Positions 1 to 53,008 of a stretch of DNA of 53,008 nt are shown here, piece by piece. Source of the stretch: Salinivenus iranica (lineage in GTDB: Bacteria; Bacteroidota; Rhodothermia; Rhodothermales; Salinibacteraceae); NCBI GenBank assembly GCA_002894665.1, contig NCRB01000016.1:1-53008 (forward strand). The letters are read 5' to 3'. Position numbers and translations under genes: made by a program. The stretch's first letter is position 1. Every line of letters begins with the position of its first letter. The notes under the pieces are model-generated. The model searched no databases and was not told the DNA's origin. It worked only from the letters and a program-made list of their open reading frames with translations.

Positions 1-24
1 CGAAAACGGCCTGTTTCCGCCCCC
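1..24. repeat. Fragment of dispersed repeat, also at the right end
   Basis: Bases 1-24 match bases 52982-53005 with one mismatch, and the 21 bases at 4-24 are identical to 52985-53005. At the right end this string is the tail of a palindromic GTCATTTCGACC-type intergenic repeat, so the left copy is probably the tail of another copy whose body lies outside the window. Confidence 0.75.
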
Positions 25-182
25 ACTCTCGGCGAACGAAGAGGTCGGTAGATCCGACGCCCCATTGCAATCCACAAACTGAAGATTGATTGCACTTAGC
101 GTCTGAGATTGAAGGACCGAAGCCCCCATGTGCCCGCCCGTATTGGAGGGCAGCTTTTCGTCCAGAAAGCGGAGAGTTGAGA

Positions 183-686
183 CTACGCGTCGCTGTGCCG
201 AACCGTCATCACGGGCACGTCGGACATTCGGACGACCTTTTCGGTGACGCTCCCGAGCAGGTAGCGGTCCAGCCCTGTTCTGCCGTGCGTGCCCATCAGA
301 ATGAGATCGATGGCGTGTGACTCCACGTAGTCGAGGATGGCCTTGTAGGGCGGGCCTGTCCGGACAGCCGTCTTCGTCTGAATGTCGCCGAACTGACCCG
401 CAACGTCCTCGACCAGGGACGTCGCGTGCTCCTCGATGTCTGCTCGGACCTCATCGCGTTTTTTTCGACTGCCGACCATTCCCGCCTCTTCTCCCTTTGG
501 ATCGCCAACCATTCCGCTGCGGCTGTGTACCTCCACGTCGCCGCCAAGGCCATGAGGCTCGAGCCGTTCGACCACGTACAGCACGTGCACGGTGGCCCCG
601 TACGTCTCGGCCAGGGTGCGACAATGCGCAAGGGCGGCCTCCGCCCCGGTACTTCCGTCTGTAGGATAGAGAATGTGTTCGTACAT
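183..686 (-). CDS. Universal stress protein, single UspA domain
   Basis: Encodes 167 residues beginning MYEHILYPTDGS, a typical UspA opening. The ATP-binding signature G-x2-G-x9-G(S/T) is visible near the C terminus as GTHGRTGLDRYLLGS. A charged insertion with Arg, Lys and Glu lies in the middle. The frame stays open upstream, but the ATG at 686 is chosen because an AGGAGG ribosome binding site precedes it by about six bases and the upstream sequence does not look like Usp. Usp proteins are cytoplasmic nucleotide-binding stress proteins. Here the gene is divergent from the potassium transporter pair and starts a region with two more Usp-containing genes, so a role in osmotic or ionic stress is inferred. 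Confidence 0.93.
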   Translation of the reverse strand: MYEHILYPTDGSTGAEAALAHCRTLAETYGATVHVLYVVERLEPHGLGGDVEVHSRSGMVGDPKGEEAGMVGSRKKRDEVRADIEEHATSLVEDVAGQFGDIQTKTAVRTGPPYKAILDYVESHAIDLILMGTHGRTGLDRYLLGSVTEKVVRMSDVPVMTVRHSDA

Positions 687-1063
687 GATGGCCCTCCTGT
701 TCAATGAATCTACAAATGATGTGCGGTCCTTGTAGTCGCTATTGGGACAGGCGTTCAGTTTTGGGCACACAAATAGGGTCTCATCCCACGACAAGACAAG
801 GGAACGCCCTATACAAGCCCCCAGGAGAACGTCCCCTTGGCCGGAGATGCCTTCTGTTTCCTTTCGCCCGAACGGGTCACACGCCCCCGGTCCTCTCGTC
901 CATACGTGTTGGATCGCGTCGTGAAGCAACAAAGAGAAAGCGTTCGAATCGGAAAGGAAACTCTTAGCATGCGATCGCTCTATCCTCAGCGCACGGTTGC
1001 ACGTGCATCTGCCCCTTCGTTCTACATCCGAAGTCCACGCTCCTTCCCGCCGGTCGGCGCCCG
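687..1063. other. Divergent intergenic region, uspA to trkH
   Basis: This 377-base stretch separates the minus-strand usp gene from plus-strand trkH and must hold both promoters. I see the usp ribosome binding site (AGGAGG, minus strand, just above 690) but no good match to the TTG/TAnnTTTG promoter in either direction. Open frames here do not look like protein. Confidence 0.5.
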
Positions 1064-2482
1064 ATGAATCGCACCTCCCCAGCCGCACTCCTATCACGAG
1101 TTCAGCATTCCCTCTGGTCGTGGTGGCGCTCCCTCACGCCGCCCCAGCTGTTCGTCGGGTCGTTCCTCACGCTGATTCTTCTCGGCACGGTCGGGTTCAT
1201 GGTGCTGCCGGGCCTCTACGCCGATCAACCCCTCACCTGGGTCGACGCCCTTTTCACGGCCACGAGTGCCGTCTGCGTGACCGGCCTCATTGTGGTCGAC
1301 ACCGCCGAGTACTTTACCACGTGGGGGCAGGCCTACATTCTGTTGCTGATCCAGCTCGGCGGGCTGGGCATCATCACGTTTACGTCCGCCATTATCGCCG
1401 TGCTCGGCCAGCGCCTTTCCCTCCGCCACGAGCGATTGGCCGGAGGGGAGGCCGAGGTCGTGGGCGAGATCGATTACCAGGCGCTCACGTGGGCGATCAT
1501 TCGATTTACGTTCGTGGCCGAACTGGTCGGGGGCGTGTTGCTCTATGTATTCTGGGTCCCCCGCTTTGGGTGGGAGGGTGCGGTGTGGCACTCCGTCTTT
1601 CACACGGTGAGCGCGTTCTGCAACGCGGGCTTTTCGACATTTACCACCTCGCTGGCCGGCTTTCAATCCAACCTGCCGCTCCTGACAGTCGTGATGGGGC
1701 TTATCGTGCTGGGCGGCCTCGGCTTTCTGACACTCGAGGAGCTCAACCTCTGGCGGCGCAAGCGGACGCTGGAAGACCGGTTTCGGCTGTCCGTGCACTC
1801 GCAGATCGTGCTGGGCACCACCGCACTGCTGATCGTGGGCGGATGGGTGGCCTTCACGTCCTTCGAGTGGCACAACACGCTGGCGGGGATGTCTCTCGGC
1901 GAGCGGCTCGTGAACGGCCTCTTTGCCAGCATCACCCCCCGCACCGCGGGCTTCAACACCATCGACTACGCACAGGTGGAGACGGAAACGAACTTTTTGA
2001 CGGTTGTCTTCATGATGATCGGCGGCTCGCCCGGCTCGACGGCGGGCGGCATCAAGACGACCACGTTTGCGCTGCTGGGTCTCCTGGCGTGGTCGCGCCT
2101 GCAGGGCAAACCGACCACGAGCGTCTCGGGACGCACCATCCCGGAAGCGACGATTCAGAAGTCCATGAGCCTCTTCATCGTGGCCTTCGGCATCGTCACG
2201 GCCGGTATTTTTCTGTATAGCGTCACCGAATTTGCCGACGGCGTGGCGGCCGCGGCGTCGCCCTTCCTCACCTACATGTTCGAGGCCGTCAGCGCCTTCA
2301 ACACGGTGGGACTCTCGATGGGCGCGACGGGGGAGCTAACCACGCCGGGGCGCCTGTGTACGGTCGTCCTTATGTTTATTGGTCGCGTGGGCACGCTCAC
2401 GTTCGTGGCGGCAATGGCCCGCGAGCCAACGCGGATTAAGGGCGGCTTCCGGTACGCATACGAGGACGTGTCCATCGGATGA
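1064..2482 (+). CDS. trkH: TrkH/KtrB-type potassium uptake channel subunit
   Basis: Encodes 472 residues, the usual length for KtrB/TrkH. The four P-loops of the selectivity filter are visible: SAVCVTGL at about 68-75, SAFCNAGF at 183-190, TPRTAGFNT at 291-299 and SAFNTVGLS at 410-418. The loop GGSPGSTAGGIKTTT (320-334) and the conserved Arg in IGRVG (441) are also present, as in KtrB. The protein is an inner-membrane ion channel that needs a TrkA/KtrA ring for gating. The trkA partner follows on the same strand after a 493-base gap filled by repeats, so the two may be expressed separately. In a salt-in halophile this would be a main K+ uptake route. The KtrB subtype is inferred from length and loop sequence. 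Confidence 0.96.
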   Translation: MNRTSPAALLSRVQHSLWSWWRSLTPPQLFVGSFLTLILLGTVGFMVLPGLYADQPLTWVDALFTATSAVCVTGLIVVDTAEYFTTWGQAYILLLIQLGGLGIITFTSAIIAVLGQRLSLRHERLAGGEAEVVGEIDYQALTWAIIRFTFVAELVGGVLLYVFWVPRFGWEGAVWHSVFHTVSAFCNAGFSTFTTSLAGFQSNLPLLTVVMGLIVLGGLGFLTLEELNLWRRKRTLEDRFRLSVHSQIVLGTTALLIVGGWVAFTSFEWHNTLAGMSLGERLVNGLFASITPRTAGFNTIDYAQVETETNFLTVVFMMIGGSPGSTAGGIKTTTFALLGLLAWSRLQGKPTTSVSGRTIPEATIQKSMSLFIVAFGIVTAGIFLYSVTEFADGVAAAASPFLTYMFEAVSAFNTVGLSMGATGELTTPGRLCTVVLMFIGRVGTLTFVAAMAREPTRIKGGFRYAYEDVSIG

Positions 2483-2554
2483 TGAGACTGCCTGTGATTG
2501 CGACGAAATGCATCTCCCATTCGGTTGTGCTGATGCTCAAGAGCAGGGATACTA

Positions 2555-2903
2555 CGTATTGCGTCGTGCGTATTGCATCGCGCGTATTGCGTATTTCTGC
2601 CTCGAAAGACCATGCCTTCACGTAACTTCTGCACATGACAAAAACCAAACGAACCTTCACAGCAGTATCGGGCCCCGTATTTGAGCGCGTCATCCTGAGC
2701 GATAGCGAAGGATCTCTTTGAATGAAGCGGAAGCGAGTCTGAAAGGGATGCTGATTATTTCCGTTTCCGCCTGATTCGAAGAGATTTCCACGGGATGACC
2801 ATCTGGCCCTTTCGTCGCTCCGCTTCTCAAAATGACAGGAATTCGAGCGTTTGAAGACGCTTTCGGATTTTGTCGTGTACTGCGCCACGCAACACGCAAT
2901 ACG
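2555..2903. repeat. Outer inverted repeats CGTATTGCGT flanking a palindromic element
   Basis: The 10-base string CGTATTGCGT occurs at 2555-2564 and 2583-2592, and its reverse complement ACGCAATACG at 2894-2903. Similar strings (CGTCGTGCGTATTGC, CGCAACACGC) surround them. Together they bracket the inner GTCAT palindrome. This may be a small non-autonomous mobile unit or simply a repeat-prone intergenic zone. No transposase is present. Confidence 0.55.
2689..2836. repeat. REP-like palindrome with GTCATCCTGAG / GTCATTTTGAG arms
   Basis: The left arm (2689-2723) reads GTCATCCTGAGC, GCGAAGGATCTC, then TTTGAAT. The right arm (2774-2836), read on the minus strand, begins GTCATTTTGAGAAGCGGAGC and ends AATCTCTTCGAAT. 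The two arms are a degenerate inverted repeat around a roughly 50-base centre. Repeats of this GTCAT...GAAATCTCT type are common between genes in Bacteroidota genomes. The family assignment is from recognition. Confidence 0.7.
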
Positions 2904-2975
2904 AAATCCTTGTAGCGCTGCCGGCCTCCGTCTCCTTCGACTCTCTTCTGTTTCTACACTGTACGTCTGCTTCTC

Positions 2976-3647
2976 ATGGATCGATTTGTCATCGTGGGCC
3001 TCGGCAACTTTGGCTCGAGCGTCGCGGAGGCGCTCTACAGCCACGGCCACGACGTCATTGCCGTCGACATCGACGAGACGGCCGTCGACGACATCGCGCC
3101 GCACTGCTCCCGGGCAGCGGTGGGCGACGGGCGAGAGACGGCCATGCTGGAGGAAATTGGGGCCGAGGAGGCCGATGCCGCCGTCGTGAGTACCGGCGAC
3201 GACATGACGGCGAGCATCCTGGCCACGATGGCGCTCAGGGATCTCGGCGTGGATCGGGTATATGTAAAGGTCATCTCCGACGACCACGCCCGCATCATGC
3301 GGCAGCTCGGCGTGACGGAGACGGTCTTTCCGGAGCGGGACTCGGGCGTGAACCTGGCCAGCCGGATCTCGGAAAAGGGGGTCGTCAACTATGTGCGGAT
3401 GGGCCGCAACCTCAGCGTGCAGGAGCTGGTGGTGCCCGAGGACTGGCGCGGGCACACGCTCCGCGAGCTCGACGTGCGGGCAACGTACAACGTGTCGGTG
3501 GTCGCAATCCACGACACGACCGTCGACGAGATGATCGTGCCCCCGGACCCGGACGAGCCCCTGGAACGCACCGACACCCTGATTCTGGCCGGCCCGGACC
3601 ACGCGCTCGACGCCGTCACGGAGATGGCAAACGCCTCCACCGAATGA
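2976..3647 (+). CDS. trkA: TrkA/KtrA-type potassium uptake regulator (RCK protein)
   Basis: Encodes 223 residues, the normal length of a single-unit KtrA. The N-terminal RCK_N Rossmann domain (about 1-120) opens with VIVGLGNFGSSVAEAL, a full GxGxxG nucleotide-binding motif, followed by the acidic end of beta-2 (AVDID). The RCK_C domain (about 135-215) begins after NYVRMGRNLSVQELVVP. Such proteins form an octameric ring that binds ATP/ADP or NAD(H) and gates the TrkH/KtrB pore. The gene follows trkH on the same strand, which supports the pairing. The next gene is convergent, 51 bases away. Confidence 0.95.
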   Translation: MDRFVIVGLGNFGSSVAEALYSHGHDVIAVDIDETAVDDIAPHCSRAAVGDGRETAMLEEIGAEEADAAVVSTGDDMTASILATMALRDLGVDRVYVKVISDDHARIMRQLGVTETVFPERDSGVNLASRISEKGVVNYVRMGRNLSVQELVVPEDWRGHTLRELDVRATYNVSVVAIHDTTVDEMIVPPDPDEPLERTDTLILAGPDHALDAVTEMANASTE

Positions 3648-3698
3648 GCAACCGATCAGCGCTCGAAGAAAGCGTCACGAACGAACACCGTGGGAGCC

Positions 3699-5276
3699 TT
3701 ACGGTTGCCGATGATCCGCGGCCGATCGTGCGGCCCGGTGCTCCTCAAACCACACCATGAAGGCCTCCCCGGCGGCGTCCGCAAACCGGACGGGCGTCCC
3801 GCCCCGCGCCTCCACCCACTCGGCCTCGGGGTCCTCAAAGACCCGAACGAGGACCGGCACGGTATCGCTCACGTAGTTCAGCAGCGTTCCGAGGGGCGAT
3901 GGATTCCGCAGCGTCGAGACAATGACGCGCGCCTGGGCCGCCCCGGCCTCCAGAAGGACCGAGAGGTCGCCCCCGTCCCCCCGCACACAGGTCACCCCCT
4001 GCCGGCGCAGCCGCTCGACAATCGCCGGGTCCTCGTCCACCACCACGGCCTCGTAGTCGGATTCGCGCAGGAGGCGCAGGATGGGCCGGGCGCTCTCCCC
4101 GCCCCCCAACACAAGCACATGATTGCTCGGCACGGTGGGCAGCGGGTTGGGCCGGCGCGCGGGGTGCCACCGCACGAGTTCCCACACCACCGCATCGCTC
4201 GTCAACAGGGGCGTGGCCATCATCGTGAAGACCGTGGTCAGGACGATGACAGAAAACACCTCTCCGCCAATCTGGCCGACGACGAGGGCCTGCAGGCCCA
4301 CGACCAGCGAAAACTCACTCGTCTGCGCAAGCAAAAGTCCGCTCTCCAGGGCGGGCCGGGCCACGAGCCCGGTCCACTCACCCACGACGACCACGAGGAG
4401 AGGCGTCAGCACCAGTACAGTCCCAGCAAAAAGGACCGCGTGCCCGATCAGATCGGGGGCTGGCTGGGCGGCCGCCACGCCCAGGGAGGCAAAAAAGATG
4501 GCCGAGAAGAAGTCGTAGAGCGGCTGCATCTCGCTGTGCACAATGCCGCTGAACGGAAACCCCGAAAGGGAGACGCCCGCCAGGAAGGCCGCCGCAAAGA
4601 GGGGCACGTCGAGCCACGAGGCGATGCCCATGAATCCGAACAGCACCCCGAGCACCGCCAAGAGCTGGGTTTCGGCGTCGAGGTCCCGGGCCAGGAGCAC
4701 CGGCACCACGCCTCTCATGACGATCCCCACGCCGCCCAGCAGGAGCACGGTGCCCCCCAAGCTGCGAAGCATGGCCGTGCTCCCCTCCGGAAGCTGAATG
4801 AGGGCGGGCAGGAGGAGCACGACGAGCACGTCCTGCAGGAGCAGCACGCCGAGCACCGTGCGACCGAAGGGCTCGAACATCTGCTGGCGCCGCTGGAGAA
4901 GACGCACGGCCACAATCGTAGAGCTGGCCGCCAGGGCCAGGCCCAGGTACAGGGCGTCGGTCGGGCCGTAGTCGAGGGCGTAGGCAATTCCGAGCCCGGC
5001 GGAGGCGAGGCCCACGAACTGCACGACCCCAATGAGGAACGCCGAGCGTTTGAACGGGCCCACCCGCTCGAGGCTCAGGTCGGTCCCGGCCACAAACAGC
5101 AGCACGGAGACACTCAGGAACAGGACCTCCTCCACAAACTCGGGGTCGCCCACCACACCGGTGGCACTGAGCGCAAGGCTTCCCACGAGCAGAAAGGGAA
5201 TGGCGGGAAACTGGGTCCAGCGCGCCATCCCGTATCCCACGGCCGCAAGACCCAGCAGAATCGCAAGCTCCGTCAT
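3699..5276 (-). CDS. CPA2-family cation:proton antiporter with C-terminal TrkA-N domain (distal gene)
   Basis: Encodes 525 residues. About 1-370 is a polytopic membrane domain of the Na+/H+ or K+/H+ exchanger type, with the CPA2 features ALAASSTIVAVRLL (about 110-125) and GVLLLQD. The cytoplasmic TrkA-N domain starts near residue 385 (NHVLVLGGGESARPIL), where the nucleotide motif is GGGxxA instead of GxGxxG. Its ATG overlaps the stop of the upstream antiporter gene as ATGA, so the two are translationally coupled and may form a heteromer. KefB/KefC-type K+ efflux or Na+/H+ exchange are both possible, and the substrate ion cannot be read from sequence. Confidence 0.9.
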   Translation of the reverse strand: MTELAILLGLAAVGYGMARWTQFPAIPFLLVGSLALSATGVVGDPEFVEEVLFLSVSVLLFVAGTDLSLERVGPFKRSAFLIGVVQFVGLASAGLGIAYALDYGPTDALYLGLALAASSTIVAVRLLQRRQQMFEPFGRTVLGVLLLQDVLVVLLLPALIQLPEGSTAMLRSLGGTVLLLGGVGIVMRGVVPVLLARDLDAETQLLAVLGVLFGFMGIASWLDVPLFAAAFLAGVSLSGFPFSGIVHSEMQPLYDFFSAIFFASLGVAAAQPAPDLIGHAVLFAGTVLVLTPLLVVVVGEWTGLVARPALESGLLLAQTSEFSLVVGLQALVVGQIGGEVFSVIVLTTVFTMMATPLLTSDAVVWELVRWHPARRPNPLPTVPSNHVLVLGGGESARPILRLLRESDYEAVVVDEDPAIVERLRRQGVTCVRGDGGDLSVLLEAGAAQARVIVSTLRNPSPLGTLLNYVSDTVPVLVRVFEDPEAEWVEARGGTPVRFADAAGEAFMVWFEEHRAARSAADHRQP

Positions 5277-6901
5277 GACAACACCTCTCTCGATTCCAGT
5301 TCGTGGAGCAGGCGCCGGGCCCCTTCGTGCTTCGACCGGATCAGGTACTCCGCCCCGATGTTGCGGAGACTGTCCTCACTGGTGCGGTCGAAGGCGTGGA
5401 CGCTGCACGGCACGCCGGCCTGTTTGGCGTGGTAGGCCAGCAGATTGTTGGTTCCCTCGATGCTGAGACTGGAGACGACCAGCTTCGCCGCGCCCCAGTA
5501 CGTCTCCTCGCGAGTGGTCTCGTGGATGGCGTTGCCATGCACGGTGCGCACGGAAAGGGGGGCGAGTTTCTCGGGATCGGTGTCTACGGCCACGACGGTC
5601 TCGCCGGCGTCTCGCAGCCGGTCGACGAGGCAGCGGCCGAGCGTGTTCATGCCCACGACGATGACGTGGTCGCGCAGCCCCTCCGGCGACGGGGCGGGCG
5701 CCTCCTGCCGGGCCCCGAGCCACGCAAGGGGACGGTAGGGTCGGACGGCCTCGTAGAGACGGTCGTTGTAGAGCAGCAGGAACGCCGACAACGCAAACGT
5801 GAGCAGCCCCACCAGGGTGATGACCGACAGGAGCGCTTCGCCGATTAAGCCCGATGAGACGGCGAGCGCCCCGAAGATGAGGGAGAACTCGCTGATCTGG
5901 GCCAGGCTGAGGCCCGTCCGAACCGAGGTCTCCTCGCTGTGGCCCAACTGCGGTAGCACGCTGAAGAAAAGGAGCGGTTTTACGACCATCACAAAGGCCA
6001 CAAGCGCCAGGGCGAACGGCCACTGCGCGAGGGCCGCGCCCAGCTCCATCTGCAGGCCGAGCGTCACGAAAAAGACGATGATGAAGACGTTCATCAGCGG
6101 GTGCACGCGGTGGCGCAGTTCGTGGCACTGCGGCAGTTGAGCGAGCGCAATTCCAGCGAGGAACGCCCCCAGCTCGGGCGACAGGTGCAGCGCCTCCGCC
6201 CCCAGCACCACGAGGAAGCACCAGAAGAGACTCCAGATAAACAGCCCCTCCGTCATTTGGGAAACCCACTGGATGGCGGGGGGGAGCACGTACCGGGCCG
6301 CCGCCGCGATGAGGCCACCGAGGAGCGCCATCCCCACGAACGCCTGCCCGAGGCCCCAGGCCACATCGGCCCACGCCAGCTCGCCGGGGCCCGCGAGGCC
6401 GGCCACGAACGTCAGCACCATCACCACCACCAGGTCTTGCACCAGCAGCACGCCGACGGCGATCTGCCCGTAGGACGCGTCGAGGTCGCCCTGCTTTTCG
6501 AGCAGCTTCACGACCACGACCGTGCTGCTGAACATGACGGCCACGGCCACCACGACGGCCTCGACGAGCGGATATCCAAACAACCCGGCGAGGAGGCCGC
6601 CCCCGAGCGCCGTCCCCGCCATCTGCACGCCGCCCGCCACGAAGGCCGTCGTGCCCACCTCCTTGATCTTATCGAGGCTCAGCTCCAGCCCCACCAGAAA
6701 GAGGAGCAGAATGATGCCGAACTCGGCAATTAGTTCGGTCGTGTGCGTCACCTCCAGCACGCCGAAGGCGGGGCCGAGGAGCAGGCCCGCCCCGATGTAC
6801 GCCACGATGTTGGGCACGCGCACGGCCCGCGCCACGATCGTCACGCCCAGGGCTGCGAGGAGCATGATGCCCAGGCTTCGGAGCAGTTCAAACTCGACCA
6901 T
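5273..6901 (-). CDS. CPA2-family cation:proton antiporter with C-terminal TrkA-N domain (proximal gene)
   Basis: Encodes 542 residues with about 12 hydrophobic segments (1-395) and a TrkA-N domain from residue 411 (DHVIVVGMNTLGRCLV). CPA2 hallmarks include FSSTVVVVKLLEK and GVLLVQD. The nucleotide-binding loop reads GMNTLG, so the middle glycine of GxGxxG is replaced by Asn. This is a different degeneracy from that in the downstream paralogue. The start is the ATG at 6901. It overlaps the next antiporter by four bases (ATGA). The pair sits opposite trkHA, so uptake and efflux systems lie tail to tail. A KefB-like K+/H+ or Na+/H+ antiport role is inferred. Confidence 0.9.
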   Translation of the reverse strand: MVEFELLRSLGIMLLAALGVTIVARAVRVPNIVAYIGAGLLLGPAFGVLEVTHTTELIAEFGIILLLFLVGLELSLDKIKEVGTTAFVAGGVQMAGTALGGGLLAGLFGYPLVEAVVVAVAVMFSSTVVVVKLLEKQGDLDASYGQIAVGVLLVQDLVVVMVLTFVAGLAGPGELAWADVAWGLGQAFVGMALLGGLIAAAARYVLPPAIQWVSQMTEGLFIWSLFWCFLVVLGAEALHLSPELGAFLAGIALAQLPQCHELRHRVHPLMNVFIIVFFVTLGLQMELGAALAQWPFALALVAFVMVVKPLLFFSVLPQLGHSEETSVRTGLSLAQISEFSLIFGALAVSSGLIGEALLSVITLVGLLTFALSAFLLLYNDRLYEAVRPYRPLAWLGARQEAPAPSPEGLRDHVIVVGMNTLGRCLVDRLRDAGETVVAVDTDPEKLAPLSVRTVHGNAIHETTREETYWGAAKLVVSSLSIEGTNNLLAYHAKQAGVPCSVHAFDRTSEDSLRNIGAEYLIRSKHEGARRLLHELESREVLS

Positions 6902-7001
6902 AAACGGAAAAGAGGGTCACGCAGGCATTGAAATGAGCGGCACCGGGTGCCCTACCAACCTCAGAGTAACATGGCGCGGGGTGGTGCGCAATCGCCCCGT
7001 G

Positions 7002-7958
7002 CTACTCGTACTGCTCCACAAAGGTCTCCATCTGCGCGTCCGACCCAATCAGCAGCAGGCAGCCGTCGGCGGGCAGCCCCGTATCGCCCGCAAGGTCCGT
7101 CACGAAGGCGTCGTCGCACTCGATGGCGACCATGTTGAGGCCCGTCTGTGCGCAGATGTGGCTGTCGGCCAGCGTCGTGCCGCGAAGCGACGGCGGGACC
7201 TCGCGCGTGAAGAGGTCCACGCCCTCCCCCAACACCACGAGGCGACGGCCCTGGGTGGCCGAGGAGACCGCGTCCACCCCCAGCGTCGCGTAGCTGAGCA
7301 CGAAGTCGGCCCCCGCCCGGTGGATGGCTTCCAGGTTGCGCTCGTGGGTAATGCGGCTCACCACACGCATCTCGGGATTGAGGCGGCGACAGTAGGACGC
7401 GAGGTGGATGTTGATCGCGTCGTCGTGCGTCGTGAGAAGCACAGAGGGGGCGTCTTCAATGCCGGCCTCTTTCAGGAGTGCGTACTCGGCCGCATCGCCG
7501 GGAAAGACCGCTTCGCACTACGGGCGAAGAAGCTCGCAGCGGCCCTGCTCTTTTTCGACGAGGTGCACGGGCACCCCGCGCTCGTGGAGCGCCCGCACGG
7601 CCGCGCCCCCCACGCGCCCCCGCCGATGACGAGGACCGGGCAGTCCTCCGTCCCCTCGTCGGAGACGACCTGGCGGTTCAGGGCGCGGAGCTGGTCGGTC
7701 GTCCCGGCCACCACCATCACGCTCGTCGGGTCCAGGGGCATGTCGGGCCGCACGGGCCGCAGGGTGCCGCGCTCCCAGAGGCCGACGACGGTTGTGCCGG
7801 TTGTTTTCCGGAGGCCTGCCTCCCGCAGCGTGTGCCCTTCGAGCGTCGTATTCCGGACGGGCAGTTCGGTGAAGCGCAGGTCTCGGTGCTGCCCGATCGG
7901 GTGCACCTCGCCGTGCTGTGTGGTAAATGGCATCGGCCACGTCCTGAGTGGGGATCAT
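7002..7958 (-). pseudogene. Decayed RCK (TrkA-N/TrkA-C) fragment, probably from a K+ channel
   Basis: The pieces spell RCK_C, RCK_N (VLVIGGG / RVGGAAVRALHERG) and a second RCK_C (ending METFVEQYE), but no frame is intact. A start ATG at 7956-7958 overlaps the stop of the upstream lipoprotein gene as ATGA. After about 14 residues the reading must shift near 7912-7930 into the frame starting MPFTTQHGEVHP, then shift back inside a C-rich run at about 7612-7621. A TAG at 7518-7520 interrupts the last third. The order matches the back half of a two-RCK potassium channel, and the pore and first RCK_N are missing. This could be a real pseudogene, or sequencing errors could explain some but probably not all lesions. 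Confidence 0.82.
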
Positions 7959-8467
7959 TTCCGGTCAAAAACGATCTCTTTGTCGGGCACGGCGGGGCCG
8001 GAGACGACGAGGCTGTCGTCGTAGACGAAAATGTCCGTTCGCGAGCTGGCCAGGGCCGACGACATGGTCGACTTCATCGTGATCGGCACCTCCAGCGCGT
8101 GCCCGTCTGTCCCCTCCGGATAGAGGCGCAGCGTGCGCGTTTCGCCAACGGGATGCTTCTCGAAGGCCTTCGTCGCTCCGCCGCCGTCTAAGACGCCCGG
8201 CGTCCAGCGCTGCCCACTGGGGGGGTCGATGAGAAACGCGTCGGACAGGGGGCGATCGCTCGTCTCGTCCTCGATGCCGATGTTGAGAAGAATGGCGCGG
8301 TTGGATTCTGCCTCCTTCGCCTGGGAGGTCTCCTCACCTGAGGGATCGTCCGACCCGGTGCCACAACTGAGCGGTGCAAGGGAGAACGTCGCGAGGGCAA
8401 GTCCAAGAGCGACGGTGGCGAGGAGAGAGGAGGGCGTCCAGGTGCGCTGGGTCGTGGTTGCGGGCAT
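7955..8467 (-). CDS. Exported protein or lipoprotein of unknown function
   Basis: Encodes 170 residues starting with an ATG at 8467. A hydrophobic signal segment (about 13-34) ends at APLSC, with Cys35 as a possible lipid attachment site, although the lipobox is not canonical. An acidic Ser/Asp/Glu linker follows, then a domain with no motif I recognise (SDAFLIDPPSGQRW, SLVVSGPAVPDKEIV). Its stop overlaps the start of the decayed RCK gene, so the two were once one operon. It lies 53 bases downstream of the DUF3124 gene. The position inside the ion-transport block suggests an envelope role linked to it, but no function is evident. Confidence 0.75.
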   Translation of the reverse strand: MPATTTQRTWTPSSLLATVALGLALATFSLAPLSCGTGSDDPSGEETSQAKEAESNRAILLNIGIEDETSDRPLSDAFLIDPPSGQRWTPGVLDGGGATKAFEKHPVGETRTLRLYPEGTDGHALEVPITMKSTMSSALASSRTDIFVYDDSLVVSGPAVPDKEIVFDRK

Positions 8468-8520
8468 TGGCGGCAGGAGGACTAAGTGGCGGAAAAGGAG
8501 GAGCGTTGGTCCGGTGGGGC

Positions 8521-9138
8521 TCAGGAGTCCGGGGCGGAGCGTTGTTCGAGCGTATCCGCGGGGGCCTGGTCTTCACGCAGCACGCGGGCGGTGGACCGGA
8601 ACGAAATGCCCTGCGTGTTGGCGCCGGTAATCATGACCGTTTCCACGACGGGCGGGGAGATCGGGCGCTCCGCGTGCCACCGGAGGATGAAGTTGGCCCC
8701 CACGCCGCCCCGAATGTCGTCCGTGTCCACCACGACGTACGTCGAGGCGAGCGGCCCGAGGGTGCGGGCCGTGTCCAGGTAGACACGCACAAGCTCGCCC
8801 TGGCTGTCGTAGTAGTCAATGGTTGAGAGCGTGAGGGGCACGTCCCGGCTCGTGTTGCGGATGCTAAGCGTCGTCGCCAGGTTCATGGACCGCTGGGCAT
8901 TCCAGACGTAGATGTGGGAGTAGGCGGGCACGTAAAGCGTCTGGCTCTGAACGCGCTGCGTGGGGGTGCCCCGGTCGGCCGACGCAGTGGGCGCGACCGA
9001 CAGGCTGTCGAGGTGAGAGGACGGCGGGTCCACGTTCGGCTCGGCAGGCCCGGACGGTCCACACGCCGCTCCAAATGATATCAGCAGCGCCAGCACGAAA
9101 AGGAGGGACAGGCGACGGCGCGTAAGGAGAGTCGACAT
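8521..9138 (-). CDS. DUF3124-type exported protein
   Basis: Encodes 205 residues from the ATG at 9138. A TTG two codons earlier is also possible, and neither has a clear ribosome binding site. A hydrophobic signal (about 9-25) ends at GAACG, compatible with a lipoprotein or cleaved signal. After a Ser/Pro-rich linker the folded part contains LYVPAYSHIY, LATTLSIRNTS and TYVVVDTDDIRGGVGANFIL, which I recognise as the DUF3124 pattern. Function is unknown for the family. The gene sits between the Usp/APC pair and the small exported protein on the same strand and may share their transcript. Confidence 0.8.
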   Translation of the reverse strand: MSTLLTRRRLSLLFVLALLISFGAACGPSGPAEPNVDPPSSHLDSLSVAPTASADRGTPTQRVQSQTLYVPAYSHIYVWNAQRSMNLATTLSIRNTSRDVPLTLSTIDYYDSQGELVRVYLDTARTLGPLASTYVVVDTDDIRGGVGANFILRWHAERPISPPVVETVMITGANTQGISFRSTARVLREDQAPADTLEQRSAPDS

Positions 9139-9233
9139 GGAATACAAGACTTGATGGGCTCGGTCCGAAGGCCGTCGGCACGACTCTGCGATTGTGTTAC
9201 GCCATACGAGCGCCCGCCTCTTCTGGTGCCCGC

Positions 9234-10007
9234 TCAGGAGGAATCCGCCCCCATCGTCTTTTCGGCGGCGTCGATGGCCTCATTCTCGTGCCGCACAACG
9301 ATGACGGGCACGTCGGTCGTCGTGACGATCCGCTCCGGCACCGTGCCGAACAGAATCTCCCGCACGGACGGCTCCGTTTCGCCCAGGACCACGAGGTCGT
9401 ACGTCGCCGCCCGGTCGACGATGGCGTCGGCGGGGTCGTCGGCCACGACGGCGTCGAGTTCGAGGAGGCTCGCGTCGAGGCCGTGATCTCGCATCCGGTC
9501 CGCGGCGGGTTCGAGCACCGTCTCCCGCGAGGAGTCCGTCGTTTCCTCATCTTCGACGATGTGGAGAAGGGTCACCGTGGCCGTCGCATCCCGGCACAGG
9601 TCGGCGATGAAGGGCGCGATCTCCCGGGCGTTTTCCAGGCCGCGGAGGGGGACCAGCACACGCCGCAGTTCGTCCATTGCCCCTGGAATGAGCACGGCAT
9701 CGCAGTCTTCTTCCGAGCTAATGCGCGTGAGGGTGTCGAGCTTATCGCCGGTGAACACGAGCCGCGTCGTTCCCTCCGCCCCGGCCTCCGCGAAACGCTG
9801 TGCGATCGCGTCGAGCGTGTCCTGCGCCTCCTCCCCGAACTGATCGCGGGCCTGGGCCGGGCTCGTCTGCTCCGGCACCGCAAACCATCCCAGGAGCACC
9901 ACCCGAAGGGACGACAGCACCTCAATGAGCGCCGGCGACAGCGGCGCCGGGTCCGGCAGCTCGACGTCAACGAGAATGGAGGAGGGACCGCGAGACGAAT
10001 CGGTCAT
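9234..10007 (-). CDS. Tandem-domain universal stress protein
   Basis: Encodes 257 residues from the ATG at 10007, which overlaps the stop of the upstream permease as ATGA, so translation is coupled. Two Usp-like domains are visible. The first (about 1-112) is degenerate and lacks a clear nucleotide motif. The second starts at RRVLVPLRG (about 115) and carries G-x2-x-x9-G(T) as LGETEPSVREILFGTVPERI. The frame continues upstream into the permease gene, but that part is the permease read out of frame. Coupling to an amino-acid transporter suggests it binds nucleotide and modulates transport, parallel to the Usp domains fused to the next permease. This is inference. Confidence 0.9.
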   Translation of the reverse strand: MTDSSRGPSSILVDVELPDPAPLSPALIEVLSSLRVVLLGWFAVPEQTSPAQARDQFGEEAQDTLDAIAQRFAEAGAEGTTRLVFTGDKLDTLTRISSEEDCDAVLIPGAMDELRRVLVPLRGLENAREIAPFIADLCRDATATVTLLHIVEDEETTDSSRETVLEPAADRMRDHGLDASLLELDAVVADDPADAIVDRAATYDLVVLGETEPSVREILFGTVPERIVTTTDVPVIVVRHENEAIDAAEKTMGADSS

Positions 10008-11347
10008 GACGAAATCTCCGGAATAGTGACGGAACGAGCGTAGACGACGTACCAGCCCGCCGTGGCGAGCAGGATCCCGCCCCCGATTGCAATCGACAGC
10101 AGGTTCATGAAGGCCACGAGCCCAAAGCTCGTGAGAGCGCCGAGAACGGGCACGACCGGATGCCCGGGACACCGAAAGTCGGGCGCGTAGCCGTCGGGCG
10201 GCGCGTGGCGCAACACGAGCAGGGCCACGCAGATGAGGCCGTACATGAAGAGGTGGAGCAGCGAGGCGACCTCCGCCAGCACCTCCACCCGCCCGAAGAG
10301 GATGAGGCCCACGATGGGCCCCCCGGCCAGCAGCAGGGCCACGTGCGGCGTGCGGTAGCGCCGGTTGATGCGCTCGACCCGGTCGGGGACGAGGTCGTCC
10401 CGGCTCAGAGCGTAGATGGACCGGGACGCGCTGAGAATCGACGCGTTGGCGCTCGACAGCGTGGCGAGCAGCCCGCCCCCAAGCAGGGCGGCGGCCCCAA
10501 ACGCCCCCGCAATGCTGCGCCCCACGTTCACGACGGCCGTCTCGCCCATCTCCGCGAGCTGCTCGCTCCCCAGCAGGCTGGTGCTCACAAAGATGGTAAG
10601 GACATAGAGGGTGCCCACGAGCACGACACTCCCAATCATGGCCCGGGGCAGGTTGCGCCCCGGCTCCTTGATCTCGCCCGCCACGGTGGCGATTTGCACG
10701 AAGCCGAGATAGGACGTAAACACCAGCGCCGCGGTCGTGAAGACGGGAAGGGTACCATACGGGAAAAACGCCTCCGGCACCTGCGCCCGCCCAAAGACAC
10801 CGAGCGCATCCAGCCCGCCGTGGCCCAGGAAGCCCGCGAGGATGGCGAGCAAGCTCGCCACGATCCAGTTCTGCAGGTCGCCCGTGTTCTCGGTGCCCGT
10901 GATGCTGATGCCCGTGAGCAGGATCGCCATGCCGAGGGCAAGGCCCACGACGGACAGGGGCAGGTCGACCCCGAGCTCACGGACGAGGTCGGACAAGTAG
11001 TGCCCGAATCCCATCAGGTAGAAGGCGGACGCGAACACGAGTCCGATCCACTGTCCGAGGCCCACCATGGTGCCAAGCAGCGGCCCCAGGGCCCGCGAGA
11101 CGAAGTAGTAGCCCCCGCCGCTCTCCGGCATGGCCGTCGCGAGCTCCGAGGTGGGAAGCGCCACCATGAGAGCGATGACGGCCCCCAGGGCGAAAGAGAG
11201 CATGGCGGCGGGCCCGGCCTCGCCCGCCGCCAGGCCCGGAAAGACGAAGATTCCGGCCCCGACCATCGTCCCCGTCCCGATGGCCAACGCGGGCAGCAGG
11301 CCCAGCGTGCGCTCCAGTTCGTTCTGATCGGCGGGCGACTCCGGCAC
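10004..11347 (-). CDS. APC-family amino-acid permease
   Basis: Encodes 447 residues with about 12 hydrophobic helices. The N terminus holds the APC signature LAIGTGTMVGAGIFVFPG, part of the amine-binding unwound helix. Later blocks such as EIKEPGRNLPRAM and SSANASILSASRSIYALSRD are typical of the cationic amino-acid transporter and GABA permease group. The C terminus ends within the membrane part plus a short tail, with no Usp domain. The next gene, overlapping by four bases, is a stand-alone tandem Usp, so permease and Usp here are split while in the neighbour upstream they are fused. The substrate is not determined. Confidence 0.92.
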   Translation of the reverse strand: MPESPADQNELERTLGLLPALAIGTGTMVGAGIFVFPGLAAGEAGPAAMLSFALGAVIALMVALPTSELATAMPESGGGYYFVSRALGPLLGTMVGLGQWIGLVFASAFYLMGFGHYLSDLVRELGVDLPLSVVGLALGMAILLTGISITGTENTGDLQNWIVASLLAILAGFLGHGGLDALGVFGRAQVPEAFFPYGTLPVFTTAALVFTSYLGFVQIATVAGEIKEPGRNLPRAMIGSVVLVGTLYVLTIFVSTSLLGSEQLAEMGETAVVNVGRSIAGAFGAAALLGGGLLATLSSANASILSASRSIYALSRDDLVPDRVERINRRYRTPHVALLLAGGPIVGLILFGRVEVLAEVASLLHLFMYGLICVALLVLRHAPPDGYAPDFRCPGHPVVPVLGALTSFGLVAFMNLLSIAIGGGILLATAGWYVVYARSVTIPEISS

Positions 11348-11406
11348 GGCAACAATGGATCCGGTGACGAGTCAGTGCACCTCTTTCAAAAACGGCGAGG
11401 GTCGGC

Positions 11407-13677
11407 CTAGGACGACAGCCAGTCCACCAGTCCCTGCGTCACCGACCGCGGCTTGTACAGCGCCCCGCGAGCAAGCGCGACGGTGCCGTCACTCTTCTCC
11501 CCAATCTCCTCGGGGATGGACCCGAAGAGCGCCTGGGCAACCGCCGTGCTGCGGGTGGCCCCCACGCAGATGGTGTCGTAGTCCGTCGTCGCGTCGAGCA
11601 GCGTCTCCCGGATGTCGCCGTCGGTCACCAGCACCCGTTCCTCGTAGTCCTCTTCAACCCCGGCCTCTTTGGCCACCGACTCGATGAGGGCACGTCCCTC
11701 CTCTTCCGGATCGTACTCGCCATCCTCCGACGGGCGCTGCACATTGAGGAGCGTAAGGTCAGCGTCCGGATCGCTTTTTGCAAACTCGTCTGCTCGCCGG
11801 GCGCCGAGGCGCGTGTACGGGCCTTCGCCCACTAGGGCGACGACGTTTCCGACCTTCTCATCTCGACCCTTCTTCACGAGCGTCAGCTCGCAGGAAGTTT
11901 CCTCGACAATTGTGTCGATGTTGGTGCCCAGGATGTGTTCGACCCGCTTGCGCTTTCCACTCCAGCCGAGCACGACGTGCGACGCGCGCTCTTCTTCGAC
12001 CACATTTAGCACCGCGTCGCCGACACTGCGCCCCACGATGGCCCGTGTTCGGATTCCAACGCCCAGGTCCTCCGCCATCGCACGGGCATTTTTGAGCAGT
12101 TCTCGCTGACGCTCCACCCGCTCCTCTTCAAACTGAATGCCCTGCTCCAAGGAGGTCTGCTGCGGCACCTCGATGACGCTTACGGCAATCAGTTCGGCCT
12201 CCTTGCCGTTGGCGTCGGCGTGGCCGGAGGCGATGGCCGCCCCGAGGCGCAGGAGAAACCGCTCGGTGTTGGGGTTGGCCACCGGAATCACGACACGATA
12301 GCGGCCGCTCGGCGGGGCGCGGCGCCCCCCTTCCGCCGCGATGGCCTCGCCGACCAGGCTCGGCTTCACAGCTCGGGTGCGGGCGTAGGCCACGTACCAC
12401 ACCACGCCGACGAGAACAATGCCGGTGCCAATGCCCAACACGAGGGGGCGCATCTGGGCAACAATTACGATGCAGGAGAGAAAGCCGAGAATCGGGATGA
12501 TCGGGTAGGCGAGACCCGGGAGCTTGAAGTCCGGATCGTACGCCTCCGGCTCGGCCCGGCGCATCACAAAGACGGCCACGTGGACGAGGGCATACGTCAC
12601 GAGGTAGGAAAAGCTCGCCACATCGGCCAGCGTCTCGATGCCTACGCCGAGGGCAATGAGCCCGAGAATGACGGCGCCGGTGACCAGGATGGCGCGGTAC
12701 GGCGTGCGAAAGTCTGGGTGAATGTTGTTGAGCCAGGGCGTCAGGATCTTGTCTCGTCCCATCGCAAAGTTGACGCGGGCGGCCGACAGAATCGACGCGT
12801 TGGCGCTGGAGACGGTGGCCAGCACGGCGCCCACCACCATCATGAGGGCGCCAAAGACGCCCAGGTACTGCTCCGCGACGTCGGCCACCGGAATGTTCGA
12901 CACGGATAGCTCCGCGACCGGCAGCACGCCGGTCGATACCAGCATCACCAGCACGTAGAACACCGTAGGGGTGAGCACCGACGCAATCATCGAGAGCGGC
13001 AGATTGCGGCCCGGATTTTTGATTTCCTCGGCGCTCGTGGCAATGACCTCGAACCCGATGAACGTGACGTAGACGGTCGCCGCCGTGGAGGCCACTGCGC
13101 CCCATCCGTTTGGGTTGAACGGGCGGAACACGCCCCAGTCGATATTGAAAACCCCGAACGCCAGAAAGACGAGAATGAACCCGATCAGCAGAATCACGAT
13201 CAGGTTTTGCAGAGACCCTGTTTCCTTCACACCGCGATAGTTCACCCCTACAAGAAGAGCGGCCATCACGAGGGCCGAAATGGCGACGCCCGTGCTGCCC
13301 AGCGGAAAGAAGTAGGTTAGATACTGCCCAAAGCCGAGCATGTAGAAGGCCGTGGCGAACATGAGGCCCGCCCACATGCTCCAGCCCACCACACTGCCGA
13401 AAAAGCTGCCGAGGGCCGTGTTCACGTAGTAGTAGCTCCCCCCCGCCTTCGGCATCCCCGTTGCCAGCTCCGAAAGGGAGAGCGCCGTCAGCAGCGACAC
13501 GGCCCCCCCGATCAGAAATGAAATCATCCCGGCCGGCCCGGCATTGTTCGCCACGATCCCGGGCAGGACAAAGATGCCCGCTCCAATCATCGTCCCCACG
13601 CCGATGGTGTAGGCTTCCAGGAACCCAAGGTCACGAGCCAACTCTTGTTCGGGAGCGCCAGAAGAATCAGTGGCCAT
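11407..13677 (-). CDS. APC-family amino-acid permease fused to two universal stress domains
   Basis: Encodes 756 residues. Residues 1 to about 440 are a 12-helix APC permease (TIGVGTMIGAGIFVLPG near the start, EEIKNPGRNLPLSMI, ANASILSAARVNFAMGRD). The cytoplasmic part holds two Usp domains: about 460-605 (YRVVIPVANP ... LGWSGKRKRVEHILG) and about 610-738 (NVVALVGEG ... VGATRSTAVAQALFGS), each with a recognisable ATP-binding loop. The start ATG at 13677 is the first of the block, with a 438-base region shared with the divergent glutamate dehydrogenase. It lies 59 bases before the next permease gene and is likely the head of the operon 13677-9234. Such fusions occur in halophiles. Nucleotide control of cationic amino-acid uptake is inferred. 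Confidence 0.93.
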   Translation of the reverse strand: MATDSSGAPEQELARDLGFLEAYTIGVGTMIGAGIFVLPGIVANNAGPAGMISFLIGGAVSLLTALSLSELATGMPKAGGSYYYVNTALGSFFGSVVGWSMWAGLMFATAFYMLGFGQYLTYFFPLGSTGVAISALVMAALLVGVNYRGVKETGSLQNLIVILLIGFILVFLAFGVFNIDWGVFRPFNPNGWGAVASTAATVYVTFIGFEVIATSAEEIKNPGRNLPLSMIASVLTPTVFYVLVMLVSTGVLPVAELSVSNIPVADVAEQYLGVFGALMMVVGAVLATVSSANASILSAARVNFAMGRDKILTPWLNNIHPDFRTPYRAILVTGAVILGLIALGVGIETLADVASFSYLVTYALVHVAVFVMRRAEPEAYDPDFKLPGLAYPIIPILGFLSCIVIVAQMRPLVLGIGTGIVLVGVVWYVAYARTRAVKPSLVGEAIAAEGGRRAPPSGRYRVVIPVANPNTERFLLRLGAAIASGHADANGKEAELIAVSVIEVPQQTSLEQGIQFEEERVERQRELLKNARAMAEDLGVGIRTRAIVGRSVGDAVLNVVEEERASHVVLGWSGKRKRVEHILGTNIDTIVEETSCELTLVKKGRDEKVGNVVALVGEGPYTRLGARRADEFAKSDPDADLTLLNVQRPSEDGEYDPEEEGRALIESVAKEAGVEEDYEERVLVTDGDIRETLLDATTDYDTICVGATRSTAVAQALFGSIPEEIGEKSDGTVALARGALYKPRSVTQGLVDWLSS

Positions 13678-14115
13678 AGGTACGAACTGGTGTTAAAACG
13701 GCGAAAGCATGATCGCCGGAATCGGGACAGGCCAGACGCTCCGCTCGACGTACGTAAGAAGTATGGTCGTGAGAACGCCCTGTCCTGCCTCCCTCTTCCG
13801 ATGGATCCCTCCTGTCCTCTCTGGACAACGTACTTGGGACGGGATTTCTGAGCGGCTCCCGGACTCTCTGGGCACCGCAAAGACCGTGGCTGTACTCACG
13901 CTTCCTCCGTTGGTTCACCCGCCCCCCCATCCGGACGCCGGTCCGACGTCCTCAATGCGCAAACGGCCAGGGGGCGCCCCCCGGCGACGATTCGAGATGT
14001 GGGCCTCTCTCCACCGTGCGAATTCGCCTGGAAGCGCTTGCAGTTGGAACGACCACCCCCTGTCTTATCATCAGATGTCTCGCTTTCATCTCACGCGTTT
14101 CTTTCCACCCGTCTC
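13678..14115. other. Divergent intergenic region, permease-Usp to glutamate dehydrogenase
   Basis: This 438-base region must contain promoters for both directions. A weak candidate for the dehydrogenase is TTG at 14044-14046 followed after 19 bases by TATCATCA (14066-14073), which fits TAnnTTTG poorly. A short GC palindrome lies near 13970. I see no gene and no RNA here. Confidence 0.45.
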
Positions 14116-15585
14116 ATGAGCTCACCGACCGCCTCCCCCCAGTCCGACGTGGACACCGCAAACGGCACGGAGCACGGCTTCTTCGGCCAGGTCAACCAGA
14201 TGTTTGACGCCGCCGCGGAGCACACGGACCACCAGAGTGGGGTGCTGCACCAGATCCGCGCCTGCGACAACATCATCCGGTTTGAGTTCCCCATCAAGCG
14301 GGACGACGACTCGATCCAGGTGATCCGGGCCTACCGGGCCGAGCACAGCCACCACAAGAAGCCCACGAAGGGCGGCCTCCGCTACGCACCCAACGTGAAT
14401 GTGGACGAGGTGATGGCCCTTTCGGCGCTCATGAGCTACAAGTGCGCCATCGTGGACGTGCCCTTCGGCGGCGCAAAAGGCGGCGTGTGTATCGACGCCC
14501 GCAACTACTCCCAGGACGAGCTGGAGCGCATTACGCGCCGCTTCACCTTCGAAATGGCGCGCAAGGACTTCATCGGACCGGGGACCGACGTGCCGGCGCC
14601 CGACTACGGGACGGGCGAACGCGAGATGTCGTGGATCATGGATACGATGCACCAGATCGGCGACGACGACCTGAACTCGCTGGCCTGCGTGACGGGGAAG
14701 CCGGTGGGCCAGGGCGGCGTGCGGGGCCGCACCGAGGCCACCGGCAAGGGTGTGTTCTACGGCATCCGGGAGGCGTGCCAGTACGAGAAGGACATGAACC
14801 GTCTCGGCCTCGACGTGGGGCTGGAGGACAAGGACGTCGTGGTTCAGGGGCTGGGAAACGTCGGCTACCACGCCGCCAGGTTCCTCCAGGACGAGGGCCA
14901 CGCCAACATCGTGGGCATCGCCGAAATTGAGGGGGCCATTTACGACCCCGACGGCCTCGACGTGGATGACGTCGTGGCCCACCGCCAGGAGACCGACTCG
15001 ATTCTCGACTTCCCCGGCGCGGAAAACATCGAGACCTCCGCCAAGGCCCTCGAACTGCCCTGCGACATCCTTATCCCGGCGGCGCTAGAGGGCGTCATCA
15101 CCGCCGACAACGCCCCGGACATCCAGGCCAGCATCATCGGCGAGGCCGCCAACGGTCCCGTCACCTCGGAGGCCGACGCCATCCTCACCGAGAAGAACGT
15201 CCTCCTCATCCCCGACGTGTACCTGAACGCCGGCGGCGTCACCGTCTCCTACTTCGAGTGGCTCCGCAACCTGTCGCACGTGCGCCACGGGCGGATGAGC
15301 CGTCGCTTCGAAGAGCAAAACGCCGAACGCATCCTCCGGGCCGTGGACGAACTCACGGACCAGGACTTTAACGAGCAACTGCTGGACGACCTCATCACGC
15401 GCATCGGCTTCGGCGCCAGTGAGCGCGACCTCGTGAACTCGGGCCTGGAGGACACAATGACGTTCGCCTACAACGAGATCCGCGAGAATCGCGAAGAACA
15501 CGGCGTCGACATGCGGACCGCCGCCTTCATCAGCGCCATCGACAAGATTGCCAAGTCCTACAACCAAATGGGCATCTTCCCGTAG
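14116..15585 (+). CDS. gdhA: Glutamate dehydrogenase (Glu/Leu/Phe/Val family)
   Basis: Encodes 489 residues from the ATG at 14116. The frame is open further upstream, but that part has no GDH similarity. The substrate site is visible: TKGGLRY (Lys85), SYKCA (Lys109), PFGGAKGG (Lys121) and catalytic Asp163 in PAPDYGTGERE. The cofactor domain opens with VVQGLGNVGYHAARFL. The reaction is reversible oxidative deamination of glutamate to 2-oxoglutarate and ammonia. The protein is longer than the usual 415-450 residues because of an N-terminal extension and a longer C-terminal part, and it is acidic. It is divergent from the amino-acid permease operon, which fits handling of glutamate as nitrogen store or counter-ion. 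Cofactor preference is not assigned. Confidence 0.95.
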   Translation: MSSPTASPQSDVDTANGTEHGFFGQVNQMFDAAAEHTDHQSGVLHQIRACDNIIRFEFPIKRDDDSIQVIRAYRAEHSHHKKPTKGGLRYAPNVNVDEVMALSALMSYKCAIVDVPFGGAKGGVCIDARNYSQDELERITRRFTFEMARKDFIGPGTDVPAPDYGTGEREMSWIMDTMHQIGDDDLNSLACVTGKPVGQGGVRGRTEATGKGVFYGIREACQYEKDMNRLGLDVGLEDKDVVVQGLGNVGYHAARFLQDEGHANIVGIAEIEGAIYDPDGLDVDDVVAHRQETDSILDFPGAENIETSAKALELPCDILIPAALEGVITADNAPDIQASIIGEAANGPVTSEADAILTEKNVLLIPDVYLNAGGVTVSYFEWLRNLSHVRHGRMSRRFEEQNAERILRAVDELTDQDFNEQLLDDLITRIGFGASERDLVNSGLEDTMTFAYNEIRENREEHGVDMRTAAFISAIDKIAKSYNQMGIFP

Positions 15586-15611
15586 GCGCGATCTCCCATT
15601 CGGCTCTCCCG

Positions 15612-15644
15612 CCCCGTTCCGGCGCCGCCGGGACGGGGTTTTTT
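15612..15644 (+). terminator. Intrinsic terminator after glutamate dehydrogenase
   Basis: A 12-base-pair stem (CCCCGTTCCGGC 15612-15623 with GCCGGGACGGGG 15627-15638, one G-T pair) closes a three-base loop and is followed directly by six T residues (15639-15644). This is a textbook rho-independent terminator 27 bases after the stop codon. Confidence 0.95.
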
Positions 15645-15680
15645 GTTGAGCCCCGGCAGTCCACCCTCACAGTCCGGAAG

Positions 15681-15711
15681 TTGACACCCATTCACGTTTC
15701 CTCTATTTTTG
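15681..15711 (+). promoter_or_regulatory. Bacteroidota-type promoter
   Basis: TTGACA at 15681-15686 and TATTTTTG at 15704-15711, a full match to TAnnTTTG, are separated by 20 bases counted from TTG. This matches the known Bacteroidota consensus and precedes the lipocalin-like gene (start 15763) by about 50 bases, immediately after a terminator. Confidence 0.85.
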
Positions 15712-15762
15712 CTTCAAGTTTTCTACATATATTTTCCAACTCCACCTCGGGAGGTGATGACC

Positions 15763-16278
15763 ATGTACCCTCTGCGTCGCACGCTCACCGTCGTCCTCGC
15801 CCTTCTCGTCGGCTGCCCCGTCGCCGCCCTCGGCCAGCTCCCCGCCAACAAACTGGAAGGCACCTGGCGCATGGTGTCGCAGGAGCGGGTGTACCCGGAC
15901 TCAGTGGAGGAAATCAGCGACCGGTGGGGCCCCAGCTACAAGATTCTCAATTCGACACACTTTGCCTGGGGCCGGGAGACGGAGGACGGCGAGACGGTCC
16001 TGGCCGGGGGCGGGCGCTACGAGTACCACCCGGAGCGCGACCGGTACATCGAGCACATCCAGTACCATTCCGATCCCGCCTTCTCCGGCACCACCATCCG
16101 GTTCGAAATTCGGGTGGAGGGAGACACCTGGTACCACACGGGCAAAGTCGAAGACTACGAGTTGCGGGAGGTGTGGAAGCGCGTCGACCCCGAGAAGGTG
16201 CAACGCCAGTTGGCCGGAACCGACACCTCCAGCCGCCCCGCTCTCGACCAGCGCCCTGAAGACGAGGACGCCCCGTAA
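15763..16278 (+). CDS. Exported lipocalin-like protein
   Basis: Encodes 171 residues from the ATG at 15763, chosen because GGGAGG lies eight bases upstream. A signal peptide (about 1-25, cleavage near AALGQ) is followed by LEGTWRMVSQERVYPD, the usual opening of lipocalin-like/DUF4488-type domains, and by alternating beta strands (TVLAGGGRYEYHPERDRYIE, FEIRVEGDTWYHTGK). It is therefore predicted as a small periplasmic beta-barrel with an acidic tail. It has its own promoter and is followed by the GH97 gene 130 bases downstream, also with its own promoter. The ligand is unknown. Confidence 0.85.
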   Translation: MYPLRRTLTVVLALLVGCPVAALGQLPANKLEGTWRMVSQERVYPDSVEEISDRWGPSYKILNSTHFAWGRETEDGETVLAGGGRYEYHPERDRYIEHIQYHSDPAFSGTTIRFEIRVEGDTWYHTGKVEDYELREVWKRVDPEKVQRQLAGTDTSSRPALDQRPEDEDAP

Positions 16279-16320
16279 CGCGGCACCGAGCGGAGCGCCG
16301 CCCACTCGGCCGGCCTCCCG

Positions 16321-16351
16321 TTGAGACCCGCGACGCTACCTCCTATATTCG
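16321..16351 (+). promoter_or_regulatory. Bacteroidota-type promoter of the GH97 gene
   Basis: TTGAGA at 16321-16326 is followed, 20 bases after the TTG, by TATATTCG (16344-16351), one mismatch from TAnnTTTG. It lies about 57 bases upstream of the GH97 start codon. Confidence 0.75.
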
Positions 16352-16408
16352 GGGGCGCACGGGGCCGGGCATCCACCCGCCCCATTCCGCTCCCAATGCC
16401 CCCGGTTC

Positions 16409-18544
16409 ATGTCGCTTCGCCTGCTCCTCTCCCTCCTCGCCACCGCCCTCGTTGCCCTCAGCTGCTCCCCCGGCGGCTCCGTCACCGAGGTCGCGTCGCC
16501 CGACGAGTCGCTGCGCATCGGCCTCTCCCTGCCCGATGGTCATCCCCACTACAGTGTCGTGGCCGGCGGCGACACGGTGGTCGCCCCGTCCCCCCTGGGC
16601 TTCACGTTCGAAAACGCCCCGCCCATGGACAACGATTTTTTGGTGACGTCGACCCGCACGCGAACGGTCGACACGACCTGGACGCCCGTGTGGGGCACGG
16701 ATTCGACCGTCGTGAACCACTACCGCGAGATGACGGTGGGCCTGCAGGAGCAAAACGACGCGGGGCGCCGCCTTACCCTCGTCTTCCGCGCCTACGACGA
16801 CGGCGTGGCCTTTCGCTACCGGTGGCCCGAACGGTCTGGCCTCGACAGCCTGCGCATCGCCTCCGAGGACACTCAGTTCCGCTTTACGGACGACCACACG
16901 AGCTGGTGGATCCCCGACGACTACGACGGCTACGAGTGGCGCTACGCCCAGACGCCGCTCAGCGCCATTGACGACAGCGCATCGGCCGTCAGCTACAACT
17001 CGTATCTCGAGGAGGATGCCGACGGCACGCCGTTCGACAGCACCTCGAAGCAGGCCGACCCGGGCGCCGTCAACACGCCCCTCACCCTTCGGAGCCCCGA
17101 CGACGACCGCTACATCGCCGTCCACGAGGCCGCCCTCACCGACTATTCCAGCATGACGCTGCAGGCGGTGCCCGGCGAGCCAACCGCGCTGGAAAGCAAC
17201 CTCGTGCCGTGGCCCGACGGCCTGAAGGTCAAAGCCACGACGCCGCACCAGACCCCCTGGCGCACCCTTCAGATTGCAGAGCGGCCCGGTGCGCTCGTCG
17301 AATCGCACCTCATCGAAAACCTGAACGAGCCGTCGAAGATTGAGGACACCGACTGGATTGAGCCGATGACGTACGTCGGCATCTGGTGGGGCATGCACAT
17401 CGGCCGCTACTCGTGGGGCCAGCAGGACACCCACGGCGCGACCACCGAGCGCACCAAGCGCTACATGGACTTTGCCGCCGAGCACGACATCGACGCGGTG
17501 CTGGTCGAGGGCTGGAACCTCGGCTGGGAAGATTGGGGCGAGGAAGGCGCCTTCGACTTTACCGAGTCGTACGACGACTTCGACCTCGAAGAGGTCACCG
17601 CGTACGGCCGCGAGCGGGGCGTGGCGCTCATGGGCCATCACGAAACCGGGGGCGACGTGCCGAGCTACGAAGAGCAGATGGCCGACGCCTACGCGCTCTA
17701 CGACTCCGTAGGCGTCCCGGCCGTGAAGACCGGCTACGCAGGCATGATTCGGCCGGAGGGCGTCCACCACCACGGCCAACAGATGGTGAACCACTACCGC
17801 GAGGTGGTGAAACTGGCCGCCCAGCACCAGATCTCGATCAACGCCCACGAGCCGGTCAAGCCGACCGGCATCCGGCGCACCTGGCCGAACATGATGACGC
17901 GGGAGGGCGTGCGCGGCATGGAGTACAACGCCTGGAGCGAAGGCAACCCGCCGGCGCACACCACCGTGCTTCCCTTCACCCGCATGGTGGCCGGCCCGCT
18001 CGACTACACGCCCGGCATCTTCAACCTGACGCCGGAGGAGATTATGCCGGACAACCGCGTGTACACCACCCTGGCGAAGCAGCTCGCCAACGAGATCATC
18101 CTCTACAGCCCGGTGCAAATGGCCGCCGACCTCGTCGAAAACTACGAGGACCACGAGGCCACCGAGTTCCTCCGCCACCTGCCCGCGGACTGGAGCGAGA
18201 GCCACGTGCTCCAGGCCGGCATTGGCACGCACGTCGCCATCGCCCGCCAGCAGAAAGGCACGGCGGAGTGGTACGTGGGCACCATCACCAACGAGGAGGC
18301 CCGCACCGTCGACCTCTCGCTCGACTTCCTCCCCGAGGGACAGACGTACGTGGCGCACATCTACGAGGACGGCCCGGAGGCGGACTACGAGGACGCCCCG
18401 CACGCCTACCGGATCCGTCGGGGGCTCGTCTCGGCCGACGACACCATCGAGGCCGACCTGGCGCGGAGCGGGGGCCAGGCCCTCCGCCTCGTCCCGGCCA
18501 CCGCCGAGGACGACACCCAGTACGACGCGCTCGGGGACGAGTAG
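16409..18544 (+). CDS. susB: Glycoside hydrolase family 97 alpha-glucosidase (SusB-like, inverting type)
   Basis: Encodes 711 residues. A lipoprotein-like signal ends at ALSC (Cys19). The N-terminal GH97 beta-sandwich (about 25-300) precedes the catalytic TIM barrel (about 320-600) and a C-terminal sheet domain. Three key glutamates are in place: Glu412 in GHHETGG, Glu481 in NAHEPVKPTG and Glu505 in GMEYNA. Their spacing of 69 and 24 residues equals that of E439, E508 and E532 of Bacteroides SusB, so the enzyme should be a calcium-dependent inverting alpha-glucoside hydrolase and not the retaining alpha-galactosidase type. It is probably anchored in the envelope and acts on imported malto-oligosaccharides. 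A TonB-dependent receptor is convergent downstream, but no SusC/SusD pair is present. Confidence 0.95.
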   Translation: MSLRLLLSLLATALVALSCSPGGSVTEVASPDESLRIGLSLPDGHPHYSVVAGGDTVVAPSPLGFTFENAPPMDNDFLVTSTRTRTVDTTWTPVWGTDSTVVNHYREMTVGLQEQNDAGRRLTLVFRAYDDGVAFRYRWPERSGLDSLRIASEDTQFRFTDDHTSWWIPDDYDGYEWRYAQTPLSAIDDSASAVSYNSYLEEDADGTPFDSTSKQADPGAVNTPLTLRSPDDDRYIAVHEAALTDYSSMTLQAVPGEPTALESNLVPWPDGLKVKATTPHQTPWRTLQIAERPGALVESHLIENLNEPSKIEDTDWIEPMTYVGIWWGMHIGRYSWGQQDTHGATTERTKRYMDFAAEHDIDAVLVEGWNLGWEDWGEEGAFDFTESYDDFDLEEVTAYGRERGVALMGHHETGGDVPSYEEQMADAYALYDSVGVPAVKTGYAGMIRPEGVHHHGQQMVNHYREVVKLAAQHQISINAHEPVKPTGIRRTWPNMMTREGVRGMEYNAWSEGNPPAHTTVLPFTRMVAGPLDYTPGIFNLTPEEIMPDNRVYTTLAKQLANEIILYSPVQMAADLVENYEDHEATEFLRHLPADWSESHVLQAGIGTHVAIARQQKGTAEWYVGTITNEEARTVDLSLDFLPEGQTYVAHIYEDGPEADYEDAPHAYRIRRGLVSADDTIEADLARSGGQALRLVPATAEDDTQYDALGDE

Positions 18545-18595
18545 CCGCTAGCGCCGCAGCGGATCCGCACGTTCAGCCCCGGGCGCGCTCCGTGC

Positions 18596-21076
18596 CTAAA
18601 AGGTGAGGTGGGCGCGCACGTTGAGCGTGCGGGGCGTGAGGCGCTTTGGCACGCGCTGGAAGTTGCGCGTCCAGGAGTAGTCGACCGTGTTGTCCATATC
18701 GAAGAGGTTAAGCACCTCCAGCGTGAGGTCGAGCGTAACGGGCGCCGAGAGGCCCTCCTCTACAATCTCGATCTCCTTCGTCGCCCCCACGTCGACGCGC
18801 CGGTACGCCGGCAGGCGTCCGGCCATGCGCTCGCCCGGGATGCGGAACTGTGCCCCGTTGATCTCCGGCCCCGGGTTCGTGCTGGTGTAGGGCAGGCCGC
18901 TGCCGTAGAGCAGGCGGATGTGCAGCTTCCACGATTCGTCGCCCGGCACGTAGTCCTGCACAAACGCCGAGAAGGTGTGGCGCTGGTCGGTGGGACGCGG
19001 AATGAGGCCCTGTCGGTTTTCCCGAAGCGTCGGATCCTCGTAGCTGGCCAGCACCTCGTCCTTAAAACGCTCCCGTGCCACCATAAAACTGTAGTTGAAG
19101 CGGCTCTCCAGCCCGGGCACAAACTCGCCCCGCAGCTGCAAGTCGAGGCCGTAGGTGTACCCGTCGGCGTCGTTCTCCCCGGAGTAGTCGACGCGCACGT
19201 CGTCGATGGTGTACGAGATGATGTCGTCGAGATCCTTGTAGTATCCTTCGGCCCGCAGGTACAGCCGGCTGTCCGGGAAGAAGTACTCGCCGCCGACGAC
19301 CACCTGCATCGACCGCTGGGAGCGGATGTTGCGGTTCAGCGCGTCACTGATCGACAACCCGTCCTCCGGGGTTCCCCGAAGCTCGCGGTAGGTGGGCTGC
19401 TGGTGATAGATGCCCCACGAGCCGGTGAGCGTCAGCTGGTCGTTGTACGTGTAGCGGGCCGAGAGACGCGGCGACACCGTCCATTCGTCGTTAAACGTGT
19501 AGTAGTCGGACCGCACGCCGCCCGTGAGCACGAGTCGGTCGCGCACCGGGAGGACGTCTACCGCGTCCTGGACGAAAAAGCCGGCCTGCTGCTCGCTGAA
19601 GACGGCGCGGTCGCGGAGGCTGTCCACCACGATGCGCTCCTGCGCCCCGCTCTCGCGCTGCCCCGTGATCACCGTTTTCTCGTTCAGACGGTCGTCGAAG
19701 TGGAGATCACGCACGTGCCAGCCCGCCGCAAGCGCGTGCCGGTTCAACGTGTACTCGTAGCGCCCCTTCCCCGTCAGGCGCCGCACCTCCACTGCATTGT
19801 CCGCCACGCTGGTGCGCTCGGCCTGCCCGATGAGGAAGCAGTTGGCGTCGGTCGCGCCGCCGGTGGGGTCCACCTGGCAGACCCGCTGGTCACTCGTGAT
19901 GTCGAACGACTCGGTCTCGCGCGTGCCGAAATAGCCGAGACTGTGCTTGAGGTCGAGTCGGTCGGTGGGGTCGGTGTTGAGGCGCAGGCCCGCCACCTTG
20001 GTCCGGTAGCCGTCGTTGCGGGCCCCGTTGAGGTTGGAGCGAAGGGCCTTAAAGTCGGACGGCCGCTCGGGGTCGAGGCTTATGACGCCGAAGTAGGTGG
20101 TCCGCTCCTCCGGCTCCAGCTCAAACTCGTTGTCGGTCCAGATGCCGAGCGCCTCCAGCGACACCGCCTCGTTGAGCCGGTACGCAAACGAGCCCTGCAT
20201 ATCGGTAAACTGTGGGCTGTAGTCGCCCTTCAGGTCCTGCGTCCCAAAGAAGCGGCCCGGCTGCGCGCGCCGCACACCCACCGCCCAGCCCAGATCGCCG
20301 TCGAGGGCCGAGGACTGGGCGTGCAGACTGGCGTCGAGCGTGGAGAGATCGGCCGAGCCGGTGAGGGGTTGGTCCTCGGGTTGGGCGTACTGCACGTCGA
20401 GCGCCGAGGACAGCTTGCCGCCGTAGCGCACCGGAAAGCCGCCGGTGTAGAACGTCATGTCCGTCGCGAGGGCCGGGTTGAGCAGGCCCAGGCCCTCCTG
20501 CTCCCCCTGCCGCGGTCGAAACGGCATGAAGACCTCGAAGCCATTGACGAAGATAAGGTTTTCGTTGTACCCACCGCCCCGCACGGAGTACTGCTGGGAG
20601 AGCTCATTATTCGTCGCCACGCCCGGCACCGTCTTGAGCGCCCGGAAGCCATCCTTAAACGGAGTGGGAATGTCCTGCACCTCTTCCGGATCGACCCGGT
20701 ACACGCCCGCCGCCTGGGCTCCCGCCGAGTCGACGACCGTCACCTCCTCCATCTCCGTTACGCGGGGCGGGAGCGCCACGTCGAGGCGGGCCGTCTCCTC
20801 ATCCGTCACCACCACCGAGTCGGTGCGCGTCGCGAAGCCGACTGAGGAGAAGCGGAGCGCGTATTGCCCGGTGGGCAGGCGCATCGAATAGCGTCCCTCC
20901 GGGGTGGTCGCCGTGCCGTAGTCCGTTCCCTGCACAACGATCGTCACCCCCGGCAGCGGCGTCCCGTCGTCCGCATCCGTCACCGTGCCGGTCACGCGGC
21001 CCCACGTCTGGGCCTGGACGGGAAGCACACTAAAAAGACAGCACGCACTGAAAAACAGGGCGGAGAGAACACGCAT
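18596..21076 (-). CDS. TonB-dependent outer-membrane receptor with carboxypeptidase-regulatory-like domain
   Basis: Encodes 826 residues. Residues 1-23 form a signal peptide (ending VQAQ). Residues 25-105 are a CarboxypepD-reg-like/peptidase-associated domain (VTGTVTDADDGTPLPGV, then EGRYSMRLPTGQY). Residues 125-235 are the plug (YSVRGGGYNENLIFVNGFE), and the rest is the 22-strand barrel ending in RAHLTF with a terminal Phe. It imports an unknown ligand using TonB energy. No SusD partner is next to it. The gene converges with the GH97 gene, 51 bases away, which may mean a shared carbohydrate substrate, but this is inference. A good TAnnTTTG promoter lies upstream. Confidence 0.93.
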   Translation of the reverse strand: MRVLSALFFSACCLFSVLPVQAQTWGRVTGTVTDADDGTPLPGVTIVVQGTDYGTATTPEGRYSMRLPTGQYALRFSSVGFATRTDSVVVTDEETARLDVALPPRVTEMEEVTVVDSAGAQAAGVYRVDPEEVQDIPTPFKDGFRALKTVPGVATNNELSQQYSVRGGGYNENLIFVNGFEVFMPFRPRQGEQEGLGLLNPALATDMTFYTGGFPVRYGGKLSSALDVQYAQPEDQPLTGSADLSTLDASLHAQSSALDGDLGWAVGVRRAQPGRFFGTQDLKGDYSPQFTDMQGSFAYRLNEAVSLEALGIWTDNEFELEPEERTTYFGVISLDPERPSDFKALRSNLNGARNDGYRTKVAGLRLNTDPTDRLDLKHSLGYFGTRETESFDITSDQRVCQVDPTGGATDANCFLIGQAERTSVADNAVEVRRLTGKGRYEYTLNRHALAAGWHVRDLHFDDRLNEKTVITGQRESGAQERIVVDSLRDRAVFSEQQAGFFVQDAVDVLPVRDRLVLTGGVRSDYYTFNDEWTVSPRLSARYTYNDQLTLTGSWGIYHQQPTYRELRGTPEDGLSISDALNRNIRSQRSMQVVVGGEYFFPDSRLYLRAEGYYKDLDDIISYTIDDVRVDYSGENDADGYTYGLDLQLRGEFVPGLESRFNYSFMVARERFKDEVLASYEDPTLRENRQGLIPRPTDQRHTFSAFVQDYVPGDESWKLHIRLLYGSGLPYTSTNPGPEINGAQFRIPGERMAGRLPAYRRVDVGATKEIEIVEEGLSAPVTLDLTLEVLNLFDMDNTVDYSWTRNFQRVPKRLTPRTLNVRAHLTF

Positions 21077-21173
21077 CGCGGACGGACAGGCGCAGTGCAG
21101 GGAGACGAAAAACAGAAGCAGTACCGATCGTCGATGCGGGACGTCGTGCTGTTCAGGAGAACGCGTGCGCAGC

Positions 21174-21205
21174 CAAAGATATGGGGGCCAGTTTGAAGAC
21201 GCGAA
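21174..21205 (-). promoter_or_regulatory. Bacteroidota-type promoter of the TonB receptor gene
   Basis: Read on the minus strand, TATCTTTG (21181-21174) is a full match to TAnnTTTG and is preceded after 20 bases by TTCG (21205-21202), close to the TTTG/TTG element. It lies about 97 bases upstream of the receptor start codon. Confidence 0.7.
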
Positions 21206-21273
21206 CCGGACCGGACAGATTCACTACAGCGGCCCGGCCACGAAAAGTTCCGGTCCACGCTCGTGGGGCCCGG

Positions 21274-21972
21274 CTACGCGGCCATGCCCGCCCCGATCGC
21301 GTACAGCTCCGCGTACGGCGCCACAAGCCCCATCACCGTCCCCGCCGTCGCCTGTCCCAGCGTGTGCGCCCGGCTTCGCACCCGCGCCCAGAGCAGCAGG
21401 GGCACCAGCACGGCCCCGGCCAGCAGCACCGCCTCGGCCACAGCGCCCGTCCGCAACAGGGTCCCCGGCACGTGCATCCGGGTGTAGAGGAGCGTCCCCA
21501 GGGCCCCCGCCACGGACGCACAGTGAACGGAAATCTTCCACTGCGTGGTGATCAGAAACAGGAGTCCCGTATTGAGAAGGTGACACCCGACAAGCGCCAT
21601 GAGCAGGCCGCGCCCCACGTCCTGAATAAGAACGATGGCCCCGAGGGCGGCCCCGCCCGCCGCCAGCACGCCCAGAAACGGCTCGGTGCGCTTGCGTCGG
21701 TCTCGAATCTCCAGGGAGGCCACCCGGCCCTGCCACCGCATCCACCCCACGTGCACAAGCGGCACCACGGCCAGAAAGAACGCCGCGATGCCTACGCCCG
21801 TGGCAATCTCGCCCTCCGGCGCGCCGACGTGCCCGAGCACAAGCCCGTACACCGCCGGCGGCAGCACGAGCGGGTTGACCACGTAGCTGACAACAACCGC
21901 AATCCACAATCCCACTCCGGGCGCAGGGTCTCTTCCCACCGAGACGTCGGAGTCGGGACCAGGCAGTTCCAT
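21274..21972 (-). CDS. Integral membrane protein, degenerate PAP2-like
   Basis: Encodes 232 residues from the ATG at 21972, which has GGAGGTG about ten bases upstream. The frame stays open further upstream without clear sense. About six hydrophobic segments are visible. Two blocks resemble the phosphatase core of the PAP2 superfamily in altered form: KISVHCASVAGALGTLL (for PSGH) and ARVRSRAHTLGQATAG (for SRxxxxxH). A phosphatase or lipid-related role is possible but unproven because the first conserved Lys-x6-Arg-Pro block is not evident. It is followed by the TonB receptor on the same strand. Confidence 0.75.
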   Translation of the reverse strand: MELPGPDSDVSVGRDPAPGVGLWIAVVVSYVVNPLVLPPAVYGLVLGHVGAPEGEIATGVGIAAFFLAVVPLVHVGWMRWQGRVASLEIRDRRKRTEPFLGVLAAGGAALGAIVLIQDVGRGLLMALVGCHLLNTGLLFLITTQWKISVHCASVAGALGTLLYTRMHVPGTLLRTGAVAEAVLLAGAVLVPLLLWARVRSRAHTLGQATAGTVMGLVAPYAELYAIGAGMAA

Positions 21973-22132
21973 ACGCGTGAGCACCTCCGGCAGGACGACA
22001 GTCGGTGTTGCCCCCCTCAAAGACGACAATCAGGGGCAGGATCCCGTATGCCGCGAGAAGAGCGAATGTGTTCCCCGCGTCACGGCCCGGCCGCTCGTGC
22101 ACGACGGCGGACGCGGACCAGGGCGGTCCCGG

Positions 22133-23461
22133 CTACATCAGGAGAAGGGCGAGGAGGAGCAGAAAAATCAGCCCAAACGACAGAACGATGGAGTACAGCA
22201 CGAAAAGCAGGAAGGCCTTCAGTCCGGTCCTGATCATCCCCTGCTCGTACACGTGCTGCATCGCCAACACGACGTACAGGAGTGGCGACAGCTCAACAAA
22301 GACCGCCGCCGTGTTCACCCACCCAATGTCCGACTCCCCCATCAGAATGCCCACAGTAAACGCGAAGAAGGCGTGGGCGTGCACGTGGAGGCTGAAAATC
22401 ATATGCTCGACGAACAGCCGCCCGCGCCGGATATAGAGCAGCTTGAGGAGGAACGCGAAGATCGGGAGCATCAGAAACATGACGTACGGCCCCCGATCGA
22501 TCATGCTGCCCACAAACTCCCACGGATTGCGGACCGTCTGCGCCGACTTGCGGCGGAGGATGTGCTCAAGGCGCTCGTTCGTCGCCGGGTCGTCGAACAG
22601 GTGGACCTGGAAGTCGCTCGTGTCCTGCTCGATTTGATTCGCGAGCCGGTTTCGTGCCTCCTGGTCCCCAAAGACCCGCGCCTCTCCACCCTGTGCGGGA
22701 AGGCTCTCCGGAAGCCCCTCCCGGGCGGCGATCGTGTCGCTCGCGCCCGCCGCCGTAGGGGCCGTCCCGTCCGGCGCAACCGACGCCGTGGATGCCTGCG
22801 CCGTGTCGGCGGGGAACGTCGTCGCCGCCGGGGGAAAGGGAAATCCCATCCCGCCCGTAGTGGTGAACGCGAGGACCGTAAACAGAAGAAATGTGGCGAA
22901 CAGGTAGAGCCGGAAGGGCCGGATGTAGCGCTGCCGGCGCCCGTTCAGATACTCCTTCGTGAGCCGACCGGGCAGGAAAAGAAACTTCGGGAGGGTCTTG
23001 AGCACCCGCAGGTCGAGCTCCACAACGGCCTCCAGCCCCTCGTTGATCATGTGCCAGATCGGCACGATGCGGTCGGCGGCCTTCTGTCCGCACTGCGAGC
23101 AGTACGGGCCGTCGAGGAGGGCCCCACAGTTTTCGCACTGATCCTCCGGGAGCCGTCCGTTCGGCGCATCGGCCCCTGTCGCGGACGCGCCGGCTGGGGC
23201 TGGCCCGCCCGCCGGGTCGCCCGACGGCTCGGCACTCGCCGCCTCCGCGGAGGTCTGCGCAGACGCCGCCCCGCTGTCCTCGTCCGGGTCCTCGTCCAGG
23301 TCCGCCATCGCCTCAACGCGGGCCAGGGCCTCCTCGGCCTCCTTCCGCGCGGACTCCGGATCGGGGGCGGCCTCTTCTGATCGCCCTGTGCCCCGATCGT
23401 CCATGTCCTCGAGGTTGTCATCGTCGGGCAGCGGGCCGGAATCGGACGGCGGCGCACTCAT
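22133..23461 (-). CDS. DUF3667-type membrane protein with zinc ribbon
   Basis: Encodes 442 residues from the ATG at 23461. A start at MPGSP about 11 codons earlier is possible. Residues 1-105 are a long acidic, Ala/Asp/Glu/Pro-rich region, probably disordered. A zinc ribbon follows (Cys109, 112, 121 and 124, CENCG and CSQCG), then the DUF3667-like stretch KFLFLPGRLTKEYLNGRRQ and YIRPFRLYLFATFLL. The C-terminal half has four to five transmembrane helices interrupted by a soluble Asp/Glu-rich segment. Family function is unknown. It lies downstream of proS on the same strand with a 219-base gap. Confidence 0.85.
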   Translation of the reverse strand: MSAPPSDSGPLPDDDNLEDMDDRGTGRSEEAAPDPESARKEAEEALARVEAMADLDEDPDEDSGAASAQTSAEAASAEPSGDPAGGPAPAGASATGADAPNGRLPEDQCENCGALLDGPYCSQCGQKAADRIVPIWHMINEGLEAVVELDLRVLKTLPKFLFLPGRLTKEYLNGRRQRYIRPFRLYLFATFLLFTVLAFTTTGGMGFPFPPAATTFPADTAQASTASVAPDGTAPTAAGASDTIAAREGLPESLPAQGGEARVFGDQEARNRLANQIEQDTSDFQVHLFDDPATNERLEHILRRKSAQTVRNPWEFVGSMIDRGPYVMFLMLPIFAFLLKLLYIRRGRLFVEHMIFSLHVHAHAFFAFTVGILMGESDIGWVNTAAVFVELSPLLYVVLAMQHVYEQGMIRTGLKAFLLFVLYSIVLSFGLIFLLLLALLLM

Positions 23462-23629
23462 CGCGGCTCGGGACGAAGTGGAAGGGGATCCGGGCATCCG
23501 TTTGCGTCCCCGGACGCATAATCCACGCGCAACCCGGCGCAATGTTACACACGTCCGTTTTCTCCGACGAGCGGAGCCTCGTGAACAGAAGAAATGCACT
23601 TTGAGGGACGGACATGCTGCGTGAATATA

Positions 23630-23683
23630 TGATGCGTGAGGAGGCTAATCTCCCGTCGATCACGCTTCACAAATCACGCATCA
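23630..23683. repeat. Inverted repeat TGATGCGTGA at the 3' end of proS
   Basis: TGATGCGTGA (23630-23639) and TCACGCATCA (23674-23683) are perfect inverted 10-mers around a 34-base loop that includes a related string ATCACGCTTCAC. The right arm overlaps the proS stop codon. It may form a 3' stem-loop for proS, but there is no T-run on the minus strand. Confidence 0.6.
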
Positions 23684-25153
23684 GTACGCCTGGGCAAAGA
23701 GCACGCGGCCCTCGGACGGCTCGCCCGTGACCATGTCGACGCCCGTCTCGTCGTTCTCGCGGTCAAAGGGAATGAGGCGGATTGTCGCTGAGGTTTCCTC
23801 CTGGATGCGGGCCTCGGTCTCCTCGGTGCCGTCCCAGTGCGCCCACACGAAGCCGCCGTCTTCGATGACCTCCTGGAAGGCGTCGTAGTCGTCGACGACG
23901 TGGGTGTTGTCCTCGTAGCGCGCCTGGGCCTGGTCGTAGAGGCCCTGCTGCACTTCGTCGAGCAGGTCGAGCACCCGGTCCACGATGCCGTCCTGCGGCA
24001 CCACGTCCTTCGTCTGGGTGTCGCGGCGGGCCACCTCGACGTTGTCGTTCTCCAGGTCGCGCGGGCCCACGGCGAGGCGCACCGGCACGCCCCGCACCTC
24101 GTGCTCGCTGAAGCGCCAACCGGGGCTCTGCGTGTGGTTGTCGTCCATCTTCACGCGAATGCCCTGGCCCTCCAACTTCTCCCGAAGCTGCTCGCACTTC
24201 TTCATGACCGGCTGTTCCTGGTCGTCGTCGAAGAAGAGGGGCACGATCACGACCTGATGCGGCGCCAGCTTGGGCGGCAGCACGAGGCCCTGGTCGTCGG
24301 AATGGGTCATGATGAGGCCGCCGATGAGGCGCGTCGAGACGCCCCACGAGGTGGCCCAGACGTAGGACTCTTCGTTGTTCTCGTCGGTGAACGTGCAGTC
24401 GAACGCCTTCGCAAAGTTCTGCCCGAGGAAGTGGCTGGTGCCCGCCTGCAGCGCCTTGCCGTCCTGCATGAGCGCCTCAATGCAGTAGGTGTCCACCGCG
24501 CCGGGAAACCGCTCGCTGGCCGTCTTGCGGCCCTGCATCACCGGCATCGCCATGTAGTCCTCCGCAAACGTGGTGTAGACGTCCAGCATCCGCTCGGCCT
24601 CTTCGACGGCCTCCTCGCGCGTGGCGTGGGCGGTGTGGCCCTCCTGCCACAGAAACTCGGCGGTGCGCAGAAAGAGACGCGGCCGCATCTCCCACCGCAC
24701 CACGTTGGCCCACTGGTTGTAGAGCAGCGGCAGGTCGCGGTACGACTGGATCCACTTGCTGTACGTGTCCCAGATGATGGTCTCGGAGGTGGGACGCACG
24801 ATGTAATTCTCGCCCAGCTTCGAGTCCGGGTCCGGGATCAGGTTGCCCTCCTCATCCTGCGTGAGGCGCGAGTGGGTGACCACCGCGCACTCTTTGGCGA
24901 AGCCCTCCACGTGCTCGGCCTCCCGCTCCATGAAGCGCTCCGGGATGAAGAGCGGAAAGTAGTAGTTCTCGTGGCCCGTGTCCTTGAACATCTGGTCCAG
25001 TTGGTCCCGCATATTCTCCCACAGGGCCATGCCGTTGGGCTTGATGATCATGCACCCGCGGGCGGGGGAGTTTTCGGCCAGCTGGCCGTTGCGGACCACA
25101 TCTTGATACCACTGCGAATAATCCTCGTCGCGGGGAGTGACGGCGTCGGCCAT
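23681..25153 (-). CDS. proS: Prolyl-tRNA synthetase, archaeal/eukaryotic type
   Basis: Encodes 490 residues, matching the short ProRS type without the bacterial editing insertion. Class II motif 2 is visible ([20 protein letters not shown]) and motif 3 lies near [20 protein letters not shown], followed by the anticodon-binding domain ([13 protein letters not shown] ...) and the C-terminal zinc-like domain ending VLFAQAY. It charges tRNA-Pro with proline in the cytoplasm. The start ATG at 25153 is followed by the usual [12 protein letters not shown] opening. A 185-base leader with a hairpin lies between a candidate promoter and the start. Confidence 0.97.
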
Positions 25154-25185
25154 GGGCGTCGGGGGGTCTCGTGTAACAGATACGG

Positions 25186-25220
25186 AAAAGCCTCACGGGC
25201 CGAGGGGTACCCTCTGAGGC
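25186..25220 (-). promoter_or_regulatory. Hairpin in the proS leader, terminator-like
   Basis: On the minus strand GCCTCA (25220-25215) pairs with TGAGGC (25195-25190). Inside is a second stem GAGGG/CCCTC closing a three-base loop, and the outer stem is followed by TTTT (25189-25186). No upstream minus-strand gene would need a terminator here, so it may act as an attenuator or structured leader for proS. No riboswitch class is recognised. Confidence 0.5.
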
Positions 25221-25337
25221 CGCAAGGGGACAGGTACCAACGTAGGCCCCATCCGATGCGCTTTTCAACGGCGATCCGCGGTGTTCGTCGTTTCTCCAGA
25301 TCTGTCGCCCCGCCTCCTCTTTGGAAACACCCTTCAT

Positions 25338-25368
25338 CAAATCTCATTCTTTCCGTGCATGTCTCCAA
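25338..25368 (-). promoter_or_regulatory. Candidate promoter of proS
   Basis: On the minus strand TTG (25368-25366, within TTTTG) is followed after 20 bases by GAGATTTG (25345-25338), seven of eight to TAnnTTTG. It would give a proS leader of roughly 180 bases. It lies close to the divergent lipoprotein start at 25388. Confidence 0.45.
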
Positions 25369-25387
25369 AAAGTGGGTGCAAAATGGT

Positions 25388-26737
25388 ATGTCATTTTTCT
25401 TTCGGGGACTCTCACGGGACAATGCACTTCCTCTCTTTGCGCCCCTCGTGCTCGCCCTGGCACTGACGGGCTGTTACACGAAGCTCGGGACGGTGGCTTC
25501 CTCGGAGTCCACGCTGGAGCAGACAACGACCGACGCACCGGCTGTTTCGGAGGAGACCCCGCCTTCCGACGTCGCCGACCGCACGCAGTCGTCCAGCACG
25601 GACACGCAAGACGCCGTCGACGACTTCTTCCAGGACGTTGACCATTATACCCTAGAGTACCTGGACGCCTCCGACCGGGCCCTTGTGAAGCAGGCGACCC
25701 GCCTGCTGAAGGAGCGATCCGACAGTGAGATTAGTCGCTCAACGTACCGGGAACGGCTCAACAACTTCAGGCTGGACCACCCGGGCTTCTACGGAAACTT
25801 CTTTGGAGACCCTCTCTACGCCACGTACGATCTCCGGTACACCCGTCTGGCCGAACTCCGACAGCGGATCGACACGTTTATTAACCCGCAAAATAGCGTC
25901 CGAAGTACGGCGAGCTTCTACTGCAGTCCCTATTCGTACGACCCCAACTTTGGAGGCCTCTGCAGTGGGCTTCAGTACACGTCCGCGGATTTCTTTTTCC
26001 TTCCGTCCGGCTCCTTCGACCCGGCGCAGGCCCTCCCCTCCCGGCCGAACGCCTCCTTCGCCGTCGCCTCGCGGCTGTCTGATCAGCGTGCCACGATGAA
26101 GCACGGTGCGGACAGCCACACCCTCAACTCGGAAGAAGAGCGTCCGCGCGAAAACGCTCCTGCCCTCTTGTCCGCGGACGCCTCGTCGAAGGACCGAGAG
26201 GCGACGCTCGACGTGCCCTCGGAGATCGAGACGCTCTCGAGTGAAGAGGTTGCGTCGTTGACCGAATCCGTCCGCGAGGGACTGTCCCCGCAAGAGCGGG
26301 TGGTCCTGCTTCAGCATCTGCACACGCAGCGCGTCGGTCCCTCCGGCCGGTCGTCCACTCCGTCTCGGGCGGCCGAGGGCGATCTCGGTCTGCGTGTGGA
26401 GACGATTCGGCGGGCGTCCCGCGGACAGCTGTACGGCAGCCGCTCGGGCGGTCGAGCGTCCCCCTCCGACGCGTCCGACTCGCCGTTCAGTGACGTGCGT
26501 TCGTCCGAGCTTCTCGACCGCCTGGAGCGTCGGCGGGGACGAACCGCCGGTTCCGCGACCGCCGACCCATCCGCCTCCGGAGGCGATCGCTCCCGTGGTC
26601 CAACGGGCCGTTCCATCAGGGATCGGGCGTCGCCCGATTCCGGCTCCTCATCGTCCGGACGGTCGGTGGACTCGTCGGACTCCGACGGAGAGTCGTCCTC
26701 GTCCGGCCGCACGGGACGCGAAGACTCTGACCGGTAG
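25388..26737 (+). CDS. Lipoprotein with LTGCYT start and disordered Arg/Ser-rich tail (copy 1)
   Basis: Encodes 449 residues from the ATG at 25388. The same frame runs far upstream as an antisense shadow of proS, so the start was placed at the signal sequence. The lipobox is ALTGC (Cys29). Residues 80-240 contain a helical part (ALVKQATRLLKERSDSEI) and a Tyr/Phe-rich part with two cysteines (CSPYSYDPNFGGLCSG). After about 250 the sequence becomes Ser/Arg/Asp/Glu-rich and probably unfolded, ending in DSDR. No family is recognised. It shares the LTGCYTxL start and acidic-basic tail with the next gene on the same strand, so the two appear to be paralogues. Outer-membrane attachment is inferred. 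Confidence 0.75.
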   Translation: MSFFFRGLSRDNALPLFAPLVLALALTGCYTKLGTVASSESTLEQTTTDAPAVSEETPPSDVADRTQSSSTDTQDAVDDFFQDVDHYTLEYLDASDRALVKQATRLLKERSDSEISRSTYRERLNNFRLDHPGFYGNFFGDPLYATYDLRYTRLAELRQRIDTFINPQNSVRSTASFYCSPYSYDPNFGGLCSGLQYTSADFFFLPSGSFDPAQALPSRPNASFAVASRLSDQRATMKHGADSHTLNSEEERPRENAPALLSADASSKDREATLDVPSEIETLSSEEVASLTESVREGLSPQERVVLLQHLHTQRVGPSGRSSTPSRAAEGDLGLRVETIRRASRGQLYGSRSGGRASPSDASDSPFSDVRSSELLDRLERRRGRTAGSATADPSASGGDRSRGPTGRSIRDRASPDSGSSSSGRSVDSSDSDGESSSSGRTGREDSDR

Positions 26738-27095
26738 ACGATTCGGAGGCTACGGACCGATTGCACGAGAGGCGGGCCGACCCCGATCGGGGAAGGGGGG
26801 CGGCCGCCCAACCGTTGGATTTCATCTCTGTAGTGTCCCTTTCCCTGGACGGTCGCCCTCCCCGAACGGGGACTGATGTCCCCCGCCCCTCCTTCCCGCC
26901 TCCCTTTCCGGCGGGAATTGTTACTACAGCCCCTCTCATTGCGGCTTCTTCAGTGAACGGCGGAAAGTCCGCATGAGATTTGCTCCTTTGTCGTTGTACT
27001 CTGCCGTTCCGAGCGAGCCTCGCTCGGTAACTTTTGGCGAGTCCTCGCGTACAAGAGTGACATCGTCTGCCACCTATCCTGCCGGGGTGATTATT
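26738..27095. other. Intergenic region between the two LTGCYT lipoprotein genes
   Basis: These 358 bases contain no convincing gene. Features seen are CCCCGATCGGGG at 26781-26792, a near copy CCCCGAACGGGG near 26870, and the perfect palindrome at 27009-27027 next to TAACTTTTGG. The frame in front of the second lipoprotein is open from 26973, but this is judged to be leader because the ribosome binding site points to 27096. Confidence 0.5.
27009..27027. promoter_or_regulatory. Perfect palindrome upstream of the second LTGCYT lipoprotein
   Basis: CCGAGCGAG / CTCGCTCGG with a single central C forms a 19-base perfect dyad, followed immediately by TAACTTTTGG, an off-by-one version of the TAnnTTTG element. 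It could be an operator or a short hairpin about 70 bases before the start codon. Confidence 0.4.
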
Positions 27096-28496
27096 ATGAT
27101 TCACGCTTCGTTCTGGACCCGCTCGCTGAGGGGCTGGGTCCCTTCCGTTCTTCTCGTGGTGCTCTCCCTGGGACTCACGGGCTGCTACACGCAGCTTCAG
27201 ACGGCTGACACTGGCCGCTCGGCCCCGGACAAGCAGCAAACCCGCCCCGCGGACCGGGCGGAGGCGCCGCAGTACGCCGATGAGTACCGCCGCGAATACC
27301 GCGACGGCGTGGGGGTGCGCTACGACGATCGCTACGACGAGATGGCCTACGCGGACGAGTACGAATACCTGTACGAGTACAAGTACAAATACAAGTACGG
27401 CGCGCCGTACCGGTACCACACCTCCTTCCACGACTGGTACTACGACCCGTTCTACCACGACTCATTCTATCCTTCCGGGACGCGCTTCTCGCTGTCGTTC
27501 CACTTCGGGTCGCCGTTCTACTACCACCGGCCGTGGCGCTACTCCTCGTGGCACCGCTACGGGTACTCACCCTTCGGCCCGCGCTACTACACGAACAATT
27601 ACTACTACTTCGACGACGACTTCGATGAGGATCGGTCGTTTGCGGGCCGCACGTACCGTCCGCGCGGCGGCACCGTAGGCCAGAGCACGCGCGACGTCGT
27701 CTCCCGCGACGCGGGCGAGGCGCGCCGCGCCGCACGCCGGTCGGCCCCGACGAACGACAACGCTCGCATTGGGCGGTCGGTACGCGGAAGCGATCGGGAC
27801 GACACCCCGCGCCGGGCCACGACGGGAAGGGCCTCGTCGGATCGGACCGGCAACGGACGGGTGGGTCGGGCCACGCGCCCCGGCCGAACCGACAACGACC
27901 GCGGATCGAACCGCACGGTCCGGGAGCGCGAGCCTGAGCGCACGCCGGAACGCCGAACGGGCCGTCGAAGCGGACGCGACACCGACAACGGAAACAACCG
28001 TGCCCGCACCAATCGGGCACGGGCCGACCAGGCCGCTCGCCCGATGAGGGGGGCTGAGCGGAATGCCCGCGACGGGAACAGTGCCGCCCCGCGGTTCCGG
28101 CGCGACAGCACCGGACGACTTCGATCAGAGGCGGTGCGCCCCGCACCCACGGGACGCATCGGTCCCGCCCGCACGTCTCGGATCGAGAGCCGGTTGGACC
28201 TCGACCAGCTCCGCCGCGACCAGCTTCGGTACGAGCAACTCCGAGAAAATCGGCTGCGAGAGCGACGAGAACGAACCTCCCGGGAGTGGACGTCTGAGTC
28301 CTGGAACGCCCCCGAGCCCCGGACGCGCTCGGGCCGCACCCGCACCACACCGGAGCGCTCGACCTCGCCCCGCGCCCGCTCCTCGTCCTCGGATGACTCG
28401 GGCACCCAGGCCCGCGGCTCCCGTTCCTCCGGATCGTCAAGCGACTCGGACCGCGGCGGCCGACGGGGCCGAAGCGACGATGACGGGGATCGGTAG
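27096..28496 (+). CDS. Lipoprotein with LTGCYT start, Tyr-rich core and Arg-rich tail (copy 2)
   Basis: Encodes 466 residues from the ATG at 27096, with GGGGTGA five bases upstream. The lipobox is GLTGC (Cys30), followed by YTQL. Residues 55-175 are extraordinarily rich in Tyr, Asp, Phe and His (EYLYEYKYKYKYGAPYRYH). From about 180 to the end the protein is dominated by Arg, Ser, Thr, Asp and Asn and is presumably disordered, ending in DDDGDR. The positive charge is unusual among the acidic proteins around it. No family is recognised. Its relation to the preceding gene is supported by the shared lipobox context and SDSD plus DR terminus. A FadL-like gene follows 134 bases downstream. Confidence 0.8.
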   Translation: MIHASFWTRSLRGWVPSVLLVVLSLGLTGCYTQLQTADTGRSAPDKQQTRPADRAEAPQYADEYRREYRDGVGVRYDDRYDEMAYADEYEYLYEYKYKYKYGAPYRYHTSFHDWYYDPFYHDSFYPSGTRFSLSFHFGSPFYYHRPWRYSSWHRYGYSPFGPRYYTNNYYYFDDDFDEDRSFAGRTYRPRGGTVGQSTRDVVSRDAGEARRAARRSAPTNDNARIGRSVRGSDRDDTPRRATTGRASSDRTGNGRVGRATRPGRTDNDRGSNRTVREREPERTPERRTGRRSGRDTDNGNNRARTNRARADQAARPMRGAERNARDGNSAAPRFRRDSTGRLRSEAVRPAPTGRIGPARTSRIESRLDLDQLRRDQLRYEQLRENRLRERRERTSREWTSESWNAPEPRTRSGRTRTTPERSTSPRARSSSSDDSGTQARGSRSSGSSSDSDRGGRRGRSDDDGDR

Positions 28497-28630
28497 CCGC
28501 CCGGCGACGCTTGTCTTTCGGGCCCTCCAGCTCGCCCCACCAGGGGCTTTTCCCACAACCTGACCCGGGACCGTGCCCCCGGTGTGTCTGCCCCCGACGC
28601 TCCCCTTTCGGACCAACCCTCCCCTCCTCC

Positions 28631-30271
28631 ATGCTCCTGCCCCTGCTGCCGTCTCCCGCTCGCCTCCTCGCCGCGCTGGGCGGCGGCCTGCTCCTCGCCC
28701 TCGCCGCACTGCCCGTCCAGGCCCAAACGGCCGACGACGCCCTGCGACTCTCCCTCCGGGAGCCCGCCGTCGGCGCACGCGCCCTGGGCATGAGCGGCGC
28801 CGGCACCGCCGGCTGGGCCGACCTGAGCGCCCTGTACACGAATCCGGCGGGCTTGGGCTTCTACGAAACCTCCGAGTTTGCGGGCAGCATGAGCCTTCTG
28901 AGCGCCACCGACGATGCGTCGTACCAGGTGGGCAGCGCCTCCCGCTTCGGGCGGGACGGCTCGGCGTCGTCGGTCCGCCTCGGCTCTTTCGCCGGGGTCT
29001 ACCGCGCCCCCACCGCGCAGGGGTCCCTCGTCCTCGCCCTCGGCTTCACGCAGACGAGCACGTTCGACCGCACCCTTCGCTACCGCGGCGAGAACGCGCA
29101 AAACTCCATCACGCAGTTCCTCCTTCCCGCCTTCGCCGAGGGGAACGAGTGGAGCGTCGACAACGACGGCCTCCCGGTCGTGAATCCGATTGTCCCCTTC
29201 GTCGGGTTTGCGGGCGGGGCCACCGAGTTCTTTGGCGGCGACTACCAGGCCGGGGAGTACCCGTTCGAGCCCGCCGTTCTTCCCGGCAGACGCATCGTGC
29301 AGGAAGGCACCGTACAACGTGAGGGGCGCCTCAATGAACTAAACTTCGGCGGCGCCGTCGCGATCGCCCCGGGCGTGATGACGGGCGCGACGGCCAACAT
29401 CACGTTCGGCCGCTACTTTTTCGAGAACGAGGTCGTGGAAATTGACGCCTTTGGCGAAAATGAGGGGTACGAGGTCGACGGCGACCTCGACGGCGCCTCG
29501 GACCGATTCGGGCTCGACACCGTCACGTTCCGGGAAAACTTTGAGTCGGACCTGACGGGCTTCAACCTGCGGCTGGGCCTCTCGGCCGACCTCACCTCCA
29601 CCGTGCGCCTCGGGCTGACGGTGGAGACGCCCACGTGGACCAGTATCGATGAGGACTTTACCGACGCGTTCGTGCGAACGACCTTTCTCGACGGGGCCCC
29701 GCTGGCCTACGGGGACGACCCGGACGAGGACGAGGCCCGAGGCACCTTCGAGTACAACGTGCGCAGCCCCTGGCGCTACGGCGCCGGGCTGGCGTACGAC
29801 ACCGGACGCCTCCGCGTGACCGCCGACGTGGAGTTTGTGAACTGGGAAACCCTGGAGCTCGACTCCGAATCGTTTGACTTCCCCGTCGCCAATGAAACCA
29901 TCGAGGACGACTTCCGCGCCGTATTCAACTGGCGCGGCGGCGTTGAGTACCGGTTCCGCGGCGGCCTCACGGCACGGGGCGGCGCCGCGTACCGCCCCGA
30001 CCCTCGCTCGTTTGAGATCACCACCCTCGACGGCGAAACGACGGACCGGGCCCGCACCTTCTTCTCGCTTGGGCTCAGCTATCCCTTCAGCGACCAGCTC
30101 ATCCTGGACGCGGGCTGGATGCAGGAGCGCACGCAGGATCAGTTCCAGCCGTACCCCCAGCCCGACCCCTCGCTCGTCCAGAACGGCATCGTGGAGGGCA
30201 CCCCCCCGCCGGTCATCGACGAGGATGTGATCCGCAACCAGTTCCAGGTGGGCGTGCGGTACCAGTTCTAA
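28631..30271 (+). CDS. OmpP1/FadL-like outer-membrane protein
   Basis: Encodes 546 residues from the ATG at 28631. The earlier part of the open frame lacks a signal sequence. The signal peptide ends at VQAQ (about 32). The mature start DDALRLSLREPAVGARALGMSGAG and ALYTNPAGLGFYE is the typical N-terminal hatch of FadL/OmpP1/TodX barrels, followed by alternating beta strands and a terminal VGVRYQF with the C-terminal Phe of outer-membrane proteins. FadL-type proteins admit hydrophobic compounds. The substrate here is unknown. The family also resembles PorV of the type IX system, but I see no reason to prefer that. It is convergent with mltG, six bases between the stops. Confidence 0.88.
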   Translation: MLLPLLPSPARLLAALGGGLLLALAALPVQAQTADDALRLSLREPAVGARALGMSGAGTAGWADLSALYTNPAGLGFYETSEFAGSMSLLSATDDASYQVGSASRFGRDGSASSVRLGSFAGVYRAPTAQGSLVLALGFTQTSTFDRTLRYRGENAQNSITQFLLPAFAEGNEWSVDNDGLPVVNPIVPFVGFAGGATEFFGGDYQAGEYPFEPAVLPGRRIVQEGTVQREGRLNELNFGGAVAIAPGVMTGATANITFGRYFFENEVVEIDAFGENEGYEVDGDLDGASDRFGLDTVTFRENFESDLTGFNLRLGLSADLTSTVRLGLTVETPTWTSIDEDFTDAFVRTTFLDGAPLAYGDDPDEDEARGTFEYNVRSPWRYGAGLAYDTGRLRVTADVEFVNWETLELDSESFDFPVANETIEDDFRAVFNWRGGVEYRFRGGLTARGGAAYRPDPRSFEITTLDGETTDRARTFFSLGLSYPFSDQLILDAGWMQERTQDQFQPYPQPDPSLVQNGIVEGTPPPVIDEDVIRNQFQVGVRYQF

Positions 30272-30277
30272 CCGCAA

Positions 30278-31318
30278 CTACCGCGAGTTCTCCTCCGCCC
30301 GCCGCTCCAGGCGGCGCTGGTACTTGTCCGCGGCGCGGTTGTGCTCCCGCAGGGTGCGGCTAAAGGTGTGTCCCCCGTCGCCCGTCGCCGCAAAGTAGTA
30401 GTAGTCGTGCTGCGCGGGCTGCGCGGCGGCGCGGAGCGACGAGGGCGACGGGTTGGTGATGGGCCCCGGCGGCAGGCCGCGAACCTGGTAGGTGTTGTAG
30501 GGGTGGTCGATCTCCAGGTCGTCGTAGAGCACGCGCCGCGTGCGCTCCCCCTCGGTCTGGAGGAGCACGTACTGGATCGTAGGATCGGCCTGCAGGCGCC
30601 AGCCGTCGCGGAGGCGGTTCACATACACCCCGGCGATCTTGGGCTTCTCCTCATCGAGCAACGCCTCCCACTCCACGATGGACGCCAGCGTGATAACCGC
30701 CTGCTTCGAGAGGCCGAGGCTGTCGGCCCCGGCGGCCAGCTCGCGCTCGTAGAACCGATCGAACGACGCCTTCACGCGGCGCACCACCCGCGCGGGCGAG
30801 GTGTGCCAGTAGAGCTCGTACGTCTCCGGCATCATGTATCCAAACAGCTGCTCCGGCGTCGTGCCCAGCTCGCGGGCGAGGCTCGTGTCGCGCAGGGCCG
30901 TCCGGAACGCTTGGGGCGTCAGTTCAAGGCGGCGCCCCACGACCTGGGCCATCGTCTCGGGCCGCGTGCCGGGCGGGATCGTCAGGCGCACCGGGTCCTG
31001 GAGGCCGCGCCGGAGGCGGTCGAGGAGGTGGTAGTTCGACTGCCCGCCCCGAATGCGATAGTGGCCGGCCTTCATCTGATCGCCCCACCCGGTCACGGTT
31101 GCCAGCAGCCGGAACGTGGACGGGGCGGCGAGAATGTCCTGGGCCTGCAGCGAGTCGATCGTTGCCTCCAGCGTCGCGTCGCGGGGCACGATGACGCTGC
31201 GTGGCGTATCGGGCGTCGTGTTGGGGCCAAACACCAACAATCCACCGCCGCCAAGCCCAATCCCGCTGAGGAGCAGGCACGAGGCCGCAACAACGACCAG
31301 GGCACGACGGGTCAGCAT
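30278..31318 (-). CDS. mltG: Endolytic murein transglycosylase MltG (YceG-like)
   Basis: Encodes 346 residues, the normal size. One N-terminal transmembrane helix (about 8-30) is followed by a LysM-like region and the YceG domain. The catalytic motif LASIVEWEA places the active Glu at residue 216, and downstream KIAGVYVNRLRDGWRLQADPTIQY is the usual substrate-cleft sequence. The enzyme cleaves nascent peptidoglycan strands in the periplasm and sets glycan length. It lies directly upstream of nothing on its strand except tsaD 95 bases before its start, so both may be transcribed together. Confidence 0.96.
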   Translation of the reverse strand: MLTRRALVVVAASCLLLSGIGLGGGGLLVFGPNTTPDTPRSVIVPRDATLEATIDSLQAQDILAAPSTFRLLATVTGWGDQMKAGHYRIRGGQSNYHLLDRLRRGLQDPVRLTIPPGTRPETMAQVVGRRLELTPQAFRTALRDTSLARELGTTPEQLFGYMMPETYELYWHTSPARVVRRVKASFDRFYERELAAGADSLGLSKQAVITLASIVEWEALLDEEKPKIAGVYVNRLRDGWRLQADPTIQYVLLQTEGERTRRVLYDDLEIDHPYNTYQVRGLPPGPITNPSPSSLRAAAQPAQHDYYYFAATGDGGHTFSRTLREHNRAADKYQRRLERRAEENSR

Positions 31319-31413
31319 ACGAAGTCGCAGGTCGTGGGGAAAGAGCGCAGCCCCCGCATGTCGGGGTCGACCAACACACGGTCACCCGGCGTGTTGTGCC
31401 ACATGGCGGGGCG

Positions 31414-32418
31414 TCACAGTTGAAGGTTGGGCGCAACGTCGAGGGTGGGCGGGCTGTCCCGCCCCGTGTCCAGGTGCATCCGGCCCACGTTGGCAATCAT
31501 CGCCGCGTTGTCGGTACAGTAGGCGAGCGGCGGCACGTGCACCTCGAATCCGTCGTGGGTTCCGGCCTCTTTCATTTGACGGCGGAGGGCCGAGTTGGCC
31601 GCCACGCCGCCCACCACGGCCACGTGGGCCGCCCCCGTCTCGGCGGCGGCCCGGCGGGTGGCATCCACGAGCGCGTCCACCACCGCGGCCTGCACCGACG
31701 CGCAGAGGTCGGCGCGATGGTCGGCCAGCAGGCGGTTGCGCTCATCGTCCGGTCGGTCGCGGAGGTAGTAGAGCACCGACGTTTTGAGACCGCTGAACGA
31801 GAAGTCGTAGTCGTCGAGGCGGGTGCGCGGGAAGTCGTGGAAGGCCGGGTCGCCCGCCTGCGCGTGCCGGTCGATGGCCGGGCCGCCGGGGTAGCCGAGC
31901 CCAAACAGCTGCGCGGTCTTGTCGAACGCCTCGCCCGCCGCGTCGTCGCGCGTGCGCCCCAGCACCCGATGCTCACGATTCTCCGTCACGTGCACCAGTT
32001 CGGTGTGCCCGCCGGACACGACAAGGCAGAGGTACGGACGGGGGACGGGCGGCCCCTCCACATCCGCCGAGTAAAGATGCCCCTCCAGGTGGTTCACGCC
32101 CAGCAGGGGCACGTCGAGCCCGCGGGCAAAGGCCTTTCCGAAGCTCAGCCCCACCAGGAGCGAGCCCGGGAGGCCCGGCCCGTAGGTGACGGCCACCGCG
32201 TCGAGGGCGGACGGGGACACCTCGGCCTCCTCGAGGGCCGCCTCCACCACCGGCACGATGTAGCGCTGGTGGTTGCGCGAGGCCAGCTCCGGCACCACCC
32301 CGCCGTAGTCCTCGTGCAGATCGGCCTGCGACGAGACGACGCTGGACCGCACCGCCCCGTCGTCGAGCACGGCGGCGGCCGTGTCGTCACACGAGCTTTC
32401 GAGGCCGAGGATGCGCAT
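31414..32418 (-). CDS. tsaD: tRNA N6-threonylcarbamoyladenosine transferase TsaD
   Basis: Encodes 334 residues from the ATG at 32418, giving the standard MRILGLESSCDDTAAAV start. An in-frame upstream codon would add an unlikely N-terminal extension. Metal-binding His110 and His114 are in GVNHLEGHLYS, and the ASKHA nucleotide-binding parts are visible as YGPGLPGSLLVGLSFGKA and LVVSGGHTELV. It transfers threonylcarbamoyl from TC-AMP to A37 of ANN-decoding tRNAs together with TsaB and TsaE, neither of which is in the window. The last residues include CTDNAAMIA with the conserved Asp. Confidence 0.97.
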   Translation of the reverse strand: MRILGLESSCDDTAAAVLDDGAVRSSVVSSQADLHEDYGGVVPELASRNHQRYIVPVVEAALEEAEVSPSALDAVAVTYGPGLPGSLLVGLSFGKAFARGLDVPLLGVNHLEGHLYSADVEGPPVPRPYLCLVVSGGHTELVHVTENREHRVLGRTRDDAAGEAFDKTAQLFGLGYPGGPAIDRHAQAGDPAFHDFPRTRLDDYDFSFSGLKTSVLYYLRDRPDDERNRLLADHRADLCASVQAAVVDALVDATRRAAAETGAAHVAVVGGVAANSALRRQMKEAGTHDGFEVHVPPLAYCTDNAAMIANVGRMHLDTGRDSPPTLDVAPNLQL

Positions 32419-32588
32419 GGGAAGACGGAGCAGACACTGAGCCGGAGCGCTCCTGTTCACGCGGACAAATCGGCACGGGATCCTCCGCGCGCGTGAAGCC
32501 CGAACAAACCAGCCCGTTCAGGGTATGGTATCGTGAACAGATATTTGCCTCTGCTACGCACCCTTCCGAACCGACGACGGAGGTTCTC

Positions 32589-33104
32589 ATGCGCACCGCT
32601 CTTTCGCTCCTGTGCCTCGCGTTTATGCTGAGCGTGATGGCCCCGGCCCAGGCCCAGCTCCGGGAAACGGCCCAGCAAAGCCGCTCGGTCCAGACCCAGC
32701 TGTATGATACCGGCTCGGCCGCCGTGAATGCGCTCGGGGATCTCTTTGGCGCCGAGCACTTCCGCATGAGTCATTCCTACGAGGCCTCGTTCTCCTCCTT
32801 TGGGGGCGAGACGAGCTCCATGGGCACGTACACGAGCTCGATGATGTGGCAATTTAACTCCAACTGGGCCGCCCGCGCCGACGTAAGCGTGGCCCACCCG
32901 TTTACGGGCGGAAACACCTTCGGGAGTCAGGAGCCGCGGGTCTACCTCCGCAACGCCGAGGTGGCGTATCGCCCCTCCGAAAACATGGAGTTTCGGGTGC
33001 AGGTGCAGCAACGGCCCTACAACCGATACATGAGCCCGTACGGTTATCATTCGCGTAGCAGCAGCGCCTTCCGTCCCAGGAGCAATCTCTTCTGGCAGAA
33101 TTAG
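32589..33104 (+). CDS. Small exported protein of unknown function
   Basis: Encodes 171 residues from the ATG at 32589, with GGAGGT five bases upstream. The signal peptide (about 1-25) ends at AQAQ. The mature protein is Ser/Tyr/Met-rich with beta-strand-like stretches (HSYEASFSSFGGETSSMGTYTSSMMWQF, EFRVQVQQRPYN). It ends SRSSSAFRPRSNLFWQN. It may be a small outer-membrane or periplasmic protein. No family is recognised. A strong terminator follows, so it is a single-gene transcript divergent from tsaD. Confidence 0.82.
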   Translation: MRTALSLLCLAFMLSVMAPAQAQLRETAQQSRSVQTQLYDTGSAAVNALGDLFGAEHFRMSHSYEASFSSFGGETSSMGTYTSSMMWQFNSNWAARADVSVAHPFTGGNTFGSQEPRVYLRNAEVAYRPSENMEFRVQVQQRPYNRYMSPYGYHSRSSSAFRPRSNLFWQN

Positions 33105-33129
33105 CCGCGCCGCCCGTCTTGCGGACGCG

Positions 33130-33163
33130 AAGCGCGGCACGCCGCCCGGCCTGCCGCGCTTTT
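33130..33163 (+). terminator. Intrinsic terminator after the small exported gene
   Basis: AAGCGCGGCA (33130-33139) pairs with TGCCGCGCTT (33152-33161) around a 12-base GC-rich loop and continues into a T run (33160-33163). It ends the transcript of the gene stopping at 33104 and lies before the start chosen for the LytR_C gene. Confidence 0.85.
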
Positions 33164-33190
33164 GTGTTTGGATGGCTTGCTCTGGTGCCT

Positions 33191-33652
33191 ATGGCTTCGT
33201 GGCAATTTCGCGTTGGAAATGGACTCCTGAACGCCGCCCTCATCACAGGGGGGCTGGCGGTCGCCGTGCTGCTCTACGCCGTGGCCTCCCGAGCCTTTGT
33301 CTCCTCCCCGAGTCCCGAGCGCCCCGCCGACGACTCAACCGCCCTGGTCGGCTCGGTCATTCAGGTGGAGGTGCGCAACGGCGCCGGCATCGACGGGCTC
33401 GCGGCCCGCACGACGCAGTTCCTGCGCGACAGCGGCTTCGACGTCGTCGACGTGGGAAACTACTCGTCGTTCGACCAGCAGCAGTCCGTTGTGATCGACC
33501 GCGTTGGCAACCGAGAGGCCGCCCGCAAGGTCGCCGAGGCCCTTGGGCTCCCGGCCAGTCGCGTCCGCCAGGAGATCCGCCGCCAGTACTACCTCGACGC
33601 CTCCGTCGTCATCGGCCGCGACTACACCGACCTTCGTCCCTTTCAACAGTGA
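33191..33652 (+). CDS. LytR_C-domain membrane protein
   Basis: Encodes 153 residues from the ATG at 33191. An earlier in-frame start would place the terminator inside the gene. One N-terminal transmembrane helix (about 10-30, LLNAALITGGLAVAVLLYAV) anchors a periplasmic LytR_C domain (VIQVEVRNGAGIDGLAARTTQFLRDSGFDVV, then SVVIDR and YYLDASVVIGRDY). LytR_C domains accompany cell-wall ligases but occur alone in Bacteroidota. It lies immediately upstream of rsfS, an arrangement common in this group. Its exact role is unknown. Confidence 0.88.
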   Translation: MASWQFRVGNGLLNAALITGGLAVAVLLYAVASRAFVSSPSPERPADDSTALVGSVIQVEVRNGAGIDGLAARTTQFLRDSGFDVVDVGNYSSFDQQQSVVIDRVGNREAARKVAEALGLPASRVRQEIRRQYYLDASVVIGRDYTDLRPFQQ

Positions 33653-33721
33653 TCGGACATTCCCGGCCCAACCGCCGGTTCGTTTTTCCTCCACGTATCC
33701 ACCCACCAATGCCCTAAGTGC

Positions 33722-34189
33722 ATGGCTTCCCCCGACTCCTCCCCCTCGACCGCCGAATCCCCGACGGCCCGCGCCCCGAAGAACACCGGCCCCGCGCTCG
33801 CCGCCCACGCCGTGAACGCCATGGCCGAAAAAAAGGCCCACGACATCACGGTGATTGACCTGCGCGAGGTGAGCAGCATGGCCGACTTTTTCGTGATCGG
33901 CTCCGGCGACTCCGACCTACAGGTGCGCGCCATCGCCCGCGGGGTCAGCGAACGGATTGAGGAACAGTGTGGCGAGCAGCCCTGGAAAACGGAGGGCACC
34001 GACCATCTGCGGTGGGTGGTGCTCGACTACGTGGATGTGGTGGTGCACGTCTTTCTCCCGTCGCGGCGCGAGCACTACCGCATTGAGCGCCTGTGGGGAG
34101 AAGCCGAGAGCGAGACGATTTCGCCGGAGGGGGATGCGTCGGAGATCGACTTTCTCCAGGAGCTTCGCCGCTCCCCCGACGACGAATAG
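33722..34189 (+). CDS. rsfS: Ribosomal silencing factor RsfS (YbeB/Iojap)
   Basis: Encodes 155 residues. A Ser/Pro/Ala-rich N-terminal extension of about 25 residues precedes the conserved RsfS fold: AEKKAHDITVIDLREVSSMADFFVIGSG, then QPWKTEGTDHLRWVVLDYVDVVVHVFLPSRREHY. RsfS binds protein L14 of the large subunit and blocks subunit joining under starvation. The extension and an acidic tail (SEIDFLQELRRSPDDE) fit a halophilic proteome. It follows the LytR_C gene by 69 bases and precedes a DUF423 gene by 36. Confidence 0.95.
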   Translation: MASPDSSPSTAESPTARAPKNTGPALAAHAVNAMAEKKAHDITVIDLREVSSMADFFVIGSGDSDLQVRAIARGVSERIEEQCGEQPWKTEGTDHLRWVVLDYVDVVVHVFLPSRREHYRIERLWGEAESETISPEGDASEIDFLQELRRSPDDE

Positions 34190-34225
34190 CTACGCCCGCT
34201 CCCCGAGAATCCGCTTCATCTCCTC

Positions 34226-34594
34226 ATGACCCGCTTCTTTCTCGCCTGCGGCGCCGTTCTGGCGGGCCTCGCCGTGGCCGCCGGCGCCTTCGGCGCACAC
34301 GGACTGGAAGGCCGCGTGTCGCCGGACCGCCTGGACACGTTCCACACGGCGGTCACGTACCAGATGTACCACGCCCTCGCCCTGCTCGTGGTCGGCTGGG
34401 CAACGGCCCAGGGCTGGGGTGGGGCCATCGACTGGGCGGGGTACTGCTTTCTGGCGGGCATCCTCGTTTTTTCCGGCAGCCTCTACGTGCTCGTCCTCAC
34501 CGACACGGGGTGGCTCGGCGCCATCACGCCGCTGGGCGGCGCCGCCTTCCTGGCGGGCTGGGGCCTGCTCACCTGGGGCGTGCTGACGGGATAA
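34226..34594 (+). CDS. DUF423 family membrane protein
   Basis: Encodes 122 residues, the normal size for DUF423 (YgdD/TMEM256-like). Four hydrophobic helices are visible, with the family-like pieces AAGAFGAHGLEGRVSPDRLDTFHTAVTYQMYHALALL and FSGSLYVLVLTDTGWLGAITPLGG. It is an inner-membrane protein of unknown function. It starts 36 bases after rsfS on the same strand and may be cotranscribed. Confidence 0.92.
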   Translation: MTRFFLACGAVLAGLAVAAGAFGAHGLEGRVSPDRLDTFHTAVTYQMYHALALLVVGWATAQGWGGAIDWAGYCFLAGILVFSGSLYVLVLTDTGWLGAITPLGGAAFLAGWGLLTWGVLTG

Positions 34595-34639
34595 GGGCGC
34601 AGAAGTGGGATCGGGCGTCTCCTCCCTACGCTCTCGCAC

Positions 34640-35002
34640 TCACAGCTCCTCGTCCTCGAACAGGACCGTGACGCTCGGGAGCAGGTCGTGCTGGCGGGCC
34701 AGATCGAGCAGGGACTCCGCGGCCACCTCCGGCACCTCGTACGTTCCGTGCTCCACGCTGTCGACGGCCAGGGCGTAGGCCACGTCCTCCTCGTCCTCCA
34801 GCTCGTCCGGCAGGTCCTCCCACGCCGTGGCCTCCTCGATCAGGAACGTGCCGTCGTCGGGCATAAACGAGGCAATGTACGCCTCGCGCTCCGCCTCGGG
34901 GTCGACGAGGCTCACGCTGCCCACGAGCCCGTACTCCAGGTCGTAGAACAGCGATTCGGACAGGAGGCGGTGCGTAAAGTTTTCGAGGTCAAAATCAGCC
35001 AT
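34640..35002 (-). CDS. Acidic hypothetical protein
   Basis: Encodes 120 residues from the ATG at 35002. The sequence is extremely acidic (EDLPDELEDEEDVAYALAVD) with no signal sequence or transmembrane segment, and is predicted to be a small soluble cytoplasmic protein of mostly helical content. It has no recognised family. It is convergent with the DUF423 gene (45 bases between stops) and divergent from the zinc-ribbon gene. Confidence 0.75.
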   Translation of the reverse strand: MADFDLENFTHRLLSESLFYDLEYGLVGSVSLVDPEAEREAYIASFMPDDGTFLIEEATAWEDLPDELEDEEDVAYALAVDSVEHGTYEVPEVAAESLLDLARQHDLLPSVTVLFEDEEL

Positions 35003-35103
35003 CGGAGACGAGAGTCGGGGGGAAAGACGATGCGAGCAAGGCGTAGGAGTGCCCGTAGGGTATTCAGGCGACGCCCCCTTTTCAACAACGTGTCGGCGCG
35101 ATC

Positions 35104-35568
35104 ATGGAGATTTACTGTCCGAAGTGCGAGTGGGAGCCGCCGTCCAGCGCCCGCTGGGCCTGCGAATGCGGCCATTCCTGGCACACGTTCGACACGCACG
35201 GCCAGTGCCCGGAGTGTGGCCGGGTGTGGCGCGAGACGCAGTGCCTGCAGTGCCACCGCTGGTCGCCGCACCACGACTGGTACCACGACCTCCCGCCGGT
35301 GGAGCTGGAGGCCCTCCTGGAGTCGGAAACTGCCCCTGTGGAGGACCTCGCGGCCTATGCGGCGTCGCCGACCGCCCCGGCCATCTCTTTCAGAAAGTCG
35401 CGCGCCGGCTCTCCCCGCAACTCCGTCACCCGGGCCTCAAACCGGTCGGCGAAGTGCTCCACAATCGACCCGCGCACGTCGTCGACCGTGATGGACGCGT
35501 CGCTCTCCTCCGCCAGCGACGTCACGCCGCGATCGGCGATGCCGCAGGGCACGATGTGGTCGAAGTAG
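35104..35568 (+). CDS. Zinc-ribbon protein with an antisense-lipB tail
   Basis: Encodes 154 residues. Four cysteine pairs appear in the first 65 residues: CPKC, CECG, CPEC and CLQC, with His residues nearby, a zinc-ribbon or rubredoxin-like arrangement. Up to about residue 84 (VEDLAAYA) the sequence reads as protein. The remaining 70 residues, Ser/Arg/Thr-rich, are encoded by the strand opposite the lipB 3' end. The overlap with lipB is 214 bases. Either the ribbon protein has lost its original stop by mutation or it carries a genuine overlapping tail. The function is unknown. Confidence 0.6.
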
Positions 35569-36113
35569 GAGAGGTCGGTCGTCACGTTGAGCGCGAAGCC
35601 GTGCATCGTCACCCAGCGGCTGCAGCGCACGCCCATCGCGCAGATCTTGCGCTCCGGCCCCCGGTCGTCCGGCCCCACCCACACGCCGGTTCGCCCGTCC
35701 ACCCGCGTCCCCGCCACGCCGTACTCGGCGCAGGTGCGGATCACCACTTCTTCGAGTGTGCGCAGGTAGCGGCCCAGGTCGGTAAAGATGCGATCGAGGT
35801 CGAGGAGCGGGTAGCCCACGAGCTGGCCCGGGCCGTGAAACGTGACATCGCCCCCGCGCCCGATCCGGTGAAACTCGGCGTCGAGGGCGTCGAGCTGTTC
35901 CTCCGAAACGAGCAGATTATCGTCGTCGCCGCTCTTGCCGAGGGTGTAGACGGGCGGGTGCTCCAGCAACAACAGCACGTGGGGCAGCGCCACGGGCGGC
36001 GACTCGCGCTTGGCCGCAATGAGGCGCTCCTGCACGCTCTGCTGAAGCGCACGGACCGGCGCATACTCCACCCGCCCCAGATGACACACAACCAGCGGAC
36101 GCGACTCGGGCAT
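35355..36113 (-). CDS. lipB: Octanoyltransferase LipB
   Basis: Encodes 252 residues. The acyl-binding and catalytic elements are visible: [17 protein letters not shown] (87-103), the Lys156 of [22 protein letters not shown], and Cys190 in [14 protein letters not shown]. LipB moves an octanoyl group from acyl-carrier protein to lipoyl domains of 2-oxoacid dehydrogenases and the glycine cleavage H protein. Its 3' end is overlapped by the convergent zinc-ribbon gene. It is followed upstream on the same strand by sprA after 62 bases, so the two may be linked in transcription. Confidence 0.96.
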
Positions 36114-36175
36114 GGGAGAGACCGCTCATGAGAGAACAGGGCGAAGCAGGGTCGGCGTACCCGCGGGGAGGACGC

Positions 36176-39100
36176 TTAGTTTTGGGAAATGTTGACCGTC
36201 ACATTGAAATTCCCGTTCACGTTCGTGTAGGACGGCTGTCGGCTGTCCCCCTGAAAGTCCTCGTACTCCAGCGTAAAGTCGGCCGTTACACGATCGCTAA
36301 TGCTGTAGGAGATCTGCGGCTGCACCGTGAGCCGTTCCGTTTCGCTGATGATCGACACATTGTCGCCCTGCTGCGCCTGGCGGGGGTCGTACTCGGGTCC
36401 GGCGCCGTTGGCCTGTTCGAGGGCGGGACGCAGGTTGTATTCGCGCTCGTCGTTCACCTGCTGGGTGAAGGTGACGGAGAGCTGCACGCGGTTTTCGATG
36501 CGGCCGAACGGGAGAAACGGAATGGTGAACCCCTGCGCGGTGTAGGAGAGCTGCCCGGAAATCTCACTCGTCTCCCGCTCCGCAATCCGCAGGCTGGCGG
36601 TGCGAAGCGAGGTGGTCGTCCGCCGGCTCCACTCCACGCTCGTCTGCAGGTTGCCGGGCCAGGTGATGTCGACCCCCACCAGCGGACTGTACTCCTCCTG
36701 CAGCTGGGGCGAGCCGAGCTGAAATGCCGACCGGCGGTACGCAAAGGGCGTGCCCCCCTCTTGCCCCCCGACCGTGAGGGTCGCCCCCTCGCCCGCAATG
36801 TTTGAACGTTCGAAACTGGTCTCGTACGTCGCATTGTAGCCGTGCCGGAGGGAAATGCTCTCGGTAATGCTGCGGATCAGCGGCCAGTCGGACAGGCCTG
36901 TGTAGCGCACCGTCCACCCCGGCATCGGAAACGGCGCAAACCCGTTGGCGAGGCCGGTGCCGCCGCCCGTGAGGTACCCGCTGCGGAAGTCGGCGGTCAC
37001 CGAAGCGTTGGTGAGGGGGACGCTGGCGGCCGCAAGGGTGTCCTCGCTTCCTGCCTGGGCCCGAAGCCTGCCGAGCTGTTGTTCAAAGAACGAGCCGAAC
37101 GACCCAAAGGCCCACACCGACGCGCTCGTCTGTCCACGTTCGGACCGCGACCGCGCGATCCCGTCTTCGGTTTTGCGAAAGCTGACCTGCGGGCTTGAGC
37201 TCCAGCTCAGGTTCCAGTTCAGGTCCACGTCCAAGGCCGGGCTCGGCGACAGCGTGGTGCTGCCCTCAAGGTCGTGCTCGTCGGTAAGGTTGTCGACCAC
37301 CCGCTGCCCTTCCGGAAAGACGCGCCCCCCCGACTCCGGGGCAATGGAGCGGTCGAGCCCCAACCGGTAGCCGAGGGACGGCCCCTCGCCCCGAACGGCA
37401 TCGAGCAGCCGGTACTTTTTGTCCACCTGCTCGATGCCCCCGTCGTTGAGCGTGGCGTCGCCGACGTTGGAGGAGCGGGACGTACGCGTGCCGTTGTAGT
37501 TGACCGTAAGGTCGTCAATGTCCAGGACCGTGAGGGCAAGGCCCCGGAGCAGCCCGACGGGGTCGGGGAGCGGCACGTCGCTCCACTCGACGCCCCCGTC
37601 CTCCTCTTCGTCCCCCTCCGGCGCCGGCCGATCGTCGCTCCGCTGGGCCTCCCGCATGCGCTCGAAGAAGCCGAACCGCTCCCAGACCCGATTCGGGCGC
37701 AGGCTCACGCCCGTCCGCAGCGTGCCCTCGTTGCGGACGCTGGCCCCCGTGTTGCTTCCCTGCGAGCTGTTCTGCCAGCCGAAGGACGACTGGTAGGAGA
37801 TGTCCTGCACGTCGATCCAGTTGAACACGTCGCGGTCCAACAGCCCCACCTGCAGCGTCGTGGAGAAGCGCTGGCTGTACTGGTTGGTCCGCGGGCTGGC
37901 GTCCCCGAACACGAGATCCTGAAACACCTCCCACTCCGACCGCCACTGCTGTCGGTCCTCCACGAAAAGGGTCGTGCCGAGGCTGTCGCGCGCACTGTTC
38001 TGATACACATCCGGCAGGTCCGGGAGGACGGCCTGCGGGTCATTGAAGAAGGCGGCGGTGTCGACCCCGGCCACCACCTGTCGGCCCAGTGCCGAGTTGT
38101 CCGAGAGGAGGAGGTTGCGCTGCGTCCGGCGGGCCACGTCGTCCAGGCTCTGCCGCGTGTCGGTGTCGAAACTGAAGCTGAGGAACTGGAAGGGGCTGTA
38201 CTGCAGGTTGAAGCGGCGTTGGTGGGTGAAGTCCTGGTTGTCGCGGAAGGGGCTGGCGATGCGGGGCGGCTGTGCGCGGTCGCGCCGGGCCGAGAGGCGG
38301 CTGCGCCGGGTGGTGGCGTTGCGCTCGGCGGTCCCGGTAAAGGAGAGCGAAGACGGCACGTAGTTGAAGTCCACGTCGCCGAGGAGGCCGAGGACGGGCA
38401 CCTCCGGGAGAAACCAGAGGGGCTCGACGGTGCGCGGCTGCCCAAAGTCGAGCTGGTACTCCAGCGTGCTGCTCCAATTCCACTGGTTGTCGATGCTGCG
38501 CTGCGGGCTGCGTGCCGTCCGATCGAAGTACGAGAAGTTCAGGGCCGTTGCGTCGACGGTCTGCCGCATGAGCCAGGCATCCGACCCCTGCTTCGAGAAA
38601 TTGGCCGTGAGTGTGCGCCGCACGTTGGCGGTCTCGGAGGCCCGGCGCACGCTGTCCTGGAGGGCCTCTCGCAGCTGACGTGTCGACCACTGGTCGGGGT
38701 AGCGGTCGCCGAACCGGGTCTCCAGGGAGTCCGCGTTCAGGCTCCCAAACAGCTGCTGCACCTCCCGCACCTCAATGTCGCCCCGCTCCGGATCGTAGCG
38801 CGGCTCGGTAAGGCTCGACTGCATCTGCAGCGTAACGGGGATGTTCCACCCCTCCTGCTGCGGAAACAGGGCCCCGAGCTCCAGGTCGGCCCGCACGTTC
38901 CAGCTCGTGTTGCCGGAAGATTCGCGCTCGTTTAGGGTGCTGTTGAGGCCGCCGAAGCCGTCGGTGCGACGCTGAAAGCTGCCCTGAAGCGATGCAAGGT
39001 CGGCCAGCTCAATGTCGGCCGTGGTGTTTGCCGCCCAGCCCGAGCGCTCATCGTAGCCGCTCACCCGAAGCTCGTTCACCCACAGGTCGATGTTTTCGAG

Positions 39101-42100
39101 CGCCCGGTCGCCGCTCTCGCCCACGTGACGAATCCCGACGACGGCCGTGCTGATCTCGTTCAGGGACGGCGTCCCTCGGATTTTGATGGTCGTGCTGCTA
39201 TCGGGGGCAAAGTCGAGGGGCAGGCCCGCGTCATCGCTCGTGTACACGGAGTCGGGCGAGACGGGGCTCTGGTCCCGGGCCGTCTTGAGTTGCGATAGGG
39301 CGCTGAGCAGAAGGTTCATCTCGTTTTCTTCGCGCCAGAGGCGCTGGCTTCCGGAGGCACTCGGCACGTCGTTGGGCTCCAGGCGCTGTTCGTACTCGTA
39401 ATAGTCGTCCGTTTCGTTCGCCCCGATGCGGACGAACAGGCGCAGGTTTTCGCGGATGTTGTCTTTCACCTGCGGGCTGTTCGACGGGCCGTGCACGTGG
39501 GTGTACATCCGCAGGTTGGAGTACTTCAGCAGGTTGAGCCCCTGAAACGACTTGAAGATGCCGCGCTGTCGTCCCGGAGTCAGCTCGTCGATGCCGAGGA
39601 GCAGAGACTGCTCGCGGTTGCGGCGCTGCGCTCCGCGGGAGGTCTGACTCCGGCTTACGATGGCGCCGACCGGCGCCTGGTACTGCGGGTCCTCCTCGTT
39701 GTTGATGCTCGCGACGCGCACCTCCCCGTCCCCCGGATCCATCACGTCGCCCTCGTCGACGGGCTGCTCGGCCACGGGCTGGGAGGCGCGCCACTGGCTG
39801 CCCACCAGCTCGAACGAGGCAAACCGCATGGTCACCGGCGCGGCGTGGCCCGTGGTCCAGAGGCGGATGGACTCGATGCGCGTAAAGTCCTGAATGTTGC
39901 CCACGGTGCGGGTCGGCTCCTCCACCGGAATGCGGATCTTGTACCAGTCCTGCCCCTCGCCCACCCGACTGACCACGTAGTCGGTGGGCCCGGAGTCGCG
40001 CCCCGCCCGCTCCCGCAGTTCGTCCAGCGGGATGGCGTACTGGTAGTAGTCGTTGGCGAGGGTGACGTTGCCCCCCGTGCCGTCGAGGTCTTCCGTGTCC
40101 GGCGAGCGGGCCACTCCCCGGCGCAACGATACATCCTCGGCGAGTTGATTCTGAGACTCGAAGCCGTTGAGCTCGATTCCGGCGTAGTAGCGGCTGAAGC
40201 GTTGCTGGAGCGTGGCGCCTCGCGGGAAGAACCGCTCCTCACTGAAGTAGCGGTCGTTCTCGTAGTACTGGTAGTCGTCGGCGGAGGGGTCGTCCTGAAT
40301 GCGCGCGACCTCGGCCCGCAGCCGCCGGCGCTCCGCGTCCGTGAGGCCCAGTTGGCCGAGGGCGTCGCGGAGACTATCGGCCCGCTCGACAAAGTCGGAG
40401 TAGAAGTTCGTCTCCAGCAACTCCGGGGCGTACGTGCCGCCCTCGGTGTAGGACACAAGGCCGTCGAGCCCCAGGTCTTCCGTCCTCCCGTCCCGAATGT
40501 CGATGGCGCCGTTCTGCGAGGGGCTGCCCGCAATGCGGCTCAGCTCGCCCAGCTCGCTGGGGTTGAAGGTGGTGGAGAGCCCGTCCTCCGTGTTCAGCCG
40601 CTCGTTGGGCACCACGTCCTCGGAGATGGTGCCGAGGTCGAGGTACAGCATGGCGTCGTCGCTGACCTCCCCGTTCTGTGGGTACACCTTCACGATGAAC
40701 TCGACAAACTCCACGTTCTGCACCGAGAAGTCGGTGTATCCCTCGGGCATCCGTCGCGTGATGCCGCCCCACACCTGGGTCGGGTTCTGAATGAAGTCCT
40801 CCAGGTTGGGCGTGTAGTTGTAGGGCCCGCGCATCCACGGATTGAAGTACACGTCGAGGGTGCGGAGGGTGGGGTTGGCCGTCCCTCGGGTGTCCCGGTT
40901 GAACACCTCGCGGATGTCGAGGAGGCGGGTGGCCTCTTCCGGGCCGCGCGGCTCCACCTTGCCCTCCAGTTGCTCCTTGATCTGCTCGTTGAGCTGGTAC
41001 CACCCAAAGCTGCCCCGCCAGTACGTGCGCGCCTGGTCGTCCTCGTTTCCCGGCCCGTCGCCGTTCAGCTGGGGCGCCTCGCCGATCGAGTCGGGCGCGG
41101 CACTCACCTGCCAGGCATTCAGCTGCTCGCGCAGGGAGAACGTGTTCTCGAAGCCCTCGAAGTCGTCGATGTACGAGATGCCGTTGCGCTCGTCCGACGC
41201 GAAGCTCTCCCGCTCGCTGCCCGCCACCTCCTCAATCGTGCGCTCGTAGGCCTCCGTCTGGGTGTGCCCCGGGCGGAGCTGGGCAAACTCGCCGCTGATC
41301 GACAGCCGGCTCTCGGCGCGCGTTTCGATGAGCGGAAGGGCATCGACGGCCTGCGTGAGCCAGCGGGGCGTCAGGTCCATCGAACCGTTCACGCCCCAAA
41401 TGGTGTTCTTGACGGGCTCCTCGCCCACCCGGTACTTGTCGACGGGCGACTTCTGACTCAGTCGCATAATCGTTGCGCCCAGCGAATACTGGTCCCGCAG
41501 GCTCCAGTCCGCCCGGGCGCCCAGCAACGTCTTCTGCTGAAGGTCGGCGATGCTGTTCTGCTCGTACGAGATGTCGATCTCGCGCCCCTCGGCGAGGTAC
41601 GACTGGTTGGTGATGTTCACGGTCCCGCTCTGGTAGTCGACCACGTAGTCGGTCCCTTCCTGCAGGGTTTGGCCCCCGGAGGTGACCTCCACCGAGCCTT
41701 CCACCAGCCCGGCAAATGCCTGCAGGTCGTAAAAGCCCTGTGTCTGCCCTTTGTAGGAGCCGGAGACGGTGTAGACGTTTTTCTGTTTGTCTTCCTTCTC
41801 GGCGTTCGTCTTCTTCTTGAGGTACAGGTTCTGAAAGGCAAACGGCTCGCCGTCGGCGCGGCTGCCGTTGGCCTCGGCCACGTCGAGGATGCGGTCGCCG
41901 AAGGGCCGGAGGTACGGGAAGTAGAGGAGGCCCTGGTCGGCATCGATGGTGAGCGGCGTGAAGTCGAACTGATTGTCGGGGCTGGGCGCCCCATTCTCGT
42001 TGATGCGGTCGAGCCCCAGCACCTGGAGGAGCGTCTGCTGATTGGCAATTTCGGGGATCGTGGTGCTTGCCCCCTGCCCCGACGGATCGTACTCGATGTC

Positions 42101-43927
42101 GAGCTCAAAGCTGTTGGAGTCGAAGCCGCGCCCGCCCAGCCGGTAGATGTTGCGCATCTCCAGGAACCAGGCGGCCGGTTCGGAGGCAGCGTTCGCGCCC
42201 GGGGCCACCGGGTCATTGGGACGCAGCAGCTTCAACACCAGCCGGTCGGCGTTGATGCCCCCGTCCGTGCCGCCCTGATCCCCCGCAAAGTCGCCGACCG
42301 TGCGCACCTCGCCGCCGGCCCGGTAGCGAAACGCGACCGCGAGTGCCTCTCCGGAGCGCAGGCGCTGGCTGAGGGAGAGGAAGCCCAGTCGCTCGTCGAG
42401 GCGGTAGTCCCGCCCGCGCTGCAGCCGTTTGAAGTCGCCGGACACCACGTCCTGCGAGCTGAGGCTCTGCCCCAAATTCGCCGACACGTAGTTCGAGACG
42501 GTGGTCTGCCCGTCCCGGAGATTGTCCAGGTCCGACTCGGTGTACTGGTCCACCCGGGGGCCCGGCAGCTCCTGCGCCGTGTAGTCGTCCGCCTCCCGCA
42601 CGAGGGCCGCCGGCTCCCCCAGGTCCACCACGGCTGCGGCCTTCCGCACGTCCGAGTCGTTGGGCCCCGTGGAGGTGCGCAGCTTCCACACCTCCACGTC
42701 CGTAATCTGGTCGAAGCCGTTGAGGAGCGTGATCGTCGTGGGATCCTGGTGGGCTTCGTTCCACGTGTTGCGGAAGTAGTAGCCGAGAAAGAAGTGGGTG
42801 TCCTCGTCGTAGTTGGTCGGCTGCAGATCAAACTCGGTGCTCTCGGAGCCGCCCTCAATAGAGAGGCTGTTGGACTGTCCCTCCTGTTGGCTCGCAATGG
42901 TGGTGAGGCTCAGGTTGCCGAGCTGGAACTGGCTCTTGATGCCGAAGAGGCTCTGCCCGCCGCTGATGAGCTGCGAGGGCGTTTCCAAAAACACGTTGCC
43001 CGCCTCCACGCTCTGCACAATTTCGTCCTCGTACCCGCTGTACTCCAGCTTCACCTGGTTCTGATAGTCGAACTGGTTGTTGGTGTCCCAGTCGACGTTC
43101 ATCTGCAGCTTGTCCCCAATCGTGCCGGTGATGCCCAGGCGCAGGTCCTGCTTGAAGTTGGGGTCGATCTGCGTCGCGTCGCCGGTGCGGGCCCCCTGCT
43201 GGTCATTCTTGCTGTACTGGAACCCCGCCTGAATGTCGGCCTGCCCGTTGACGCGCAGGTCCACCTCCGGCTTGCCGAAGATGGTGGAGAACGTGCTCTG
43301 GCGCCCTCCGGGCACCACCATGTTCACCCCGAGCCCGCTCCGATCCACCTGCTGCTGTCGCTGCTGGAGGAGCGACGTCCAGTTCTCGCGCAGGGCGGCC
43401 TGTTGCCGGTGGCGCCGGTACGTGTCGGCGTCGAGGCGCATGGGCCCCTCCGTGCGGCGCGTGTCTTCGACTCGGTAGCTGGTGCCGCTGGAGTCGAGGG
43501 TGACGCGGGGCCCGTGCCCCGACGCGTCGGCCGGGGAGACAAAGGGCGAGGGATCGTCGAACAGCTCCCTTCGGCCCCGCCGCACCGGCACGTAGCGATC
43601 AATACGGGCGGTGTCGACAGCTACCGTGTCGGCGGCCTCCCCGCCTGCCTCGCCGAGGCGGGCGCCCCCGGCTCGCTCTCGAAGCGAGGGGCCCTCCGGG
43701 ACCGGGGCCAGCGGGGCCACGTTGCCCCGCAGCGAATCGGCCCCGCTGCTGTCCGCCACCGGGCGGTCTTGTGCCCGGGCGTCGGACGGGCCGAGGGCCG
43801 GAAGCAGCCCCCACGTCAGCACCACCAGAAGGGAGACGAACCGTCGGACGAACCGCCTCTCCTCCCTCCGTCGCCGGAGCGGGCCGAGCCAAATGAAACG
43901 CAGAACGAAAGGCACGGGGACAACCAA
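36176..43927 (-). CDS. sprA: SprA-type outer-membrane translocon of the type IX secretion system
   Basis: Encodes about 2583 residues, slightly larger than known SprA proteins (roughly 2300-2500). A signal region with basic residues and a hydrophobic stretch lies near residues 28-52 (ending ARAQ). No ATG begins the frame. The first possible start is a TTG at 43927, and a GTG a few codons later is equally plausible. Typical SprA sequence includes LGVNMVVPGGRQSTFSTIFGKPEVDLRVNGQADIQAGF and VQSVEAGNVFLETPSQLISG. SprA is a 36-strand barrel that passes C-terminal-domain substrates across the outer membrane. Other T9SS components (PorV, SprE, GldKLMN) are not in the window. The gene is preceded by 244 bases and the next gene upstream is the saccharopine-dehydrogenase-like one. 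Confidence 0.92.
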   Translation of the reverse strand: MVVPVPFVLRFIWLGPLRRRREERRFVRRFVSLLVVLTWGLLPALGPSDARAQDRPVADSSGADSLRGNVAPLAPVPEGPSLRERAGGARLGEAGGEAADTVAVDTARIDRYVPVRRGRRELFDDPSPFVSPADASGHGPRVTLDSSGTSYRVEDTRRTEGPMRLDADTYRRHRQQAALRENWTSLLQQRQQQVDRSGLGVNMVVPGGRQSTFSTIFGKPEVDLRVNGQADIQAGFQYSKNDQQGARTGDATQIDPNFKQDLRLGITGTIGDKLQMNVDWDTNNQFDYQNQVKLEYSGYEDEIVQSVEAGNVFLETPSQLISGGQSLFGIKSQFQLGNLSLTTIASQQEGQSNSLSIEGGSESTEFDLQPTNYDEDTHFFLGYYFRNTWNEAHQDPTTITLLNGFDQITDVEVWKLRTSTGPNDSDVRKAAAVVDLGEPAALVREADDYTAQELPGPRVDQYTESDLDNLRDGQTTVSNYVSANLGQSLSSQDVVSGDFKRLQRGRDYRLDERLGFLSLSQRLRSGEALAVAFRYRAGGEVRTVGDFAGDQGGTDGGINADRLVLKLLRPNDPVAPGANAASEPAAWFLEMRNIYRLGGRGFDSNSFELDIEYDPSGQGASTTIPEIANQQTLLQVLGLDRINENGAPSPDNQFDFTPLTIDADQGLLYFPYLRPFGDRILDVAEANGSRADGEPFAFQNLYLKKKTNAEKEDKQKNVYTVSGSYKGQTQGFYDLQAFAGLVEGSVEVTSGGQTLQEGTDYVVDYQSGTVNITNQSYLAEGREIDISYEQNSIADLQQKTLLGARADWSLRDQYSLGATIMRLSQKSPVDKYRVGEEPVKNTIWGVNGSMDLTPRWLTQAVDALPLIETRAESRLSISGEFAQLRPGHTQTEAYERTIEEVAGSERESFASDERNGISYIDDFEGFENTFSLREQLNAWQVSAAPDSIGEAPQLNGDGPGNEDDQARTYWRGSFGWYQLNEQIKEQLEGKVEPRGPEEATRLLDIREVFNRDTRGTANPTLRTLDVYFNPWMRGPYNYTPNLEDFIQNPTQVWGGITRRMPEGYTDFSVQNVEFVEFIVKVYPQNGEVSDDAMLYLDLGTISEDVVPNERLNTEDGLSTTFNPSELGELSRIAGSPSQNGAIDIRDGRTEDLGLDGLVSYTEGGTYAPELLETNFYSDFVERADSLRDALGQLGLTDAERRRLRAEVARIQDDPSADDYQYYENDRYFSEERFFPRGATLQQRFSRYYAGIELNGFESQNQLAEDVSLRRGVARSPDTEDLDGTGGNVTLANDYYQYAIPLDELRERAGRDSGPTDYVVSRVGEGQDWYKIRIPVEEPTRTVGNIQDFTRIESIRLWTTGHAAPVTMRFASFELVGSQWRASQPVAEQPVDEGDVMDPGDGEVRVASINNEEDPQYQAPVGAIVSRSQTSRGAQRRNREQSLLLGIDELTPGRQRGIFKSFQGLNLLKYSNLRMYTHVHGPSNSPQVKDNIRENLRLFVRIGANETDDYYEYEQRLEPNDVPSASGSQRLWREENEMNLLLSALSQLKTARDQSPVSPDSVYTSDDAGLPLDFAPDSSTTIKIRGTPSLNEISTAVVGIRHVGESGDRALENIDLWVNELRVSGYDERSGWAANTTADIELADLASLQGSFQRRTDGFGGLNSTLNERESSGNTSWNVRADLELGALFPQQEGWNIPVTLQMQSSLTEPRYDPERGDIEVREVQQLFGSLNADSLETRFGDRYPDQWSTRQLREALQDSVRRASETANVRRTLTANFSKQGSDAWLMRQTVDATALNFSYFDRTARSPQRSIDNQWNWSSTLEYQLDFGQPRTVEPLWFLPEVPVLGLLGDVDFNYVPSSLSFTGTAERNATTRRSRLSARRDRAQPPRIASPFRDNQDFTHQRRFNLQYSPFQFLSFSFDTDTRQSLDDVARRTQRNLLLSDNSALGRQVVAGVDTAAFFNDPQAVLPDLPDVYQNSARDSLGTTLFVEDRQQWRSEWEVFQDLVFGDASPRTNQYSQRFSTTLQVGLLDRDVFNWIDVQDISYQSSFGWQNSSQGSNTGASVRNEGTLRTGVSLRPNRVWERFGFFERMREAQRSDDRPAPEGDEEEDGGVEWSDVPLPDPVGLLRGLALTVLDIDDLTVNYNGTRTSRSSNVGDATLNDGGIEQVDKKYRLLDAVRGEGPSLGYRLGLDRSIAPESGGRVFPEGQRVVDNLTDEHDLEGSTTLSPSPALDVDLNWNLSWSSSPQVSFRKTEDGIARSRSERGQTSASVWAFGSFGSFFEQQLGRLRAQAGSEDTLAAASVPLTNASVTADFRSGYLTGGGTGLANGFAPFPMPGWTVRYTGLSDWPLIRSITESISLRHGYNATYETSFERSNIAGEGATLTVGGQEGGTPFAYRRSAFQLGSPQLQEEYSPLVGVDITWPGNLQTSVEWSRRTTTSLRTASLRIAERETSEISGQLSYTAQGFTIPFLPFGRIENRVQLSVTFTQQVNDEREYNLRPALEQANGAGPEYDPRQAQQGDNVSIISETERLTVQPQISYSISDRVTADFTLEYEDFQGDSRQPSYTNVNGNFNVTVNISQN

Positions 43928-44171
43928 ACGCGAACAGGCTACAACGTGCGCCGGGCCCTACGGGGACACAGCAGAACGGGGCCCACCACCACAGGGGAGA
44001 ACGCCCAGGCAATACGACAGGGTGTGTAGCAGTTCCGTGCCGATACAGGAAGAGAGATGATGAACAAAACAACGCCGTGCGAGTCCGCCGCGCATGGAGG
44101 CGAGCCGCCGAGTTGCAACGTACTTCACAACTCGCGTTCTTTTCAAGCCGAGGGCTTCCCGTTCGTTCCGG

Positions 44172-45374
44172 TTACGCGTGCTCGCCCTCCAGCGGCTGCT
44201 TCGTGGTGACGGAGCGGTAGCCCTCGTACCATTCGTGGTGCACATTCAGTCCCCGGTCGGCCACCTCATTGAGAAAGACCTCACGGGGAAGCACCTCCTC
44301 GGGCACCCCGGCGCCGCCGCCGGACACCGCCTGCTCGCGCGCCAGGAGGAGGGCCGTGACGACCGTCGGGATCGACGTGCACCGCATCATGGCCGTCTGA
44401 TGCGTGTGCTCGTTGTACCGCTCGACGGCCTCGTACACCAGTGTGGCCGGCGCCCCGTCGCGCTCTCCCCGCACCAAAACCCGCAGGAGCACCGCGTCCT
44501 CGTAGTCCCCGCCCAGCCGCTCGCGCATCCGGCGCACGAGAATGTCGCGGTACGTGAGGTGCGTGCGCACCCCAATTTTGCGATCCTCTCCCAGCCCCAG
44601 GCCCATGAGGAACCGCATCTGCTGGGCGTGGCCGGGCCACCGGATGGTTTTGTGGTCGAGCTCATTGATGCGCCCCGCCAGCGTGTCGGTGAGCGTGGAC
44701 AGCCCCCCTTGCGTGCAGAACGCCTCCATGGTGTCGAAGGGCTCCTCCTGGAAGTGGATCTCCTCGTCGCGCGACAGTGCCTCGACCTCCACCACCTGTC
44801 CGTTTTCGATGAGGCGCCCCGGATGGGTATAGTCGTCGATGATGCGCTCGGCGGACCACGAAATTCGGAAGTTGAAGGGCGGCTCGGGACGGAGGGGCAC
44901 GTCGCCCACCCGAATGGAGGCCGACTGCGCCCGATCGAACTGGTCGATGCCATGGAGGCACAGAACGTTGACGAGCCCCGGGGCGAGGCCGCAGTTGGGC
45001 ACGATCCAGACGGACTTTTCGCGGGCCCGCTCATCGAGGGACAGCTGCTGCTTTACCGTGCGGTCGTTTCCCCCGAGGTCACAGAAATGCACCCCGGCAT
45101 CGAGGCACAGCTCGGCCAGGTCGGGGTTATGCTCCGCCGGAACGCAACTGATGACGCAGTCGCTCCCCTCCACAATCTGGGACAGCACATTCATGTCCCG
45201 CGCGTCGACCTGAAACGAGCGGAGGGCGGGGCTGTCGATCTGGTCGTGCAGCCGCTGCAGGGCCCGCGAGCGCGTGTCACAGATCTGCACCTGTGACACA
45301 TCGTCGTCTCGCGAGCACAGTTCGTGTACGACGGCCGCTCCGATGGAGCCGGCGCCGATGACCGTGAGTTTCAT
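44172..45374 (-). CDS. Saccharopine-dehydrogenase-like NAD(P)-binding protein
   Basis: Encodes 400 residues from the ATG at 45374. An earlier in-frame start would add only MRTQP. The N terminus is a Rossmann fold with a complete GxGxxG (TVIGAGSIGAAVVHEL) and the acidic end of beta-2 (ICDTRS). The rest follows the saccharopine dehydrogenase/LysA-like fold (CLDAGVHFCDLGGNDRTVKQQ, NCGLAPGLVNVLCL, HFQEEPFDTMEAFCTQGG). Substrate is not clear: saccharopine, carboxynorspermidine or a related amino-acid derivative is possible. It is followed by recR after 45 bases in the reverse direction (recR upstream on the same strand), so it may be the last gene of the recR operon. Confidence 0.85.
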   Translation of the reverse strand: MKLTVIGAGSIGAAVVHELCSRDDDVSQVQICDTRSRALQRLHDQIDSPALRSFQVDARDMNVLSQIVEGSDCVISCVPAEHNPDLAELCLDAGVHFCDLGGNDRTVKQQLSLDERAREKSVWIVPNCGLAPGLVNVLCLHGIDQFDRAQSASIRVGDVPLRPEPPFNFRISWSAERIIDDYTHPGRLIENGQVVEVEALSRDEEIHFQEEPFDTMEAFCTQGGLSTLTDTLAGRINELDHKTIRWPGHAQQMRFLMGLGLGEDRKIGVRTHLTYRDILVRRMRERLGGDYEDAVLLRVLVRGERDGAPATLVYEAVERYNEHTHQTAMMRCTSIPTVVTALLLAREQAVSGGGAGVPEEVLPREVFLNEVADRGLNVHHEWYEGYRSVTTKQPLEGEHA

Positions 45375-45419
45375 AGGTTGGGTCCGCACCGTCAGTCAAA
45401 GTGGATCGCTGGAACCGGG

Positions 45420-46127
45420 CTACTGGTCCACGCCCCCACGCCCTTCCAGCGCACGGGAAAGAGTCGCCTCGTCGGCGTACTCCAGATCGCCCCCGATGGG
45501 AAGCCCGCGCGCAATGCGCGTGATCGTCACATCGAAGGGCTCGAGGAGTTGGGAGATATAGTAGGCCGTCGTGTCGCCCTCTACGTTGGGGTTCACCGCC
45601 AGGATGACCTCCTGAACGGGCGAGGCGGGGTCGTCGTCCGCATCGGCCCCGGCGTCGGGCGCGCCATTCCCGGCATCGGGCACGCCATTCTGGGCTCCGT
45701 CGCCCGCGGCGGTGTCGTCGAAGGACGGATCGATGCGGGTGGCCAGCTCGTGCACCCGGAGATCGTCCGGCCCCACGCCGTCGAGCGGCGAAATGACGCC
45801 CCCGAGCACGTGGTACACGCCCCGGTACTCGCCCGTGCGCTCAATCGCCAGCAGATCGCTGGACTCCTCTACGACACAGATGGTGGACTGGTCGCGCTTG
45901 TTCGATCGGCAGATGGGGCAGGGATCGTTGTCGGCCACCACGTAACACGTCGTGCACCGCTGCACCTGCTCCTTAACCGCCATCAGGGCGTCGGCGATGG
46001 CCTCTACCTCCTCGCGCGGCATCTTCAGCACGTAATTGGCAAGCCGTCGCGCCGTCTTCTGCCCGATGGTGGGCAGCTTCGTAAACTGCTCCACCAGGGC
46101 CTCGACGGACTCCGAGGTAAACTGCAT
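45420..46127 (-). CDS. recR: Recombination protein RecR with acidic insertion
   Basis: Encodes 235 residues, about 35 longer than usual (about 200). The helix-hairpin-helix ([13 protein letters not shown]), the C4 zinc finger (Cys58, 61, 70 and 73) and Toprim parts ([17 protein letters not shown], then [19 protein letters not shown]) are all in place. An Ala/Asp/Gly/Pro-rich insertion sits at about residues 132-170, inside the Toprim domain. It contains [14 protein letters not shown], coded by a 21-base tandem duplication (45649-45669 and 45670-45690). RecR works with RecF/RecO in gap repair. It follows ybaB and dnaX, a conserved set. Confidence 0.95.
45649..45690. repeat. 21-base tandem duplication inside recR
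   Basis: Two adjacent 21-base units, 45649-45669 and 45670-45690, differ at only two positions and each code for a seven-residue unit (NG-[VA]-PDAG). They lie in the insertion of the RecR Toprim domain. Confidence 0.9.
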
Positions 46128-46221
46128 CGGGACACTGTCGGATTTCGAGTTTTTAAATACGAATGCGTGTGGCGCCGCCGGCCGTCAGCCCCCGGCCCCG
46201 CCACCCGCAATTCGCCACTGC

Positions 46222-46572
46222 CTACAGGCCGAGCTGGCTCAGGTCCATGCCCGGCGGCAGCATTCCGCCCATCGAGTCCTTCATCTCCTTCTGCGCCATC
46301 TCGGACGCGTCTTCGAGGGCCTTGTTGACCCCGGCGATGATCAGGTCCTCGAGGAGCTCCAGGTCGTCGGGGTCCACGGCTTCCGGGTCAATTTCGAGGC
46401 CCGTAATTTCCTGGGCGCCGTTGGCGGTCACCTTCACCATGCCGCCCCCCGCCTCGGACGTCACCGTTTTGTCTTTCAGCCCTTCCTGGGCCGCATTCAT
46501 CTTTTCCTGCATTTCCATCATTTTGCCGAACATGTCGGACATGTTCATGCCTCCGGGTCCCTGGTTGGCCAT
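46222..46572 (-). CDS. ybaB: Nucleoid-associated protein of the YbaB/EbfC family
   Basis: Encodes 116 residues, the usual size. The helix MSDMFGKMMEMQEKMNAAQ and the beta-sheet part EAGGGMVKVTANGAQEITGLEIDPEAV are typical. It forms a dimer that binds DNA and bends or clamps it. It lies between dnaX (upstream, 165-base gap) and recR (94-base gap), the conserved dnaX-ybaB-recR order. Confidence 0.95.
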   Translation of the reverse strand: MANQGPGGMNMSDMFGKMMEMQEKMNAAQEGLKDKTVTSEAGGGMVKVTANGAQEITGLEIDPEAVDPDDLELLEDLIIAGVNKALEDASEMAQKEMKDSMGGMLPPGMDLSQLGL

Positions 46573-46737
46573 AGGTCTGGTTGGTCTCGTGTCAAAGCGT
46601 CGGGAGTGCGTGTGCCGCCTCAGCGGGGCCCTGCAGGCTCTGCGGGGCCGGCCGGACGGATGCGTTCGAGAATCGCTTTCGGTACAACGGGCGACTGTGT
46701 AGACCGATCCCTCGCGGTCCGGAGCCGCGGCCGCGCC

Positions 46738-48891
46738 CTACCAGATGGGTTCGGCCTCGAACTCAGCAAAGAGCACGTCGAGGGCCGGGTAGGTGTCGCG
46801 GAGGGCCCGAAGCTGCTCCCGGGGGCTCGCCGGGGACGGTGCGGTCTCAGAATCCTCCTCCGCGTCGGGCGTCGGGTCGTCGACGACGAACTCGATTCCG
46901 TCGAGGCGCTCGTCGATCGTGTCGGTGAGGTGGTCGAGCAGCACGCGCCGGTGGTCGCGCAAGGTGTCGCGGTGAAGCGCGCGGGCCACAGAGACGATGA
47001 GCACCCCGTCCGTGACCTCTACGGGCTCGGCCTCCTCCAGAAAGAGCCCCAGGCGAATGTGGTCGCCCCGAATGGCCGCGACGAACTGCGACCAGTCCTG
47101 CGCGACGCCCACGGCGCCGGTAGACGATCGTACCTCCGGCTCGGCGACGGTGGCCTGTGCGGTCGGCCCCTCCGACGACGCAGGGCCGGTCCGCCGGTCC
47201 GTTGCATCGGTCGGCCCCTCTTTCGGGTCGTTTTCGGGCGTCCCGTCCTCGTCGGAGGGCGCGGGGTCGCTGTCCAGGGCCGGGGGGCCGAACAGGTCGT
47301 TGTACGCGCCCGCCGCGTCGTCCGGCCCGTCGTCGTTGTCCTCGCCGCCGCGGTCGGGGTCGTCTTTCGTCTCCCTTTCCTCCCGCTCCGGTTTCGTCGC
47401 CTCGTCTTCGGTCGCCTCCTCTTCCTCGACGTCCCGCCCCGAAGGCGCTGCCGCCTCCTCTTCCTCCCGGGAGGCAGCGGGCGGCGACTCGGCCTCCGTG
47501 CCTGTCGGCCGCCCCGCGGATGCATCGACCGTCGTCGAGGGGGAGGCGTCGGTCGAGGCCGTGTCGGCGGTCTCTGCTCCGCCCTCCGGGGCCTCCGGCC
47601 GCCGGGCCGTTGCCGAGGAGCGGTCGGCGCCGTCGGGGGACGGGGCCGGATCTGCGTCATCGGCGGGGGGATCGCCCGCACGGTCGTCGGGCGCAGCGGC
47701 AAGTGAGGCCGGAATCTCTCCTTCCTCCGCCATCTGCTCCAGCCGGTCGACCTTCTGGAGGACCGTCTGCAGATCGGCCGCCCGCCGCATCTGCGCCATC
47801 TTGAGGAGGGTTGTCTCCAGTTTGAGGCGCGGCTGGGGACTGTTTTTCACCTCGTCCTGCGCGTCGCCGGCGATGGTGAGGAGGCGGAGCAGGTCCGCCT
47901 CACCAAAGCGCTGCGCCGCCTCGGCGTACTGGGTGCGCGTGCTCTCGGCCACCTCCGCCAGCGCCTCGCCGCCCAGCGACCGGGCCACGAGCAGGTTGCG
48001 CAGGTGCTCCGCCAGCCCCACCAGAAACTCCTGCAGGTCGTACCCGCTGCGCACCACATGCCGCACCAGTTTGAGGACGCCCGCCGTGTGCTGCGTCGCC
48101 ACGTGCTCGGTGAGATCGAAGTAGAGGTCCTGATCCACCACGCCGAGGGCCTGGGTGAGCTCCCCGTATTCCAGCGTGGTGCCGCAAAGCGAGATGGCCT
48201 GGTCGAAGGCCGAGAGGGCGTCGCGAAGCGCCCCGTTGCCCTTGCGCGCCAGCAGCATCAGGCTCTCCTCATCCGCCTCAATGCCCTCCGCCGCACAGAT
48301 CTCGCGCAGGTGATCCACCACCTCGGGCACCGGAATGCGGCGGAAGTCGAACCGCTGGCACCGCGAGCGGACCGTGGGGATGACCTTGTTCGGCTCGGTC
48401 GTGGCAAAGATGAAGAGGGCGTGGTCGGGCGGCTCCTCCAGCGTCTTCAACAGGGCGTTGAAGGCCGTCTTGGAGAACATGTGGACCTCGTCAATGATGT
48501 AGACCTTCTTCCGCCCGCCCTGCGGCGGAATGGTCACCTTCTCCAACAGCGGCTCCACATCGGCCACCTTGCGGTTGGAGGCCGCGTCGAGCTCGAACAC
48601 ATTGAGGCTCCCGCCCTCCTCGAACGTTCGACACGATTCGCACTCACAGCAGGGCTCGGCCCCATCCTCCCGGTCCTCGCGCGGCGTCTCGCAGTTGATG
48701 GCCTTTGCCAGAATGCGCGCCGCCGTGGTCTTGCCCACGCCCCGGGGGCCGCTAAAAAGGTAGGCGTGCGCCACCCGGTCGAGCCGGAGCGCGTTCTTCA
48801 AGGTGTCGGTGACGTGCTCCTGCGCGACCAGCTCCTTGAAGAGCGAGGGCCGGTACTTACGCGCAGTGACGAGGTAGTCCCGGTCGGCCAT
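46738..48891 (-). CDS. dnaX: DNA polymerase III subunit gamma/tau with long acidic linker
   Basis: Encodes 717 residues from the ATG at 48891 (MADRDYLVTARKYRP, the usual opening). Walker A GPRGVGKTT is at 48-56, a zinc module has Cys67 and cysteines at 81-87, and DEVHMFSK is the Walker B region. The AAA+ core ends near 380. From about 395 to 570 the chain is Asp/Glu/Pro/Ala-rich with no recognised fold, then a C-terminal tau domain follows (WSQFVAAIRGDHIRLGLFLEE ... LDVLFAEF). It loads the sliding clamp at the replication fork. I see no obvious slippery run. The linker is longer than average and fits a halophilic proteome. Confidence 0.96.
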   Translation of the reverse strand: MADRDYLVTARKYRPSLFKELVAQEHVTDTLKNALRLDRVAHAYLFSGPRGVGKTTAARILAKAINCETPREDREDGAEPCCECESCRTFEEGGSLNVFELDAASNRKVADVEPLLEKVTIPPQGGRKKVYIIDEVHMFSKTAFNALLKTLEEPPDHALFIFATTEPNKVIPTVRSRCQRFDFRRIPVPEVVDHLREICAAEGIEADEESLMLLARKGNGALRDALSAFDQAISLCGTTLEYGELTQALGVVDQDLYFDLTEHVATQHTAGVLKLVRHVVRSGYDLQEFLVGLAEHLRNLLVARSLGGEALAEVAESTRTQYAEAAQRFGEADLLRLLTIAGDAQDEVKNSPQPRLKLETTLLKMAQMRRAADLQTVLQKVDRLEQMAEEGEIPASLAAAPDDRAGDPPADDADPAPSPDGADRSSATARRPEAPEGGAETADTASTDASPSTTVDASAGRPTGTEAESPPAASREEEEAAAPSGRDVEEEEATEDEATKPEREERETKDDPDRGGEDNDDGPDDAAGAYNDLFGPPALDSDPAPSDEDGTPENDPKEGPTDATDRRTGPASSEGPTAQATVAEPEVRSSTGAVGVAQDWSQFVAAIRGDHIRLGLFLEEAEPVEVTDGVLIVSVARALHRDTLRDHRRVLLDHLTDTIDERLDGIEFVVDDPTPDAEEDSETAPSPASPREQLRALRDTYPALDVLFAEFEAEPIW

Positions 48892-49001
48892 GGGGGCTGC
48901 GGAGGGCAAGTGAGGAAAGGGGACGGAGGCACCCCTGAAGTATACCGGCGGGGGACGGAGACATCAATGATTGGGAGAGGCTCCGGTCTGCCGGGGCGTC
49001 G

Positions 49002-49229
49002 CTACTCGGAGGACGGATCCGGCGTGCTCGGCTCGCGGCGCTCCGGATCGGGCGTACTGGGTTCGCGACGCTGGGGATTCGGCACGCGGGGCGGCTGCTT
49101 GGGTTGCCGCTGGGGCGTGCGTTGGGGCTGGCGCTGGGGCGTGCGCTGCGGGGTGCGCCGCCGCGGGTTGGTTGGGGCAGTCGATTCGGATCGAGGCATG
49201 GGCACGGATCTACTCATCTCGGCATCCAT
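49002..49229 (-). CDS. Small Pro/Arg/Gln repeat protein (uncertain)
   Basis: An open frame of 75 residues from the ATG at 49229 (a start at 49217 is also possible). The chain is basic, with repeats such as TPQRTPQRQPQ and a 10-residue repeat EPSTPDPERR / EPSTPDPSSE coded by 30-base near-identical DNA units at about 49010-49080. A second pair of 24-base repeats lies further upstream. It may be a real disordered protein, or the DNA may simply be repetitive. It sits between dnaX and tdk, both on the minus strand. Confidence 0.4.
   Translation of the reverse strand: MDAEMSRSVPMPRSESTAPTNPRRRTPQRTPQRQPQRTPQRQPKQPPRVPNPQRREPSTPDPERREPSTPDPSSE
49010..49140. repeat. Imperfect tandem repeats between dnaX and tdk
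   Basis: Units of about 30 bases beginning GGAT(C/T)CGG and containing GCGT(G/A)CT(C/G)GG(C/T)TCGCG(G/A)CGCT appear in succession near 49010-49080, and units of the type CGCTGGGGCGTGCG recur near 49100-49140. On the minus strand they encode the Pro/Arg/Gln repeat protein. Confidence 0.7.
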
Positions 49230-49281
49230 CGAGCACTGACTGTACTGTCCATACAGGGTGCGCCCCGGCGTGTTGAGCCGG

Positions 49282-50007
49282 CTACGCCTTCCGCTCGGCG
49301 GGGGATGTCTCCTCCTCTGCGTCTGCCCTGTCGGCGGGACGAGCGGCCGCCTCGTCCGCCTCCGCGGACGCCTCCGCCGCCGGGGCCCGCTCAATCACAT
49401 CGGTGTGGGGCCGCGGCCGCTCCACGGGTACGGGCTCCGGCTCGAAGCACTGTCGGCAGCGTGGCTCGTAGGCATCGGTCGCCCCCACGAGCACGCGCTC
49501 CTCGCCCGGCACAATGCGCTGGGAGTGGTTCGCCGGGGCGCCGCACACCACGCACACGGCGTGCAGCTTCGTCACGTGCTCGGCCACCGCCATGAGCTGC
49601 GGAATCGGGTCGAACGGGTCGGCTCGATAGTCGGTGTCCAGCCCGGCCACCACCACGCGTCGCCCCTCCGCCGCGAGCTCCTGACACACCTCCACGAGCT
49701 CCGAATCGAAAAACTGCGCCTCGTCCACCCCAATCACGTCGGCATCCCCGGCCATGAGCACAATCTGCGACGCCGCGTCGACCGGGGTGGTGGCGATCGC
49801 GTTCTCGTCGTGGGACACCACCTCGTCCTCGCTGTAGCGCTCGTCGAGGGCCGGCTTGAAGACCTCCACGGACTGCCGGGCGATGCGGGCGCGGCGGAGG
49901 CGGCGGATCAGCTCTTCGGTTTTCCCGCTAAACATCGAGCCGCAGATGACCTCGATCCATCCGGTTTTTCGGTCGCGGTCGACGATGTGGGGTTCCAGGG
50001 CGGACAT
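49282..50007 (-). CDS. tdk: Thymidine kinase with acidic C-terminal tail
   Basis: Encodes 241 residues from the ATG at 50007. The Walker A loop GSMFSGKT (23-30), catalytic Glu96 in GVDEAQFF, and a zinc site (Cys152, 155, 184 and 187) are all visible, so this is a type II thymidine kinase that phosphorylates thymidine with ATP. About 45 extra residues at the C terminus are rich in Glu, Ala and Asp with few aromatic residues and are probably unfolded. The gene is divergent from the DUF5916 gene. Confidence 0.95.
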
Positions 50008-50138
50008 AAAGGGACCAGCAGTGAATCCATCGGGCGGAGCGGACTCCAAGGTAAGCCATCACCCAGTCCGAATCCAACCCCGGCCTGCCCCGTCGGCGCC
50101 TCCGGAGGCCCCGGCACGGAAAGCGCGCCGCCCCGATC

Positions 50139-50179
50139 GAGGCCCGCTGTATTTACACGTTTTTCTGCGGGCCTCTTTT
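50139..50179 (+). promoter_or_regulatory. Stem-loop with T tail upstream of the DUF5916 gene
   Basis: GAGGCCCGC (50139-50147) and GCGGGCCTC (50167-50175) form a perfect 9-base stem with a 19-base AT-rich loop, followed by TTTT (50176-50179). It is terminator-like, but no plus-strand gene ends before it. It may be an attenuator in the leader of the DUF5916 gene. Confidence 0.6.
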
Positions 50180-50247
50180 CGTTTCTGGGTCTTGGAACCG
50201 CTTTTTCTGATCCCCGCCACCCCGAGTTTTCTCGACCGCCCGTCCGC

Positions 50248-52890
<2,643 letters not shown>

Positions 52891-52920
52891 GTAACGTCAA
52901 TCGACAATTTGGGGCATGCC

Positions 52921-53005
52921 GTCATTTCGACCGGAGAGCGCCGATCAGGCGCTCGGAGTGGAGAAATCTCCACAGATCCCGCGTAAACGGCCTGTTTCCG
53001 CCCCC
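52921..53005. repeat. Palindromic intergenic repeat, GTCATTTCGACC type
   Basis: GTCATTTCGACC (52921-52932) opens the element. GAGCGCC/GGCGCTC (52936-52942 and 52948-52954) and GTGGAG/CTCCAC (52958-52963 and 52968-52973) form two hairpins. The tail CGTAAACGGCCTGTTTCCGC and following C run (52982-53005) matches bases 1-24. It follows the DUF5916 stop codon by about 30 bases. Confidence 0.75.
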
Positions 53006-53008
53006 GCT

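Follow-up and report, generated by a model that had tools for sequence, protein, structure and literature searches.

Introduction

Among described systems, the closest to the locus studied here is BamH-BamG, in which, according to the available parts of two reports, a lipoprotein acts together with a FadL-fold barrel (PMC12611786, PMC12578637). The BAM subunits named in those parts are A, D, G, H, M and P, and A, D and G to K (PMC12611786, PMC12578637). In the available text on its structure, BamH was described as a crescent-shaped scaffold over BamA, and its conserved N-terminus was wedged in the BamG barrel, contacting the conserved N-terminus of BamG (PMC12578637). The same text gives a rule for surface export in Bacteroidota, namely at least two acidic residues among the first six after the lipoprotein Cys (PMC12578637). 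Judging from the locus numbers, the genes of the paralogues Bt1786/Bt1785 look adjacent, as are the lipoprotein and barrel genes of the present study.

The FadL/TodX channels (PF03349) share a barrel fold and an NPA hatch motif with the barrel examined here and probably have a shorter N-tail; we know of no lipoprotein partner for these channels. In E. coli, the outer-membrane lipoprotein RcsF is reportedly held in beta-barrel proteins, and a segment of the lipoprotein LipB might be held by its barrel in a similar way, although threading of LipB is offered as an idea only. Bacterial lipoproteins carry a signal peptide with a lipobox that ends in Cys. In the present study, we analysed a 53,008-nt stretch of the Salinivenus iranica contig NCRB01000016.1 (the window), in which the putative lipoprotein genes LipA and LipB precede a FadL-fold barrel gene (Table 1).

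Table 1. Features of the LipA-LipB-barrel locus, in window coordinates
Feature	Position	Strand	Description
proS, proline-tRNA ligase	23681..25153	-	TIGR00408 above cut-off; divergent neighbour
LipA	25388..26737	+	449-aa ORF; acidic predicted lipoprotein with LTGCYTKL; lineage-restricted extra gene
LipA lipobox and next residues, LTGCYTKL	25463..25486	+	position obtained by codon counting
LipA middle domain, residues 90-225	25655..26062	+	dN/dS ~0.10; present in G000, G001 and G005
Perfect palindrome upstream of LipB	27009..27027		9-bp arms, 1-nt centre
LipB	27096..28496	+	466-aa ORF; predicted lipoprotein, basic and rich in Tyr and Arg; predicted to be disordered; family across much of Bacteroidota
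LipB lipobox and conserved mature N-terminus, LTGCYTQL	27174..27197	+	GCYTQ invariant in 20 order-level rows; position obtained by codon counting
LipB aromatic-rich stretch, residues 60-196	27273..27683	+	36% Y/F/W/H
LipB Arg/Ser-rich tail	27684..28493	+	26% Arg, 0% Lys; predicted disordered bar one helix, residues 363-397
FadL-fold outer-membrane barrel	28631..30271	+	conserved next to LipB, its proposed partner; distinct from BamG

Results and Discussion

Sequence Features of LipB and Its Family

A sequence-only reading of this DNA had noted two successive plus-strand lipoprotein genes with the motif LTGCYTxL. This observation was borne out, as LTGCYTKL in LipA and LTGCYTQL in LipB each followed a hydrophobic signal stretch. 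The LTGC lipobox was present in both proteins and its GC was kept in 20/20 order-level LipB rows; LipB is probably lipidated on the Cys of GCYTQL. Both tails ended in DR, and no Pfam or NCBIfam family scored above its cut-off for either protein, which agreed with the earlier claims of DR endings and of no recognised family. Likewise, when 28 proteins were scanned with Pfam and 20 with NCBIfam, no lipoprotein of the LipB family had a hit above cut-off.

The computed pI was 10.3 for LipB and 5.1 for LipA. Six of nine other ORFs had a pI of 4.2-5.4 and three were basic, namely mltG (9.3), up2 (9.4) and a 181-aa ORF (12.0), which may be no gene; thus LipB, described earlier as very basic among acidic proteins, was unusual but not the sole basic protein.

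The best 100-residue stretch of LipB contained 29% Tyr+Trp, compared with a 99th percentile of 16% in a background of 962 ORFs of at least 250 aa, spurious ORFs included, which confirmed its extraordinary richness in Tyr. The corresponding value was 10% in LipA, and for Tyr+Phe+Trp the values were 38% in LipB and 20% in LipA, indicating that LipA is not Tyr-rich, although Tyr/Phe-rich middle regions had been ascribed to both. The AlphaFold2 model of LipB gave no fold, with a mean pLDDT of 45.9 and 370 of the 466 residues below 50, although low-complexity chains commonly receive low AlphaFold2 confidence. A known fold for LipB was rejected, since the model was unfolded and no PDB sequence matched a 35-row profile of LipB at E<=1. 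The comparison with genome G001 pointed to purifying selection on LipB (dN/dS ~0.27).

LipB was found in 12 of the 13 genus genomes, and profile matches to its family occurred in 91 of the 247 sampled phylum genomes. The family plan combined a lipobox segment (GCYTQL), a stretch rich in aromatic residues and a disordered tail rich in Arg and Ser. CYT was invariant in the 35 phylum-level rows, and the net charge of the last 60 residues was positive in 110 of 112 cases. The 35-row profile was made from motif-carrying matches, so its reach leaned on the lipobox and compositional bias. In a control that was partly circular because the loci were picked with the LipB profile, CYT occurred in 88 of the 93 lipobox ORFs near the barrel and in 8 of the 57 elsewhere; of these eight, one lay in locus L299 and the other seven belonged to the family, either as second copies or at contig ends. 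Judged by its sequence, LipB holds as an undescribed putative lipoprotein, the local member of a wider Bacteroidota family. The earlier view that both genes were candidates for something undescribed therefore survived for LipB, and the two-lipoprotein pair as a conserved unit did not.

Pairing of LipB with a FadL-Fold Barrel

The gene pairing of LipB with the barrel was well supported across the phylum. A same-strand FadL-fold ORF was detected downstream of 90 of the 99 retained GCYT-type lipoprotein ORFs (stop-to-stop ORFs, -700 to 1500 nt downstream; three ORFs were removed by a motif filter). Counted by genome, LipB lay directly upstream of the barrel in 85 of the 88 genomes for which a LipB ORF was retained; the three unpaired genomes were G329 and G115, with contig ends, and G186, with the barrel on another contig. 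The barrel was present in 174 of the 247 phylum genomes (E<=1e-15).

A further 20 loci were picked around the barrel, from 19 genomes without a LipB profile match and from G186. At 18 of these, an aromatic-rich ORF stood in the place of LipB, and all 18 exceeded the 99th percentile of the background. The LipB profile matched 6/18 of these distant upstream ORFs at E<1e-3 in a small search. Three of the 18 genes (L291, L292 and L295) had a plain signal peptide without a lipobox, indicating that lipid docking cannot be universal, and others had different N-termini (CGSYQN, CSTxx). A divergent proS was observed at 15/19 order-level LipB loci, at 14/20 picked distant loci and at 21/89 other barrel loci of the main set, which were stretches of unequal length. 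The last proportion suggested that the wider proS synteny was patchy and not general.

Because LipB adjoins the same kind of barrel gene across much of Bacteroidota, the adjacency suggests an unrecognised outer-membrane complex, although operon neighbours need not bind. No report of the LipB-barrel pair was found in the literature titles and abstract openings surveyed, and none of the papers searched contained the string GCYTQL. The reading that we favour, with a probability of about 0.5, is that LipB and the downstream barrel form an outer-membrane lipoprotein-barrel complex on the BamH-on-BamG plan, as a separate pair. After export, LipB would receive its lipid on the GCYTQL Cys and travel to the outer membrane, where this lipid and the invariant first residues would dock on the barrel, which has a conserved N-tail of its own. 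The remainder of LipB would be an unfolded chain, with the aromatic stretch near the membrane followed by the long Arg/Ser tail. Held at the barrel, this chain might work like a sticky brush or tether of Tyr and Arg. The lipidation, the docking, the membrane side of the chain and the ligand of LipB are points that we infer. Like BamH-BamG, the pair combines a conserved lipoprotein N-terminus with a barrel whose conserved N-tail is probably longer than that of FadL; unlike BamH, a crescent-shaped scaffold in the available text, LipB is predicted to be disordered and lacks the acidic export signal.

If so, a pair that extends from Rhodothermales to distant Bacteroidota, with a LipB that bears no family name, would be an outer-membrane part that has escaped notice owing to the low complexity and fast drift of the lipoprotein. 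It would provide a second lipoprotein/FadL-barrel pair for comparison with BamH/BamG, and a case of a disordered, probably lipid-anchored chain retained across a phylum.

Fold of the Barrel and Its Relation to FadL and BamG

The AlphaFold2 model of the barrel had a pLDDT of 81.9. In VIA-align comparisons, its top structural matches were the CymD, TbuX, TodX and FadL rows (Z 31.1-35.2), including CymD 6z34 (Z 35.2, rmsd 3.4, 336 aligned) and FadL 3pgs_B (Z 34.0, 3.5, 367 aligned). The barrel scored 42.6 bits against Pfam FadL/Toluene_X (PF03349; gathering cut-off, 29.7), and its hatch motif NPAGL (N71, P72, A73, G74, L75) was invariant in 19 rows. The barrel profile matched 15 PDB sequences at E<=0.1, which included FadL and TbuX chains and no BamG chain. 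These matches to hydrocarbon and fatty-acid channels would suit a barrel that imports hydrophobic compounds in the manner of FadL, with LipB as an aromatic capture brush concentrating substrate at the lateral opening. We nevertheless consider such an importer unlikely. The BAM chains taken as BamG matched the barrel model nearly as well (Z 32.0-32.4; F. johnsoniae 9n2d_B, Z 32.3, rmsd 3.7, 351 aligned), so the fold does not settle transport. In addition, occurrence in 174/247 phylum genomes suits housekeeping better than a substrate-specific route, and the N-tail is probably longer than that of FadL.

The conserved N-tail, Q...DALR.S, precedes the NPAG motif. Its length before NPA was 39 residues in 53 of 79 partners and in 12 of 17 distant partners, compared with 42-48 in 18/18 measured BamG proteins and with 32 in E. 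coli FadL, if the N33 numbering taken from a mutant title starts at the mature end. The lengths fell within the range of BamG in 15/79 partners, partly owing to the script's choice of start.

We considered whether the window barrel was BamG itself and rejected this. Against the BamG model NF053685 the barrel scored 34.2 bits, below the curated cut-off of 250, which also misses the clear BamG of the window genome, G000 (219.7 bits). This separate BamG was located on contig C101 of G000, and immediately upstream of its gene is one for a lipoprotein, in the same arrangement as LipB and its barrel. In a tree built by a quick method without other FadL kin, such as those named BamG2, 77 LipB partners and 22 BamG proteins stood on opposite sides of a branch (SH-aLRT 100). 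The BamG that G000 carries on C101 and this split together indicated that the window barrel is not BamG.

Envelope Machinery and Membrane Side

FadL-fold proteins serve both of these envelope machines of the phylum, as BamG in BAM and as the type 9 secretion system (T9SS) chains 8gl6_F and 6h3i_F, presumably PorV, which aligned with the barrel model at Z 25.7 (rmsd 7.0, 300 aligned) and Z 25.6 (5.4, 288 aligned), respectively. The pair could therefore be an accessory module of BAM or T9SS whose clients are outer-membrane or secreted proteins rather than small molecules, an idea that we regard as doubtful. In the window, sprA lies ~6 kb downstream. Among the 247 genomes, 170 had both the barrel and SprA, 4 the barrel alone, 20 SprA alone and 53 neither. 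However, this co-occurrence was confounded by descent, since 19 of the 20 SprA-negative genomes listed came from one family, f25 (37 further genomes were SprA-negative). Moreover, the BAM subunits named in the available parts of the reports include no such disordered lipoprotein.

The usual surface-export signal was absent from all 99 GCYT-type lipoprotein ORFs, of which 83 had no acidic residue in the first six positions and 16 had one. The sequence-only reading had proposed surface adhesion or polymer binding for the two lipoproteins; with this signal lacking, the periplasm may be the side that LipB faces. The Arg-rich tail of LipB might then bind an anionic envelope polymer and tether the barrel, with the aromatic stretch as a spacer. 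The positive charge of the last 60 residues in 110/112 tails and the three secreted forms without lipidation are consistent with this arrangement, which is improbable on balance. The export rule derives from Bacteroidia and may fail in Rhodothermia, the lipoprotein upstream of the BamG of G000 has just a single acidic residue at those six positions, and what the aromatic stretch would contribute as a spacer is not obvious.

A wider form of the favoured lipoprotein-barrel complex can be put forward tentatively, as a long shot: a general undescribed complex in much of Bacteroidota, in which a FadL-fold barrel would hold a lipidated, fully disordered Tyr/Arg chain, and sticker chemistry would give a phase-separated or adhesive membrane layer. 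Second lipoproteins, some with CxxCH, would be optional in some lineages.

LipA and Non-Coding Signals

LipA was detected in 3 of the 13 genus genomes, whereas LipB was detected in 12; among the genomes without LipA, one was 62% complete and two were 83% complete. Weak matches in G014 (E 1.2e-5) and G021 (E 3.6e-4) were not borne out when inspected. LipA was under purifying selection relative to G001, with a dN/dS of ~0.32 for the whole gene and a lower value in the middle domain (Table 1). Outside the lipoprotein N-terminus, the bodies of LipA and LipB differed. LipA is thus a local add-on bearing a lipoprotein N-terminus similar to that of LipB, and not its conserved twin. The sequence-only reading had treated the two as a conserved pair and had named the absence of one gene from close relatives as grounds for giving this up; LipA was absent in this way, and the conserved partner of LipB was the downstream barrel.

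Tandem GCYT-type lipoproteins were found at 13 of 86 barrel ORFs, of which two involved LipA itself (window and G001), ten belonged to other lineages and one, L175, carried a lipoprotein-barrel pair twice in tandem. A tandem duplication of LipA and LipB working as a pair is very unlikely: the common LTGCYTxL, the match of the LipB profile to LipA (E 4e-5; 1e-5 in a second search) and the ten other barrel loci with two or more GCYT-type lipoproteins speak for it, and the differing middle domains, the G005 LipA relative without a CYT lipobox and the restriction of LipA to 3/13 genus genomes speak against it.

Rfam gave no match at gathering scores within 25100-30400, and the promoter scan found no promoter. 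The palindrome reported between the two genes was real, with its 9-bp arms, but it was not conserved: it matched 11 of 302 loci, each a copy that belonged to the window genome or to G001. At up to two mismatches it had one site in the genome, and the promoter scan listed it as a terminator-like site.

Two Lipoprotein Genes and a Downstream Barrel Gene

The two ORFs flagged by the sequence-only reading (LipA and LipB) were confirmed as real, and both share a hydrophobic signal stretch followed by LTGCYTxL and a C-terminal DR. With G001, the closest genome compared, as reference, LipA had a dN/dS of approximately 0.32, falling to 0.10 within residues 90-225. The value was approximately 0.27 for LipB (0.25 in its tail) and 0.16 for the FadL-fold outer-membrane barrel encoded downstream of LipB; thus all three have been kept as proteins. 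The palindrome between LipA and LipB was single-copy in the genome and identical in G001, and was absent from the other fetched loci.

Features of the window and of the loci compared with it
Feature	Sequence	Position	Strand	Remarks
proS	window	23681-25153	-	proline-tRNA ligase gene, divergent neighbour
LipA	window	25388-26737	+	449 aa, pI 5.1, predicted lipoprotein
Palindrome	window	27009-27027		perfect, 19 nt, upstream of LipB
LipB	window	27096-28496	+	466 aa, pI 10.3, predicted lipoprotein
Barrel	window	28631-30271	+	FadL-fold outer-membrane gene
SprA	window	36188-43480	-	T9SS translocon, above its cut-off
LipA relative	L035 (G005)	10809-11990		between proS and LipB; ordinary signal peptide, no CYT lipobox
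Candidate BamH	L184 (C101, window genome)	7498-8880		lipoprotein gene directly upstream of BamG
BamG	L184 (C101, window genome)	8899-10278		
Apparently split LipB relative	L299	3697-5097		GCYTQF lipoprotein ORF, then separate ORF with aromatic stretch

The LipB Gene Is Paired with the Barrel Gene

Of the 20 relative loci fetched, 19 contained a GCYTQ lipoprotein (the twentieth, L050, had been fetched on a weak LipA match), with a FadL-fold gene downstream in 18 and proS in 15 of these 19. Across 20 aligned rows of the LipB family, G, C, Y, T and Q were invariant; in the stretch that follows, Y/F/W make up 20-35% of the residues, and in the tail Arg accounts for 14-32% and Lys for 0-3%. LipB is predicted to be disordered, with a mean pLDDT of 45.9 in an AlphaFold2 model that was confident only in the signal helix and a helix at residues 363-397. 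The order-level LipB profile matched 90/146 class genomes and 51/247 phylum genomes. A wider 35-row profile, made from motif-carrying matches, reached 91 of the 247, versus 174 for the barrel profile at E ≤ 1e-15.

The pairing was counted in stretches around matches of the 35-row profile, from which three ORFs were removed by a motif filter. A same-strand FadL-fold ORF lay at -700 to 1500 nt downstream of 90 of the 99 retained lipoprotein ORFs (85/88 by genome). The nine without a barrel were LipA of G001, second copies (L153, L233, L246, L277 and L278), contig ends (L162 and L250) and L167 of G186, whose barrel match sits on another contig. Twenty further loci were hand-chosen among genomes with a barrel match: 19 lacking a LipB match with the 35-row profile, plus G186. 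An aromatic-rich ORF occupied the equivalent place in all but L293 and L302, and all 18 exceeded the background 99th percentile; six gave LipB-profile matches in a small search (E < 1e-3). A lipobox was present in 15/18; in L299 it sits on its own ORF immediately upstream, so that the LipB relative looks as though it were split there. L291, L292 and L295 carried a plain signal peptide. These counts indicated that the combination of aromatic protein and barrel extends far beyond Rhodothermales. A divergent proS was found in 14/20 chosen loci, but in only 21/89 of the main-set barrel loci.

Conservation of the GCYTQL motif is only partial, and so is that of the neighbouring proS; the conserved partner of LipB is the barrel. 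The sequence-only reading had joined LipA and LipB as a possible surface adhesion or polymer-binding pair; its observation was real, and the unit should be redrawn as LipB plus barrel. No report of this pair was found in the titles and abstract openings searched.

Identity of the Barrel

Pfam Toluene_X scored above its cut-off on the barrel. The AlphaFold2 model, built from 19 rows, had a mean pLDDT of 81.9 and was compared by VIA-align with FadL and TodX-type channels (Z 31.1-35.2; best match 6z34, Z 35.2, rmsd 3.4, 336 aligned), with 9n2d_B, 9hiv_F and 9hjm_F, which we take to be BamG chains (Z 32.0-32.4), and with the T9SS chains 8gl6_F and 6h3i_F (Z approximately 25.7). The barrel was rejected as BamG itself: the window genome has its own 219.7-bit BamG on another contig, and a quick tree limited to partner barrels and BamG placed 77 partners and 22 BamG on two sides (SH-aLRT 100). 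The lipoprotein encoded upstream of that BamG is a candidate BamH by position, and matched nothing in Pfam, NCBIfam or the PDB sequences.

The barrel N-tail carries a conserved Q...DALR.S. Before NPA it measured 39 residues in 53/79 partners (12/17 distant ones), between E. coli FadL (32, taken from N33 in a mutant title and assuming mature numbering) and BamG (42-48 in 18/18 measured); 15/79 partners fell within the BamG range.

SprA lies approximately 6 kb downstream of the barrel in the window and 6-13 kb from it in several other Rhodothermales. Among 247 phylum genomes, 170 had both, 4 the barrel only, 20 SprA only and 53 neither. This co-occurrence is compatible with a role beside the T9SS and is confounded by descent.

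LipA Is a Local Extra

The view of LipA as a twin of LipB, both rich in Tyr/Phe, did not hold. In the best 100-residue stretch, Tyr+Trp reached 10% in LipA and 29% in LipB, against a background 99th percentile of 16% (962 ORFs, part of them spurious). Whole LipA occurred in 3/13 genus genomes, its own included, and its middle domain in 2/146 class genomes, a sample without G005, whose LipA relative lacks CYT. LipB occurred in 12/13 genus genomes, the remaining one being 62% complete. The order-level LipB profile matched LipA at positions 14-109 (E 4e-5); the likeness is that of the lipoprotein N-terminus. LipA is a local extra beside the LipB and barrel unit.

Proposed Docking of LipB on the Barrel

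According to PMC12578637, BamH inserts its conserved N-terminus as a wedge between two strands of BamG, in contact with the conserved N-terminus of BamG. LipB likewise has a conserved lipoprotein N-terminus, and its barrel a conserved, lengthened N-tail. Because these are the same two ingredients, we propose that the LipB N-terminus would dock on the barrel in the same manner. Unlike the crescent of BamH, the rest of LipB is predicted to be a disordered Tyr/Arg chain, which would take the place of the crescent. Lipidation of LipB, its contact with the barrel, the side of the membrane and the ligand are matters that we infer. None of the 99 retained lipoprotein ORFs followed the acidic export rule, which would argue against surface display of LipB, although the lipoprotein upstream of BamG in the window genome also had only one acidic residue among the first six.

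Tandem Lipoproteins at Barrel Loci

Two or more GCYT-type lipoproteins were present at 13 of the 86 barrel ORFs having one upstream within 3.5 kb: the window and G001 (LipA), L175 and ten others. In five of the ten (L221, L223, L231, L248 and L253), the LipB relative is followed by a second GCYT-type lipoprotein, the one nearest the barrel, that contains CxxCH, which may be a haem site. No Pfam match was obtained for the four that were scanned (L221, L231, L248 and L253), and LipA contains no CxxCH. Two LipB-barrel pairs stand in tandem in L175 (G141, family f18) and in L135, from a Balneolaceae MAG.
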